Assembly: GCA_949840955.1 (NCBI GenBank)
Contig: CATKXV010000013.1
Coordinates: 1 to 47,927, forward strand
Source of the DNA: an uncultured Anaeroplasmataceae bacterium
GTDB lineage: Bacteria; Bacillota_I; Bacilli_A; Acholeplasmatales; Anaeroplasmataceae
Direction of reading: 5' to 3'
DNA length: 47,927 nt
The notes beneath the pieces are model-generated. The model saw only the letters and a program-made list of their open reading frames with translations, was not told where the DNA came from and searched no databases. Shown piece after piece: positions 1-47,927 of the stretch; positions within the stretch are counted from its first letter, which is position 1; each line of letters opens with the position of its first letter. The position numbers were made by a program, and so were the translations under genes.

Positions 1-36
1 TTGTTTGGTATGGCTTTTTAAGCCTTGATTTGCCAT
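1..36 (-). CDS. 5' end of an unidentified gene, cut by the window edge
   Basis: Only twelve codons are visible, reading MANQGLKSHTKQ from an ATG at 36-34. An AGAAGGAAAG ribosome binding site lies just upstream on the minus strand, so the start is credible. The product cannot be identified from so few residues. The upstream DNA carries paired TTAGG/CCTAA inverted repeats, which suggests that the gene is controlled by a dedicated repressor. Confidence 0.5.
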   Translation of the reverse strand, partial: MANQGLKSHTKQ

Positions 37-81
37 TTTTCTTTCCTTCTTTCTTTTTTTATATTTAAGATCTTAAATTTC

Positions 82-149
82 ATATTAGGAGCGACCTAAT
101 ATATTTTTAGTGTAGCATACTTTTTCATTTTTTAAGGTCCTAAATTAGG
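82..149. promoter_or_regulatory. Two TTAGG/CCTAA inverted repeats, candidate operator
   Basis: ATATTAGG (82-89) and CCTAATAT (95-102) form a perfect 8-bp inverted repeat with a 5-bp spacer. A second site, CCTAAATTAGG (139-149), holds the same half-sites in the opposite order. They lie 46-113 bp upstream of the minus-strand start at 36 and flank a weak -10-like TATGCT (119-114). Four copies of one pentamer in two paired sites is typical of a dimeric repressor operator. The regulator is not identifiable here. Confidence 0.4.
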
Positions 150-261
150 TCTTGACAAGTGCTACTTTTTATGCATATGTATTTTATGCTTGATAATTCT
201 TCTATATATGGCAATATAATTGGCTATAAATTCTTTTCTTTTTTTGTTATTTTTAAAGAAA

Positions 262-285
262 AAAGGACTATTTTTGTAGTCCTTT
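262..285. terminator. Hairpin terminator
   Basis: AAAGGACTA (262-270) pairs perfectly with TAGTCCTTT (277-285). On the minus strand the stem is followed by a T-rich run, so it is a backup terminator behind the lipoprotein gene. Confidence 0.6.
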
Positions 286-311
286 GTAAAAGTGCCTCTA
301 TTTACTAAGAA

Positions 312-338
312 AAATAAAGCTCATCTTAAAGATGAGCC
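312..338 (-). terminator. Intrinsic terminator after the lipoprotein gene
   Basis: GCTCATCTT (319-327) and AAGATGAGC (329-337) form a 9-bp stem. On the minus strand it is followed by TTTATTTTT. It lies 14 bp beyond the stop codon at 352. Confidence 0.75.
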
Positions 339-351
339 TTAATCGAAATTT

Positions 352-1380
352 TTATAGAAGTGCTGTAGTATATTTTTCTTTTTCTGCGGCAGATAATTTT
401 CTAATTTTCGCCTTATTATATTCTATGGTCAGCTTGCTTTCAAATTGGAAGGTTTGAATCAGCTCACTAGAAAGTAATGGCTTTAAATCAGGATACTCCT
501 CAGAAATTAGGGTTAGAAAAATAAGGTTTAAAAGCTTAACATCATCAAATCTAAAGCTTAATTCACGGAATCTTCCTGTAGAAGCTTCAATTCCATAAGT
601 AAAGATAAAGCTAGTATCTAAGCTAAGTAGTGGCTTGAGTTCCTCATTATCTGGGTCAACATATCCCAGTAAATCCTTTAATGCCAAATTCATTTCTAAA
701 TAAATAACATCATTTTTTACTTCTGAAATCACCATCTTTGAATTTGTAAAGGTCTTGTAAAACTCTTCTACTGTAAAGGCATCAGGCGTAGCATCAGATG
801 GTCCATTTTCAGGATAAAACTGCTCTAGAATATCCTCAATCTCCTCAAATATATCTGCTGTAGAGTATGCCTGCTTTATTGAAGCTTTAGAAGAGCTTCC
901 AGCACTTTTTACATCATAGCCTGCATCCACATATATAAGATTATCCTTTGCAAACATTTGATCCAGCTTACCCTCATAAATTGTATTGGCAGACACACTT
1001 GCTCCATAATCCTTTCCAAAAGAAAGATCTCCAGATACAGAAACATCTAGTCCCTCTGCGGCACTAAGATTAATCGTCATATCCGCTTTTCCTGAGAGCT
1101 TTGTCTTAGAATCCAATCCTAAGCTCTCATTCGTATCCTTCGTTAAAGAACAAGCCAAGGACATCTTTTCCTTTAGTGTAAAGCTAGTTACGTCATCATA
1201 ATTAGCTAGGCTAGAATAATCGAGTATAGCCTGAATGGTTCCCTTATCCTCTGTTGCTGTCACTTTAACCGTTTGTGTTTCTCCATTAGAATCAACATAA
1301 GTAATGCTTGCTGATTCCTCACAGGAAGTTAAAGCGAATAAGCCAAATAAAATACTAAAACAAAAAATCAATTTTTTCAT
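352..1380 (-). CDS. Predicted lipoprotein of unknown function
   Basis: The 342-residue product starts MKKLIFCFSILFGLFALTSC, a lipoprotein signal peptide with an LTSC lipobox, so it should be lipid-anchored on the outer face of the membrane. The ATG at 1380 was chosen over an upstream ATG at 1419 because GGAGG lies 9 bases before it and the signal peptide begins there. The mature part is rich in Ser, Lys, Glu and Asp, with alternating hydrophobic stretches that suggest beta structure, and has no motif I recognise. It has its own terminator. It resembles the many orphan lipoproteins of gut Bacilli; the function is unknown. Confidence 0.8.
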   Translation of the reverse strand: MKKLIFCFSILFGLFALTSCEESASITYVDSNGETQTVKVTATEDKGTIQAILDYSSLANYDDVTSFTLKEKMSLACSLTKDTNESLGLDSKTKLSGKADMTINLSAAEGLDVSVSGDLSFGKDYGASVSANTIYEGKLDQMFAKDNLIYVDAGYDVKSAGSSSKASIKQAYSTADIFEEIEDILEQFYPENGPSDATPDAFTVEEFYKTFTNSKMVISEVKNDVIYLEMNLALKDLLGYVDPDNEELKPLLSLDTSFIFTYGIEASTGRFRELSFRFDDVKLLNLIFLTLISEEYPDLKPLLSSELIQTFQFESKLTIEYNKAKIRKLSAAEKEKYTTALL

Positions 1381-1453
1381 AAGTTTATCCTCCATACATA
1401 TTATATCATTTTTTATCAAAAAATGAACAAAATTTTAAAAGAAAATGTTGAAC

Positions 1454-2299
1454 TTATTCTTCTTTTTGCTTTATTTTATCATAATCATCTAAAAATGATA
1501 TTTCTTTATTCTTTAACTTATATCCTAGTATTTTATCAGCATTCACATTAAATGGTGCCTTAAATATATTTTTTTCAACAAAGGGGTTATATTGTAATAG
1601 GCTTTGAATTAGCTGCTTTGTATCATAGCGCTTAGAGCCTGTTAAATCCTTAGACTTATCTATGCCTTCTGTAAATTTACATGCACAATTTAAAAATTTT
1701 AATTCATTGTATCTGACCCAACGGACAATGTCCTTTTCTCTTATGTAATATAAAGGTCGAATGAGCTCCATACCTTCATAATTTTCAGAATGAAGCTTAG
1801 GAAGCATCGTTTGGAAGGAGCCATTATTGAGCATATTCATAAGCGTTGTTTCTATCACATCATCATAATGGTGGCCTAAGGCTATTTTATTACAGCCTAT
1901 CTCCTTTGCAAGCTTATAAAGGGCTCCCCTTCGCATTTTTGCACAAAGATAACATGGTGTTTTGGTTTGGGCATACGCAACTTCAAAAATATCCGTATTC
2001 CTAATCATAGCTGGAATTTGCATCAGCTCTAAATTCTGCTGAATCAAACGGATATTTTCCTCATTATAGCCTGGATTCATTACCAAATACTTCACTTCAA
2101 AATCAAAGTCAGAATGTCTTTTCAATTCTTGAAAAAGCTTAGCTAGAAGCATAGAATCCTTTCCTCCAGATATGCAGACACATACAGAATCCCCTGGCAT
2201 AAGCAGCTGAAATTCCTTTAGGGCCTTAACAAAGGGAGCCCACAAATGAGCTCGATATGTTTTAATAATGGTTCGTTCTATTTCCTTATATCGTTCCAT
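1454..2299 (-). CDS. TtcA-family PP-loop tRNA thiolase
   Basis: The 281-residue protein has the PP-loop SGGKDS at 44-49, which binds ATP in N-type ATP pyrophosphatases. It also has CYLC (116-119), GHHYDD (142-147) and a further Cys pair, C205 and C207. This layout is that of the TtcA family, which thiolates cytidine 32 of tRNA using an iron-sulfur cluster held by Cys residues. The family also contains related sulfur carriers, so the exact substrate is inferred. The start lies 2 bp after the stop of a 48-residue membrane protein, making it the last gene of a minus-strand operon running from 4197. Length is slightly below that of E. coli TtcA. Confidence 0.8.
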   Translation of the reverse strand: MERYKEIERTIIKTYRAHLWAPFVKALKEFQLLMPGDSVCVCISGGKDSMLLAKLFQELKRHSDFDFEVKYLVMNPGYNEENIRLIQQNLELMQIPAMIRNTDIFEVAYAQTKTPCYLCAKMRRGALYKLAKEIGCNKIALGHHYDDVIETTLMNMLNNGSFQTMLPKLHSENYEGMELIRPLYYIREKDIVRWVRYNELKFLNCACKFTEGIDKSKDLTGSKRYDTKQLIQSLLQYNPFVEKNIFKAPFNVNADKILGYKLKNKEISFLDDYDKIKQKEE

Positions 2300-2300
2300 A

Positions 2301-2447
2301 CTACTTCTTATTCCTATTCTTTAAATACTTAAGCAAAACATATATCCCACAAAACAACAAAATAAAAAGAATGATCCCACAAGCAATGCCAATACTAGCA
2401 ATTGCTCCTATATCAAGGGGCTCCTGTATCACATCTAAAAATGGCAT
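2301..2447 (-). CDS. 48-residue single-span membrane protein
   Basis: This short gene reads MPFLDVIQEPLDIGAIASIG, then one strongly hydrophobic segment (about residues 13-40), and ends in a basic tail (KYLKNRNKK). The ATG is preceded by GGAGGTGA at ideal spacing, one of the best ribosome binding sites in the window, so the gene is very likely translated. It sits between the membrane protein at 2453-2800 and ttcA, with gaps of 5 and 1 bp, and must be cotranscribed with them. No family is recognised. It may be a subunit or regulator of the neighbouring membrane proteins. Confidence 0.75.
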   Translation of the reverse strand: MPFLDVIQEPLDIGAIASIGIACGIILFILLFCGIYVLLKYLKNRNKK

Positions 2448-2452
2448 CAAAA

Positions 2453-2800
2453 TCACCTCCAAATTTGACTTAAGCCTTGGACAAAAAAACCTACTGTTAA
2501 ACTTATGCTATTACACAGAAGGGTATACTTTACTGCCTTAGAAGCATCCCTCAATAGGATAAAATAGCCCATTCCTTCTAAAAACCAAACCATTGCCTCT
2601 GCTATAATTACATATACCATATATAACACTAATGATTCAAAATGTAAAGCATAGGCAATCAAATTTATAGAAATATTTGTACAGCAATTCATAAAAAAAG
2701 CTAAAATGTGAACTTTTATTCTTTTTTCCTTAAGCAATACTAGGATAAGCTCCTCAATTCCTAAGGTTATAATTAGAGGATAAAATAAGAAATTAAGCAT
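2453..2800 (-). CDS. Membrane protein of unknown function, about four spans
   Basis: The product, MLNFLFYPLIITLGIEELIL onward, is about 115 residues with roughly four hydrophobic segments and short charged loops. The inner ATG at 2800 was chosen because AGAGG lies 8 bases upstream; the ATG two codons earlier would be too close to it. It overlaps the end of the MFS-like gene by 8 bp, so the two are translationally coupled. I recognise no family. Its place between an MFS-like protein and a tiny membrane protein suggests a shared membrane complex. Confidence 0.7.
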   Translation of the reverse strand: MLNFLFYPLIITLGIEELILVLLKEKRIKVHILAFFMNCCTNISINLIAYALHFESLVLYMVYVIIAEAMVWFLEGMGYFILLRDASKAVKYTLLCNSISLTVGFFVQGLSQIWR

Positions 2801-3821
2801 TGTCATACCTCTTCTTTTTGTTAGTTATAAAGAGTATAGCAATCGCCGAAAGAATACTTAAAATTAGTGTAAGAGCCTTAGATGTCATAGGAGAATACTT
2901 GGGCATTCCAAGGATATATCCAATAAAAAGAAAGGCTGCAAGTAATCCAAAGGCAAACCCCTCTTTTCCTTTAGAAAAATAGTGGGCATAGTATAACGTA
3001 ATGGGCATAGAAAAATTAAAACAAAATATTCCAAGACATAGGGTATATGGATTGGTATTTCCAAAAACAAGGCAAAGAATAGATACCATCACAGAACAAA
3101 AAATTGTCTTTCCTATGCCAATCCATTTTGCAAGCACTCCCCCAACCATTTTTCCCAAGCAGGTTGAAAGGGAAATAAGAGCTAAGATTCCATTCGTAAC
3201 AGAAAAATCAAGAATTGGAATTTTTCCCACAAAGGACCGGATGGCTACAGCACCCGAAAGTATCAAAAGAAATAAAAAACTATTTTTTCTTGAAATAGAC
3301 ATCGACTTCTGTTTCAAGCATGGTTTTTCCTCTGCTGATAAGAAAAATACCAAGGAACATATAAATAAGATAGCATATAAAAAATTTAGCAAAAGCAAGG
3401 AAAAAAAGCTTTGTCCCAGCATAAGTCCTATTGCCCCTGTAGAAACAAATACACCTAAGGAAATGATTTCATTATTTGTATGTATCGTAATATCCTTTCC
3501 ACCACAAATATGGAATACTGCATTTCCTATTCCTAAAAAAATGGCCGATAGCATGCTTTGGAATTTCACTAGAAAGCCAAGACTTAAGGCGAGGATAGAA
3601 ACTAGTAGAAATAGCCTAGGCTGATTATACTTATCTATAAGAAATCCAACTAAGGGCTGACCTAAAAAGGCTAAGCTATTATATAAAATAAATACAACAA
3701 GTGTATTCCAATATTGCTCTGAATATAAATAGGAAAATATGATAGCTGAGCATATTCCATCTACAGCAAAATGAAGCAGGGTATAAAGAAATGTTCTTTG
3801 ATAATTTTTTAAATTAAGCAT
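2793..3821 (-). CDS. MFS-like integral membrane protein
   Basis: The 342-residue protein has about ten hydrophobic segments. Early features are typical of the major facilitator superfamily: GQPLVGFLIDKYNQPR near residues 53-69 is a loop 2-3 signature of the G-x-L-x-D-R type, and GIGNAVFHICGGKD near residues 97-110 resembles the Fsr/fosmidomycin-resistance-like branch. It is shorter than the usual 390-400 residues. It overlaps the upstream lipoprotein gene by 8 bp and the downstream gene by 8 bp, so all are translated as a coupled set. The substrate is unknown. Partnership with a co-encoded lipoprotein is unusual for an MFS carrier. Confidence 0.7.
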   Translation of the reverse strand: MLNLKNYQRTFLYTLLHFAVDGICSAIIFSYLYSEQYWNTLVVFILYNSLAFLGQPLVGFLIDKYNQPRLFLLVSILALSLGFLVKFQSMLSAIFLGIGNAVFHICGGKDITIHTNNEIISLGVFVSTGAIGLMLGQSFFSLLLLNFLYAILFICSLVFFLSAEEKPCLKQKSMSISRKNSFLFLLILSGAVAIRSFVGKIPILDFSVTNGILALISLSTCLGKMVGGVLAKWIGIGKTIFCSVMVSILCLVFGNTNPYTLCLGIFCFNFSMPITLYYAHYFSKGKEGFAFGLLAAFLFIGYILGMPKYSPMTSKALTLILSILSAIAILFITNKKKRYDNA

Positions 3822-4197
3822 ACTCTATATATTCCCATTTGGCCATAAATACAACGCTTTGCTTATGTCCTCTATAATATTTTAAATAATCCTCTTCCTC
3901 TAGGATATAGGGAAATTGTACCTCTTTACATTGCTCTAATTCAACTGTATACTCATAAATAACCCAGCCTGTGATTCTATATTGGTCTATGGTAAAGCCT
4001 TCTAGTTCTAATGGAAAAGAGATACAATGATTTTTTGGAATTGCACCAACAATTTCTTTGTAATAAGAATATTCTGCTTCATCATCTATGATTTCTATCG
4101 CAAATATATACTGATTTTTATTTTTGTCCTCCACACAAGAAAAGGGAAACATAATGACATCTAAAAGAATAAACAGAAACATCATAATCATTTTCAT
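3814..4197 (-). CDS. Small lipoprotein, first gene of the membrane operon
   Basis: The 127-residue product begins MKMIMMFLFILLDVIMFPFSC, a hydrophobic leader ending in a Cys that could be a (poor) lipobox. The mature part is acidic with a YEYTVELEQCKEVQFPYILE stretch and no family I can name. The ATG is preceded by AGGAGG with 9-base spacing. It heads a tightly overlapping cluster (lipoprotein, MFS-like, membrane protein, 48-residue protein, TtcA-like). A surface-exposed accessory protein of the MFS-like protein is a reasonable inference. Confidence 0.65.
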   Translation of the reverse strand: MKMIMMFLFILLDVIMFPFSCVEDKNKNQYIFAIEIIDDEAEYSYYKEIVGAIPKNHCISFPLELEGFTIDQYRITGWVIYEYTVELEQCKEVQFPYILEEEDYLKYYRGHKQSVVFMAKWEYIEYA

Positions 4198-4372
4198 ACG
4201 ACAAAACCTCCTAATTTTACCTCTTCACTTTATATAACGAATAAACCTTCCATTTTTAAGAAAAAAATAAAAGAAAATTACTACTGTCATTTTTATAGCT
4301 GATTTAGATGAAAATTAAAAGCATAGATTTTTAGTTTCCTTTTGATAGCTATGATAGTCCAACATAAATAGA

Positions 4373-4416
4373 AAAGGGTCTGCTAAAAAACGAATAAGTT
4401 TCTTAACAGTCCCTTT
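4373..4416 (-). terminator. Intrinsic terminator of the repeat lipoprotein gene
   Basis: AAAGGG (4373-4378) and CCCTTT (4411-4416) close a long stem with inner GTTTCTTAACAG-type pairing, including G-U pairs. On the minus strand it is followed by a T-rich tail and lies 4 bp after the stop at 4420. Confidence 0.65.
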
Positions 4417-4419
4417 CCA

Positions 4420-6912
4420 TTAAAGTGCATTAATATATACCATAAAGAAGGATACCTTGGCATGATCTACCTTAATGTTTCCTTTTGTATAAATTGTATC
4501 TACTATTCCATTACAATCCTTTTCTATCTTAAGTACAAAATCATCGGTAGCTAATTCTATTGCTGAATCAGCCATTAGATTTCCATTACATACCTTGAAG
4601 AATTTGGTAGAAATTCGAAATGAATTTGTAGGAGCAGATAAGGTATAGCCATTCAAATCCAATAGGAGCTGGTTTCCTTCAATGAAAACCTCTTCTGTTA
4701 TTGTTACATCCTCATATAGGGCTAAGCATTTCAATACGACTGGAGATTCTAAATATTCTTGAATTGTTTGTAAATGTAGAAGGGGCTCCTCTTCAAATGC
4801 AGGAGAGATTCCTGCCTCACTATATAATGTGAGATTGACCGTTGTATAAAGCTCCATCTGTGCTAAGCTTAGCTCTTCTTCTACGAAAAAGAATGCAGAA
4901 TACTCCTTAGATAGCATATGCTTTCGACCAATACTGTTTTGCATAAGAACATGAGATCCCTTAGAAGCCCATAGAACATATCCATCGGTTGCTGTTATAT
5001 CAGCACCATTTAAAATAGCCTTTGCTTGTTGGATATGAATCCCACCTAATGTAGCTATATCCTTAAGATATACATTAGAATTATCTAGGATTGTTAAAGC
5101 ATATGATTCCAAATAGGTTTGAAAATCTACAGCTATAAAGCCATTTTCTAGAGTGGCATGGGTGGCAGATACCGTAAGACTCTTTGCTATAGATAAGGTA
5201 TAGCCATTCAAATCAATAGCCAGATAGTTTCCTTGGAGGCAAGCATCTTCTGATAGTAAAATATCCTTGCTTAGGGTCAAATCATAGGAATCCTGAGCTA
5301 TAGCCAGTAAAAATTCCTCCTCTGTGGAAACATATTGCTTCATCGGTAATTTCTCTTCCTTTGTGTCCTTATATCGTTTTCCATTCCATTCGACCTCTAC
5401 AGTATACGCTATTGCTCCCTCTTCCATAAATGTAGCTAAGGTAGTCTTTTTATGCACTGGAAGCTTTTCAAACCTAAGTATATCCTGGCCACATTTACAA
5501 GGGATATACATGGAAACCTCATACCCTTCTACGATTGGAATCCATGTCCATTGAAAAGCCTCTTCATCATATTCATGTAGACTTGGATCTATAGGTAAAA
5601 TCTCATATTGAAAATCCTCATATCTCCTATCCTGTAGACCTAGACTTGCTGTATATGTAACCTTTCCTTCGGACACACAGGTTGCTTGAATCGTTTGACT
5701 AGAAAGCTCTGCAATATAGCTTTCCTTATGGGTTTCATCATGCTTGCAGGTAAAGGAAGCACTTGCCTTGGAATGCCCCTCCCATGTCCAGGAAGCATGC
5801 TCATAATCAAAAGCATGTCCTATCGCTGGTAGGGTTTCAGATAGCTGATTTGTATAGCTTGTTCCTTCGTAATCTAGAGTTGCATAATGTGTAATGGTTC
5901 CCTCTGTCAAACAGCTTGCAGGAAGGATATCCTGTGTTACAGTAGCATCTATGGTTTTGATATGTGTAGGATCTGTTTTGCATATCAATGTAGCTGTTGC
6001 GCTGGTATATTCATTCCAAGTCCAAATGATTTTACTAAAATCATAGCTATGTCCCAATGCAGGAAGCTCCACCTCATTGACATCTGTATAGGCTTGTCCT
6101 TGAATATATATTGTAGCCGTTATAATTTGATTCCCAGGAGCAGTACAGGTGGCAGGAATCACTTCCTCCTTCATGCTTGCATCATATTTCAATATATGCT
6201 TTGGGTTATTTCGACATGGAATTTGTACATGAGCTGTCGTAGGAGTTTCCCATATCCAGGAGATATCCTCTAAATCAAAGGTATGGTTGGTTGGTAAAAG
6301 AATATCCTCTCTTTGATTGGTGTATTCCTTTCCATCTAAAAGGACGCTTGCCGTATATGTAATTTTTCCAGGCTCTGTACAGGTTGCCTCCTCTGTTTGA
6401 CTAGTTATCGTTGCTCTATGATTTTTTTTATGCTCTGCATTATTTTTACACGATAATACAAGCTCAGCTTGGGTATAGTCCTGCCATACCCATGTTACCT
6501 CTGTTAAATCAAAGGTATGATGTAATTCTGGAAGGCTTTCCTGAGCTACAATAATTTCACCACAAAAGGAGCAATGACTTCCAGAGGTAAACCCTGTTGT
6601 ATCACAGGTAGGGAGTAGCTCCTCATCCTCTACAATGGTATGATCAATTTTCATCAATATGGTATCATTTATCGTAATTTCCTTGGTTGTTTCCCTATCC
6701 TTATACACTTTTTTACATTTCGAGCAATACCAGTATTCTATGTGTCCTTCCTCCACACAGGTAGCCTTTTGTTCAGGAACATGAATTTTGGTATGTGTAT
6801 GTCCTTCTTCTAGTACCTCCTTCTTACAGCTAGCTAAAGGAAGAATTCCCAAAAGCAATAGAATGCTTAGCTTTAATAGATTAATACAACGTATTTTTAT
6901 TATTCTTTTCAC
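4420..6912 (-). CDS. Large multi-repeat surface lipoprotein with C-terminal beta-helix
   Basis: The 830-residue product has a signal peptide ending LASC29. Residues 36-130 hold two short Cys/His modules (ATCxxxGxxxYxCxxC type). Residues about 131-524 hold five tandem units of 76-80 residues, each with HxFD, WxW, CKxDxxH, an ATCxxxGxxxYTA stretch and GxxYT, closing on LPxxGH; the fifth is degenerate and contains CKCG. The rest contains two 'LDLNGYTLS' turns, suggesting a parallel beta-helix. The start is a GTG with AAGGAGAG five bases upstream. TATAAT at 6943-6938 is a likely -10. The conserved Cys/His pairs could bind metal or form disulfides; an adhesion or glycan-binding role is only inferred. 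Confidence 0.8.
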   Translation of the reverse strand: MKRIIKIRCINLLKLSILLLLGILPLASCKKEVLEEGHTHTKIHVPEQKATCVEEGHIEYWYCSKCKKVYKDRETTKEITINDTILMKIDHTIVEDEELLPTCDTTGFTSGSHCSFCGEIIVAQESLPELHHTFDLTEVTWVWQDYTQAELVLSCKNNAEHKKNHRATITSQTEEATCTEPGKITYTASVLLDGKEYTNQREDILLPTNHTFDLEDISWIWETPTTAHVQIPCRNNPKHILKYDASMKEEVIPATCTAPGNQIITATIYIQGQAYTDVNEVELPALGHSYDFSKIIWTWNEYTSATATLICKTDPTHIKTIDATVTQDILPASCLTEGTITHYATLDYEGTSYTNQLSETLPAIGHAFDYEHASWTWEGHSKASASFTCKHDETHKESYIAELSSQTIQATCVSEGKVTYTASLGLQDRRYEDFQYEILPIDPSLHEYDEEAFQWTWIPIVEGYEVSMYIPCKCGQDILRFEKLPVHKKTTLATFMEEGAIAYTVEVEWNGKRYKDTKEEKLPMKQYVSTEEEFLLAIAQDSYDLTLSKDILLSEDACLQGNYLAIDLNGYTLSIAKSLTVSATHATLENGFIAVDFQTYLESYALTILDNSNVYLKDIATLGGIHIQQAKAILNGADITATDGYVLWASKGSHVLMQNSIGRKHMLSKEYSAFFFVEEELSLAQMELYTTVNLTLYSEAGISPAFEEEPLLHLQTIQEYLESPVVLKCLALYEDVTITEEVFIEGNQLLLDLNGYTLSAPTNSFRISTKFFKVCNGNLMADSAIELATDDFVLKIEKDCNGIVDTIYTKGNIKVDHAKVSFFMVYINAL

Positions 6913-7061
6913 ATTATCTCTCCTTATATCGAAATAAATTATACTCTCCTTCCTTGTCTATTTTTAAAAATTAATGGTGTCGTTTTTTAAAAACGATTTA
7001 CATTTTATATGCAATGCCGATAAAAACCTTTTGTTTTTCCCAGAAAAATCAATTTTTCTTT

Positions 7062-7087
7062 AAAAAAAACACAGGAAAGCTCCTGTG
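7062..7087 (-). terminator. Intrinsic terminator of dacF
   Basis: CACAGGA (7070-7076) and TCCTGTG (7081-7087) form a 7-bp stem with a 4-base loop. On the minus strand it is followed by eight T. It lies 12 bp past the dacF stop. Confidence 0.85.
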
Positions 7088-7098
7088 CTTGTATTCAA

Positions 7099-8253
7099 CT
7101 AAATGAAGATTTTTATAAAAATGGATTTCATTAATTCAAAGAAATTTTTCCGTTGGATATCTCCGTTGCTAACCAGATTTCCCTCCTGAATGAGGGTATC
7201 CTTCAAATAGACCTGAACCTTACCTGTACAAGCGTCATTTTTTATTTCATAGGAATATTTTACATCAAACGCTAAGGTCTCACTTCTTTTAGATAAATAA
7301 TATAAATCCTTTTCAACAATTACATTGATTCTATTTTTATATAATATATGATCAATAGAATCTACAACCTTATCCTTTTGAGCTACCTTCTCTAGCTTAT
7401 AATTTGCATAGCCCCAGCGTAGAAGCTCTAGAGATTCCGCATTTCTTGTGGTTGGCTTATCATAACCAAATACTACAGTAATCAGTCCCATATTCTCCTG
7501 CTTCATATGAAGGGTTATACAGTATTTAGAAAAGGAGGTATACCCTGTTTTTAGTCCATCCAAATATTTAACTCTACCAATCATTTTATTGGTATTTACC
7601 AGCCAAAATGGCTTCACAGAATCCTTTCTTATGTAATCCTCTTGAAGATTTGTATAGTGTAAAACATCAGGATAATGCTCAATCAAATAATCGGATATCA
7701 TAGCCAAATCGTAAGCTGAGGTATAGTGGTTTTTACTGGATAATCCTGTACAATCTGAAAAATGAGTATTTTTAAGACCCAGGCTTTCTACCTTAGCGTT
7801 CATTTTCTGTACAAATTCAGCTTCTGAACCAGCAAGATGGATTGCCATAGCAATTGCTGCATCATTCGCAGAGGCAATACAAATGCATTTTAGGAGTTCA
7901 TCAACATTAATTTGATCACCAATCGATAAAAAGGCTTTTGATCCTTCAACCTGAGTTGGCTCTTCTGTTATAGTAAGTATCGTATCCTTGGTAATCTGCT
8001 TTGCCTCTAATGCCTCATATATCAATAATAAGGTCATAATTTTTGTCATAGAAGCCGGTGGAAGTCTTCGATCCTTTTCTTTATGAAATAAAATTTTGTT
8101 CGTACTCGTCTCAATTAAAATAGCTGAAGTACTACCACTACATAAATCAGGGGTTGACGTATCGACAGGTTCTGTTTCTACAGTAGCATTTCCCTTGAAA
8201 CAAAAGATTCCAAGGCTAGTAAATAATAGTATTGCAAATATGAGTTTCTTCAT
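7099..8253 (-). CDS. dacF: D-alanyl-D-alanine carboxypeptidase (class A low-mass PBP)
   Basis: The 384-residue exported serine peptidase trims the terminal D-Ala from peptidoglycan stem peptides. All three penicillin-binding motifs are present: SMTK at 68-71 (catalytic Ser68), SAN at 128-130 and KTG at 235-237. An N-terminal signal peptide (about 1-23) is visible, and the C-terminal part fits the PBP5-like beta domain followed by a hydrophobic helix (MKSIFIKIFI) that anchors it in the membrane. It is monocistronic with a strong terminator. TATAAT at 8274-8269 is a likely -10. The gene shows that this organism makes peptidoglycan, unlike Mollicutes. The DacF assignment within the family is by similarity only. 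Confidence 0.92.
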   Translation of the reverse strand: MKKLIFAILLFTSLGIFCFKGNATVETEPVDTSTPDLCSGSTSAILIETSTNKILFHKEKDRRLPPASMTKIMTLLLIYEALEAKQITKDTILTITEEPTQVEGSKAFLSIGDQINVDELLKCICIASANDAAIAMAIHLAGSEAEFVQKMNAKVESLGLKNTHFSDCTGLSSKNHYTSAYDLAMISDYLIEHYPDVLHYTNLQEDYIRKDSVKPFWLVNTNKMIGRVKYLDGLKTGYTSFSKYCITLHMKQENMGLITVVFGYDKPTTRNAESLELLRWGYANYKLEKVAQKDKVVDSIDHILYKNRINVIVEKDLYYLSKRSETLAFDVKYSYEIKNDACTGKVQVYLKDTLIQEGNLVSNGDIQRKNFFELMKSIFIKIFI

Positions 8254-8347
8254 TTATATCACCAATACATTATATGATGCAAAAACTGAAATAGAACAAA
8301 AACACAAGTTCCTATAGGGTTTTAGTCAATGGAATTTTAATTTTTAC

Positions 8348-8782
8348 TTATATGACATTTTTACAGCTGATGAAAATATGACATGAGCCAAATAGGATAG
8401 CAAATAGAATCAATGGAATGCTTGCTAGGATTATGCCGCTGAATAAGAAAATAAAGGTCGGCAAAAGTGATAACGATATAGCCTTTGCCAAATTTGACTT
8501 TTTCCAAAATATTACCCAGCAAGCGTAATACCCTGCACATAAGAAAAAATTTATGATTACATATGTAAGAAAAGCTCCTTTGAACCAAAAATTAAAATAG
8601 GTATAAGGTATATTAAACATCATCAAGATAAAGCAACCATACCTACCAATTTGTTCTAAAGCCTCAATCAAAGGATTCTCAGATCGGTTTTGCAAGCTGT
8701 GGCTATGCTTCACTCCATATATTATATTTGGTATCATCATTACTACAAGTACGATGAGTCCTATAGAATTAAACCAAGACAT
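8348..8782 (-). CDS. Conserved integral membrane protein, four spans
   Basis: The 144-residue protein has four hydrophobic segments and, between the first two, a conserved-looking cytoplasmic loop (YGVKHSHSLQNRSENPLIEALEQIGR read across about residues 22-47). Similar small membrane proteins with an 'EQIGR.GCF' motif occur in Firmicutes without known function. It is a single gene between dacF and the DUF368 gene. There is no catalytic motif. Confidence 0.7.
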   Translation of the reverse strand: MSWFNSIGLIVLVVMMIPNIIYGVKHSHSLQNRSENPLIEALEQIGRYGCFILMMFNIPYTYFNFWFKGAFLTYVIINFFLCAGYYACWVIFWKKSNLAKAISLSLLPTFIFLFSGIILASIPLILFAILFGSCHIFISCKNVI

Positions 8783-8824
8783 ATATCCTCCATTCCTACT
8801 CCATTATATCCCCTATTATTAGAT

Positions 8825-8853
8825 AATGCAGTATTCACTTAAAATACTGCATT
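8825..8853 (-). terminator. Hairpin terminator after popT
   Basis: AATGCAGTATT (8825-8835) pairs perfectly with AATACTGCATT (8843-8853). The tail is AT-rich rather than a clean T-run, so strength is uncertain. Confidence 0.55.
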
Positions 8854-8869
8854 ATTTATAAAGTAAGCT

Positions 8870-9772
8870 TTATGAAATTTTATTATTCTCCATAGAAATG
8901 GCTTGCTCTTCTACTGGATTCCTTTTCCCTCTAGCTCTGAGATAAAAATAAATTCCCAAATACCCTGCTCCTATAAGCAGAAAGCATCCTACCCCAATAC
9001 CAATATGCAAAGGAGTAAGAAGCTCCTTAAAATCGAATGCTATAAATAGAGCTATGATGGAAGCAAAAACAAAACCGAGTATTGCCCATTTGGTTTGATG
9101 CTCAAAACGATGAAGCAGATATTTCATAAGCTTTGCTATAGAAAAGAATCCTATCAACAATCCAACAGAAAAAATGAATAAAATCACTATGGAATCTAAG
9201 GGATGCTCCACTATATTTGAAATTGTATCCAATAATGGCTTATATAGCCCTATAATCAATAAGAGCATAGACCCACTAATTCCTGGAACAACTAATGCAA
9301 CAGAGGCTAAAATACCTACCAATAGTAAAATAATATACATATACCATGGCATTTGTAAATTTAATACAAGCTCTGTTCCTATAGGAATGAAGCATAATCC
9401 AAAGCATAATCCAAAGGCAGCAATGGAAAATATAAGATCTATTTTATGAAATCCCGTTTGATAGGCATCCTTTCCTATCCTTGGTGTTGAAACAAGCATA
9501 AGCCCTACAAATATCATGCATAATTCAAAAGGAATATGCTCTAAGGCTAATTTTAAAGGAAAATACATTGCCATAAAGGCAAGTATCATTCCTAAAAGAA
9601 AAGGTAAAAGAAATAAAATACTATCCTTAAATGATTTTCTTAAATTACTTATTTTTAATATGAGTTCCTCATAAATTCCTAATAAAACAGCCAAAGTGCC
9701 ACCACTTACACCTGGTATAATCATACCAATACCTACTACAGCACCCTTAGCGATAAGCTTCATATATCTCAT
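8870..9772 (-). CDS. popT: DUF368 polyprenyl-phosphate transporter (PopT family)
   Basis: The 300-residue polytopic protein has the family's duplicated signature: GMIIPGVSGGTLAVLLG near residues 17-33 and VVPGISGSMLLLIIGLY near 160-176. These re-entrant, Gly/Ser-rich segments recur in inverted halves. Members of DUF368 have been shown to return undecaprenyl phosphate across the membrane for reuse in wall polymer synthesis, in parallel with DedA (UptA) proteins. A GGGAGC ribosome binding site precedes the ATG. The assignment rests on the two motifs and size. Confidence 0.88.
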   Translation of the reverse strand: MRYMKLIAKGAVVGIGMIIPGVSGGTLAVLLGIYEELILKISNLRKSFKDSILFLLPFLLGMILAFMAMYFPLKLALEHIPFELCMIFVGLMLVSTPRIGKDAYQTGFHKIDLIFSIAAFGLCFGLCFIPIGTELVLNLQMPWYMYIILLLVGILASVALVVPGISGSMLLLIIGLYKPLLDTISNIVEHPLDSIVILFIFSVGLLIGFFSIAKLMKYLLHRFEHQTKWAILGFVFASIIALFIAFDFKELLTPLHIGIGVGCFLLIGAGYLGIYFYLRARGKRNPVEEQAISMENNKIS

Positions 9773-9852
9773 AATAGCTCCCTATCCTTTTTAGAATATA
9801 CTCTATTATAGCATAGGTAGGACAAGAGTAAAACAAAAAAATACACGTTTTT

Positions 9853-10416
9853 CTATTTTCGTGCATTTTTAGACATCTTTTTCTTTACCTTTGTTTTATG
9901 CTTAGCAAGTCCATAAAAGAAAACCTCTAGCTCTTTCTTGCTTTGGAAGGAATCCTTTTTACAAAGATAAGCCTCCAATGATGATATTGCAAAGGTAATA
10001 TATTCATCTGTTTCTGTTATACTTTTTAATTCATTATATGGATATTCTAGTTTATTTACAGAAGCTCCTATCTTAACCTGTAATTGAAAGCTTTCTTCTT
10101 TAAAGGTGAAGGAATTGACCATTCCATATTCCATAATTCCAGGATTCTGCTTCTTAATCTTTTTTTGAATTGTCAGTATAGATAAGGTGTTTATTCCGGT
10201 TAAGATGAACCCAAAGGCCAAAAATAAATACCCAATAATATTCGAATCATTAGCCGATTTTACAAAAACTGAAATAAGTAAAATTGTTAAACCAAGCACC
10301 ATAAGAATTCCTGAAAAAATATATTTTTTATAATAGTACTTTCTTGAAAGCTCTGTTATCCTATGGATTGCCTCTTCACTAGATAATACGGTTGTATTTT
10401 TAATAATCAAAACCAT
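9853..10416 (-). CDS. YcxB-like membrane protein
   Basis: The product is 187 residues from the ATG at 10416, chosen over one 45 bases upstream because AGAAGGAAG precedes it. Two adjacent hydrophobic helices (about residues 33-80) follow a short N-terminal part. The C-terminal domain (FTFKEESFQLQVKIGASVNK, then YPYNELKSITETDEYITF) matches the PH-like pattern of YcxB-like proteins, common in Firmicutes and of unknown role. The end is very basic (KTKVKKKMSKNARK). It is a single gene. Confidence 0.65.
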   Translation of the reverse strand: MVLIIKNTTVLSSEEAIHRITELSRKYYYKKYIFSGILMVLGLTILLISVFVKSANDSNIIGYLFLAFGFILTGINTLSILTIQKKIKKQNPGIMEYGMVNSFTFKEESFQLQVKIGASVNKLEYPYNELKSITETDEYITFAISSLEAYLCKKDSFQSKKELEVFFYGLAKHKTKVKKKMSKNARK

Positions 10417-10498
10417 CCACTTCCTTCTTCTTTCCGTTATTATACCATAGAAAATATGCATTTATCAAGAAAGCTTTTGAGGGGAATTATTTTTTTAC

Positions 10499-10527
10499 TT
10501 TACAATCCCGTTATTTTGTGATAAAAT
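10499..10527 (+). promoter_or_regulatory. Promoter of the tRNA operon
   Basis: TTTACA (10499-10504), a 17-bp spacer and TAAAAT (10522-10527) lie 18 bp before the tRNA-Gln 5' end. Confidence 0.8.
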
Positions 10528-10545
10528 TCAATATGGATTTAATAT

Positions 10546-10620
10546 AGCAGTTTAGCCAAGCGGTAAGGCAACGGACTCTGACCCCGTCATTCATAGGTTC
10601 GATCCCTATAACTGCTGCCA
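10546..10620 (+). tRNA. tRNA-Gln (anticodon CTG)
   Basis: A 75-base cloverleaf with encoded CCA. The acceptor stem is AGCAGTT/AACTGCT, the D stem GCC/GGC and the anticodon loop CTCTGAC, with GTTCGATCC in the T arm. The anticodon CTG reads only CAG. Low-GC Firmicutes usually carry TTG. The base at position 39 is C where TTG-type relatives have T, leaving an A-C mismatch at 31-39. Confidence 0.9.
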
Positions 10621-10626
10621 TATGTT

Positions 10627-10700
10627 GCTTGCTTAGTTCATCGGTAGAACGTATCCATGGTAAGGATAAAAGGCTAGTTCGATTCTGGCAGTGAGCACCA
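10627..10700 (+). tRNA. tRNA-Thr (anticodon GGT), divergent
   Basis: A 74-base cloverleaf with encoded CCA, six bases after tRNA-Gln. The acceptor GCTTGCT/AGTGAGC has five Watson-Crick and two G-U pairs; the D stem is GTTC/GAAC; the anticodon stem TATCC/GGATA holds loop ATGGTAA (anticodon GGT); the T arm is GCTAG/CTGGC around TTCGATT. Every stem closes, but the sequence is unlike standard tRNA-Thr(GGT). It ends in the operon terminator. Confidence 0.75.
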
Positions 10701-10737
10701 GCAAAAAAAAGCCTCCCCTATACATTGGGGAGTATTC

Positions 10738-10767
10738 AAGGAAAGCAAACACAGCTTTCCTTTTTTT
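10738..10767 (+). terminator. Intrinsic terminator of the tRNA operon
   Basis: AAGGAAAGC (10738-10746) and GCTTTCCTT (10754-10762) with a T-run. A second hairpin, CTCCCC/GGGGAG (10713-10732), lies just before it. Confidence 0.85.
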
Positions 10768-10831
10768 ATTAGATTCTATTTTCCTATAAAAACACACTTT
10801 ATTCTTTTTTATACAAGCTTAGAAAAGCATT

Positions 10832-10875
10832 AAAAAACTCACGATTTAGCATATGCAAAATATAGTGAGTTTTTT
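10832..10875 (-). terminator. Terminator downstream of efp
   Basis: AAAAAACTCAC (10832-10842) pairs with GTGAGTTTTTT (10865-10875). A/T tails on both sides make it bidirectional, separating efp from the convergent tRNA operon. Confidence 0.75.
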
Positions 10876-10893
10876 CTTATACATATTCAGTTC

Positions 10894-11445
10894 TTAAGCC
10901 CTGGATACATATGTACCATCTAGAGTAGATACAATGACCTGTGTTCCATTTTCTAAAAAGGCTGGAACAGTAATTTCTAGGCCGGTTTCCAAGGTTGCCT
11001 TCTTACGGTCTGTAGAGGAGCCTTTTACAGCTGGTGTCGTTTCTGTAATCGTTAGTGTTACCTTATCTGGTAGACTAACTCCTAGAATTTCACCTTCATA
11101 AAAGGTAATATGGACATTAGAGCCTTCTAGCATAAATTTCTTTTCCCATTCTAATCTTGCCTCTGGAATTTCAATTTGCTCATAGGTTTCCATATCCATA
11201 AAGGCAAGGGCTTCTCCTGTATTATAGATATACTGCATTTCCTTACGCTCAATATAGCAACGCTTAAAGGCAGACTCACTTCCCTTTAGTGCTGTTTCTG
11301 TAACCGTTCCTGTTCTTAAATCCTTCATCTTAACTCGAACATAAGCAACCTTATTTTGAAGCACATGCATAAATTCTAAAATTTGCATCAGCTTACCATC
11401 ATATTCAATAACCATACCATTTTTTAAATCATTTGTTGAAACCAT
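10894..11445 (-). CDS. efp: Elongation factor P with an atypical loop
   Basis: The 183-residue protein binds stalled ribosomes and relieves arrest at proline runs. The three-domain length and sequence are those of EF-P (start VSTNDLKNGMVIEYDG, end DGTYVSRA). The tip of loop I, which reaches the peptidyl transferase centre, is unusual: the common HVKPGKGAAFVR is replaced by HVLQNKVAYVR, one residue shorter and without PGKG. The modifiable lysine, K32, stays at the same distance from the histidine. AGAAGGAAG precedes the ATG. It lies downstream of eno, separated by a terminator. Confidence 0.93.
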   Translation of the reverse strand: MVSTNDLKNGMVIEYDGKLMQILEFMHVLQNKVAYVRVKMKDLRTGTVTETALKGSESAFKRCYIERKEMQYIYNTGEALAFMDMETYEQIEIPEARLEWEKKFMLEGSNVHITFYEGEILGVSLPDKVTLTITETTPAVKGSSTDRKKATLETGLEITVPAFLENGTQVIVSTLDGTYVSRA

Positions 11446-11471
11446 ATTCTACTTCCTTCTCTCAAACAAAA

Positions 11472-11489
11472 AGGAGGATAAATCCTCCT
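11472..11489 (-). terminator. Intrinsic terminator of eno
   Basis: AGGAGGAT (11472-11479) and ATCCTCCT (11482-11489) form a tight stem. On the minus strand it is followed by TTTTTG. It lies 22 bp after the eno stop. Confidence 0.75.
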
Positions 11490-11511
11490 CTATGTATATT
11501 TTTTTAAATTC

Positions 11512-12828
<1,317 letters not shown>

Positions 12829-13053
12829 TTACATCTCCTTAAGAATATATTTTTTATAGTATTTTTCTACCATTAGATATTATACAATATTTCCTATAGA
12901 TTTTCCTAGTAGAATAATTTTCATTTTGAAAGAAAACGTTTTACTTCTTCTGTTTTTCTAAAGATTGATTTTATATTTTAAAAAAGGATACTTCAAAAGA
13001 GACTTGATTTTCATCCACTTATCCTCTCTAAAAAGCCGATTGTTGAAAATCAA

Positions 13054-13082
13054 TTGTGCAATTGCCATAATCAACGTATAAT
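13054..13082 (+). promoter_or_regulatory. Promoter of the LytTR/DUF3021 operon
   Basis: TTGTGC (13054-13059), a 17-bp spacer and TATAAT (13077-13082). The -35 box lies inside CAATTGTGCAATTG. TGTTGA (13041-13046) and TCAAC (13071-13075) flank it as an inverted pair; these could be LytTR-type binding sites for autoregulation. Confidence 0.65.
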
Positions 13083-13115
13083 AGCATTGTAAAAAACATA
13101 AGGAGGTTTTCTAGT

Positions 13116-13556
13116 TTGAAGATAGAGCTAAAGCTTGATGAAAGCTGTACAGAGCCAAGGATAATCATTATAGCAAAGGAAAAGACCGAAGAAATATTCA
13201 AGATAATGGAAATACTATCGAGCAATATGCCCCCTGGGATTGTAGGGTTTGATGGATCCTCTGCCATACTCTTAGATCCAACCCATATCGTTCGAATCTA
13301 TGCAGCTGTTGGTAAGGTGTTTGCGGTCACAGAAAAAAAGGAATACACCTTACATTTAAGATTATATGAAGTAGAAGAGAAATTGAATAGGAGCTCTTTT
13401 GTCCGGATTTCAAATTCAGAAATAATCAATATCAAAAGGGCTAAAAAATTTGACCTGAGTATAGCAGGTACAATATGTGTAAGTCTTTCAAATGGAGATG
13501 TAAGCTTTGTTTCTAGGCGATATGTTACAAAAATCAAAAAAACATTAGGGATATGA
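13116..13556 (+). CDS. LytTR-domain transcriptional regulator
   Basis: The 146-residue protein has an N-terminal extension (about 1-50) and a C-terminal LytTR DNA-binding domain (about 50-146), marked by VFAVTEKKEYTLHLRLYEVE, SSFVRISNSEIINI and a final SFVSRRYVTKIKKTL. There is no receiver domain, so it is not a classical response regulator. The start is TTG, preceded by AGGAGG. The next gene, 9 bp on, encodes a DUF3021 membrane protein. LytTR-DUF3021 pairs are common in Firmicutes, where the membrane protein is thought to restrain the regulator. The target is unknown. Confidence 0.85.
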   Translation: MKIELKLDESCTEPRIIIIAKEKTEEIFKIMEILSSNMPPGIVGFDGSSAILLDPTHIVRIYAAVGKVFAVTEKKEYTLHLRLYEVEEKLNRSSFVRISNSEIINIKRAKKFDLSIAGTICVSLSNGDVSFVSRRYVTKIKKTLGI

Positions 13557-13565
13557 GGTGAAAAA

Positions 13566-14024
13566 ATGAAAAAAAAATTACTATTCCGTAGTCTGATAGG
13601 TGCCCCTATTGGTATAACCATCAGCTTAATCATTACCATTCTATTCTCTCTTTGTTTGGGAGAAGGTCAATATTTCCCTGCATCACAAGAGCTAATTGAA
13701 GGGTGTGGAAATGAAATCACAGCTGTAATTGTACAAATGATTTGTTCTTTGTTGATAGGAGCAATATGTGGAGGTTCCTCTGTCATTTGGGAGATGGATA
13801 GATGGAGCTTACTTAAGCAAACTCTACTCCATTTTATCATCATTGCTATTCCTTTTTTTGGAGTAGGCTATGGAATGAATTGGCTACCCCATCAATTCTA
13901 TGGGGCATTAGCCTATATAGGTAGCTTTGCTTTGGTATATGGGATTATGTGGTGCTCCATATATTTTTCAATAAAAGCAAAAATCAAAAAAATGAACAAG
14001 CATTTAGAAAACGGACAGGAATAA
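13566..14024 (+). CDS. DUF3021 membrane protein, partner of LytTR regulator
   Basis: The 152-residue protein has four hydrophobic helices and a basic C-terminus (KAKIKKMNKHLENGQE). The IGAICGGSSVIWEMDRWSLL segment between helices 2 and 3 is typical of DUF3021. It follows the LytTR gene by 9 bp with GAGGTG as ribosome binding site, and the pair ends at a strong terminator. By analogy it is a membrane-bound regulator of the LytTR protein; what it senses is unknown. Confidence 0.82.
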   Translation: MKKKLLFRSLIGAPIGITISLIITILFSLCLGEGQYFPASQELIEGCGNEITAVIVQMICSLLIGAICGGSSVIWEMDRWSLLKQTLLHFIIIAIPFFGVGYGMNWLPHQFYGALAYIGSFALVYGIMWCSIYFSIKAKIKKMNKHLENGQE

Positions 14025-14027
14025 TAG

Positions 14028-14060
14028 AAAAGCGTTTGAAGCCAAGGTCAAACGCTTTTT
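14028..14060 (+). terminator. Intrinsic terminator of the LytTR operon
   Basis: AAAAGCGTTTGA (14028-14039) pairs with TCAAACGCTTTT (14048-14059) and is followed by T. Confidence 0.88.
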
Positions 14061-14078
14061 ATCTATATCAAACAAATT

Positions 14079-14711
14079 TTATATTCTATCATATAAAATT
14101 CTTAGTCTTTTATGAATTAGAGCCGTAATCAAGACAACAATTCCAGATAGCAGTAAATTAAAGGGAATCACAGCTAAAAATACATAGCATAGCATAAAGG
14201 TTTCTTGGGTTGCTTCTATTCTACCAAAGCTGATTAATTGAAATGCCGTATTGGACATACCAATCAGAGGTGTCATATCCCCTTTAAAATAAAGCTGAGT
14301 GAACCATGGAATATTAATAAATATATTGGATATTATAGCCATAGTAACCCATGCGATAACAACTACCCCAAAGGAAAGCAGGGTCTTATATTTAAAGCTA
14401 GCTTTTTGATAGATAAGTCCTGCGGGGATTACAACAGCTAAGCCATTAAGCACATCAGCGATTTCCCCTACATATTGTGTTCCAGTTCCTGGAGGTAAAA
14501 TCCATTTTAACAGGCATCGTAAAATGACACATACACATGCATCCCATGGTCCTAGCATAAATGCACAAATCAAGATAGGTATCATCGAAAAGTTGATATC
14601 TAGAAATGATGGGAATATAGGTAGTGGAAATTTTACATAGCAATATAAAATGGCTGATATTGCTGCAAAGATTGCAACAAAGGAAATTCTTTTAATTGCA
14701 TTTTTTTTCAT
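14079..14711 (-). CDS. ribU: Riboflavin ECF transporter S component
   Basis: The 210-residue membrane protein has about six helices and an LPIFPSFLDINFSMIPILI segment near residues 29-47, typical of the RibU substrate-binding subunit. RibU works with the shared ECF module (EcfA1, EcfA2, EcfT; not in this window) to import riboflavin. The assignment is strengthened by an FMN riboswitch in its leader. AAAGGATAG lies just before the ATG. This organism probably depends partly on external riboflavin. Confidence 0.9.
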   Translation of the reverse strand: MKKNAIKRISFVAIFAAISAILYCYVKFPLPIFPSFLDINFSMIPILICAFMLGPWDACVCVILRCLLKWILPPGTGTQYVGEIADVLNGLAVVIPAGLIYQKASFKYKTLLSFGVVVIAWVTMAIISNIFINIPWFTQLYFKGDMTPLIGMSNTAFQLISFGRIEATQETFMLCYVFLAVIPFNLLLSGIVVLITALIHKRLRILYDRI

Positions 14712-14725
14712 AATTCTATCCTTTC

Positions 14726-14756
14726 ATAAAAATAATCCCCATATTTCTACAGGGAT
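14726..14756 (-). terminator. Expression-platform hairpin of the FMN riboswitch
   Basis: On the minus strand ATCCC (14756-14752) and GGGGAT (14740-14735) enclose 11 bases and are followed by TATTTTTAT. It lies between aptamer and start codon. An upstream AATAAATTT/AAATTTATT pair could be the competing structure. Confidence 0.5.
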
Positions 14757-14789
14757 AAAAAGGAATAAATTTAAAAAACAAATTTATTG

Positions 14790-14900
14790 TTACTTCTTTC
14801 ATCCAGACTCTAACTGTCGGTATAGGAATCGCACCTATTCATGCATCAACGCTCGCGGACTTTACCGCCGGTATGGAATTACACCAAACCCTGAAGTAAT
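14790..14900 (-). ncRNA. FMN riboswitch (RFN element)
   Basis: On the minus strand the conserved core is clear: AGGGTTTGGTGTAATTCC, then ACCGGCGGT, then AGTCCGCGAGC, and near the end a CGACAGT...GGATGAAAGAAG stretch. The outer helix pairs TACTTC with GAAGTA. FMN binding normally turns riboflavin uptake genes off. A TTGACA promoter lies just upstream. Confidence 0.95.
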
Positions 14901-14912
14901 ATAGTTTATTTC

Positions 14913-14941
14913 ATTTTACAAATTCAAAACTTTTTTGTCAA
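14913..14941 (-). promoter_or_regulatory. Promoter of the FMN riboswitch-ribU transcript
   Basis: On the minus strand TTGACA (14941-14936), a 17-bp spacer and TAAAAT (14918-14913). Confidence 0.85.
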
Positions 14942-15275
14942 GTTTTTTACTACTTTTTCTTTAAAAAATTTATAAATTTACATTTCCATTGGATAAACCA
15001 TTCACTAACGAATAAGCTGTTAGCATCATCTTCGAGCTGGTTTCATCCTTAGGAATTGGATATAATATGAATAAATAATTTTGTATCGATTCAAAGTAAT
15101 CAGCTGATATTATAAGCCTTACTTCGACTATATTTTTTATTTTGTATAGGAAAATATGATTCAACTTCAAACTAGAAGAATATTCAGGAGGTTTTACTCC
15201 GAACTATATGAATAAAAAATTATTCTTACTCTTTTTTCTCTAATCCTTTATACTTTTGAATAAATAAATAAATAA
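14942..15275. other. Intergenic stretch without a convincing gene
   Basis: No supported gene lies between the ribU promoter and the gpmI terminator. A minus-strand frame (15170-14970, TTG start, no ribosome binding site) gives 66 residues without a known pattern. On the plus strand AGGAGG precedes an ATG at 15210 but a stop follows after 11 codons (MNKKLFLLFFL), like the start of a signal peptide. Decayed gene remnants would explain both. Confidence 0.35.
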
Positions 15276-15318
15276 AAAAGCTAAATTTTAAAACAAAAAA
15301 CAGTAAAATTTAGCTTTT
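15276..15318 (-). terminator. Terminator after gpmI
   Basis: AAAAGCTAAATTTTA (15276-15290) pairs perfectly with TAAAATTTAGCTTTT (15304-15318). Confidence 0.8.
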
Positions 15319-15326
15319 AATTTCTT

Positions 15327-16850
15327 TTATTTTACAATAAGAGATGTAGAGGTCATATCTACAGGAACCTCAACCCCTAATAATTCAAGTAACGTTGGAG
15401 CAATATCAGATAAAATACCATCTCTTAATTTAATATTTTTATCTGTAATAACAACCGGTACTAAATTGGTTGTATGTGCTGTAAATGGTTTTCCTTCCTC
15501 ATCTAATAGCTTTTCAGCATTTCCATGGTCCGCAGTAATTAATGCTACACCACCCACTTCATTTAAGGCTTCTACACATCGACCAACACAAGCATCTACA
15601 GCCTCTACTGCTTGAATAGCAGCAGGTATAACTCCTGTATGGCCTACCATATCACAGTTTGCAAAGTTTAATATAATTGTATCATATTTCCTACTATGAA
15701 TTGCAGCAACCACCTTATCGCATACCTCATAGGCGCTCATTTGTGGTTGTAAATCATAGGTAGCAACCTTAGGTGAGTTCACTAAAATACGATCAGCTCC
15801 CTCGATTTCTCGATCTGCTCCACCATCAAAGAAGAAAGTTACATGGGCATATTTTTCCGTTTCAGCAATACGGAGCTGTTTTAAGCCTGCCTTTGATACA
15901 ACATCACCAAACAAATTATCTAATTTTTGAAGTCCAAAAGCTAAGGGTCCCTTAACACTATCGGCATATTTCATCATTGAAACAAAAAATACATCCTTTG
16001 GTGCATGAGATAAATTCATTCGATATGGCTTTTCTGCATTATAAACAATTCCCTCTGGATTTGATATACAGGTTGAAATTTGAATTGCACGATCTGGTCT
16101 GAAGTTTGCAAAAACAACAGAATCTCCGCTTTCTACCATACCGTCCTTTGAGCTAACAAAGGGAACCATAAATTCATCTGTAACTCCCTTCGTATAGGAT
16201 GCCTCAATTCCTGCAAAAGGATTAGAATAATATTCTCCCTTCGCAATCGTCATTGCATCATAGGCAACCTGGATACGATCATAATTCTTATCTCGGTCCA
16301 TACCATAATATCTTCCACCAACAGTGGCTACTGTAACATTTCCTTCTTCTACTATCTTCTTTAAATAAATGCTAGCACTCTTTGGCGCAACATCTCTTCC
16401 ATCTAAAAAGGCATGATAATAAACATTTTCAACCCCCATAGAATGAGCAAGCTTGGCAATGGCTATAATATGAGAGGTATGAGAATGAACACCACCATCA
16501 CTACAAAGTCCAAAAATATGGAATTTTTTATTTGTATTTTTTGCACGAAGAATAGCCTCAACAATAGCCTCATTATGATTAAACTCACCCGTTTTGATGG
16601 AATTATTAATTCGAGATAAAGACTGCCATACAATTCTTCCTGCACCAATATTCATATGGCCTACCTCAGAGTTTCCCATTTGACCCTCAGGTAATCCAAC
16701 AGCTTCACCACTTGCATTTAATGTTTTCGTATCATATTCACTAAAAATACGATCTAGGTTTGGATGCTTTGCAAGGCTTACAGCATTTCCATTGGAAGGA
16801 ATCGCTAAACCATAGCCATCCATTATAATTAACATTACTGGTTTTTTCAT
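15327..16850 (-). CDS. gpmI: 2,3-bisphosphoglycerate-independent phosphoglycerate mutase
   Basis: The 507-residue Mn-dependent enzyme interconverts 3- and 2-phosphoglycerate. The alkaline-phosphatase-fold core is visible: the metal ligand D11 in MDGYG, the nucleophile S61 in GNSEVGHMNIGAGR, FLDGRDVAP, NFANCDMVGHTG and ITADHGNAE. Length matches the usual 505-515. The ATG follows AAGGAGTGAAAATTT. It is followed by a terminator, so it is monocistronic. Confidence 0.96.
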   Translation of the reverse strand: MKKPVMLIIMDGYGLAIPSNGNAVSLAKHPNLDRIFSEYDTKTLNASGEAVGLPEGQMGNSEVGHMNIGAGRIVWQSLSRINNSIKTGEFNHNEAIVEAILRAKNTNKKFHIFGLCSDGGVHSHTSHIIAIAKLAHSMGVENVYYHAFLDGRDVAPKSASIYLKKIVEEGNVTVATVGGRYYGMDRDKNYDRIQVAYDAMTIAKGEYYSNPFAGIEASYTKGVTDEFMVPFVSSKDGMVESGDSVVFANFRPDRAIQISTCISNPEGIVYNAEKPYRMNLSHAPKDVFFVSMMKYADSVKGPLAFGLQKLDNLFGDVVSKAGLKQLRIAETEKYAHVTFFFDGGADREIEGADRILVNSPKVATYDLQPQMSAYEVCDKVVAAIHSRKYDTIILNFANCDMVGHTGVIPAAIQAVEAVDACVGRCVEALNEVGGVALITADHGNAEKLLDEEGKPFTAHTTNLVPVVITDKNIKLRDGILSDIAPTLLELLGVEVPVDMTSTSLIVK

Positions 16851-16933
16851 AAATTTTCACTCCTTAATCACAAACTATATTATAAACTAAATATCAAAAA
16901 GATTCCATTGTTTTTTTAAAAAAACATAGATTT

Positions 16934-18418
16934 CTACTTTAGTAAAGATTTTCTGATTGCTTTTTTCCATTGATTTATTTTTAAATTTCTATCCTCTTCC
17001 ATCATTTGTGGAGTGAAGGTACGTTCTATAGGGTTAATATGCTTAATATCCTCGAGGCTCTTATATATGCCTTGCTCTAGGGCTGCCAAATAAAAAGCAC
17101 CTAACGCAGTAACCTCTTTATTTAAAGGACGATGAAGGAGTACCTGTGTGATATCGGATTGAAATTCCATTAAAAAATTATTTTCAACAGCGCCTCCATC
17201 AACCGTAATGGCTGTTACACTTTTCTTCAAATCTCTATGCATAGAAGATATAACATCATTAACCTGATAGGCTATGGATTCTAAAGCGGCACGGATAATA
17301 TGAGCCTTGTTTGTTCCCCTTGTAATTCCTGTAAGTAATCCTTCTGCTTCAAAATTCCAATAGGGAGCTCCAAGACCGACAAAGGCAGGTACTAGAAAAA
17401 CACCATTTGTATCTTTTACACTTTTAGCAATTTCCTCTGTTTCCTTTGCAGAGGAAATCAGCTTCAGCTCATCTCTTAGCCACTGAATCACAGCTCCACC
17501 TACAAAAACACTTCCTTCTAAGGCATAAGCTGGTGAATTGGGAATCGTTTGGCAGCTTAAGGTTGTAAGTAGTCCATGCGTGGAGCTCAAGGCCTCCTCC
17601 ATTGTATTTAACAAAAGAAAGCACCCTGTGCCATAGGTAACCTTTAAATCTCCTTTATCAAAACAGCATTGTCCAAATAAAGCCGATTGTTGATCTCCTG
17701 CAACACTAGAAATAGGTATTTCAAAACCTAAAATTTCTTTATCGGTATATCCAAAAAAATGGCTAGATGGACATACCTGAGGTAAAATTTCTATAGGAAT
17801 GGAAAAAAGCTGACAGAGTTCTTTATCCCAACAAAGCTCATGAATATTCAATAGCATGGTTCTTGAGGCATTCGTATAGTCTGTCTTATAGATTTTGCCT
17901 CCTGACAGCTGCCACATTAAATAGGTATCTATTGTTCCTACCAGGAGCTGATTTGCCTTTAAGAGCTCATTTGCTTTAGGAACATTTTGAAAGATCCATT
18001 CCATCTTACTTGCTGAAAAATAAGCATCTAAACGTAAGCCTGTCTTCGCTTTGATTTGCTCTGCATAGCCCAAATTTTCAAGCTCCACACAGCGCTCTGC
18101 TGTTCTTCTACATTGCCAGACTAAGGCATTATAAACTGGTTCTCCTGTGACCTTATCCCAAAAAACAATGGTTTCTCTTTGATTGGTTATCCCTAAGCAT
18201 AATAGCTCAGAATATTTCACTCTGGCTTTAGTTAAGGCTGTAGAGATGACACTTCTTACACTAGATAATATATCGATGGGATCATGCTCAACATATCCTG
18301 GTTTTGGGTAAATCTGCTTAAATTCTTCCTGTGAACTCGTGATCATAGTCCCCTTTGTATTATAAATAATCGCTCTAGTTGAGGTAGTTCCTTGATCAAT
18401 AATCAAAATATATGACAT
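16934..18418 (-). CDS. glpK: Glycerol kinase
   Basis: The 494-residue FGGY-family kinase makes glycerol 3-phosphate from glycerol and ATP. Early DQGTTSTR (8-15), NQRETIVFWD, the WQCRR region, GDQQSALFGQ and the TVDGGAVENNFLM segment fit GlpK. Its length is normal. It stands alone, without glpF or glpD next to it, and has its own promoter. The His phosphorylated by the PTS in Gram-positive GlpK could not be placed with certainty. Confidence 0.95.
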   Translation of the reverse strand: MSYILIIDQGTTSTRAIIYNTKGTMITSSQEEFKQIYPKPGYVEHDPIDILSSVRSVISTALTKARVKYSELLCLGITNQRETIVFWDKVTGEPVYNALVWQCRRTAERCVELENLGYAEQIKAKTGLRLDAYFSASKMEWIFQNVPKANELLKANQLLVGTIDTYLMWQLSGGKIYKTDYTNASRTMLLNIHELCWDKELCQLFSIPIEILPQVCPSSHFFGYTDKEILGFEIPISSVAGDQQSALFGQCCFDKGDLKVTYGTGCFLLLNTMEEALSSTHGLLTTLSCQTIPNSPAYALEGSVFVGGAVIQWLRDELKLISSAKETEEIAKSVKDTNGVFLVPAFVGLGAPYWNFEAEGLLTGITRGTNKAHIIRAALESIAYQVNDVISSMHRDLKKSVTAITVDGGAVENNFLMEFQSDITQVLLHRPLNKEVTALGAFYLAALEQGIYKSLEDIKHINPIERTFTPQMMEEDRNLKINQWKKAIRKSLLK

Positions 18419-18444
18419 AGCTTCACCTTCTTATCTTTACATGT

Positions 18445-18473
18445 ATTATAGTATTGATGGAGCATAAAGTCAA
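18445..18473 (-). promoter_or_regulatory. Promoter of glpK
   Basis: On the minus strand TTGACT (18473-18468), a 17-bp spacer and TATAAT (18450-18445), about 27 bp before the ATG. Confidence 0.85.
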
Positions 18474-18480
18474 ATAAAAA

Positions 18481-18502
18481 TCCTAAAGGAACACCTTTAG
18501 GA
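18481..18502 (-). terminator. Intrinsic terminator after the DUF1294 gene
   Basis: TCCTAAAGG (18481-18489) and CCTTTAGGA (18494-18502) form a 9-bp stem. On the minus strand it is followed by TTTTTATTT. It ends the rplU-obgE-DUF1294 transcript. Confidence 0.88.
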
Positions 18503-18504
18503 CA

Positions 18505-18834
18505 TTATAATAAAATAGCAAGGCTGATAAAAATGGAAGCCTGAACAATTAAAGCTAAAACATTATTTAGAGGAAAATACCAATGCTGTGTTTTATGCCT
18601 TACAGCATAAATCCCTATAAAACCTCCTAATCCTCCCATAAGCCATGGAAGAATCAAAAGTGTTTTTTCTTTAGTACGCCATAATCCCTTTTTAGCCATT
18701 ACCTTATCATGTTTATAGACAATTGCAGTAATCAAAGACATTACCAGCTCTACTATAGTTAAAACGATAAGAATAATATCTTTATTAGTCAACGAATTCA
18801 AACTCAAAATCAAAGATGCGAACTGTATCTCCAT
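18505..18834 (-). CDS. DUF1294 membrane protein
   Basis: The protein has up to 109 residues, about three hydrophobic segments and the DUF1294 pattern DKVMAKKGLWRTKEKTLLIL followed by GGLGGFIGIYAVRHKTQHWYF. The start is uncertain. The ATG at 18834 has GGGGGT upstream but overlaps obgE by 50 bp. A TTG at 18792 overlaps the obgE stop by a few bases and would begin just before the first helix. The gene is cotranscribed with obgE. DUF1294 proteins have no known function. Confidence 0.75.
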   Translation of the reverse strand: MEIQFASLILSLNSLTNKDIILIVLTIVELVMSLITAIVYKHDKVMAKKGLWRTKEKTLLILPWLMGGLGGFIGIYAVRHKTQHWYFPLNNVLALIVQASIFISLAILL

Positions 18835-20059
18835 TTTGTACCCCCAGCTTTCTTAAGGAATCATCTAAGCCATAGGTTCTAAGCTGTCTTGCAAAACGCA
18901 TTCTACCATAATCCGAATCAAAATCTGTCATATCAAATAATCGCTTTAATTTTGTTCCTGTCACGTTATATATTCCATCGGATTGCTTTTCTATGGTAAA
19001 GAAAGGCTCTTCCTCCTTTAACCCATATTCAATCTCCTCTAGCTCCTCATCCTCAAATAAAGAGAATTCCTCTGTGACAGCTAAGGTATCTGCAATTTTA
19101 TATAAAAGCTCATTTAAATTGGATTTCGTATAGGCTGAAATTTCATATATAGGTAAATCCACCTTTTTCTTAAATTCCTCTAGATTTTTTTTCGCCTCAG
19201 GTAAATCCATTTTATTAGCGACAATAATCATAGGACGCTTTGTTAAATTCATTTTATAGCTTGCAAGCTCTTGATTGATGATTAAATAATCTGAATAGGG
19301 ATCTCTACCATCTACAGATGCCATATCTATGATATGCACAATTACCCTACATCGTTCAATATGACGTAAAAACTGTAAGCCTAAGCCAGCTCCTTGATGA
19401 GCACCTTCAATAATTCCTGGTAAATCTGCCATGACAAAGCTTCTCCCATCTGGCACCTCTACCATACCTAAATTTGGTACAAGGGTCGTAAAATGATATT
19501 CCGCTATCTTTGGTCTTGCTTTAGAAACGGCAGCAATTAAGGTGGACTTTCCAACACTTGGAAATCCTACAAGTCCACAATCTGCTAAAATCTTTAGCTC
19601 ACAGCGAACCCTTCTTTTTTCTCCAGGTTCTCCCTTTTCACAAAAATCTGGACACTTTAAAACACCTGTAGCAAAGGCCATATTTCCTCTACCACCTCGT
19701 CCACCCTTACAGGCGATGACCTCCTGATTATGCTTGGTAATATCCCCTATGACTCTTCCTGTTTCATCATCAAAAATTATAGTACCTACAGGAACCTTCA
19801 CATAGGTGTCCGCTGCATTAGCACCCGTCATTCCCTTATGACGTCCCTTTTCTCCTGGGTTTCCCCTTAAAACCTTATTATATCTCAAATCCAGCAGTGT
19901 AGATAGACCCTCATCACCAACAAAGATGATGGAGGCCCCTTTTCCACCAGAGCCACCAAAGGGGCCTCCCTTTTCCACCTTTAATTCACGGCGATATGCA
20001 ACAATCCCGTCACCACCACTGCCTGCTTCAATTTCCATTTTGGCTAAATCAACAAACAT
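18785..20059 (-). CDS. obgE: Obg-family GTPase
   Basis: The 424-residue protein has the Gly-rich Obg fold (about 1-158), a GTPase domain with GFPSVGKS (165-172), the switch TT (191-192), DLPG (212-215) and NKMD (282-285), and a C-terminal OCT domain (about 345-424). Obg acts in assembly of the 50S subunit and in stress signalling. AAGGAGG precedes the ATG. As in other Firmicutes it lies behind rplU-prp-rpmA. A hairpin between rpmA and obgE may reduce its expression relative to the ribosomal proteins. Confidence 0.97.
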   Translation of the reverse strand: MFVDLAKMEIEAGSGGDGIVAYRRELKVEKGGPFGGSGGKGASIIFVGDEGLSTLLDLRYNKVLRGNPGEKGRHKGMTGANAADTYVKVPVGTIIFDDETGRVIGDITKHNQEVIACKGGRGGRGNMAFATGVLKCPDFCEKGEPGEKRRVRCELKILADCGLVGFPSVGKSTLIAAVSKARPKIAEYHFTTLVPNLGMVEVPDGRSFVMADLPGIIEGAHQGAGLGLQFLRHIERCRVIVHIIDMASVDGRDPYSDYLIINQELASYKMNLTKRPMIIVANKMDLPEAKKNLEEFKKKVDLPIYEISAYTKSNLNELLYKIADTLAVTEEFSLFEDEELEEIEYGLKEEEPFFTIEKQSDGIYNVTGTKLKRLFDMTDFDSDYGRMRFARQLRTYGLDDSLRKLGVQNGDTVRIFDFEFEFVD

Positions 20060-20086
20060 ATTTTTGGCCTCCTTATATAGATTAAA

Positions 20087-20109
20087 AAGGTGCCCCCTTT
20101 GGGCACCTT
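20087..20109 (-). terminator. Hairpin between rpmA and obgE
   Basis: AAGGTGCCC (20087-20095) and GGGCACCTT (20101-20109) form a 9-bp GC-rich stem. On the minus strand only a short TTTT follows, so it is likely a partial terminator that lowers readthrough into obgE. Confidence 0.75.
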
Positions 20110-20121
20110 ATAGCTTTTTAT

Positions 20122-20403
20122 TTAAGCAATTGGATAAACAGAAACCTGCTTCTTGTCGCGACCCTTACGTTCGAAACGTACGATACCTGCTACCTTAGTA
20201 TATAATGTATCATCGCCACCACGTCCAACATTATTTCCTGGGAATATTTTTGTACCTCTTTGACGATATAAAATTGAACCTGCTGTTACATATTGTCCGT
20301 CACTTGCCTTAGCACCTAAGCGCTTTGCCTCTGAATCACGGCCGTTCTTTGTAGAACCAACACCCTTTTTAGATGCGAATAATTGTAAATTAAGCTTTAG
20401 CAT
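20122..20403 (-). CDS. rpmA: Ribosomal protein bL27 with cleavable N-terminus
   Basis: The 93-residue 50S protein starts [14 protein letters not shown]. The first nine residues are the Firmicute-type extension that is cut before Ala10 by the protease Prp to expose the N-terminus that reaches the peptidyl transferase centre. The rest is a normal L27. The prp gene lies directly upstream in the same operon. Confidence 0.97.
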
Positions 20404-20415
20404 AAAAGAATCCTC

Positions 20416-20724
20416 CTAGTTCATAAATTTTAAATTTTTCGGATATTGCTTAGATATTTCCTCTAATGTATATTCCAAATTTTCAAATATAGCATTTGCA
20501 GTTTCATCCGTTGTTTTAATCTGCAAACGGAAATACCCTTCCTCACAAACCAAATCCAAAATGTTGTAACTTAAATGGAATCGTTCGATTAGGTTTGCAG
20601 TAAATATTAAAGCTGTAGAAATACTTGCACATACGATATCATTACCATATAATGCATACCCCGCATGTCCTTGTACCTCTAAAAGAGCTTCTTGTCCTTT
20701 TCGTTTGATACGATAGGTAGTCAT
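20416..20724 (-). CDS. prp: Ribosomal-processing cysteine protease Prp
   Basis: The 102-residue protease (YsxB family) has its catalytic pair in GHAGYALYGNDIVCASIS: His20 and Cys32, at the family spacing. It removes the N-terminal extension of L27, which is present in the next gene. It lies between rplU and rpmA with gaps of 2 and 12 bp, the classical order. Confidence 0.94.
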   Translation of the reverse strand: MTTYRIKRKGQEALLEVQGHAGYALYGNDIVCASISTALIFTANLIERFHLSYNILDLVCEEGYFRLQIKTTDETANAIFENLEYTLEEISKQYPKNLKFMN

Positions 20725-20726
20725 AC

Positions 20727-21035
20727 TTAAGCGTTGATAGCTTCAACAACTAGCTTCGTAAAGGATTGACGATGACCCTTTTTTGTTTTAGAATGCTTCT
20801 TAGGACGATATTTGAAAACAATAAGCTTCTTGCCACGTCCTTGTTTTTCACACTTTGCAGTTACAGTAGCACCCTTAACATATGGAGCTCCAACTAAAGT
20901 CTTTTCTCCAGATACATATAATACCTTGTCAAATGTATAGGTTTCTCCTTCAGCAACCTCTAGCTTTTCAACATAGATTGCTTCTCCAACCTCTACCTGT
21001 ACTTGCTTACCGCCAGTTTCTATTATTGCATACAT
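20727..21035 (-). CDS. rplU: Ribosomal protein bL21
   Basis: The 102-residue 50S protein starts [11 protein letters not shown] and has the basic [17 protein letters not shown] region that binds 23S rRNA. AGGAGGTAATACGAC precedes the ATG. It is the first gene of the rplU-prp-rpmA-obgE-DUF1294 operon. Confidence 0.97.
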
Positions 21036-21162
21036 GTCGTATTACCTCCTATAATTTTTTTTAAGACACACTATTAAGGTAGATTTTTCATCCTTTAAGA
21101 CCTGTTCTATGTGGTGCATGTTACAACAGTATAATGATATAATATTTTATTGAAATAGTCAA
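21036..21162 (-). promoter_or_regulatory. Promoter and leader of the rplU operon
   Basis: On the minus strand TTGACT (21162-21157), a 17-bp spacer and TATCAT (21139-21134) form the promoter. The roughly 95-base leader that follows contains ACAGGTC and AAGG...CCTT pairings. It fits the position of the Firmicute L21 leader, an autoregulatory RNA; the promoter is clear but the leader match is tentative. Confidence 0.6.
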
Positions 21163-21233
21163 GTTTTCTTTTGTATTTTCTTTAAAAAAATGAAGGGTTT
21201 TAGCTCCTTTTCCACGATTCTATCTAAAAAAAT

Positions 21234-22616
21234 CTAATCCATGGGATTTAATTGCCTTTTCTTTAGATTTTTAAAGAAAAGAATTGTAAGGATAAAACAA
21301 ACCACCATTCCTACAGCATCGGCAATAGGAGCAGCATATAAAATTCCCTCTATTCCAAGGCCTAAGGGTAAGCCGATAACAAGTGGAATAAAGCAGAAAA
21401 TATCTCGTGTTAAGGATACAATGGTTGCCTTAACGGTTTGGCCAACAGCCTGAAAAAAGATAGATGTCATTTTAATGAGACAGGTTCCTGTTACTAGGGA
21501 AAGGAAAATCCGAAATAGCTTTTTAGCAAATGCCACATATAGAGCATCCTCTGTTGAGCCAAAGATTCCTATGACGGCTTCTGGAAACACCTCTATGATA
21601 AAGGTTGAGAGCATTCCCACAATAAAGCTACTTAAAAGAATGAGCAGATAGGTTCTCTTTACTCGGGCTGTATACCCTGCTCCATAATTATATCCTATGA
21701 TTGGCTGACTACCTAGAACAATTCCTACAACAATATTTATAATAATCGTAAATACCTTCGTCTCAATGCTAATAGCTGAAATAGGAATGTCCGGACCATA
21801 AATGGAAAGTTCCCCATATTTTTTTAGCATTATATTACATACCAAGGAAATCATTACAATAGACATTTGAGTAATAAAGGTTGAAATTCCTAAGACTAAG
21901 GCATTTTTAAACAAATTCAATTGAGGAATAAAGCTTATTAAAGTAAATTTAAAGGTTTTCGTTTTAAAGCAATATACTATGGTTAAAGCAAAGGAAACGG
22001 CTTGCCCAATAACTGTTGCCCAGGCAGCACCAGCAATCCCAAAATGACATACAAATATAAAGAGGGGATCTAAAATAATATTGACAAGTGCCCCACTAGC
22101 CATAGCGAGCATAGAAAAGCCAGGACTTCCATCTGCACGAATAACAGAATTCATCATGTTCATTACCATAAAAACTGGAAAAAATGGAATGACAATCACG
22201 AAATACTCTATAGATAAATTTATGGTATTATCAGATGCTCCAAATAGTCTAAGCAAGGGCTCCTTTATAAATAAAAATAAAATAAGCAAAATCAAGCTCA
22301 ATATACTGGTTATGGTAATTCCTGAGCCAATGCAATGATGAGCACTCTTCGTATCCTTTCGTCCCTGACATAGGCTCATATAAGCTGCTGAACCATCACC
22401 AATGCACCAAGCAAAGGCTTGAGCTATAATCAGTATAGGAAATACAATTCCTGTTGCTGCATTTCCTAAATAGCCAAGCTCACTATTCCCGACAAAGATT
22501 TGATCTACTATATTATACAAAGCACTTATCAACAAGGATAAAATGCAAGGTATAGAAAATTTCAATAGCAATTTTGATATTTTTTCTGTACCTAAAAATG
22601 AATTTTCTTGTTCCAT
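21234..22616 (-). CDS. MATE family efflux transporter
   Basis: The 460-residue protein has twelve hydrophobic segments and the MATE hallmarks: ISALYNIVDQIFVGN early, GDGSAAYMSLCQGR, a central ADGSPGFSMLAMASGALVNI repeat, and GSQPIIGYNYGAG at the start of the second half. MATE proteins export cationic or drug-like compounds using Na+ or H+ gradients. It is a single gene with an AGAAGGAAGAG ribosome binding site. The substrate cannot be told from sequence. Confidence 0.9.
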   Translation of the reverse strand: MEQENSFLGTEKISKLLLKFSIPCILSLLISALYNIVDQIFVGNSELGYLGNAATGIVFPILIIAQAFAWCIGDGSAAYMSLCQGRKDTKSAHHCIGSGITITSILSLILLILFLFIKEPLLRLFGASDNTINLSIEYFVIVIPFFPVFMVMNMMNSVIRADGSPGFSMLAMASGALVNIILDPLFIFVCHFGIAGAAWATVIGQAVSFALTIVYCFKTKTFKFTLISFIPQLNLFKNALVLGISTFITQMSIVMISLVCNIMLKKYGELSIYGPDIPISAISIETKVFTIIINIVVGIVLGSQPIIGYNYGAGYTARVKRTYLLILLSSFIVGMLSTFIIEVFPEAVIGIFGSTEDALYVAFAKKLFRIFLSLVTGTCLIKMTSIFFQAVGQTVKATIVSLTRDIFCFIPLVIGLPLGLGIEGILYAAPIADAVGMVVCFILTILFFKNLKKRQLNPMD

Positions 22617-22694
22617 ATTTCTCTTCCTTCTTCTATTTTTTTAGAGTCTTTATCCGAGAAAAGCTACATGAAAACTACGTCAAAGCCATTAAAA

Positions 22695-22724
22695 AAGCGT
22701 AGAACCATCAAAAGTTCTACGCTT
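22695..22724 (-). terminator. Intrinsic terminator after the DUF2085 gene
   Basis: AAGCGTAGAAC (22695-22705) pairs perfectly with GTTCTACGCTT (22714-22724). On the minus strand it is followed by TTTT. Confidence 0.88.
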
Positions 22725-22783
22725 AAATTCAGCTGTTTGACTCAATTATTTTATCATAATTTTCAATAAAAAACAAGAATATT

Positions 22784-23308
22784 TTATAAAAATAGCTTCC
22801 ATCGATAAAAGGGATAATATGCAATATATCCTATTCCGATTCCTGCAATAAACCCTGTACAAGACCGGATTACGTTGGTAGAAACATAGCTGGTGGTTAA
22901 TTGTAGCATCCCATCGAAAAAGCAGGGAAGAATCCATAAAGCATTCAAAAGAATTAAGTATAAATTTCCCTTAACCCTTTTAAAATAAAAAAAGAAAAAG
23001 GATAAAAATATTCCAAGTATTAAAAAGGTACAGCGATAGCATAAAATAAATACAAAGCCTCCTATATGGGGTGCACGATCTGCATTTAGATTACATAAGG
23101 GTCTTTTCCCAAAAAAGGAAAACCGAATATTCAAATACGGAACATATTTCCATAGAAGCATCCCTAGTCCAACCCATATGCTTAGGTTTATAAAAAAGGC
23201 AAACAAATTAAAAAATCGATACCTTCCCTTGATAAACCATGCCAGCCCTAAAAAGGGTACAAAAAGGCATAAATACTTCTCAATAAGAATATCTTTATTC
23301 TTAAGCAT
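22784..23308 (-). CDS. DUF2085 membrane protein
   Basis: The 174-residue protein has about four spans. DRAPHIGGFVFILCYRCTFL (about 78-97) and a later PCFFDGMLQL...NVIRSCTGFIAGIGIGYI pattern fit DUF2085, a family of small Cys-containing membrane proteins of unknown function. It overlaps the zinc-ribbon gene upstream by 8 bp, so the two are translationally coupled. Confidence 0.75.
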   Translation of the reverse strand: MLKNKDILIEKYLCLFVPFLGLAWFIKGRYRFFNLFAFFINLSIWVGLGMLLWKYVPYLNIRFSFFGKRPLCNLNADRAPHIGGFVFILCYRCTFLILGIFLSFFFFYFKRVKGNLYLILLNALWILPCFFDGMLQLTTSYVSTNVIRSCTGFIAGIGIGYIAYYPFYRWKLFL

Positions 23309-23780
23309 ACTTATAGGTCATAGCGTAATTCCCATTTTTTATTTGCTGATTGATTTCATTCCAATCGATAGATGAGCAGCAGCAAATAATCATAATTGAT
23401 AAAATTATCCACAAAATAAAACCAATTAAGGTACCAATTCCAGCATGCTTTGCTGATGTAGGCTTATCCTTACGCCAAATCAAAAATAATATAAAGCCAA
23501 CCAAAGGAAAGAAAAATCCTAAAATGGCCCATCCAAAGGATCCTGTATCAATTGGCTTCTCTGGCTGGATGTTATGATAGTCAGGCTCAAAAGAATAGCG
23601 ACTCTTATCATAAATATTTTCCTGTGGAAATACTTTATCCTCATCGTATTTTATTTTGTTCTTACTAGCTTCCTCTTGCTTGGCTGTGGGATTCTCATAT
23701 GGCTCATCAACCCTCTTACCACAATTCGGACAAACCTGCTCATCCTCTTCTAGCTTTGTTCCACAAAATCTGCAATACAT
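23301..23780 (-). CDS. Zinc-ribbon membrane protein
   Basis: The 159-residue protein starts MYCRFCGTKLEEDEQVCPNCG: two CxxC pairs (C3/C6 and C17/C20) form a zinc ribbon. A polar linker (about 25-80) and two hydrophobic helices (about 82-102 and 112-135) follow. Such proteins are common in Firmicutes as orphan membrane proteins. It is cotranscribed with the DUF2085 gene. The function is unknown. Confidence 0.8.
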   Translation of the reverse strand: MYCRFCGTKLEEDEQVCPNCGKRVDEPYENPTAKQEEASKNKIKYDEDKVFPQENIYDKSRYSFEPDYHNIQPEKPIDTGSFGWAILGFFFPLVGFILFLIWRKDKPTSAKHAGIGTLIGFILWIILSIMIICCCSSIDWNEINQQIKNGNYAMTYKYA

Positions 23781-23800
23781 ATAACCACCCCTCGTTTAAT

Positions 23801-23829
23801 ATTATAATAGAAAACAATTTTTTTTGCAA
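23801..23829 (-). promoter_or_regulatory. Promoter of the zinc-ribbon operon
   Basis: On the minus strand TTGCAA (23829-23824), a 17-bp spacer and TATAAT (23806-23801), about 21 bp before the ATG. Confidence 0.75.
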
Positions 23830-23889
23830 ATAAATATTATTCTTGTCATATCTTGTTTTTTTTCTGCATAATGTATAGTGGTGATACAA

Positions 23890-24087
23890 ATGACAAATCT
23901 TATAAATTATATCAAGGATAATTATAAAATTATTATTGGAACGATTCTAATTTATCAATTGTTTTTAACAATTTTCTTCTTTTCTGCTCAAAATTTAGTT
24001 ATCCTTTCTGCAATTTCCTTAATTGTTGCTGGATATATTATCGTTCTAAATTTTAAAGATGCCATTTCTGATTTTTTCAAAAAATAA
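23890..24087 (+). CDS. 65-residue two-span membrane protein
   Basis: The product (MTNLINYIKDNYKIIIGTIL onward) has two hydrophobic helices and a charged tail (DAISDFFKK). The ATG at 23890 was preferred because GGTGAT lies at proper spacing; in-frame GTG codons at 23878 and 23881 fall inside that site. It is one of few plus-strand genes in the backbone. No family is recognised. Its end is convergent with the YsxE-like gene. Confidence 0.6.
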   Translation: MTNLINYIKDNYKIIIGTILIYQLFLTIFFFSAQNLVILSAISLIVAGYIIVLNFKDAISDFFKK

Positions 24088-24099
24088 AAGTAGATTTCT

Positions 24100-24972
24100 C
24101 TACTTTTCCATAAATTCTTTAAAGGATGCAATAAAGCATCTTATTTTTTTGGTTAAGAGTACATAATTTGCTATACTAAAGGAATTTAGAATGACATCTA
24201 GATTTACATTGAGTATCATAATATATAAGGACATAAAGCAAAAATATTTTTGGTTAAAGCTATCTAATCGCTTAATTTCTTCTATAGGGTTAATATTCAG
24301 CTCTAAAAAGCATCTACAATATAGCATAGAGATTGGGGCGTAATATAGATCAAAGGAAGGCAAAAGCCTTTGCTTATTATATAACTCTAAATCGATTTTT
24401 TTGTATATAAGACCATAGGGTACAATATACTTTTGATCAATTGACTTAAATATATCACTTTGTAAATCATATAAATATAATCTGGCATCTAAAATGACGT
24501 TATATTTAGAAAGAATAATCCAGCTAATATCGTTTTTAACTGGATTAGTTTCTATTTCACGAATACGCATTTCTAAATAAGAAAATTTATGATCTAATAC
24601 CTTATAAATATGATTCAAATTGACCAAATGCTCTTTTTTTAAAGTAATTTCAAAGCTAGATTTTTCATGAATTTCTCTTAAAATTTGTAAAATTCGCTCT
24701 GCCTTAACTCCCTTTTCTGTTAATGCCTCATAATCAAAAAATAAGAGATAGCCCTGCTGAGCCTTCATTTCAAAAACTGCTTGCTTTAGATGCTTCGTAT
24801 ATTTCAAAAGCTCAAGATAAATTTGATATTCCTTATAAGTAACATATCGCACAATATATTCCTCTAGGGAAGTAGTTTTGATGTATTCGTAATCTCTATA
24901 TGAGGTTATAGAAGAAATTTGAAAAGGAAGACTAGCTGATGCTAAATATGACCTTGTGAGATTGTCTATCAT
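24100..24972 (-). CDS. YsxE/CotS-like degenerate kinase-fold protein (putative)
   Basis: The 290-residue protein has no clear motif. It follows a SpoVID-like gene with a 41-bp overlap, the order spoVID-ysxE found in Bacillus. YsxE is a CotS-type spore coat protein with an aminoglycoside-kinase fold. Segments that could match are ILREIHEKSSFEI (small-lobe helix) and VPYGLIYKKIDLELYNKQ...FDLYYAPISML, which would correspond to the HGD...N and DFD loops with the catalytic Asp lost. If this is right it is a pseudokinase. The assignment rests mainly on gene order. Confidence 0.45.
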   Translation of the reverse strand: MIDNLTRSYLASASLPFQISSITSYRDYEYIKTTSLEEYIVRYVTYKEYQIYLELLKYTKHLKQAVFEMKAQQGYLLFFDYEALTEKGVKAERILQILREIHEKSSFEITLKKEHLVNLNHIYKVLDHKFSYLEMRIREIETNPVKNDISWIILSKYNVILDARLYLYDLQSDIFKSIDQKYIVPYGLIYKKIDLELYNKQRLLPSFDLYYAPISMLYCRCFLELNINPIEEIKRLDSFNQKYFCFMSLYIMILNVNLDVILNSFSIANYVLLTKKIRCFIASFKEFMEK

Positions 24973-25633
24973 AGCCTGCTAAAAGTTTTTCTAAACTTAC
25001 CTTATATTCCCTTGCAATCCCTTCTAAATCCTCTTCTCTTTCTACATATAAGCATTTCAACTTAAAATAGGTATTCTTAGAGTCAAAAAAATCCAAAAAG
25101 GAATTTACGTTTTCATGTGTCTTGGTTGTTATCACTCTATCCTCACGCCCTAAATTGCTAGCTAATTTATCCTCGTAATATTCCATCATATCTTCTTTAA
25201 TTTGTTCTAAGGCTTCTTCTTTTGTTTCCTGGATTTGTACTGGTGCATCAACCTTGATTTCTTTTGGGGACTCTGGAAAAATTTCTATATCCTTTTCTTC
25301 AATCACTTTGATTTCTTCAGCTTTGTCAAGTAAAAGATAATTAATGATAAGCTCATAATGGATATCTAATCCCTGTCCTTCTACTGAATAGACCTCAACA
25401 TGACCAATAAGAATTTCTAAAATTTTTAATGAATCCAAATCCAAATCAAACGGAAAATCAATGGACTTGAAGCATTCCAATCCATCTTGATCAAGATAGG
25501 AAACATTCATCTCAATAGTCCCTGTAGCTGTAGTTTCTTCTATCTGAACATCCTTTAACTTTTCCAAATGATTTTTAAGGTTGGAAATTCCTTCTAGCTG
25601 ACAAAAATTATGTTTCTCAATATTCAATTGCAT
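24932..25633 (-). CDS. SpoVID-like protein (SPOCS domain plus LysM)
   Basis: The 233-residue protein has an N-terminal domain (about 1-100: VQIEETTATGTIEMNVSYLD, FPFDLDLDSL, VEGQGLDIHYELIINYLLL) that fits the SPOCS/DUF3794 fold of SpoVID and SipL. An acidic linker (about 105-160) follows, then a C-terminal LysM-like segment (LKCLYVEREEDLEGIAREYKV and on, about 188-233). In Bacillus SpoVID anchors the spore coat around the forespore, with LysM binding peptidoglycan intermediates. It is shorter than Bacillus SpoVID because the linker is short. A YsxE-like gene follows. Assignment is by domain pattern. Confidence 0.6.
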   Translation of the reverse strand: MQLNIEKHNFCQLEGISNLKNHLEKLKDVQIEETTATGTIEMNVSYLDQDGLECFKSIDFPFDLDLDSLKILEILIGHVEVYSVEGQGLDIHYELIINYLLLDKAEEIKVIEEKDIEIFPESPKEIKVDAPVQIQETKEEALEQIKEDMMEYYEDKLASNLGREDRVITTKTHENVNSFLDFFDSKNTYFKLKCLYVEREEDLEGIAREYKVSLEKLLAGYDRQSHKVIFSIS

Positions 25634-25796
25634 AGTATCACCATTTAAGTGTATTCAATGAAATTCCTTATTATGCAAAGTTTTAAGTATCAGTTCAATA
25701 TAACATCTGAACCATATAAAAACCTTAGAATGATAAAATACTTATCTTTTCAAAACGAATTCAGCTTTTCTAATTTTTTAATTCATGAATTCCTTT

Positions 25797-26003
25797 TTAT
25801 TTTATATATTTTCTTATTTGATCTATGAAATTCGATTTCAATAGTGGATTACAATCCAATACTATTTTTTTATATTCCTCCTTATCCTTTTTTATAAAAA
25901 CATCTGTCCTATTTTCAAAAAAATAAATTCTAAGTGTAGCATTATTACTTTTGCATAAAATGGATAAGGCTTCCTTTTCTTTCGTTGTTAGTTGCTGCAT
26001 CAT
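25797..26003 (-). CDS. 68-residue protein behind an S-box-like riboswitch
   Basis: The product starts MMQQLTTKEKEALSILCKSN, has a central beta-like stretch (ATLRIYFFENRTDVFIKKDK) and is basic at the end. It has no membrane segment and matches no family I know. AAGGAGGTGAGA precedes the tandem ATG codons, which is why the start at 26003 was chosen over one at 26048 that lies inside the terminator. Its leader carries an S-box-like aptamer and intrinsic terminator, so expression should respond to S-adenosylmethionine. The function is unknown. Confidence 0.7.
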   Translation of the reverse strand: MMQQLTTKEKEALSILCKSNNATLRIYFFENRTDVFIKKDKEEYKKIVLDCNPLLKSNFIDQIRKYIK

Positions 26004-26034
26004 TCTCACCTCCTTACAGATATTCCATAAAGAG

Positions 26035-26062
26035 AAAAAAACTCCCATCGCTATGATGAGAG
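26035..26062 (-). terminator. Expression-platform terminator of the S-box-like riboswitch
   Basis: On the minus strand CTCTCATC (26062-26055) pairs with GATGGGAG (26049-26042), with one G-U pair and a 5-base loop, followed by seven T. TTCTCT at the 5' side of the stem can also pair with AGAGAA at the start of the aptamer, which would make the two structures exclusive. Confidence 0.8.
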
Positions 26063-26167
26063 AAAATTGTTTTAATTATATCCCATCATACAAGCATTAG
26101 CACCTTGTCCTTATTCAGATAGGTTGCTGACGGCTCCGAGCTTGTCTCTAACCGTTCTCTTTATGGT
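26063..26167 (-). ncRNA. S-box-like (SAM-I/IV clan) riboswitch aptamer
   Basis: Reading the minus strand, AAGAGAA, CAGCAACC and AAGGTGCTAA appear in the order and spacing of the S-box core. An ACGG...CCGT helix (P2) encloses AGAGACAAGCTCGGAG, CCT...AGG closes P3 and ACAAG...CTTGT closes P4 around GTGCTAA. The P2 arm is shorter and differs from the usual GAGGGACTGGCCC type, and P1 is weak, so it may be a variant of the clan. A promoter lies upstream and a terminator downstream. Confidence 0.68.
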
Positions 26168-26173
26168 AATTAT

Positions 26174-26202
26174 ATTTTACACTTTTTTTACTATTTTTGC
26201 AA
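26174..26202 (-). promoter_or_regulatory. Promoter of the S-box-like leader
   Basis: On the minus strand TTGCAA (26202-26197), a 17-bp spacer and TAAAAT (26179-26174). The predicted start is near 26167, at the edge of the aptamer. Confidence 0.75.
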
Positions 26203-26332
26203 GCCAAACAAATTTTCTCAAGAAAGAAATAATAACAAGTTCTTAATTTTGATAAAAATCTAGAAAAATCTTATAGCATTTACAGGTTTAAATCATGAGT
26301 TAAGAAATATAGTAATAATCACAAAAATTGTC

Positions 26333-26360
26333 TTGTAGAACCAGTCGAAATATGTATAAT
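26333..26360 (+). promoter_or_regulatory. Promoter of the putative type I toxin mRNA
   Basis: TTGTAG (26333-26338), a 16-bp spacer and a perfect TATAAT (26355-26360). Transcription would start near 26367, leaving a structured 5' leader of about 130 bases with local hairpins GTC/GAC (26369-26379) and CAAGGTT/AACTTTG (26382-26400). Confidence 0.65.
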
Positions 26361-26401
26361 AGAAATTGGTCTTTAAGACTACAAGGTTTAAAAAACTTTG
26401 G

Positions 26402-26667
26402 ACAAGGTTAGAGAGGCTCTAAAATCCGTGAGGTTGTTCCATAATGGATTCAAATGAATTTCAGAAATGGATTTCTCGACTATGAGGTGAGAGCCGATGG
26501 AAATACTTTTGTTGATTTTAAATATAATTTATGTACTACTAAGAATCAGTTTTGAAATAGTAAATTTCATTATTAAGCAAAAGAAAAGTTCCTCTGACCG
26601 ACCAAGTTAATGAGGAACTCTTCTAAGATGTTAATTTAAACAACATTAGAGTTTCCTCTAACCTTGT
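26402..26667 (+). repeat. Inverted repeat that can pair the two ends of the toxin mRNA
   Basis: ACAAGGTTAGAG (26402-26413) is the exact reverse complement of CTCTAACCTTGT (26656-26667). CTCTAA (26417-26422) pairs with TTAGAG (26646-26651), and GTTGTT (26433-26438) with AACAAC (26639-26644). Together these give 24 bp of interrupted long-range pairing directly before TTTTTT (26667-26672), so the outer stem may also act as terminator. Each arm can alternatively fold as a local TTAGAG/CTCTAA hairpin. Confidence 0.7.
26497..26610 (+). CDS. 37-residue hydrophobic peptide, putative type I toxin
   Basis: The peptide begins MEILLLILNIIYVLLRISFE, continues IVNFIIKQKK and ends SSSDRPS: one membrane-spanning helix followed by a basic, polar tail. 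Size and layout are like type I toxins such as BsrG or TxpA of Bacillus, but the sequence is not one I recognise. GAGGTGA (26484-26490) is a good ribosome binding site. AGAGCC just behind it (26490-26495) is complementary to GGCTCT (26415-26420) in the leader, which could block translation. The last codons lie inside a GTTCCTC/GAGGAAC hairpin that belongs to the antisense RNA terminator. Confidence 0.65.
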   Translation: MEILLLILNIIYVLLRISFEIVNFIIKQKKSSSDRPS

Positions 26668-26686
26668 TTTTTATTTTACTTCTTAT
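26578..26686 (-). ncRNA. Putative antisense RNA antitoxin
   Basis: A roughly 110-base minus-strand RNA is predicted between a promoter (26721-26693) and an intrinsic terminator: AGTTCCTC (minus 26619-26612) and GAGGAACT (minus 26594-26587), followed on the minus strand by TTTTCTTTT. It is fully complementary to the 3' part of the toxin message from the last toxin codons through its terminator. Convergent overlap at the 3' end is the arrangement of TxpA/RatA and BsrG/SR4. Ends are predicted from signals only. Confidence 0.6.
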
Positions 26687-26692
26687 ATCTAT

Positions 26693-26721
26693 ATTATATA
26701 CCAATTACTGCATATATGCAA
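26693..26721 (-). promoter_or_regulatory. Promoter of the antisense RNA
   Basis: On the minus strand TTGCAT (26721-26716), a 17-bp spacer and TATAAT (26698-26693). It looks stronger than the toxin promoter, as expected for an antitoxin. No minus-strand gene follows before the convergent toxin, so a short RNA is the simplest product. Confidence 0.75.
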
Positions 26722-26998
26722 TTATAAAAATATAACTTTTTTATATTTTGATGTTTTTTTATTAAACTATAATTAGACTTGCTTATTACTTTCCTCAAAT
26801 AAAGATAACATCTTGTTTTTAAAGTAATACAATGTTCGTATATATTCTAAAAAACACTAGAAGTTCCATCTAGTCATTATCTATTCCGTAGAACAAGGTT
26901 AAAGCCTTTTATCTATTTGTTTTTGAGGGGTACCAACACGAGGTTGATTGTATTACATTAAGAACAGATGAAAAATAAAGGATTCCATTTCAAAAGAA
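26722..26998. other. Intergenic stretch with a partial copy of the toxin leader
   Basis: No gene is supported here. GAACAAGGTTAAAG (26891-26904) and ACGAGGTTG (26939-26947) on the plus strand resemble ACAAGGTTAGAG and GTGAGGTTG of the toxin leader. A hairpin, ACTAGA/TCTAGT (26856-26874), is followed on the minus strand by TTTTTT and looks like a terminator. The stretch may be a decayed second copy of the toxin module without its reading frame. Confidence 0.35.
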
Positions 26999-27042
26999 AA
27001 AACCTAAAAATATCTTGATATTCAGGTGTATTTTTAGGTTTT
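26999..27042 (-). terminator. Terminator after rlmD
   Basis: AAAACCTAAAAATA (26999-27012) pairs perfectly with TATTTTTAGGTTTT (27029-27042). Confidence 0.85.
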
Positions 27043-27046
27043 GTTT

Positions 27047-28369
27047 TCATTTTCTTAGTTCTAGTACTGTGATTACCTCAATATGCTTGGTTTTAGGAAA
27101 ATTATCAAATCCTAAAATGGATGTAATTTTATAATCGATGTCCTTAAATATATTTAAATCTCTTTTCAAAGTAATTGGATTACAGGAAATATAGATGACC
27201 TTTTTAGGCTTTAAATAGCTTAAGGCTTCTATAAATTGTGGAGTAGAGCCCTCTCTTGGAGGATCCATAATTAATATATCAAAATTGGTTTTAGCCTTTG
27301 CTGCATGGGTAATATAATTTGTTGCATCATCACAAATAAAGCTTACATTCGTTATATGATTCATTTTCACATTTCCTATAGCATCTTGAATTGCTGATTT
27401 AGAAAGCTCAACTCCAATGACTTCTTTTGCGTATTTTGAAGCAAAAATAGAAATGGTTCCAACACCACAATAGGCATCTAAAACGATATCTGTTTTCTTT
27501 ATATTTGCTTGATTTAGAGCCAATGTATAAAGCTTCTTCATACTAAGAGAATTTACCTGAAAAAAGCTATTTGGAGAAATTTTAAAGCGATAATCCCCTA
27601 TCTTTTCATAAATATATCCCGTGCCATATAATACCTTATTCTTATCTCCTAATACTATGGATGTATCTCTAGCATTAAAATTTTGTACAATCGTTGTTAT
27701 ATTTAAGTTTAATTTCATTAAATCCTTGATGACATTATTTCTTCCTGGAAACATTTCCCCATTTGTAACCAAAACAAGCATTAGCTCCTTTGTTTGATAG
27801 CCATATCGTATAAGAACATGTCTTAATATTCCCTCTTTTGTTTTTTCATCATAGGGGCGTATTTTATGCTTCGATAAAATTTTATTTAATTCTCTAATGA
27901 CAAGATTTGCACGCTCTGCTTGTAGCATACAATTATCAACTGTAATCAATCTATGAGAATATTCCTCATAAAATCCGCATACGATCCTTTTAGTTTTGGA
28001 AAGCTTATAGGTCATTTGACTTTTATTACGATAATGATAGTATTCAAAGCTAGGTATTATTTCAATAGGTGGAATATTCTTAATTCCTTTAAAAAGCTCA
28101 TTTAAATACTTCTTTTTTTGTTCAAGCTCATATCGATATTCCATATGCATAAATTGGCATCCCCCACATTCCTTCTGATAGGGACATCCGTCTTGGATTC
28201 GGTATAAGCTAGGCTGAATAATTTTAGCAAGAGAAGGATATTTTCCTTCGGTTTCTACTAAAATGTCTTCTCCCTCAATACAGTCGTGAATCTTATAGGA
28301 CTTACCACCAATATCAATTATGGCATCTGCCTCATAATTCACCTTTACATTTTTAAATTCCTTTAGCAT
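27047..28369 (-). CDS. rlmD: RlmD/RumA-type 23S rRNA (uracil-C5)-methyltransferase
   Basis: The 440-residue enzyme methylates uracil in RNA with SAM. It has an N-terminal TRAM-like domain, an iron-sulfur Cys cluster (C62, C68, C71 in GCPYQKECGGCQ), the SAM-binding VLDAYCGVGTIS segment, DPPREG, and the catalytic Cys in YISCNPITL near the end. The second ATG (28369) was chosen because GGAGG lies 8 bases upstream. It is coupled to the ABC-F gene, whose stop is 15 bp before. Firmicutes have several paralogues (RlmCD type), so the exact target base is inferred. Confidence 0.88.
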   Translation of the reverse strand: MLKEFKNVKVNYEADAIIDIGGKSYKIHDCIEGEDILVETEGKYPSLAKIIQPSLYRIQDGCPYQKECGGCQFMHMEYRYELEQKKKYLNELFKGIKNIPPIEIIPSFEYYHYRNKSQMTYKLSKTKRIVCGFYEEYSHRLITVDNCMLQAERANLVIRELNKILSKHKIRPYDEKTKEGILRHVLIRYGYQTKELMLVLVTNGEMFPGRNNVIKDLMKLNLNITTIVQNFNARDTSIVLGDKNKVLYGTGYIYEKIGDYRFKISPNSFFQVNSLSMKKLYTLALNQANIKKTDIVLDAYCGVGTISIFASKYAKEVIGVELSKSAIQDAIGNVKMNHITNVSFICDDATNYITHAAKAKTNFDILIMDPPREGSTPQFIEALSYLKPKKVIYISCNPITLKRDLNIFKDIDYKITSILGFDNFPKTKHIEVITVLELRK

Positions 28370-28384
28370 CGTTTTAGCCTCCAT

Positions 28385-29938
28385 TTAAATCAGCTTTGTT
28401 GTCCATTGTTCTGCATCAAGTATATCCGTTACTAGACCTTCATAGAATTCTGGCTCATGACACACCAAAACTAGGGTTCCCTTAAATGCAATCAAGGCTT
28501 CCTTTAAGGCCTCCTTTGCTAAAACATCTAAATGGTTTGTAGGCTCATCTAAAATAAGCGTATTACATTCCTTCAGCATAATTTTACATAATCTTACCTT
28601 CGCAGCCTCACCACCTGATAATACCATCATAAGGGATTCGATTTTATCCTTATTTAATCCACAGGCTGCAAGGGCACCCCGAACCTCTGCATTGGTCATA
28701 GAAGGATATTCCTGCCATATTTCCTCATGAGCTGTATTTTTTGAATTGGATTCCTCTTGGGCAAAATAACCATAATGGATATTATAATCCAATTTGCATT
28801 CTCCAGATAAGGGAAGCAATATTCCAAGTAGAGTTTTTAAAAGGGTCGATTTTCCAATACCATTAGCCCCTTTAATAGCCACCTTTTTTCCTCGTTCTAT
28901 GGTAAAATTTAATGGCTTGGATAAGGGATCATGATAGCCAATTACAAGATCGCTTGCTGTAATTACAAATTTTCCAGAGGCTCCACATTCCTTAAATTTG
29001 AAATTTGGTTTCACCTGCTCCTTTGCCTTATCTATGATTTCCATTTTATCTAATCGTCTTTGTCTAGATTTTGCTAAATCCGTGGTTGCAACTCTTGCCT
29101 TATTTTTTGCAATAAATTCCTTTAAATCCTTGATTTCCTTTTGCTGCTTTTCATAGGCAATGTTTTGTTGTCTTTTCTTTAGCTCGTACATAGCCATAAA
29201 GCCATCATAATTTCCAGAATAACGTGTTAATTGTCCATCCTCCATATGGTAAATAACATTGACAACACTATTCAAAAAAGGAACATCATGAGATACTAAA
29301 ATAAAGGCATTCTCATAATGAAATAAATAATTCTTCAGCCAAGTGATTTGGGCCTCATCTAAAAAATTGGTTGGCTCATCTAGAATTAAAATCATAGGCT
29401 GTGCTAGCAATAGCTTCGTTAGTAAAACCTTAGAGCGTTGTCCTCCAGATAGCATACTGACATCATGATCTAAGCCCAATTCTCCTAAGCCTAAGCCATT
29501 TGCTACCTCTTCTATCTTTGCCTCTAAAGAATAAAAGCCAGAAGCCTCAAGCTCAGACTGAATTTCACCTGTTTCCTCTAGCAGAGCCTCCATTTCAGCC
29601 TCATCCACAGCACACATTTTCTCATATAATTCATTCAATTCTTTTTCCAAATCATACATATGCTGAAAGGCTTCTCTTAAAACCTCTCGAATGGTCTTAC
29701 CCTTGGTTAAGGTAGTATATTGATCTAAATATCCGGTTGTAATTCTTTTGCACCACTCTATTTTTCCCTGATCTGGAGATAATGCCCCTGTAATCATTTT
29801 AATAAAGGTGGTCTTTCCTTCACCATTTAAACCAATTAATCCCACATGCTCCCCTTTTTGTAAAACAAAGCTTGCATTTTCTAATATCGTTCTATTTCCA
29901 AAGGAAAAAGAAACGTCTGTAACCTTTAAAACACTCAT
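28385..29938 (-). CDS. ABC-F family ATPase
   Basis: The roughly 517-residue protein has two fused ATPase cassettes and no membrane domain. The first has Walker A GLNGEGKTT, signature LSGGQRSK and LILDEPTNFLD. The second has GANGIGKST, LSGGEAAK and LILDEPTNHLD. The linker between them is rich in Lys and Glu (YELKKRQQNIAYEKQQKEIK), as in ribosome-binding ABC-F factors. The closest groups by layout are YbiT/YkpA-like. The ATG at 29938 follows AAGGAG. It probably acts on translating ribosomes; an antibiotic role is not indicated. Confidence 0.88.
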   Translation of the reverse strand: MSVLKVTDVSFSFGNRTILENASFVLQKGEHVGLIGLNGEGKTTFIKMITGALSPDQGKIEWCKRITTGYLDQYTTLTKGKTIREVLREAFQHMYDLEKELNELYEKMCAVDEAEMEALLEETGEIQSELEASGFYSLEAKIEEVANGLGLGELGLDHDVSMLSGGQRSKVLLTKLLLAQPMILILDEPTNFLDEAQITWLKNYLFHYENAFILVSHDVPFLNSVVNVIYHMEDGQLTRYSGNYDGFMAMYELKKRQQNIAYEKQQKEIKDLKEFIAKNKARVATTDLAKSRQRRLDKMEIIDKAKEQVKPNFKFKECGASGKFVITASDLVIGYHDPLSKPLNFTIERGKKVAIKGANGIGKSTLLKTLLGILLPLSGECKLDYNIHYGYFAQEESNSKNTAHEEIWQEYPSMTNAEVRGALAACGLNKDKIESLMMVLSGGEAAKVRLCKIMLKECNTLILDEPTNHLDVLAKEALKEALIAFKGTLVLVCHEPEFYEGLVTDILDAEQWTTKLI

Positions 29939-29963
29939 TTGAATTCTCCTTAAGTACAAAATG

Positions 29964-29989
29964 AAGGAAACTGAAAAATCAGTTCCCTT
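29964..29989 (-). terminator. Terminator after nadA
   Basis: AAGGAAACTGA (29964-29974) and TCAGTT-CCCTT (29979-29989) pair with one bulge. On the minus strand CATTTTG follows. It overlaps the nadA stop codon. Confidence 0.55.
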
Positions 29990-30894
29990 TAAGATAATTC
30001 TAGCATTTTATCTAATGCTATTTTTGCCTTTACAGCAATTTCTTCCTCCACGGTTATTTCATTATTTTCCTTACTTAAGCACTCATAAACATCCTTAAGT
30101 GTAGTATATTTCATACTCATGCAGGAAAGGGTATCACTAGCAAGATAAAACTTTTTATGTGGAGATGCCTTCTCCATTGCATGGATAACTCCTTTTTCTG
30201 TACAAACAATAAACTCATCTGCTGCCTGATTCCTTGTATACTCTAGCAGCTGCTTTGTAGAACCAATATAATCAGCTAAGTCTAAAACATCTAGCTTACA
30301 TTCTGGATGGGCAAGGACAACAGCCTTGGGATGCTTCTGCTTCATTTCTATGATTTTTTTAGGATCTAAAAAATGATGAATTGGGCAGCAGCCTTTCCAA
30401 ACCTCAAATTCTACATTGCCCTCCTTCATGGCATATTTCCCAAGATTTTGATCTGGACAATATAAAATTTCATCTCCATTTTCTAGATAGTGATTTATGA
30501 TTTTTAAAGCATTAGTGGAGGTGCAAATACAATCACTTAATGCCTTTACACTTGCTGTACTATTGACATAGGTGATAATCTTTGTCTTGGGATGAGCTTT
30601 TTTATACTCTACTATCTCTTTTGGAGATATCATATCTGCCATTTTACAGCCCGCATGTAAAACAGGAAGCAATACCTTCTTTTTTGGATTTAAAATTTTA
30701 GCCGTTTCTGCCATAAAATGTACACCACAAAAAACAATAATATCTGCTGAGGTAGTCATCGCTATTTGAGCAAGCTTTAAGCTATCTCCTAAATAATCAG
30801 CAATATCCTGTATTTCTGGTTCTTGATAATAGTGAGCTAGAATACAAGCATTTTTTTCTTTCTTTAATCGTTTGATTTCTTCTATATAATTCAT
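29989..30894 (-). CDS. nadA: Quinolinate synthase
   Basis: The 301-residue iron-sulfur enzyme condenses iminoaspartate with dihydroxyacetone phosphate to quinolinate. The three Cys that hold the 4Fe-4S cluster are visible: C83 in HAGCKMAD, C169 or C170 in KGCCPIHHF and C258 in DTLSCMSM. Other family motifs are LAHYYQ, GVHFMAETAKIL and YVNSTASVKA. Length is normal. It is third in nadB-nadC-nadA, all closely spaced. Confidence 0.96.
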   Translation of the reverse strand: MNYIEEIKRLKKEKNACILAHYYQEPEIQDIADYLGDSLKLAQIAMTTSADIIVFCGVHFMAETAKILNPKKKVLLPVLHAGCKMADMISPKEIVEYKKAHPKTKIITYVNSTASVKALSDCICTSTNALKIINHYLENGDEILYCPDQNLGKYAMKEGNVEFEVWKGCCPIHHFLDPKKIIEMKQKHPKAVVLAHPECKLDVLDLADYIGSTKQLLEYTRNQAADEFIVCTEKGVIHAMEKASPHKKFYLASDTLSCMSMKYTTLKDVYECLSKENNEITVEEEIAVKAKIALDKMLELS

Positions 30895-30907
30895 TCCATT
30901 GTCTCCA

Positions 30908-31729
30908 TTAATGAAATTTTAAGGATATATCTAGCGCCTTTACCGAATGCGTAAGTGCCCCTACAGAGATAAAATCCACTCCAAGGGCAGAAACCTCTTC
31001 AATTCTTTCTAGGCACATATTTCCTGAAGCCTCTAGCAGCTTTCGATGAGCATTCAGCCTTACACATTCTTCTGTTAAAGCATTTGACATATTATCAAGC
31101 ATGATAATATCACATTCGGTAGATAAGGCTTCCTTAAACTGTTCTAGGGTTTCTACCTCAACCTCGATTCGAACATTCTTCGTTTTAAGCTTTGCAAGCC
31201 GTACAGCCTCTGTGATAGAGCCAACTGCATCTATATGATTATCCTTTATCATTACCATATCAGATAGGCAGTATCTATGATTTGTTCCTCCCCCATCAAC
31301 AACGGCCCTTTTTTCCAAAATTCTTAAGTTAGGTGTCGTTTTTCTTGTATCTAATATTTTACAGTTTCCTTGAAGCTTTGAAACATATTGATGAGTTGTT
31401 GTGGCAATTCCACTCATGCGCTGTAATAAATTCAAGGCTACACGCTCTGCCTTTAAAATTGTTCTTGTATCCCCTTCAACCGTGCCAATGATTTGTTTTT
31501 GGGTTACATATTCCCCATCCTTAGCCTGAAATTGAAGTGTATAGGCTCCCCCAACCTGCCGAAACACCTCATCAACCAAGGATATACCAGATAAAATACC
31601 ATTCTCTTTCATGATGAAATAAGCCTTAGATTGATGCTGTAAAGGAATTAAATTATCTGTAGTTATATCTCCTTGAGGCATATCCTCTTGTAATGCGTTT
31701 TTTATAATCTTCTTGATTTCTTCATTCAT
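30908..31729 (-). CDS. nadC: Nicotinate-nucleotide pyrophosphorylase (carboxylating)
   Basis: The 273-residue enzyme turns quinolinate and PRPP into nicotinate mononucleotide. Family motifs are EDMPQGDITTDNL, RVALNLLQRMSGIATTT, DTRKTTPNLR, VVDGGGTNHRYCLSDMVMIKDNH and VEVETLEQ. Length is normal. It lies 10 bp after nadB and 13 bp before nadA. Confidence 0.96.
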   Translation of the reverse strand: MNEEIKKIIKNALQEDMPQGDITTDNLIPLQHQSKAYFIMKENGILSGISLVDEVFRQVGGAYTLQFQAKDGEYVTQKQIIGTVEGDTRTILKAERVALNLLQRMSGIATTTHQYVSKLQGNCKILDTRKTTPNLRILEKRAVVDGGGTNHRYCLSDMVMIKDNHIDAVGSITEAVRLAKLKTKNVRIEVEVETLEQFKEALSTECDIIMLDNMSNALTEECVRLNAHRKLLEASGNMCLERIEEVSALGVDFISVGALTHSVKALDISLKFH

Positions 31730-31739
31730 TTCTTTTTAC

Positions 31740-33248
31740 CTAGCTTAATCTAAAATGACAGCCAATGGATTCCTTTCTTTCAAGTGCTTGTTCTATGATG
31801 ATTAGAGCAACCGTAACCATATTTAGTGTTTCATAATAATATCTTGAAAACACATTGATTTTTTTTAAATTATGATAATGCTTTGTTAAAAGCTTTTTGG
31901 CTAAAAGGAGATCCTCTTCCTTTCTTACAATAAAGCCATATTTACTCATGACATCTCGAATTTCAACTCGGATGTCCTTAAAATTAAATTTTTTATGTGT
32001 AAAGGTCAAATCTGGCAAAACAACATTAATTTTACCAAAGGTATCCTTTTCCTGATTGATTTCTTCAGCAACACGTCCACCAAAGACAATACATTCCAAT
32101 AAGGAATTTGAAGCTAATCGATTCGCTCCATGAACACCTGTATTGGCACACTCACCAATTGCATATAAATTTTGCATACTTGTATGTCCAGAAACATCCG
32201 TATCAATGCCACCACATAAAAAATGCTCAACTGGAGATACAGGAATATACTCCTTTGAAATATCTATTCCATGCTCTAAGCAATACTGATAAATGGTTGG
32301 AAAGCGATTCATTAAAAATTCCTTTGATTTATGGGTGATATCTAAATACACATGGTCACTCCAGGTATCAAACATCTCCCGATGAATTGCCTGAGATACA
32401 ACATCTCTTGGTGCAAGCTCCATACGCTCCTTGTCGTATTTCTCCATAAAGCGAACTCCTTCAATATTACGTAGAATACCACCCTCGCCACGTACAGCTT
32501 CACTTATTAAAAAGGTTTTCCCGATTTGATCCTCTACATAAAAGCCAGTCGGATGAAATTGAACAAATTCCATATTTTTAATCGTAACACCTGCACGATA
32601 GGCCATAGCAATCCCATCGCCACAAGCAATTTTTTCATTGGTTGATTTTTTATATATTCCTCCAATGCCACCTGTAGCTAAAACAATTTTATTGGCTAAA
32701 ACATAGACCTCTTCATTTTGCTGATTGATGACAATAACCCCTAAGGCCTTATTGTCATTATGAAGAATCTCGATAGCCATTTCATCCTCATATATATCGA
32801 TGTTTTGATGCTGATTTAGTATACTTCTTAAATCATGCATCATATGAGCCCCTGTGTCATCTCCACCAGCATGTAATATACGTCTACTTCGATGTCCACC
32901 CTCAAGTGTCATTATAAGGCTTCCATCCTCATTTGTATCAAAATGTACACCAATTTCTATAAGCTTTTTTATATTTTTACTAGCCTCTTCCACCATAATT
33001 CTTGTAGCTTGAGGATTGTTTACATAGGCCCCTGCACGAAGGGTATCCTCATAATGCTCTTCTATTTTGGTCTCATCCCAATTGACCTCAGCAGCAATTC
33101 CACCCTGAGCTAAATTAGAAGAGCCTCTTGCAAGAGCATCCTTAACAAAAATACCAACATGTAATGAAGCATCTATATTTAAAGCTGTATAGATTCCAGC
33201 CAATCCGCCACCCAATATGATGACATCAAATTGCTTTATTTCTTTCAT
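31740..33248 (-). CDS. nadB: L-aspartate oxidase
   Basis: The 502-residue FAD enzyme oxidises aspartate to iminoaspartate, the first step of de novo NAD synthesis. The FAD-binding ILGGGLAGIYTALN lies at the N-terminus. Further motifs are SNLAQGGIAAE, GGHRSRRILHAGGDDTG, LATGGIGGIYKKSTN, EFVQFHPTGFY, RDVVSQAIHREM, HFLCGGIDTD and GVHGANRLASNSLLE. The C-terminal helical domain is present but rather short. It heads the nad operon, so this organism makes NAD from aspartate. Confidence 0.96.
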   Translation of the reverse strand: MKEIKQFDVIILGGGLAGIYTALNIDASLHVGIFVKDALARGSSNLAQGGIAAEVNWDETKIEEHYEDTLRAGAYVNNPQATRIMVEEASKNIKKLIEIGVHFDTNEDGSLIMTLEGGHRSRRILHAGGDDTGAHMMHDLRSILNQHQNIDIYEDEMAIEILHNDNKALGVIVINQQNEEVYVLANKIVLATGGIGGIYKKSTNEKIACGDGIAMAYRAGVTIKNMEFVQFHPTGFYVEDQIGKTFLISEAVRGEGGILRNIEGVRFMEKYDKERMELAPRDVVSQAIHREMFDTWSDHVYLDITHKSKEFLMNRFPTIYQYCLEHGIDISKEYIPVSPVEHFLCGGIDTDVSGHTSMQNLYAIGECANTGVHGANRLASNSLLECIVFGGRVAEEINQEKDTFGKINVVLPDLTFTHKKFNFKDIRVEIRDVMSKYGFIVRKEEDLLLAKKLLTKHYHNLKKINVFSRYYYETLNMVTVALIIIEQALERKESIGCHFRLS

Positions 33249-33279
33249 TCTTCCATCACTTTTCCTTACTTACCCCTAA

Positions 33280-33308
33280 ATTATACCATAAAAGGAGAAA
33301 ATAGTAAA
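33280..33308 (-). promoter_or_regulatory. Promoter of the nadBCA operon
   Basis: On the minus strand TTTACT (33308-33303), a 17-bp spacer and TATAAT (33285-33280). I could not find a clear NadR/NiaR or NrtR operator. Confidence 0.75.
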
Positions 33309-33333
33309 TTTTGATAAAACGCTTTAACAGGAG

Positions 33334-33828
33334 CTAATCTAATAGTTTTTGAATGGCTTGCCCCTCTAATCGATGAAGTACCCATTCATCTAGTTTTTTT
33401 GCACCCATGGATTGATAAAACTTTAGGCTAGGCTCATTCCAGTTCAGGCAAACCCAATCAATTCGATGACAGTTTTCCTTTTTTGCAATTTCAGCTAAGA
33501 TTTTAAAGAAGGTCTTCCCAATTCCCAAATGCCGATATTCCTTAAGGATAAATATATCCTCTAAATAAAGATTAGCATTTCCAACAAAGGTAGAGTAATT
33601 ATAAAAATAAAGCATATAGCCTACGATTTTTTCATGATATTTAGCCAAAAGAACATAGGCTCTTTTTTTAATAAATAAAGATTCCATCAGGCTTTTTTTG
33701 GTTGCTTTAACCTCTGAAAGCATCTTCTCGTATTTAGCAATTTCTAAAATTAAATTCAAAATATCATCTACATGCTCTTCTTTTGCCTCTAAAATTTCTA
33801 GTCCCTCAATATTCGTTTCATATCTCAT
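33334..33828 (-). CDS. GNAT N-acetyltransferase, diamine-acetyltransferase-like
   Basis: The 164-residue GNAT protein has the acetyl-CoA-binding region LEDIFILKEYRHLGIGKTFF (motif A, R/Q-x-x-G-x-G/A) followed by WVCLNWNEPSLKFYQSMGAK. The WNEPSxxFY segment is shared with spermidine/diamine acetyltransferases (SSAT type), so polyamines or related amines are plausible substrates. It overlaps the Smr-like gene upstream by 4 bp, at the end of a run of overlapping genes from 35327. Confidence 0.8.
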   Translation of the reverse strand: MRYETNIEGLEILEAKEEHVDDILNLILEIAKYEKMLSEVKATKKSLMESLFIKKRAYVLLAKYHEKIVGYMLYFYNYSTFVGNANLYLEDIFILKEYRHLGIGKTFFKILAEIAKKENCHRIDWVCLNWNEPSLKFYQSMGAKKLDEWVLHRLEGQAIQKLLD

Positions 33829-34157
33829 AATATTACAATGACCTCCCCTGGGTTTTTTCTTTTCATGGCTTCCTTGTCAATATATTCCTTTCCCTTTAGG
33901 TTTTGATATTTCACATTAAAAATATCCATTTCTGATCCAAGAATATATCCTTTGATTTGATGTGAAGCGTAAAGCTGTTCTAATTCCTCTAGCACAGCTG
34001 TGCGTATTTTATGTGTGCCTCCAGTGCTGCCATAGCCTACAATAAAGCAAATAGCCCTTTCCTTTGACCTTCTAGCAAGCCGAATTGATTCTTTCAAATT
34101 ATAAACAGCACTTACAGTCGTTTCATTTTTTAAATGTAAATCCACCTGATACATCAT
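33825..34157 (-). CDS. Smr-like domain protein
   Basis: The 110-residue protein reads YQVDLHLKNETTVSAVYNLK at the start and CFIVGYGSTGGTHKIRTAVLEEL in the middle. This fits an Smr-like (MutS2 C-terminal) fold: the DLH motif, then an amphipathic helix, then a GxGxTGGxHxIR loop in place of HGxGTGxLR. Smr domains bind or cut nucleic acids. It overlaps both neighbours by 4 bp. The function is inferred. Confidence 0.55.
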   Translation of the reverse strand: MMYQVDLHLKNETTVSAVYNLKESIRLARRSKERAICFIVGYGSTGGTHKIRTAVLEELEQLYASHQIKGYILGSEMDIFNVKYQNLKGKEYIDKEAMKRKNPGEVIVIL

Positions 34158-34588
34158 AAATCTCCATAATGAAGAAAATCATCACCCATAGCTTCAGATG
34201 ATACAATTTGAACATAAATCAGCTGATCCTCTTCTATTTTATCTAAATGGAGAATATCGATAACCTCGCATACTAGGCCTCGAGTAGCCTGAGGTATAAG
34301 AATTACTGAGCCCTCCTGCTTGTACTTTATATTCTTAAATTTGTCTGTTTCTAAGGAATGGCTATCCCCAAAATGCATCGCGATATCCTTTTGATGTTTA
34401 TCTAAAACGGATATTCCAATCCTATCTCCTTTTTGCAAATGCTGACCTGTTTGACTTTGGGCACCTAAAAGACATAGAAGCTTATCATAATCTACCTGCA
34501 TTGCCCATGCACAGCTCATACCATATCTTCTTTCTTCCTTTTCATAAGCAATTACGCTTACACTATAATCTAACGCATGAAATCCCAT
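34154..34588 (-). CDS. Flavin-reductase-like FMN-binding protein
   Basis: The 144-residue protein fits the split-barrel flavin reductase fold: an N-terminal YGMSCAWAMQVDYDKLLCLL (normally the FMN-contacting strand region), SQTGQHLQKGDRIGISVL and a late LVCEVIDI...DQLIYVQIVSSE. It is short but complete for the single-domain group. It overlaps the SDR gene by 26 bp and the Smr-like gene by 4 bp. Reduction of free or bound FMN with NAD(P)H is the usual activity. Confidence 0.7.
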   Translation of the reverse strand: MGFHALDYSVSVIAYEKEERRYGMSCAWAMQVDYDKLLCLLGAQSQTGQHLQKGDRIGISVLDKHQKDIAMHFGDSHSLETDKFKNIKYKQEGSVILIPQATRGLVCEVIDILHLDKIEEDQLIYVQIVSSEAMGDDFLHYGDL

Positions 34589-35327
34589 ATTTTTTCTCTA
34601 ACTCCTTTTCCTTTTCTATAACATATTGTTTTACTTTTTGATCCAAAACCATAGACCGATTTACTTTTTTAAGTACAGGCTTCCCCTTTAATCCAAAGAC
34701 TCCCTTTGGACAAACCCAATTCCCCTTGACCTTTGTTGCTTCAGCTGCAAGAAGTGCTCCTTCTACAACATGCTCTAAAGAATTGCCAAAATGCCTAATC
34801 AAAAATTGAACCCATCGATGATGTAAGCTAAGCGATAGCTTAGAGGCTACAATTCCTGGATGGAAAAAGCCGATTTGAGCAAAGGGATCCTCCTCTTGGA
34901 GATGAGCTAATAAAAGATGAGCTAATAGCTTCGTATTTCGATAAGCACTTGATATCGTTTTGGATTGAATTTTTTGCTTAGCATGCAAAATTCGAATCGA
35001 GGAGGTAAAAACAATTCTACATTCCTTATGATAGATAGTAAAATGCTTTGCAATATAATACATGCTAAAGGCATTTACCATAAAGCTATATTCCATATGA
35101 TCCTTTGTTTCTTCTTTTCTTGTTGTAGCAGCATTTAAGAATAAAATATCTATTTTGTGATGCTCAAGCTTTTTTAAAAAGCACAATATACTTTCAAAAT
35201 CAGATAAATCTAGCTCTATGTTGGGAGAAACTGCCTTTCTGGAAGCCTCTATACAATTTTCCTTTTGGTACTGTTTTACAAGAGCTTTTCCGATCACTCC
35301 TGTAGAACCAAGAATTACAATATTCAT
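34563..35327 (-). CDS. Short-chain dehydrogenase/reductase-like protein
   Basis: The 254-residue protein starts MNIVILGSTGVIGKALVKQY, a Rossmann GxxGxxG nucleotide-binding motif. Further on are ILFLNAATT (NAG-like), SSIRI (the catalytic Ser region) and SAYRNTKLL, where Y and K are at YxxxK spacing. The start at 35327 puts the Rossmann strand at the N-terminus; an in-frame ATG at 35357 lies inside the terminator of the upstream gene. No clear ribosome binding site is seen. The substrate is unknown. The motifs are divergent. Confidence 0.7.
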   Translation of the reverse strand: MNIVILGSTGVIGKALVKQYQKENCIEASRKAVSPNIELDLSDFESILCFLKKLEHHKIDILFLNAATTRKEETKDHMEYSFMVNAFSMYYIAKHFTIYHKECRIVFTSSIRILHAKQKIQSKTISSAYRNTKLLAHLLLAHLQEEDPFAQIGFFHPGIVASKLSLSLHHRWVQFLIRHFGNSLEHVVEGALLAAEATKVKGNWVCPKGVFGLKGKPVLKKVNRSMVLDQKVKQYVIEKEKELEKKYGISCVRL

Positions 35328-35338
35328 ACAAAAACAAA

Positions 35339-35355
35339 GCCCGCAATATGCGAGC
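35339..35355 (-). terminator. Terminator after the cytidylate-kinase-like gene
   Basis: On the minus strand GCTCGC (35355-35350) and GCGGGC (35344-35339) form a stem, followed by TTTGTTTTT. It lies just before the SDR start, so that operon may have its own promoter within the upstream gene or rely on readthrough. Confidence 0.65.
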
Positions 35356-35363
35356 ATTCCCTT

Positions 35364-35954
35364 CTATTCCAATCCAAATCTACGCTTAGTGTAAGCACAA
35401 ATAGCTTCTACAGCTGTTTCTATGCCATTTTTTGAATTGATGCATAAATCATAGCTATCCGGTTTTCCCCATTCCTTATCGGTATAAAAATTATAATAAG
35501 AGCGTCTTTTCTTATTTTTCTTTGATATAATGCTAGCTGCCTTAGCTGGATTAATATTATAATACGTGATGGCACGTTCAATTTTATCCTCTAAGGGTGC
35601 ACATATGAAAACACGAACTACATTTGGATTATCCTTTAATACATAATCTGCACATCTTCCTACAATTACACAGGATTCCACTGCTGCTATTTTCTTTATG
35701 GCCTCAAACTGAGCTAGAAAAACCTTTTGCCCTAATGACATATCCATTCCATACAAGCCCTGTGCATAGGAAAAAGCACTTTCCTTTGTTTCGTCATAAT
35801 TTTCTAAGCAGGCTTTAGAGATTCCAGACATGTCAGAGGCCTTCGTTAAAAGCTCAGAATCATAAAAAGCTATACCAAGTTTCTCAGCAATAAGCTTTCC
35901 GATAAATCTACCTCCACTACCATATTCACGGCTTATTGTAATCACATATTTCAT
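35364..35954 (-). CDS. Cytidylate-kinase-like protein
   Basis: The 196-residue protein starts MKYVITISREYGSGGRFIGK, with the P-loop variant REYGSGGRFIGK (about 9-20). It continues FYDSELL, CVIVGRCADYVL and RVFICAPLEDKIER. This is the cytidylate-kinase-like family (AAA fold), frequent in gut Firmicutes next to unrelated genes. It is distinct from CMP kinase Cmk; the substrate is unknown. A terminator follows. Confidence 0.82.
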   Translation of the reverse strand: MKYVITISREYGSGGRFIGKLIAEKLGIAFYDSELLTKASDMSGISKACLENYDETKESAFSYAQGLYGMDMSLGQKVFLAQFEAIKKIAAVESCVIVGRCADYVLKDNPNVVRVFICAPLEDKIERAITYYNINPAKAASIISKKNKKRRSYYNFYTDKEWGKPDSYDLCINSKNGIETAVEAICAYTKRRFGLE

Positions 35955-36065
35955 AATGATTCCTCCTCATTTTCTTCTATTTATATTATATCATTAATAT
36001 TTTAAAAATGTAAGTGTTTTCAATTAGGAAATTTACGCTTTTTTAGGTAAATCATAAAAAAAGTG

Positions 36066-36093
36066 TTGACTTGAAGTTGAATTATGATATAAT
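36066..36093 (+). promoter_or_regulatory. Promoter of tRNA-Glu
   Basis: TTGACT (36066-36071), a 16-bp spacer and TATAAT (36088-36093), 19 bp before the tRNA. Confidence 0.82.
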
Positions 36094-36112
36094 TAAAAAG
36101 CAAAAACAAGAT

Positions 36113-36188
36113 GGCCTGTTGGTGAAACGGTTAACACACATGCCTTTCACGCATGCATTTATGGGTTCGAACCCCGTACAGGTCACCA
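36113..36188 (+). tRNA. tRNA-Glu (TTC), integration site of the element
   Basis: A 76-base cloverleaf with encoded CCA: acceptor GGCCTGT/ACAGGTC with one G-U pair, D stem GTG/CAC, anticodon stem CATGC/GCATG around CTTTCAC (TTC) and T arm ATGGG/CCCGT. The integrase gene of the element ends 91 bp downstream, facing it. The 3' half of this tRNA is the likely attachment core; the other copy lies outside the window. Confidence 0.95.
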
Positions 36189-36194
36189 TAAAAA

Positions 36195-36210
36195 TATTGA
36201 TATATCAATA
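36195..36210. repeat. Palindrome at the element edge
   Basis: TATTGATATATCAATA is a perfect 16-bp palindrome 7 bp beyond the tRNA. It could be an arm-type or excisionase site at attL, or the stem of a weak tRNA terminator. Confidence 0.4.
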
Positions 36211-36268
36211 AATTTTCTATCCCAACGCTATGGGGGTTTTGAGAAATTTATAGATATATTTAGGTGAA

Positions 36269-36301
36269 GATACAAGTATTAGCAACTTGTATCTTTTTTT
36301 T
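36269..36301 (+). terminator. Intrinsic terminator facing the integrase
   Basis: GATACAAG (36269-36276) and CTTGTATC (36286-36293) followed by eight T on the plus strand. It stops transcription from the tRNA and overlaps the last codons of int. Confidence 0.8.
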
Positions 36302-37244
36302 GTTCTAAGACATTAAGAACGCTTTTTGAAATAAAATCTTCTTCAGCATGAAGGTAGCGTTTAGTAATTTCAAGTGAGGTATGTCCTAATACTTTTTGAA
36401 CGATAGAAACATTTACGTTTTGATTAACTAAAGTACTAGCAAGAGTATGTCTCCACTTATGAGGACTAATCGAATTATTGATATTTAGATCTTCTTTAAT
36501 TTGATTAATAAAGAAATAAATAGTTGATTTAAAAACAATTTCTTTTGTTTGAAAATTAATCAGAAGAAATTTACTATCTTCTAATTCTGGTCTAGATAGA
36601 TAATCAGTTAATAATTCGATTGTTCTGGAAGAAAGATATACTTTTCTAGGATAACCAGTTTTAGTAAAAGATAAAAGAATACGATTAGTTTCAAGTGAAA
36701 TATTTTTACATTCTATATGCAATATTTCATTGATGCGTGCTCCTGTATCTTTTAATAAAAAAATAGTTAAAACATTTCTTAGTGTAACAATGTTTTTTAG
36801 ATTTAGATTATTCAAGTAATCCAAAATTTTAAAAATTTGTTTTTCTTGAATAGTAATAGTTTCTAAAGTATCATTTTTTAATTTTTTGAAATTACTAATG
36901 TTGTTGGCTGAACTAAGCTCATTATCAAAATTGTATTTACAAATGTGTTTAATAACTTCGATATGTTTGTTAATAGAACTGTTTTTATATTCTTTGACAG
37001 TTTTGAGATAAGAAACATATCTAGTTAGATTTTGTTTATTAATATCTTCAACAAATTTGATATTATTATCTGAAAACCACATTTTAAAGCTGTTGTAAAC
37101 TTTTTGATAGTATTCAATAGTTCCAGCTCTGCATCTAGTCTTAGAATATTCAAGCATATTAAAATAGGCTTGATTAATTGAAAGTTTGGTTTTAGTATTG
37201 TAAATTAAATTTGCAAATTGAGTTAAAATTTCTTGTGAATTCAT
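36279..37244 (-). CDS. int: Tyrosine integrase of the element
   Basis: The 321-residue recombinase has an N-terminal SAM-like core-binding domain (about 25-110) and a catalytic domain with the full set of residues: R170 in DTGARINE, K195 in SFTKTGYPR, H262 and R265 in HKWRH, H288 in LGHTS and the nucleophile Y297 in KRYLHAEED. It would integrate and excise the element at tRNA-Glu, next to which it lies. AGGAG precedes the ATG. It is transcribed toward the tRNA, as usual. Confidence 0.94.
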   Translation of the reverse strand: MNSQEILTQFANLIYNTKTKLSINQAYFNMLEYSKTRCRAGTIEYYQKVYNSFKMWFSDNNIKFVEDINKQNLTRYVSYLKTVKEYKNSSINKHIEVIKHICKYNFDNELSSANNISNFKKLKNDTLETITIQEKQIFKILDYLNNLNLKNIVTLRNVLTIFLLKDTGARINEILHIECKNISLETNRILLSFTKTGYPRKVYLSSRTIELLTDYLSRPELEDSKFLLINFQTKEIVFKSTIYFFINQIKEDLNINNSISPHKWRHTLASTLVNQNVNVSIVQKVLGHTSLEITKRYLHAEEDFISKSVLNVLEQKKDTSC

Positions 37245-37318
37245 TTTTATAATCTCCTTAAATATTTTGTGTATAAAGATTATATAAAAATGTTTTGCAA
37301 GATAATTGCCTTTATTAT

Positions 37319-37687
37319 TTAAATGTGAAAAATGTCGTTTTCATCTAAGAATTGTTTCATATATTTTACAAAAGCCATATCTGCTAAAGCTTTTTTTTGA
37401 GAAAATATTTTTTTTAAATTTGTATTCATTTCATTCTTGATTTCTTTAGTGATTTTGATAGACATTTCCCAAGAATATTTTTGAAAAATATACATTTTAA
37501 ACAATTCAAATAAATCACTATATATTTGCCAAGCATCACAAATTATAGTACCAGGAGAATCAGATATTGATTTGCAAAGGTATTTATCATTAATTTTTTT
37601 TACTGTAGCTGGAATTATATTAATTTCACTATTAGGAAGAATGATATAATAGATTTTGTTTTTGAAAATTTTTTCATTCTTTTTCAT
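37319..37687 (-). CDS. Unidentified protein beside the repressor
   Basis: The 122-residue protein is basic at its start (MKKNEKIFKNK) with a short beta-like part (YYIILPNSEINIIPATVKKI) and a helical C-terminal half with many Lys and Glu. No family is recognised. GAGGAG precedes the ATG. It lies between the XRE gene (23 bp away) and int, so a role in control of integration or a regulatory partner of the repressor is plausible but unproven. Confidence 0.65.
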   Translation of the reverse strand: MKKNEKIFKNKIYYIILPNSEINIIPATVKKINDKYLCKSISDSPGTIICDAWQIYSDLFELFKMYIFQKYSWEMSIKITKEIKNEMNTNLKKIFSQKKALADMAFVKYMKQFLDENDIFHI

Positions 37688-37710
37688 TATTTTAACTCCT
37701 CTTCTTTTTT

Positions 37711-37929
37711 TTAATTTTGTTTTGATAAGTCTGTGATAAGTAAATTTTCCATTGAAATATTAAAATATTTAGCAATTTTATAAAAAAAAGTAGCAGTTGG
37801 TTCTGACCCATTTTTATATCTATTATAATTTTGCTTTGTTATTCCAATGCAATTACATATTTCTGCGATAGATTTGCCTGTTTCTTTTTTTTCTTTTTCA
37901 AATAGAAATATCAAGTTTTCAGTCAGCAT
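37711..37929 (-). CDS. XRE-family repressor
   Basis: The 72-residue protein is almost a single Cro/CI-type helix-turn-helix: residues 18-60 carry KSIAEICNCIGITKQNYNRY followed by KNGSEPTATFFYKIAKYFNI. There is no extra domain, so it lacks a visible sensor or self-cleavage part. AAAGGAG precedes the ATG. Two matching 16-bp inverted repeats upstream of the gene flank a strong divergent promoter, so it is the likely repressor of the element's plus-strand operon and of itself. Confidence 0.85.
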   Translation of the reverse strand: MLTENLIFLFEKEKKETGKSIAEICNCIGITKQNYNRYKNGSEPTATFFYKIAKYFNISMENLLITDLSKQN

Positions 37930-37952
37930 ATTTTCTCCTTTCTTGAAAAAGT

Positions 37953-38014
37953 GTAAATTATTGTTTACTTTCGTTTTATTTAATGATATAATGTTTTTGT
38001 AAACAATTGTTTAC
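37953..38014 (+). promoter_or_regulatory. Control region: rightward promoter between two operators
   Basis: The plus-strand promoter is TTTACT (37964-37969), a 17-bp spacer and TATAAT (37987-37992). Operator 1, GTAAATTATTGTTTAC (37953-37968), covers the -35 box. Operator 2, GTAAACAATTGTTTAC (37999-38014), is a perfect palindrome 6 bp after the -10, at the transcription start. Their centres are 46 bp apart. Binding by the XRE protein at both would shut the operon off. Confidence 0.8.
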
Positions 38015-38170
38015 ATTTGTAAAAAGTAAAAAGAACCTTTTTACAACATAAAAAGGTAGTCTGCATATAAAAAGAGACTTTAAGTAAGTATTTCATTATT
38101 TCACCAAAGTAATTATAACATATTTTAAAGTACGTTTAAACTTTTTAATGCAAAAATTTTGCCTTTTATA
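38015..38170 (+). other. Structured leader of the rightward transcript
   Basis: The stretch holds no gene. It contains two stem-loops in sequence: ACCTTTTT/AAAAAGGT (38035-38057) and AGTCT/AGACT (38059-38080). These do not carry a T-run. They may form part of an untranslated leader or a small RNA. Confidence 0.35.
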
Positions 38171-38256
38171 AAATACTCCAGGAATTCTTTTGTTCATATC
38201 TTCTCTTTTAAAAATATGTGTGTTGTATGTAAAACGTTAATGTTCCTGGAGTATTT
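38171..38256. repeat. 14-bp inverted repeat with 58-bp loop
   Basis: AAATACTCCAGGAA (38171-38184) is the exact reverse complement of TTCCTGGAGTATTT (38243-38256). There is no gene between the arms. The position, at the head of the transfer operon and beside the repressor, fits an origin of transfer or a regulatory RNA structure. Confidence 0.55.
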
Positions 38257-38272
38257 AAAATTTTTAGTGATA

Positions 38273-38292
38273 TTTTCCACTCGAGTGGAAAA
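38273..38292. repeat. Dispersed palindrome, copy 1 (intergenic)
   Basis: TTTTCCACTCGAGTGGAAAA is a perfect 20-bp palindrome 17 bp after the 14-bp inverted repeat. It recurs at 40773 and 43232. Confidence 0.75.
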
Positions 38293-38306
38293 AGTGAGGT
38301 GTAGAG

Positions 38307-38418
38307 ATGAAGTTTTTTTAAAATAGTATGGAATACGATATTTATTCTTATTGGAATAGGATTAATTGTTTTGTTTGTTTGGTTTCGATATACGATTAAA
38401 AGCATGTTTGGAATGTAG
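38307..38418 (+). pseudogene. Small membrane peptide interrupted at seven T
   Basis: From the ATG at 38307, preceded by GTGAGGTGTAGAG, the frame reads MKFF and stops in a TTTTTTTAA run. Skipping one T restores a 36-codon frame, MKFFKIVWNTIFILIGIGLI followed by VLFVWFRYTIKSMFGM, a clean single-span membrane peptide with positive ends. Either the gene is broken by one base, or slippage at the T run produces the full peptide. No function is known. Confidence 0.5.
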
Positions 38419-38454
38419 ATTATCTATTAATATGGAAAACAGGAGGTATAGATA

Positions 38455-38832
38455 ATGTTTTTAAAAAAAGAAAATAAGTCTAAGAAACGTAAATATAAAT
38501 TTAAGCTGACTGATTACGAAGCTTTGAAATTAACTGAAGCAATTACTGAAGTAATACTTATGACATTAAGAGATATAGATGATGTAAAAAAGGATGAAGA
38601 AATAGATACAGTTGTTCTTTATGATTTGATCAGTAAGAAATATGCTCTTATGCAGGTAATGAAAGCATTCGGTTCTAATGTATATCAAGATGAATTAAAA
38701 TCTCGAAAAACAATTGATAAAGAAATTAAATTAATTTTAGAGGAATTAGACGAAAAAAATAAAATTATTTTATTAGATAATTCTCCTTCTGTTGTTGAAA
38801 AATCATCCATTCAAGAGGTAAAGCCTTTATGA
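38455..38832 (+). CDS. Unidentified element protein
   Basis: The 125-residue protein starts with a very basic stretch (MFLKKENKSKKRKYKFKL) and is otherwise helical, with acidic and basic patches (DDVKKDEEIDTVVLYDLISK). No family is recognised. GGAGGTATAGATA precedes the ATG. It is the first full gene behind the control region, so it is under the repressor. Confidence 0.7.
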   Translation: MFLKKENKSKKRKYKFKLTDYEALKLTEAITEVILMTLRDIDDVKKDEEIDTVVLYDLISKKYALMQVMKAFGSNVYQDELKSRKTIDKEIKLILEELDEKNKIILLDNSPSVVEKSSIQEVKPL

Positions 38833-38876
38833 AAATAAAAAAAGAAAATTTTAAGGAAAGGGTAACGGATTAAATT

Positions 38877-39143
38877 ATGAAAATAAAAAAAAGTGTTGTT
38901 GTTACATTAAGTGATGATGAAAAGCGAGCTTTAGGAAGACTTGCTGCACATATGCGTGTTGGTGCTATTGGTAGTGAAGATTCTCCTATTTATTGTTCGT
39001 CTATGTCTTGTACCGATTGTCCTTTTTATAGGGAAGCCGAGTATATAGGCTATCATTGTTTAATTAATCAAATAATTCATTTAAAGTTTGAATTAAGTTC
39101 TATACTTGATCAAATTAAAAATGGTAATGATATAGAGGTTTGA
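38877..39143 (+). CDS. Small Cys-rich element protein
   Basis: The 88-residue protein has YCSSMSCTDCPFYREAEY in the middle and one more Cys at YHCL, four to five Cys that could bind zinc or an iron-sulfur cluster. The N-terminus reads MKIKKSVVVTLSDDEKRALG. The next gene overlaps its stop by 4 bp. It matches no family that I know. Confidence 0.7.
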   Translation: MKIKKSVVVTLSDDEKRALGRLAAHMRVGAIGSEDSPIYCSSMSCTDCPFYREAEYIGYHCLINQIIHLKFELSSILDQIKNGNDIEV

Positions 39144-39388
39144 AAAAATTGAAAATAGATGAATTAGAAAAGAAAGTTCTAGATGTAATTAAAAATAAAA
39201 AGAAAATCATAGTAGAAGATTTAATTGAAAAAATAACTATTTATGAATTGATGCATTTGATTGTATTAAAAGAGGAATTTTCTTCTATTCAAATTGTAAA
39301 CGTTGATCTGCAGCAAAAAAATAAATTTGCTGAAGGAGATAAGGAAATAATGTGTCCTTATTTTGAAATTGAAAAGAAAGGGTGTTGA
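39140..39388 (+). CDS. Small helical element protein
   Basis: The 82-residue protein is charged and probably helical, ending MCPYFEIEKKGC. The start is probably the TTG at 39140, overlapping the upstream stop (TTGA), with GAGG just upstream; a second TTG lies at 39149. Translational coupling to the Cys-rich protein suggests a shared task. No family is recognised. Confidence 0.6.
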   Translation: MKKLKIDELEKKVLDVIKNKKKIIVEDLIEKITIYELMHLIVLKEEFSSIQIVNVDLQQKNKFAEGDKEIMCPYFEIEKKGC

Positions 39389-39460
39389 AAATGTTCAAAC
39401 CACGTGATCATATTCCATAGTGTATATTAGTTTATTAAAAAAGAAAGGAGGAAAAAAACT

Positions 39461-39805
39461 ATGATTCGTAAGGAAAGAGGCAAAGTTTATCCAGGTGCAG
39501 TTAATAATAAGCGAAAAAGATATGCTAAAGATTTAAAAAATGGTGTAGCTCATGACAGAAATGGAAATGTCATTTCGGATCCTGAAACTGGTGTCGTAAG
39601 AGAATTGTCACGTCATGAGAAATCTTATAGAGCTGGATATAGTGCTGGATGTCAAGAAAGTACTGCTGCTGCTAAAACTGCTGCTGGATTAAAGGCAAAT
39701 GAGAAAATGCCTGATGGCGTAAAAATTGTTAATGTGGCTGTTAATACTTCTACTAATAAGGCTTTAACTTCTAAACAATTAGAAAATCTTTATAAAGTAA
39801 AATAG
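39461..39805 (+). CDS. Unidentified basic element protein
   Basis: The 114-residue protein is basic at the N-terminus (MIRKERGKVYPGAVNNKRKRYAK, about 1-23), has a YRAGYSAGCQESTAAAKTAAG segment and an alternating C-terminal strand (GVKIVNVAVNT). AAAGGAGG precedes the ATG. DNA binding would suit the charge. No family is recognised. Confidence 0.7.
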   Translation: MIRKERGKVYPGAVNNKRKRYAKDLKNGVAHDRNGNVISDPETGVVRELSRHEKSYRAGYSAGCQESTAAAKTAAGLKANEKMPDGVKIVNVAVNTSTNKALTSKQLENLYKVK

Positions 39806-39833
39806 TCAGACATGACTAATAAAAACGTAAAAA

Positions 39834-39872
39834 TGTGTGCTGTGTGCAGAAAGAAAGAGGAAAAGGAAAATG
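39834..39872 (+). repeat. Duplicated leader, copy A
   Basis: TGTGTGCTGTGTG, then AGAAAG, then GAAAAGGAAA in front of the start codon at 39870. The same string lies before the gene at 40504. Confidence 0.6.
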
Positions 39873-40421
39873 AATTTTGATTTAAAAAAGATTGATGCAG
39901 TAGTTGCATCTCAAAATGAAAAATTAATAGCTGGAGGAAAGAAAATATATCCAGTTGAATTAACAAACAATGAGGGTGAAAAATATACTCTTGATTATGT
40001 TGTTGAACCATGGCTGATTGAAAAGATGTCAGGACGTAGTAGTTCCTATTATAGGCTCCATAAGACTATAACTAATGGGGTAGGAAAAAAGATTGAACTA
40101 CTTCTTATGTTAAGCGATGAGCAAGTAGAATATATAAATTATCACAATAATAATTTATTAACTGTTTTAGGTGGAAAAAATACCAGTTTGAAACAAAATA
40201 TACGAACTCGTTTGACTTATGGAGTTGGAAGTAATGGACTTCCATATATTAGGTGTCAAGTATTGATATCTGATCGAATTAGGATAAGTGATTTTATATC
40301 AGCGCTTAAAACTGAAATGTTGCTTGATTCATGTAGTGATTCTAAAACTGCTTTAGATGTTATATTAGAAAAAATAACACCTTTAGAAGAATTAGATAAT
40401 GATGAGGTAAAAATGCTTTAG
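39870..40421 (+). CDS. Unidentified element protein
   Basis: The product is 183 residues from the ATG at 39870, preceded by AGGAAAAGGAAA. An in-frame ATG 33 bases upstream lies in the duplicated leader and was not used. The protein starts MNFDLKKIDAVVASQNEKLI and is mixed alpha/beta with an SGRSSSYYRLHKTITNGVGK stretch. No family is recognised. A terminator-like hairpin starts right behind the stop. Confidence 0.65.
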   Translation: MNFDLKKIDAVVASQNEKLIAGGKKIYPVELTNNEGEKYTLDYVVEPWLIEKMSGRSSSYYRLHKTITNGVGKKIELLLMLSDEQVEYINYHNNNLLTVLGGKNTSLKQNIRTRLTYGVGSNGLPYIRCQVLISDRIRISDFISALKTEMLLDSCSDSKTALDVILEKITPLEELDNDEVKML

Positions 40422-40423
40422 TA

Positions 40424-40463
40424 GAGATGGCTTGGAATCCTTTAAGATTCCGGGTCTCTTTTT
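40424..40463 (+). terminator. Terminator or attenuator inside the element operon
   Basis: GAGA...TCTC (40424-40427, 40455-40458) encloses GGAATC/GATTCC and is followed by TTTTT. It lies between two genes of the same operon, right after the stop at 40421, so it probably lowers expression of the distal genes. Confidence 0.7.
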
Positions 40464-40474
40464 ATATTTAAAAT

Positions 40475-40506
40475 TGTGTGCTGTGTGTAGAAAGGAAAAG
40501 GAAATG
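40475..40506 (+). repeat. Duplicated leader, copy B
   Basis: TGTGTGCTGTGTG (40475-40487), AGAAAG and GAAAAGGAAA before the ATG at 40504. It matches copy A apart from a 7-base gap and one substitution. Confidence 0.6.
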
Positions 40507-41412
40507 AAACTAGATTTAATAATTACAAAAAAAGAATTAACTAATGAGGAGCAGGAATTTTTAGAACTTCATAATAAGGCTTATCAAGCTGCAACATATT
40601 CTTCTTTATATGGATATGAATTTGGAGGTGTTCTTAAGCAATTAAATGAAACTAAAAAATATTTAGTTGCTGGATATGAGACTTTGGATGAATATACTTC
40701 AGAAGTATATGGAATGGGAAAATCACAAGTTTATAAGTATATTAAGCTATATGAAACATATAGTCCTGATTTTTTCCACTCGAGTGGAAATTTAGGGATT
40801 ACAAAATTTAATATGTTAGCTTCTATCGGTGATGAAAAAGAAATCAAGGAATTTGTAAAAGAAAACAATGTTTCTGAGATGACTGTTAAAGAACTTCAAT
40901 CTAAAATTGATGAGTTAAAAAAGATTGATGAAGATAAGGAAGCGATTATAATTCAATTACAAATGGATATAGAAGCTTTACAAGCAGATCCAGGAGCTCC
41001 TGAGATAAGGGAAGTTATAAAGGAAGTTCCAATTTTTGATGAAACAAAAATTAAAGATTTAGAAGAAAAACTTTCTAAAGCTGAAAAGAATAATGCAAAG
41101 CTTTCTTCTGAACTTGAAAAGCTAAAGGATTCATCTGATAAAGAAACCATTAATGAACTTAAAAAAAGTCTTAAATCTTCTACTGAGGAAAAAAGAAATT
41201 TAGAAGCAAGTATAGAGGCGTTAAAAAAGAAAGTGTCTCTTAGTTCTAATGAAGATTATAATCGATTTAAAGCTCAATTTAATTTACTCGAAAAAGTGAT
41301 AAAAGAAACAAAAAATATGGTATTTGAATTTTTAGATATTGATTTTCAAAGCAAATGTTTTATTGCTTTGAACAAATTGTTTGAAGGGAGTATAAAACAT
41401 GACAAAAAATGA
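40504..41412 (+). CDS. DUF3102/ParB-like coiled-coil protein
   Basis: The product is 302 residues from the ATG at 40504. The N-terminal 130 residues (LKQLNETKKYLVAGYETLDE, VYGMGKSQVYKYIKLYETY, LGITKFNMLASIGDEKE) look like the DNA-binding helical domain of DUF3102 and KorB/ParB-type proteins. A long coiled coil (about residues 140-260) follows. It is probably a DNA-binding, multimerising protein. It contains copy 2 of the dispersed palindrome (coding FFHSSG), a candidate binding site. Its last 14 bp overlap the PcfK-like gene. Confidence 0.7.
   Translation: MKLDLIITKKELTNEEQEFLELHNKAYQAATYSSLYGYEFGGVLKQLNETKKYLVAGYETLDEYTSEVYGMGKSQVYKYIKLYETYSPDFFHSSGNLGITKFNMLASIGDEKEIKEFVKENNVSEMTVKELQSKIDELKKIDEDKEAIIIQLQMDIEALQADPGAPEIREVIKEVPIFDETKIKDLEEKLSKAEKNNAKLSSELEKLKDSSDKETINELKKSLKSSTEEKRNLEASIEALKKKVSLSSNEDYNRFKAQFNLLEKVIKETKNMVFEFLDIDFQSKCFIALNKLFEGSIKHDKK
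40773..40790. repeat. Dispersed palindrome, copy 2 (inside the coiled-coil gene)
   Basis: TTTCCACTCGAGTGGAAA is a perfect 18-bp palindrome identical to the core of copy 1. It codes FHSSG in frame. Confidence 0.75.
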
Positions 41413-41704
41413 TTTTTTAAGGCTTCAAGAGGAAGATATACAAGATTCTGATAATTCAATGCTTAAACAAATATTAGAGTGTTTTAAAATGCACATTCCC
41501 GCAGATGCTGAAATATCAGAAAATAAAAGTGTATCTGGAATGTATGATTACATGTATTCTTATGCGAAGAAAAATCAAACAAAGGGCGTTTGTTGTATTG
41601 ATCCATTTGATGGTTTTAAGAAGCTTGCATTTGAATATTTAGAAATAAAAGAAAGTAAAACTATAGATGATTTTCAAGTTTCTTTAGAGGATATTTTTTC
41701 GTGA
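41399..41704 (+). CDS. PcfK-like protein
   Basis: The 101-residue protein has the PcfK pattern: an N-terminal helix (MLKQILECFKMHI), then KSVSGMYDYMYSYAKKNQ and a C-terminal DPFDGFKKLAFEYLEI. PcfK-like genes stand before pcfJ in Firmicute conjugative plasmids and elements such as pCF10; their function is poorly known. GAAGGGAG precedes the ATG. The stop overlaps the pcfJ start (GTGA). Confidence 0.68.
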   Translation: MTKNDFLRLQEEDIQDSDNSMLKQILECFKMHIPADAEISENKSVSGMYDYMYSYAKKNQTKGVCCIDPFDGFKKLAFEYLEIKESKTIDDFQVSLEDIFS

Positions 41705-43275
41705 ATAGAGATGAATTAAAAAAGTTTACTACTTCTCTTATTTATGAGAAACCAAAGGTCTATAAATATCTTATGAATAAGGCTGAAAAGCAAATTAAAA
41801 ATTCCGTTTTATATAAAAAACGTTGTTATTGTCCTAGATGTAAAAAAATAGTTTTAGCAAACGAATCAAGATATGTTTCTGAACCTGGGATAGTAAATTG
41901 TTTTGAATGTGGTAAATCTATTCTTGTGGAAAGAATTTTTAATAGAGTAAAGAAAGAAAGAATCATTCGATTTATTTTTGATATTTTGGATTATAAAGAT
42001 AATTGTTTAATTAATCAAACGTATTGCATAACACATTATTATGATTTTAAGTCTGGATATTTGAAATTTAAAGAATCTTTTTTTAAATTATCAACTGAGG
42101 TTTATGATTTAATATCAAATAAGAATTGTTTCATGAACATTAATGTTTATCAAGCTCATATGGGATATAAGTATATATTTCCTTTTGAGGAAGCATATGC
42201 AAAGAATGTTAGATATCCATTTGAAGAACAAAATATATTTTATCATTGGAAATATGAAGAGGTTTTCTTTTTAAGAGGTTTATATATAACTACAAATATT
42301 AAAAGTAAATTTTTGAAATATCTTGACATAAAACAAATAGAAAAGGATTTTGTTTATAATTATAAAATTATTCCTTTTTTAAGAAGTTTATATATTTATC
42401 CGAATTTAGAAACGTTGTATAAGTCAGAAAAATATTGCTGGACAAATAATGTTTCTGATTTTTTCAGTAGTCTTTTAGATTGTTTAAAAACTAATAAAGG
42501 TTATTTAAAATACAGATATGAGCTATTTAAAGAAATTTATACTTCTGTAGGTAAAAATGTTTTAGATTTTTGCTATTATAGAGTAAATTTAAAATTAGGA
42601 AAACCATATGTTAAGGATATTCATTTGTTGAATTATTTATCTGTTCGTAAAGAATATATAACTCATGATATGGTTAAATATTTGTCTAAGCAACCATTTA
42701 GTTTGTATGATGATTATATAAAAATGGCTAAACAATTAAATTTAGATTTAAAGGATAAAAGAATTTTATATCCAAAAGAATTAGATGTTGCTCATGATGA
42801 ATTAGTTGAACGTTTAAATGAAGAGGAAATTAAAGTGAATGAATTAAAATTTATTAATTTAAGCGAAGCATATTCCTTATTAGAATTTGAAGAAGCAGGA
42901 TATATTTTTAGTCTACCTAAAAATGCTATTAGTTTTAAAATAAGAGGAAGAAAATTAAAGCAATGCTTATTCTCTGCAAAATATCATGAAAGATATTTAG
43001 ATAAAAACACAATTATTGTTTATGTTGATTCTAATAAGGATAAATCTTTAGATAATCAATTCACTTTACAATTAAATATGCGTTTGGACATTGTTCAGTT
43101 TCATGGATTTGCAAATGATATTAATTGTTCAAAAAAACAAGAACAAAATTTATCGTTTGTAAAAGGAATAATTGAAAGACGGCTAGCACTTTTAAAAATG
43201 GTAAAAGGACAAGTTGTCTATAAAAATAATATTTTCCACTTAAGTGGAAAAAAAGAAGGTGTGAATGCACCATAG
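41701..43275 (+). CDS. PcfJ-like protein
   Basis: The 524-residue protein starts with a GTG overlapping the PcfK-like stop. An N-terminal zinc ribbon (CYCPRCKK and CFECGKS, about 42-76) is followed by a long helical region. The PcfJ core comes later: YDDYIKMAKQLNLDLKDKRI then LYPKELDVAHDELVERL, and GRKLKQCLFSAKYHERYLDK followed by IIVYVDSN. PcfJ proteins are widespread in Firmicute conjugative elements, their role still open. Copy 3 of the dispersed palindrome lies at the end, coding FHLSG. Confidence 0.78.
   Translation: MNRDELKKFTTSLIYEKPKVYKYLMNKAEKQIKNSVLYKKRCYCPRCKKIVLANESRYVSEPGIVNCFECGKSILVERIFNRVKKERIIRFIFDILDYKDNCLINQTYCITHYYDFKSGYLKFKESFFKLSTEVYDLISNKNCFMNINVYQAHMGYKYIFPFEEAYAKNVRYPFEEQNIFYHWKYEEVFFLRGLYITTNIKSKFLKYLDIKQIEKDFVYNYKIIPFLRSLYIYPNLETLYKSEKYCWTNNVSDFFSSLLDCLKTNKGYLKYRYELFKEIYTSVGKNVLDFCYYRVNLKLGKPYVKDIHLLNYLSVRKEYITHDMVKYLSKQPFSLYDDYIKMAKQLNLDLKDKRILYPKELDVAHDELVERLNEEEIKVNELKFINLSEAYSLLEFEEAGYIFSLPKNAISFKIRGRKLKQCLFSAKYHERYLDKNTIIVYVDSNKDKSLDNQFTLQLNMRLDIVQFHGFANDINCSKKQEQNLSFVKGIIERRLALLKMVKGQVVYKNNIFHLSGKKEGVNAP
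43232..43251. repeat. Dispersed palindrome, copy 3 (3' end of pcfJ-like gene)
   Basis: TTTTCCACTTAAGTGGAAAA is a perfect 20-bp palindrome that differs from copy 1 only by a symmetrical change of the centre (CG to TA). Symmetry is kept, so the palindrome itself seems to be selected. Confidence 0.75.
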
Positions 43276-43290
43276 AAAGGGGAAATTAAT

Positions 43291-44184
43291 TTGAAAAGAA
43301 AATTAAACAAAAAAATAACTGTTCTTCTTTTAATGATAATAGGATTATTTTCTTTTTCGTTAAAAGGGGTGACAACTTATGCAGATTCAATAGGTTTAGC
43401 GCCTGGAGAGGATCCATCAATATATAATACTGAGTGGACTCAGGCAAATGTTAAATATTGGAATATTTACGGAAAAATTACGCCATTTGGAGGGATTAGA
43501 ACAGTTTCTTATATCCGTATTACAGATCAAAAAGGTAATTTTATTACTAATGTGACCAGATTAAAAGCTAGTTATATTATTGATGGTAAAAAATATACAA
43601 GAAATAAAGATATATCTGACAAAGGGTTTCAAGATCATATGTTCACAATGGGCAATGTACTTTCTAAAGATGGACAGTTTACAATATGTACAGAAAGAGA
43701 TAATAATATTTGTTTTAAAAAAAAATTTAAAGATTTTGATAAAGCTGAAACAGACTTTGAGGAATGTAATTTTAAATGGATGTGGAATTTTAAAGTTTCT
43801 GAAATAGTTTATCTTTATGTTTGGTATTTAGATCCAGAAACAGGAAATGAGGTGGCAAGCTCATTTATGCCAAATGGAGCCCATCCACTGTATGATGAGA
43901 ATGGTGTTTTAAAAGGCATCTATGACGCAAATGGAAATCCTCTAGATGATTATTCTATGGGTGCCGATGGAATTATTGAAGATGAAACAGGAAAAGATTT
44001 AGTTCAGCCTGAGGATCAATTTGTTGGCCAAATAGAAAGTTCATCCTTCTTCAAAACGGCATCAGAGACTTTAAATAAGATTTTAGATACGATTACAATA
44101 ATATTTTCTTTAATAATAGGAATTGTTATTTTTATGGTTTTTATTCGTTTTTTTAAAAAAATTATTAATTTATTCAAGAGGTAA
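43291..44184 (+). CDS. Secreted, C-terminally anchored element protein
   Basis: The 297-residue protein has a signal peptide (about 1-32, ending TTYADS), a soluble extracellular part with DENGVLKGIYDANGNP-like turns, and a C-terminal hydrophobic helix (about 268-288) with a basic end (FFKKIINLFKR). The start is a TTG preceded by AAAGGGG. It is the first of a run of four envelope genes. A surface or mating-channel part is likely. No family is recognised. Confidence 0.72.
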   Translation: MKRKLNKKITVLLLMIIGLFSFSLKGVTTYADSIGLAPGEDPSIYNTEWTQANVKYWNIYGKITPFGGIRTVSYIRITDQKGNFITNVTRLKASYIIDGKKYTRNKDISDKGFQDHMFTMGNVLSKDGQFTICTERDNNICFKKKFKDFDKAETDFEECNFKWMWNFKVSEIVYLYVWYLDPETGNEVASSFMPNGAHPLYDENGVLKGIYDANGNPLDDYSMGADGIIEDETGKDLVQPEDQFVGQIESSSFFKTASETLNKILDTITIIFSLIIGIVIFMVFIRFFKKIINLFKR

Positions 44185-44188
44185 AAAG

Positions 44189-45583
44189 ATGAAAAAAGTA
44201 TTTAAAATATTATTTTCAATATTATTAATTCTAATTATTGCTGGAGGTATTACATATGCAGTAGCGCCTAAAGAAGAAAAAGATAATATTACAAATAGCT
44301 TCAAGAAACCAATTGATTTTATAAAAGATTTGTTTTCAAAGGTAGAGGGCTTTATAGACCTATCAAAACTAACTTCAGATGAGCTTTTCAACCAGGATTC
44401 TAAGGTTCAGTTAAGTATTAATCAAACTAATTTAAACAGCTATTTTACAGATAAGACCTTATCTAGCTCTAAAGAGGTAACAAAGCTTTATCAGGATGCC
44501 TATAGATCTCTTAGAATCTTCGAAACGAATGCTGTAGAGGAAAAACTAAATCTTTATATTAACCTGGAAAATGATTTAAAGAAATCAATGTATATCTATG
44601 CTACTTTTACCTTTGAAAAAGAAAGTTCTTTTGAATATGATCCAGATTATATACCTAAAGCTAAAATTAAGGAAATCGAATTGAAATGGTATAACGGTGA
44701 TTTGATTGGTAAGTATTCTGAAGGTATTACTACCTATGGTAAAGCTTCTCAGAAGCTTCTAGGGTCTAATTTTAAGGTGACAAATAAAAGTAAGGCTACA
44801 GTAAAGCTACAACAGGGTGGAGAAGCTAATCCATGGAAAGATTATGATTTGGAATATATTTATCATATGGGAAATGAAAAAGTGGATGATATTGTTACTA
44901 TAGATAGTGAAAACCATCTAACTGGAGTATCTGTAGCTAAATATACAGCCTCAGACATTCAAAAGATTTGCGATTCATTATTTACAGATCTGTTTCAAAT
45001 TGATGAAATCAAGGACGAAACTACAGCTCCAGTGGGTGAAGTAAAACTTATCTCTTTAGAAGGATTAAAAGCGATTGCAGATTGCACATACAACTATGAT
45101 AAAGCTGTCTATGGAAAACATCCGCTTAATGATATATGGGATAGGAACTATAGAGACTATGTAAGTCAGTATCATGAGGATCCACTTGATATGTTGTTAT
45201 TTGCAGTTGATTTTTTAAACGAAAAGACACTAGATAAAAAGACATTCTACCTTAACGTTTGGGCAGATCCATTAAGAGATTCTAGTGGTAATTTAATAGG
45301 GGATTTAAATGGATTAGCTGAGGTTTACGAATATAGAAATAATGTATTTCATCTTGTTGGAATCTATAATTCTAAATACTCCTGGGTAACTTCTAAAGAA
45401 TATGATTTGACAGATTATCGTGAGTGGAGCTTAGAACAGACGTTTATGTTCTCTAATTATAAGCTAAATTTAAACCCTGAAAATTTGCTTTCCTCTACAG
45501 CAACCTTCACAAATCTTATGAGCATTAATGAAACGGACTTTCCGTCAGAAATCATGCAAAATATTTTTAAAACAAAAGAATAG
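44189..45583 (+). CDS. Membrane-anchored extracellular protein
   Basis: The product is 464 residues from the ATG at 44189 (after AGAGGT, 4 bp behind the previous gene). An N-terminal helix (MKKVFKILFSILLILIIAGG) anchors or exports it. The large remainder is extracellular and rich in Asp, Lys, Ser and Tyr with repeated short beta strands. No motif is recognised. Codon use looks richer in G/C-ending codons than the genes before it, closer to the chromosome. It lies in the envelope group of the element. Confidence 0.7.
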   Translation: MKKVFKILFSILLILIIAGGITYAVAPKEEKDNITNSFKKPIDFIKDLFSKVEGFIDLSKLTSDELFNQDSKVQLSINQTNLNSYFTDKTLSSSKEVTKLYQDAYRSLRIFETNAVEEKLNLYINLENDLKKSMYIYATFTFEKESSFEYDPDYIPKAKIKEIELKWYNGDLIGKYSEGITTYGKASQKLLGSNFKVTNKSKATVKLQQGGEANPWKDYDLEYIYHMGNEKVDDIVTIDSENHLTGVSVAKYTASDIQKICDSLFTDLFQIDEIKDETTAPVGEVKLISLEGLKAIADCTYNYDKAVYGKHPLNDIWDRNYRDYVSQYHEDPLDMLLFAVDFLNEKTLDKKTFYLNVWADPLRDSSGNLIGDLNGLAEVYEYRNNVFHLVGIYNSKYSWVTSKEYDLTDYREWSLEQTFMFSNYKLNLNPENLLSSTATFTNLMSINETDFPSEIMQNIFKTKE

Positions 45584-45599
45584 AAAGGAATGAAAAGAA

Positions 45600-47489
45600 A
45601 TGAAATTATTTAGAAAAATGGGGCTGTTCTTATTTGGAATAGCCAGTGTATTAGGACTAGCTTCATGTGATACTATTAATGAAGAATCTCCTAATACGAA
45701 AATGAAAATGTCTTCTGTAGCTGAACAAGCTTCAGTATCTACAGACGGTATCAATAAATGTTGGCTAGATATGATTGATTCTAATATTAATTTAAAATGG
45801 TTACATACAGATAATTTTAATGTCGACCGTTTAAATTCATTATTAAATAATGAATTCAAAACTTATGCTTTAAGCAAGACAGATAAACAAAGCTTTGCAA
45901 TAAGAGCTGAGGGAGAATTTGTGACGGAAGACGCTAATGGCTATCAATCGTGGTTTAGATTTGATTTTTATATTCACTTCAGCAATAGGAAATTAGACGC
46001 ATATGGTATTGATTTAAATTTTGGTGTAGATAATCCTACAATTCTTGAAACTACTATTCAAGATGGTAAGATTATTGCTTCAAGTGGTTCTTTAGATAAT
46101 ATTGAAAATTTGGCAATCGAACAATCTTTAGAAAGCAATGAAAATTTTTCAAAATTATCCGCTATGTGGTTTGATGAAGGAATGTTTCTGAATCATATCA
46201 AAATTGACCAAGACGAAATCTATAACAATGTTTCTTATGATAAGGAGTTAGATTACTTATTTTTAAAAATGCTATCCTGCACCTGTATATTATCTGCTTC
46301 AGAACAAACACCGTTTTTAGATACTACAGCTCCTAGTATTGTTGGAGAAAATATCTATATCAACGTAGATCATCCTTTGACATTTGAACAAATCAAAAGT
46401 AGATTTACTGCAACAGATGAAACTGATGGAGATATTACTTCTAGATTAACATTTACAGATAACACCTACATTTTAACGAATGGAAAGATAGCTTGTGGAA
46501 CGTATTCCTTTAAAGTTAGTGTTTCAGATAATGCTGGCAATACTACTACTAAAATGTACTATGCCCATGTGGTGGATTATACAGATCCAACAATTACAGG
46601 AAAAACAATTAATGTAAGCTATAAAAAGCTATTAACTGAAGCTGAAAAGAAAGCATTGTTTACGTATTCAGATAATTATACACCAAAGGATCAATTAATT
46701 TTTAGGTGGGTTGAGGACGATTATACTAGCACTTATCAGGAATTAGGAAAGCATACTTTAACGGCTAAGGTTCTAGACCAACAGGGGAATGAAGCAACAG
46801 CAACCTCTATCATTAATGTTATTGATGATGTGGCCCCATTCCTTGTAGTTCCTGAGAATCTAAAAATCACTACACTGGATGATTTTACCTTAGATTCCTT
46901 TAGACCATACGTAACAGTAACAGACGAAAAGGAAGGCAATATTACTAACTTTGAATTGATAGATTTAGACGATTATTTAAATCATAAGAAGGTGGCAGGA
47001 ACATATCGAATTAAAGTGGTAGCTTCAGACTCTGCAGGCAATAGTATTGAAAAGATTTTCCCATTCCTTAATGAGGATAAGGACATGCCTTCGATTAAGA
47101 TTGATCCAGACTATATTATGATAGTAAATCAAGGAGATAAAATCACAAAGGAACAGGTGATTAATTACTTTATAAGAACTGGTCAGTTGACTTTAGAAGA
47201 GGCTGAAGCGGTTGAGGTAGCTTCAGCATATTTCGAACAGCTTGATGCAGCAACAGGGTTTTATACCTTGAGATTAATGACTGAAGGTAAAATTCTTGAA
47301 AGCAAGATTGAGGTTGTAGGGGATGATATTTCTAAAGTTCCACCTATTGAACAAGAAAAACCTAATTTTGTAGATCAGTATAAAGGAAATTTAGCTTTAT
47401 CAATTCCTTTAACAATTTTAAGTTTCTTCTTGCTTGTGTTATTAGGAGTAGGTTTATATAAATTAATCAAAAAAATAAGAGATAAATAA
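45600..47489 (+). CDS. Lipoprotein with Ig-like (HYR/DUF5011-type) repeats
   Basis: The 629-residue protein has a lipobox LASC (signal peptide MKLFRKMGLFLFGIASVLGL and on). Residues about 240-500 hold three Ig-like domains, shown by TTAPSIVG...DETDGDITSRLTF...SVSDNAGNTT, DPTITGKTI and VTVTDEKEGNITNFE...ASDSAGNS. A C-terminal membrane helix (about 603-623) follows. A lipoprotein with a second C-terminal anchor is unusual. Binding to carbohydrate or other cells in mating is an inference. Confidence 0.78.
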   Translation: MKLFRKMGLFLFGIASVLGLASCDTINEESPNTKMKMSSVAEQASVSTDGINKCWLDMIDSNINLKWLHTDNFNVDRLNSLLNNEFKTYALSKTDKQSFAIRAEGEFVTEDANGYQSWFRFDFYIHFSNRKLDAYGIDLNFGVDNPTILETTIQDGKIIASSGSLDNIENLAIEQSLESNENFSKLSAMWFDEGMFLNHIKIDQDEIYNNVSYDKELDYLFLKMLSCTCILSASEQTPFLDTTAPSIVGENIYINVDHPLTFEQIKSRFTATDETDGDITSRLTFTDNTYILTNGKIACGTYSFKVSVSDNAGNTTTKMYYAHVVDYTDPTITGKTINVSYKKLLTEAEKKALFTYSDNYTPKDQLIFRWVEDDYTSTYQELGKHTLTAKVLDQQGNEATATSIINVIDDVAPFLVVPENLKITTLDDFTLDSFRPYVTVTDEKEGNITNFELIDLDDYLNHKKVAGTYRIKVVASDSAGNSIEKIFPFLNEDKDMPSIKIDPDYIMIVNQGDKITKEQVINYFIRTGQLTLEEAEAVEVASAYFEQLDAATGFYTLRLMTEGKILESKIEVVGDDISKVPPIEQEKPNFVDQYKGNLALSIPLTILSFFLLVLLGVGLYKLIKKIRDK

Positions 47490-47512
47490 AATTTAAGAAA
47501 GGGGTAATAAAT

Positions 47513-47927
47513 ATGAGAAAAAAAGTATATTGGATAATCATTATTTTATTATCCCTTTTTTGCTTTTGTTTTTGTATTAGGTATATTTCTATTAGAATTA
47601 TAGAAATGGCTCAGAAAGGCAGTTTAATAGCCTTTTATGAGGTTTCAAATTTAGATGATAATTATAATAGTATTATTGCTTCTTTTGGAGATTTCTTCAG
47701 TAATTTTGTAAGCTATTTAAAAAAATTTGTTAAAGGAATTTTTGGTTTATTTACTTCTATGACTTTTTGGATATTAGCATCCATATTATTTCCTTTAATA
47801 TTAATAATAAAAATATTCTTTAATTTCTGGGTAAATGGCAAAAATAAAAAATATAAAGTAAGTTTAGGAGCAAGGATTTTAAATAGTTTGGTAAGCTTTA
47901 TTGTTAAAGAAATAAGATTATTATTTG
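47513..47927 (+). CDS. Membrane protein, cut by the window end
   Basis: An open frame from the ATG at 47513, with AAAGGGG upstream, runs to the edge without a stop (138 codons). It has an N-terminal helix (YWIIIILLSLFCFCFCI), a polar stretch (EVSNLDDNYNSIIASFGDFF) and a second strong helix (MTFWILASILFPLILIIKIF). It follows the lipoprotein gene by 23 bp and belongs to the same operon. It may be a mating-channel membrane part. Not identifiable from the part seen. Confidence 0.65.
   Translation, partial: MRKKVYWIIIILLSLFCFCFCIRYISIRIIEMAQKGSLIAFYEVSNLDDNYNSIIASFGDFFSNFVSYLKKFVKGIFGLFTSMTFWILASILFPLILIIKIFFNFWVNGKNKKYKVSLGARILNSLVSFIVKEIRLLF

Follow-up and report, generated by a model that had tools for sequence, protein, structure and literature searches.

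In Bacillus subtilis, SpoIVA recruits SpoVID through the region that precedes the SpoVID LysM domain, and the N domain of SpoVID drives encasement together with SafA and CotE (PMC6282716). When it is not covered by the SpoIVA polymer, the LysM domain sequesters lipid II and prevents the cortex from being assembled, and SpoVK is described as a further partner of SpoVID (PMC10659427). YsxE belongs to the bacterial spore kinase (BSK) family, five members of which are called pseudokinases; H148 and D269, residues of the YtaA fold, are retained in almost all of the BSK pseudokinases (PMC2860764). According to a 2025 report, Bacillus anthracis ysxE mutants have a strong sporulation defect with normal-looking spores (PMC12700454). 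A 2012 survey recorded spoVID and ysxE in most bacilli and in no clostridia, and named no spore former among those Mollicutes that had been sequenced at the time (PMC3533761).

The window analyzed here is a 47,927-base contig from an uncultured Anaeroplasmataceae bacterium, whose genome (G000) comprises 2.10 Mb in 34 contigs and is estimated to be 97% complete. NCBI taxonomy places the Anaeroplasmataceae under Mollicutes, in the Mycoplasmatota, and the Mollicutes are the textbook example of wall-less, non-sporing bacteria. The gene pair described below matters because this group is usually described as lacking both walls and spores, yet much of the machinery for both is encoded. Field, Bowerman and Hugenholtz (2024) reported sporulation genes, including spo0A, in most Anaeroplasmataceae genomes and peptidoglycan genes in 40-60% of them, and suggested that some members may be walled or spore-forming; in the main text of their paper the words spoVID, ysxE and spoIVA are absent (PMC10868615). 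With spo0A and wall genes in some Anaeroplasmataceae thus already in print, the new elements here are the gene pair, the finding that it is co-retained, and a 65-aa membrane protein linked to it. Among the matches listed in the open-licence literature, there was no other report of a spoVID-ysxE pair in this group.

Two overlapping genes resembling spoVID and ysxE

The original prediction described a SPOCS/LysM gene followed, with overlap, by one that may be kinase-like, and the ORF map confirms both ORFs, on the minus strand. The first encodes P1, a SpoVID-like protein of 233 aa (24932..25633, minus strand), and the second P2, a YsxE-like pseudokinase of 290 aa (24100..24972, minus strand); the P2 start codon lies inside P1, and the ORFs overlap by 41 bp. 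A candidate ribosome-binding site of P1, GGTGAT (25637..25642, minus strand), was found in 9/9 upstream regions compared.

The identification of P1 and P2 is transitive, through relatives, profiles, folds and gene order, and applies at the family level. Against Pfam and NCBIfam at E values up to 10, neither P1 nor P2 matched a SPOCS, LysM, CotS or YsxE model, both giving only chance-level matches below cut-off, and sequence searches of solved structures with either protein likewise returned chance-level matches only. DUF3461 is an example of these sub-cut-off matches. The proposed profile search for SPOCS, LysM and CotS was negative for the window proteins themselves; the links run through their relatives, as follows.

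P1 appears to be a short, divergent SpoVID

Of the 160 genomes in the order, 17 carry P1 homologues, and G142 adds another by position. An hhalign comparison of the P1 family (A1, 17 rows, duplicate loci L018 and L019 omitted) with SpoVID-like proteins of the class (A6, 13 rows) gave a probability of 96.6 and an E value of 4.9e-10, the latter referring to one comparison and to no database. The alignment covers the SPOCS part and stops short of LysM. The close P1 family alone gave an E value of 1e-8 against the class SpoVID-like proteins, and a mismatched control gave 0.066. Most of the class proteins (11/13) match Pfam SPOCS_spoVID-N (PF20918; best 1.5e-20) and 7/13 match Pfam LysM, which is matched weakly by just 2/17 members of the close P1 family (best E 0.22). 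The SpoVID model TIGR02907 found one match among the 17 P1 relatives (E 0.025, ranked behind chance hits) and, across 198 class genomes, none over its cut-off; most of the listed matches fall in the LysM range, and in G169 and G180 there are SPOCS-range matches immediately upstream of the YsxE match.

The AlphaFold2 model of P1 (mean pLDDT 73, pTM 0.42) suggests three parts, all on the minus strand. Residues 1-102 (25328..25633) form a predicted SPOCS-type all-beta domain, defined by the strands modeled at residues 2-101 (pLDDT ~91) together with the hhalign columns. Residues 103-190 (25064..25327) are a mostly disordered linker, with pLDDT below 50 over most of its length, in which the A1 alignment has two conserved pieces, a helix at ~138-160 and FLxFFD at 179-184. 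The C-terminal end (residues 191-233; 24935..25063) has a LysM-like fold, predicted as beta-alpha-alpha-beta over residues 191-232 with block pLDDT mostly 80-87, and is named as such from this model and from the LysM domains of class relatives. Foldseek returned nothing for the P1 model at E 0.001. A resemblance to alpha-crystallin domains (best VIA Z 5.3) was considered and is not trusted.

Profiles and modeling together thus make P1 appear to be a short, divergent SpoVID, in which a disordered linker joins a SPOCS-type beta domain to a LysM-like fold at the C-terminus. The SPOCS portion of the predicted architecture stands on the profile comparison; its LysM portion rests on the predicted fold and is weakly seen by sequence. 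With Bacillus SpoVID (PF20918 plus LysM; TIGR02907), P1 shares the SPOCS-type N-domain, the flexible middle and the predicted LysM-like C-terminal end, as well as a ysxE-like gene after it and SpoIVA and CotE in the genome. It differs in its 233 aa, compared with a B. subtilis SpoVID numbering that runs to residue 575 (PMC10659427), in an eroded LysM sequence, in meeting no model cut-off, and in having no strong SpoVK in the same genome; AAA-level matches to SpoVK occur in 160/160 genomes, exceeding 240 bits in G115 and G142 only. The SPOCS-plus-LysM plan is also that of SipL, another SPOCS-LysM factor, from Clostridioides difficile (PMC10659427). Unlike SipL, P1 links to the SpoVID-N subfamily of SPOCS domains and has a ysxE-like gene after it. 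The SipL model PF12673 had no match in G000, a blank that says nothing because it matched 0/14 control genomes as well.

P2 appears to be a YsxE-related pseudokinase

P2 homologues were found in 19/160 genomes of the order. Two distant relatives of P2, in G159 and G142, match TIGR02904 (spore_ysxE) with E values of 4.1e-11 and 1.1e-10; their scores, 41-43 bits, fall well short of the 263.55 cut-off. The same model has matches of 51-99 bits in 13 class genomes outside the order, none over cut-off, no match above cut-off over 195 genomes of the phylum, and no match in G000. The class and order loci used for comparison are the 13 best TIGR02904 class loci plus G142, which are the best 14 of 38 TIGR02904-matching genomes (the other 24 scored 27.7 bits or less), with G159 added from the P2 homologue search. 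By hhalign, the P2 family (A2, 15 rows, from which partial copies at contig ends in G134, G099, G090 and G117 were omitted) aligns with class YsxE proteins (A7, 13 rows) over 282 columns with a probability of 99.5 and an E value of 1.2e-22, and a mismatched control gave 0.46.

The predicted structure of 24100-24972 bears out the proposed relation to spore kinases. The AlphaFold2 model of P2 (pLDDT 87.8, pTM 0.84) has a choline/aminoglycoside-kinase-like fold, and its nearest solved chains are 4pdy (Z 16.8; 270 residues aligned at rmsd 4.6) and B. subtilis YtaA, 2q83 (Z 14.6; 269 residues aligned at rmsd 5.7), followed by neighbors at Z 12.5 or less. The alignment used for the fold, A4, includes two partial copies (L064 and L065). 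P2 thus shares the full-length kinase-like fold of the YsxE/BSK family (TIGR02904; YtaA).

The predicted loss of the catalytic Asp is also borne out. In the joint YsxE alignment the HxD position of window P2 reads YKK, and the Asp is gone in 15/15 rows of A2 and in 10/13 class rows. The alignment forms a gradient of residue decay from the class members to the relatives of the window protein: HGDxxxxN is intact in class members L135-L137, and the remaining 10 class rows have lost the Asp and kept the beta-3 Lys and the D269-equivalent. Among the 11 rows closest to window P2, the Asp and the D269-equivalent are lost in 11/11 and the beta-3 Lys in 10/11; window P2 itself lacks all three. The H148-equivalent, a structural His, is retained in 7 of these 11 rows, including window P2. 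H148 and D269 of YtaA were placed through a low-identity alignment in which YtaA itself is not a row.

P2 appears, from profiles and fold, to be a divergent YsxE with a spore-kinase fold and no catalytic Asp. With the Asp, the D269-equivalent and the Lys lost, conventional kinase activity is improbable for P2, and a binding role would be the natural reading. The missing Asp likens it to the five BSKs called pseudokinases, and it lies downstream of a SpoVID-like gene as ysxE does in the spoVID-ysxE operon (PMC2860764); P2 is the more eroded protein, having further lost, by alignment, the beta-3 Lys and the D269-equivalent.

Conservation of gene order

P1 and P2 are adjacent wherever one contig carries both homologues, and the pair is adjacent in 15/15 class and order loci. 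Naming neighboring genes by reading their sequences, we find lon and/or engB upstream of the pair in 9/15 of these loci (engB directly in 7) and valS or glyS downstream in 9/15, sometimes with one gene between; engB is also directly upstream in 4/8 close loci that hold P1. The order in Bacillus, lon-engB(ysxC) ... valS around spoVID-ysxE, is matched by the pair, as predicted, and often by its surroundings in relatives. This wider context is present in part of the relatives and absent from the window itself, where rplU, prp, rpmA and obg lie close to the pair, which engB does not adjoin. Locus L061, with engB upstream and rplU-prp-rpmA-obg downstream, bridges the class context and that of the window.

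The order of the genes bears on whether P1 and P2 are unrelated to SpoVID and YsxE, the likeness arising by chance because one has a domain rich in beta strands and the other a generic kinase-like fold. Such a coincidence would fit the silence of the direct profile scans and the P1 fold search without a firm result, yet we find it scarcely credible: the transitive profile links are accompanied by negative mismatched controls, the two-gene order is common across the class, and the spore kinase YtaA is among the best-matched folds.

Spore and peptidoglycan genes in the same genome

The three genes proposed as a check on the pair, spo0A, sigE and spoIVA, are all present in G000, within an encoded endospore-former gene set of Spo0A, spore sigma factors, SpoIVA, SpoVA and peptidoglycan synthesis. 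SpoIVA has its ATPase, middle and C-terminal domains, and SpoIIAA, SpoIIAB, SpoVAC and SpoVAD adjoin one another on the SpoIVA contig. SpoIIGA (4.4e-7), SigE and SigG form a run, CotE is encoded (PF10628, 3.2e-28), and one LysM protein has the SafA model as its best match. For peptidoglycan, G000 encodes a class-B penicillin-binding protein with PASTA domains, which is the single class-B protein among its transpeptidase matches over cut-off, two class-A proteins, an EPSP-synthase-family enzyme, possibly MurA, and MurG (166 bits, below its cut-off); a D-Ala-D-Ala carboxypeptidase is encoded within the window. Several sporulation models score below their curated cut-offs in G000, as expected for a divergent lineage, and no sigF distinct from sigG was identified, the best SigF-model match being SigG.

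The presence of SpoIVA, SpoVID-YsxE and CotE beside SigE/SigG and peptidoglycan synthesis makes the question of sporulation in Mollicutes testable by culture. There is also a practical gap, in that the pair scores under curated cut-offs; the SpoMAG predictor, which counts spoVID among its informative genes, is reported to have given its Acholeplasmatales MAGs 0% (PMC12536801), whatever the pair content of those MAGs.

Co-retention and selection

Across the 160 genomes of the order, P2 is found only in genomes with a peptidoglycan (PG) transpeptidase and, with few exceptions, with spore markers. Scored as both/marker only/P2 only/neither, the counts are 19/3/0/138 for the PG transpeptidase, 16/1/3/140 for SpoIVA over cut-off, 18/3/1/138 for a SigF/SigG-type sigma factor of at least 254 bits, and 17/5/2/136 for Spo0A; Fisher p values range from 1.2e-16 to 7.5e-22, and both counts and p values overstate independence because the genomes are related. 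All 19 genomes with P2 and three others carry the transpeptidase, and among these 22, 20 have Spo0A, 21 have MurG (at least 112 bits) and 21 have a SigF/SigG-type sigma factor, the last being defined by score and not individually proven to be SigF or SigG, since the best SigF-model match in G000 was SigG. None of the 22 lacks both spore markers. As for the exceptions, G120 and G129 have Spo0A alone, the pair is present without a SpoIVA match in G102, G115 and G132 and without Spo0A in G099 (64% complete) and G137 (74%), P2 is present without a SigF/SigG-type match in G090, and three members of the genus (G130, G131 and G135) lack the pair, though they encode Spo0A, the sigma factor and penicillin-binding proteins.

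The tightest of these associations, with the transpeptidase in 19/19 P2 genomes, together with the LysM-like end kept in P1, would suit a pair re-used in an envelope role outside sporulation, for instance in marking sites of vegetative peptidoglycan synthesis. We regard such re-use as improbable: G000 retains SpoIVA, CotE, SpoVAC/AD and SpoIIGA-SigE-SigG, which are known from spore formation, and the same two-gene locus occurs in class relatives with a Pfam-recognized SpoVID SPOCS domain.

The genes themselves are intact. Their frames are open in close relatives except in copies cut by contig ends, and for the closest pair of relatives (L056 and L057; dS 0.65-0.72) dN/dS is 0.048 for P1 and 0.051 for P2; other pairs of relatives, with dS above 1 or saturated, give 0.045-0.26. 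P1 and P2 are under purifying selection, and the low dN/dS argues against relic status. A remnant of a sporulating ancestor, decaying without function, might look like a short P1 and a P2 that has lost its Lys and both Asp residues, that of HxD and that of the fold, in comparison with class relatives that have the Lys and the fold Asp, and might be missing from some members of the genus with other spore genes, as it is from three. Open frames, the dN/dS values, and the presence of the transpeptidase in every P2 genome and of SpoIVA and a spore sigma factor in most all count against decay; because of the low dN/dS and the co-retention we reject it as the main view and hold it to be very improbable. 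Between spore genes and relics or genes kept for another purpose, the alternatives originally posed, intact frames, purifying selection and co-retention of markers favor a role in sporulation.

A possible reduced SpoVID hub

P1 and P2 are probably orthologues of SpoVID and YsxE, together forming a reduced but working module for coat encasement in a putative endospore-forming relative of Anaeroplasma. The SpoVID hub in reduced form seems to us the best explanation, since the necessary parts are present in P1 and G000 encodes SpoIVA, CotE, a SafA-like LysM protein and MurG, with no strong SpoVK. By analogy with B. subtilis, P1 would be produced in the mother cell under sigma E and recruited to the forespore by SpoIVA via the stretch that precedes the LysM-like end. 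Its SPOCS domain would then bind CotE and the SafA-like LysM protein, causing the coat to wrap around the spore, and its LysM-like end would touch peptidoglycan precursors and so couple coat to cortex. P2 would be a catalytically dead spore kinase that serves as a binding scaffold within the coat. By this analogy we infer each of these interactions, including that with lipid II, as well as control by sigma E and spore formation, and the checkpoint half of the hub is the less certain.

A tentative promoter

Upstream of P1 we note a tentative sigma-E-like promoter, GCATAAT-N14-AATACACT (25648..25676, minus strand), which has the same place and spacing in the three closest relatives; across these and the window it reads GYATAAW-N14-AATAYAYT, at -22. 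A similar element with the 14-base spacing precedes spoIVA in 7 genomes of the window's genus, a set made up of G000 and 6 of 16 relative loci in which the start was found, the other 10 being left out; an earlier start motif had found 0 spoIVA starts in 12 relative loci. Scored against a sigma-E consensus, 8/9 upstream regions of the pair reach 11-13 of 15 and 7/7 spoIVA regions reach 12-13, and 25 other window genes, used as controls, reach 9-13, four of them at least 12. A stricter pattern, picked after viewing the sequences and partly post hoc, occurs in 5/9 pair regions, in 4/13 regions upstream of the 65-aa gene described below, in 3/24 control genes and in 5-12% of shuffled sequences. 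No convincing sigma-E-like element was seen upstream of cotE. We keep the promoter as a tentative lead because control genes score alike and the motif was picked late.

A third gene at the locus

Convergent with P2 lies a third gene of the locus (23890..24087, plus strand), encoding a 65-aa membrane protein that no Pfam or NCBIfam model covers. The A9 profile finds the protein in 18/160 genomes at 62-114 bits, all 18 of which carry P2; these amount to 6 independent finds, since 12 of the 18 genomes are represented in the search model. Among the genomes with P2, G159 alone gave no match. Weak matches of ~21-22 bits occur in two further genomes and as a second one in G115. A membrane protein without known family is thus co-retained with the pair, a new association.

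It is conceivable, if doubtful, that peptidoglycan is made only for the spore, by bacteria whose vegetative cells are wall-less; the penicillin-binding proteins, MurG and the carboxypeptidase would then serve the cortex, and SpoVID-YsxE and the 65-aa protein would link coat and cortex. In G116 the 65-aa gene lies ~33 kb away from the pair and is still retained. Among the class loci, where the copies in L146 and L147 are part of the search model, the profile finds five more near ysxE, in L135, L136, L137, L140 and L143, at E values of 0.0011 or better.

Spore markers and peptidoglycan genes across the order

Across the whole order (160 genomes), a peptidoglycan transpeptidase is confined to genomes that carry a SigF/SigG-type sigma factor, Spo0A, or both, and the transpeptidase and these spore markers seem to have been lost together. 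Two genomes, G120 and G129, are lone Spo0A genomes, in which the Spo0A domain is present without SpoIVA, a spore sigma factor, a PBP, or the pair formed by the divergent SpoVID-like protein P1 and the divergent YsxE-like pseudokinase P2.

The window also codes for a D-Ala-D-Ala carboxypeptidase (7099-8253, minus strand; PF00768, 2.9e-71), found here in a Mollicutes-type genome, and the leader of its gene is similar to that of P1.

YsxE orthologues and the surroundings of the pair

Alignment showed that YsxE orthologues at three class loci outside the order, L135 (G169), L136 (G191), and L137 (G180), retain the complete kinase catalytic motif HGDxxxxN, which suggests that kinase activity may be the ancestral state in the YsxE line.

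Convergent with P2 is a gene for a 65-aa membrane protein (23890-24087, plus strand), which belongs to no known family in Pfam and NCBIfam scans; a profile search of the order matched it at 62-114 bits in 18 of the 160 genomes, all of them P2 carriers. The region upstream of this gene looks conserved, with a CATATANTA-like element followed by GGTGAT. Directly before the pair lies an 83-aa ORF (25797-26048, minus strand) with no family above cut-off in the same two collections, and a SAM-I/IV riboswitch (26057-26171, minus strand; 46.8 bits) sits just 5′ of it.

Order of spore genes at other loci

On the SpoIVA contig of the window's genome (L151:2331-4961), spoIIAA-spoIIAB is followed directly by spoVAC-spoVAD, with no sigma gene seen within the stretch; we assigned a subsequent ORF as spoVAE-like by reading. 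ORFs named likewise in L176 (G142:C5) form a row of FtsW/SpoVE-like, MurG, MurB, FtsZ, SpoIIGA-like, SigE-like, and SigG-like genes, with one small ORF interposed, in an order reminiscent of that in Bacillus.

Three genomes encode, near ruvA-ruvB, a small protein with a LysM-like N-terminal start (L174:3403-3798, L175:17416-17799, and L176:3956-4333), which, given the gene order, is a possible SafA orthologue by position.

Elsewhere in the window (36113-47489), a tRNA-Glu gene precedes a gene that is integrase-like and a series of genes on the plus strand, and this segment looks like an integrated mobile element.
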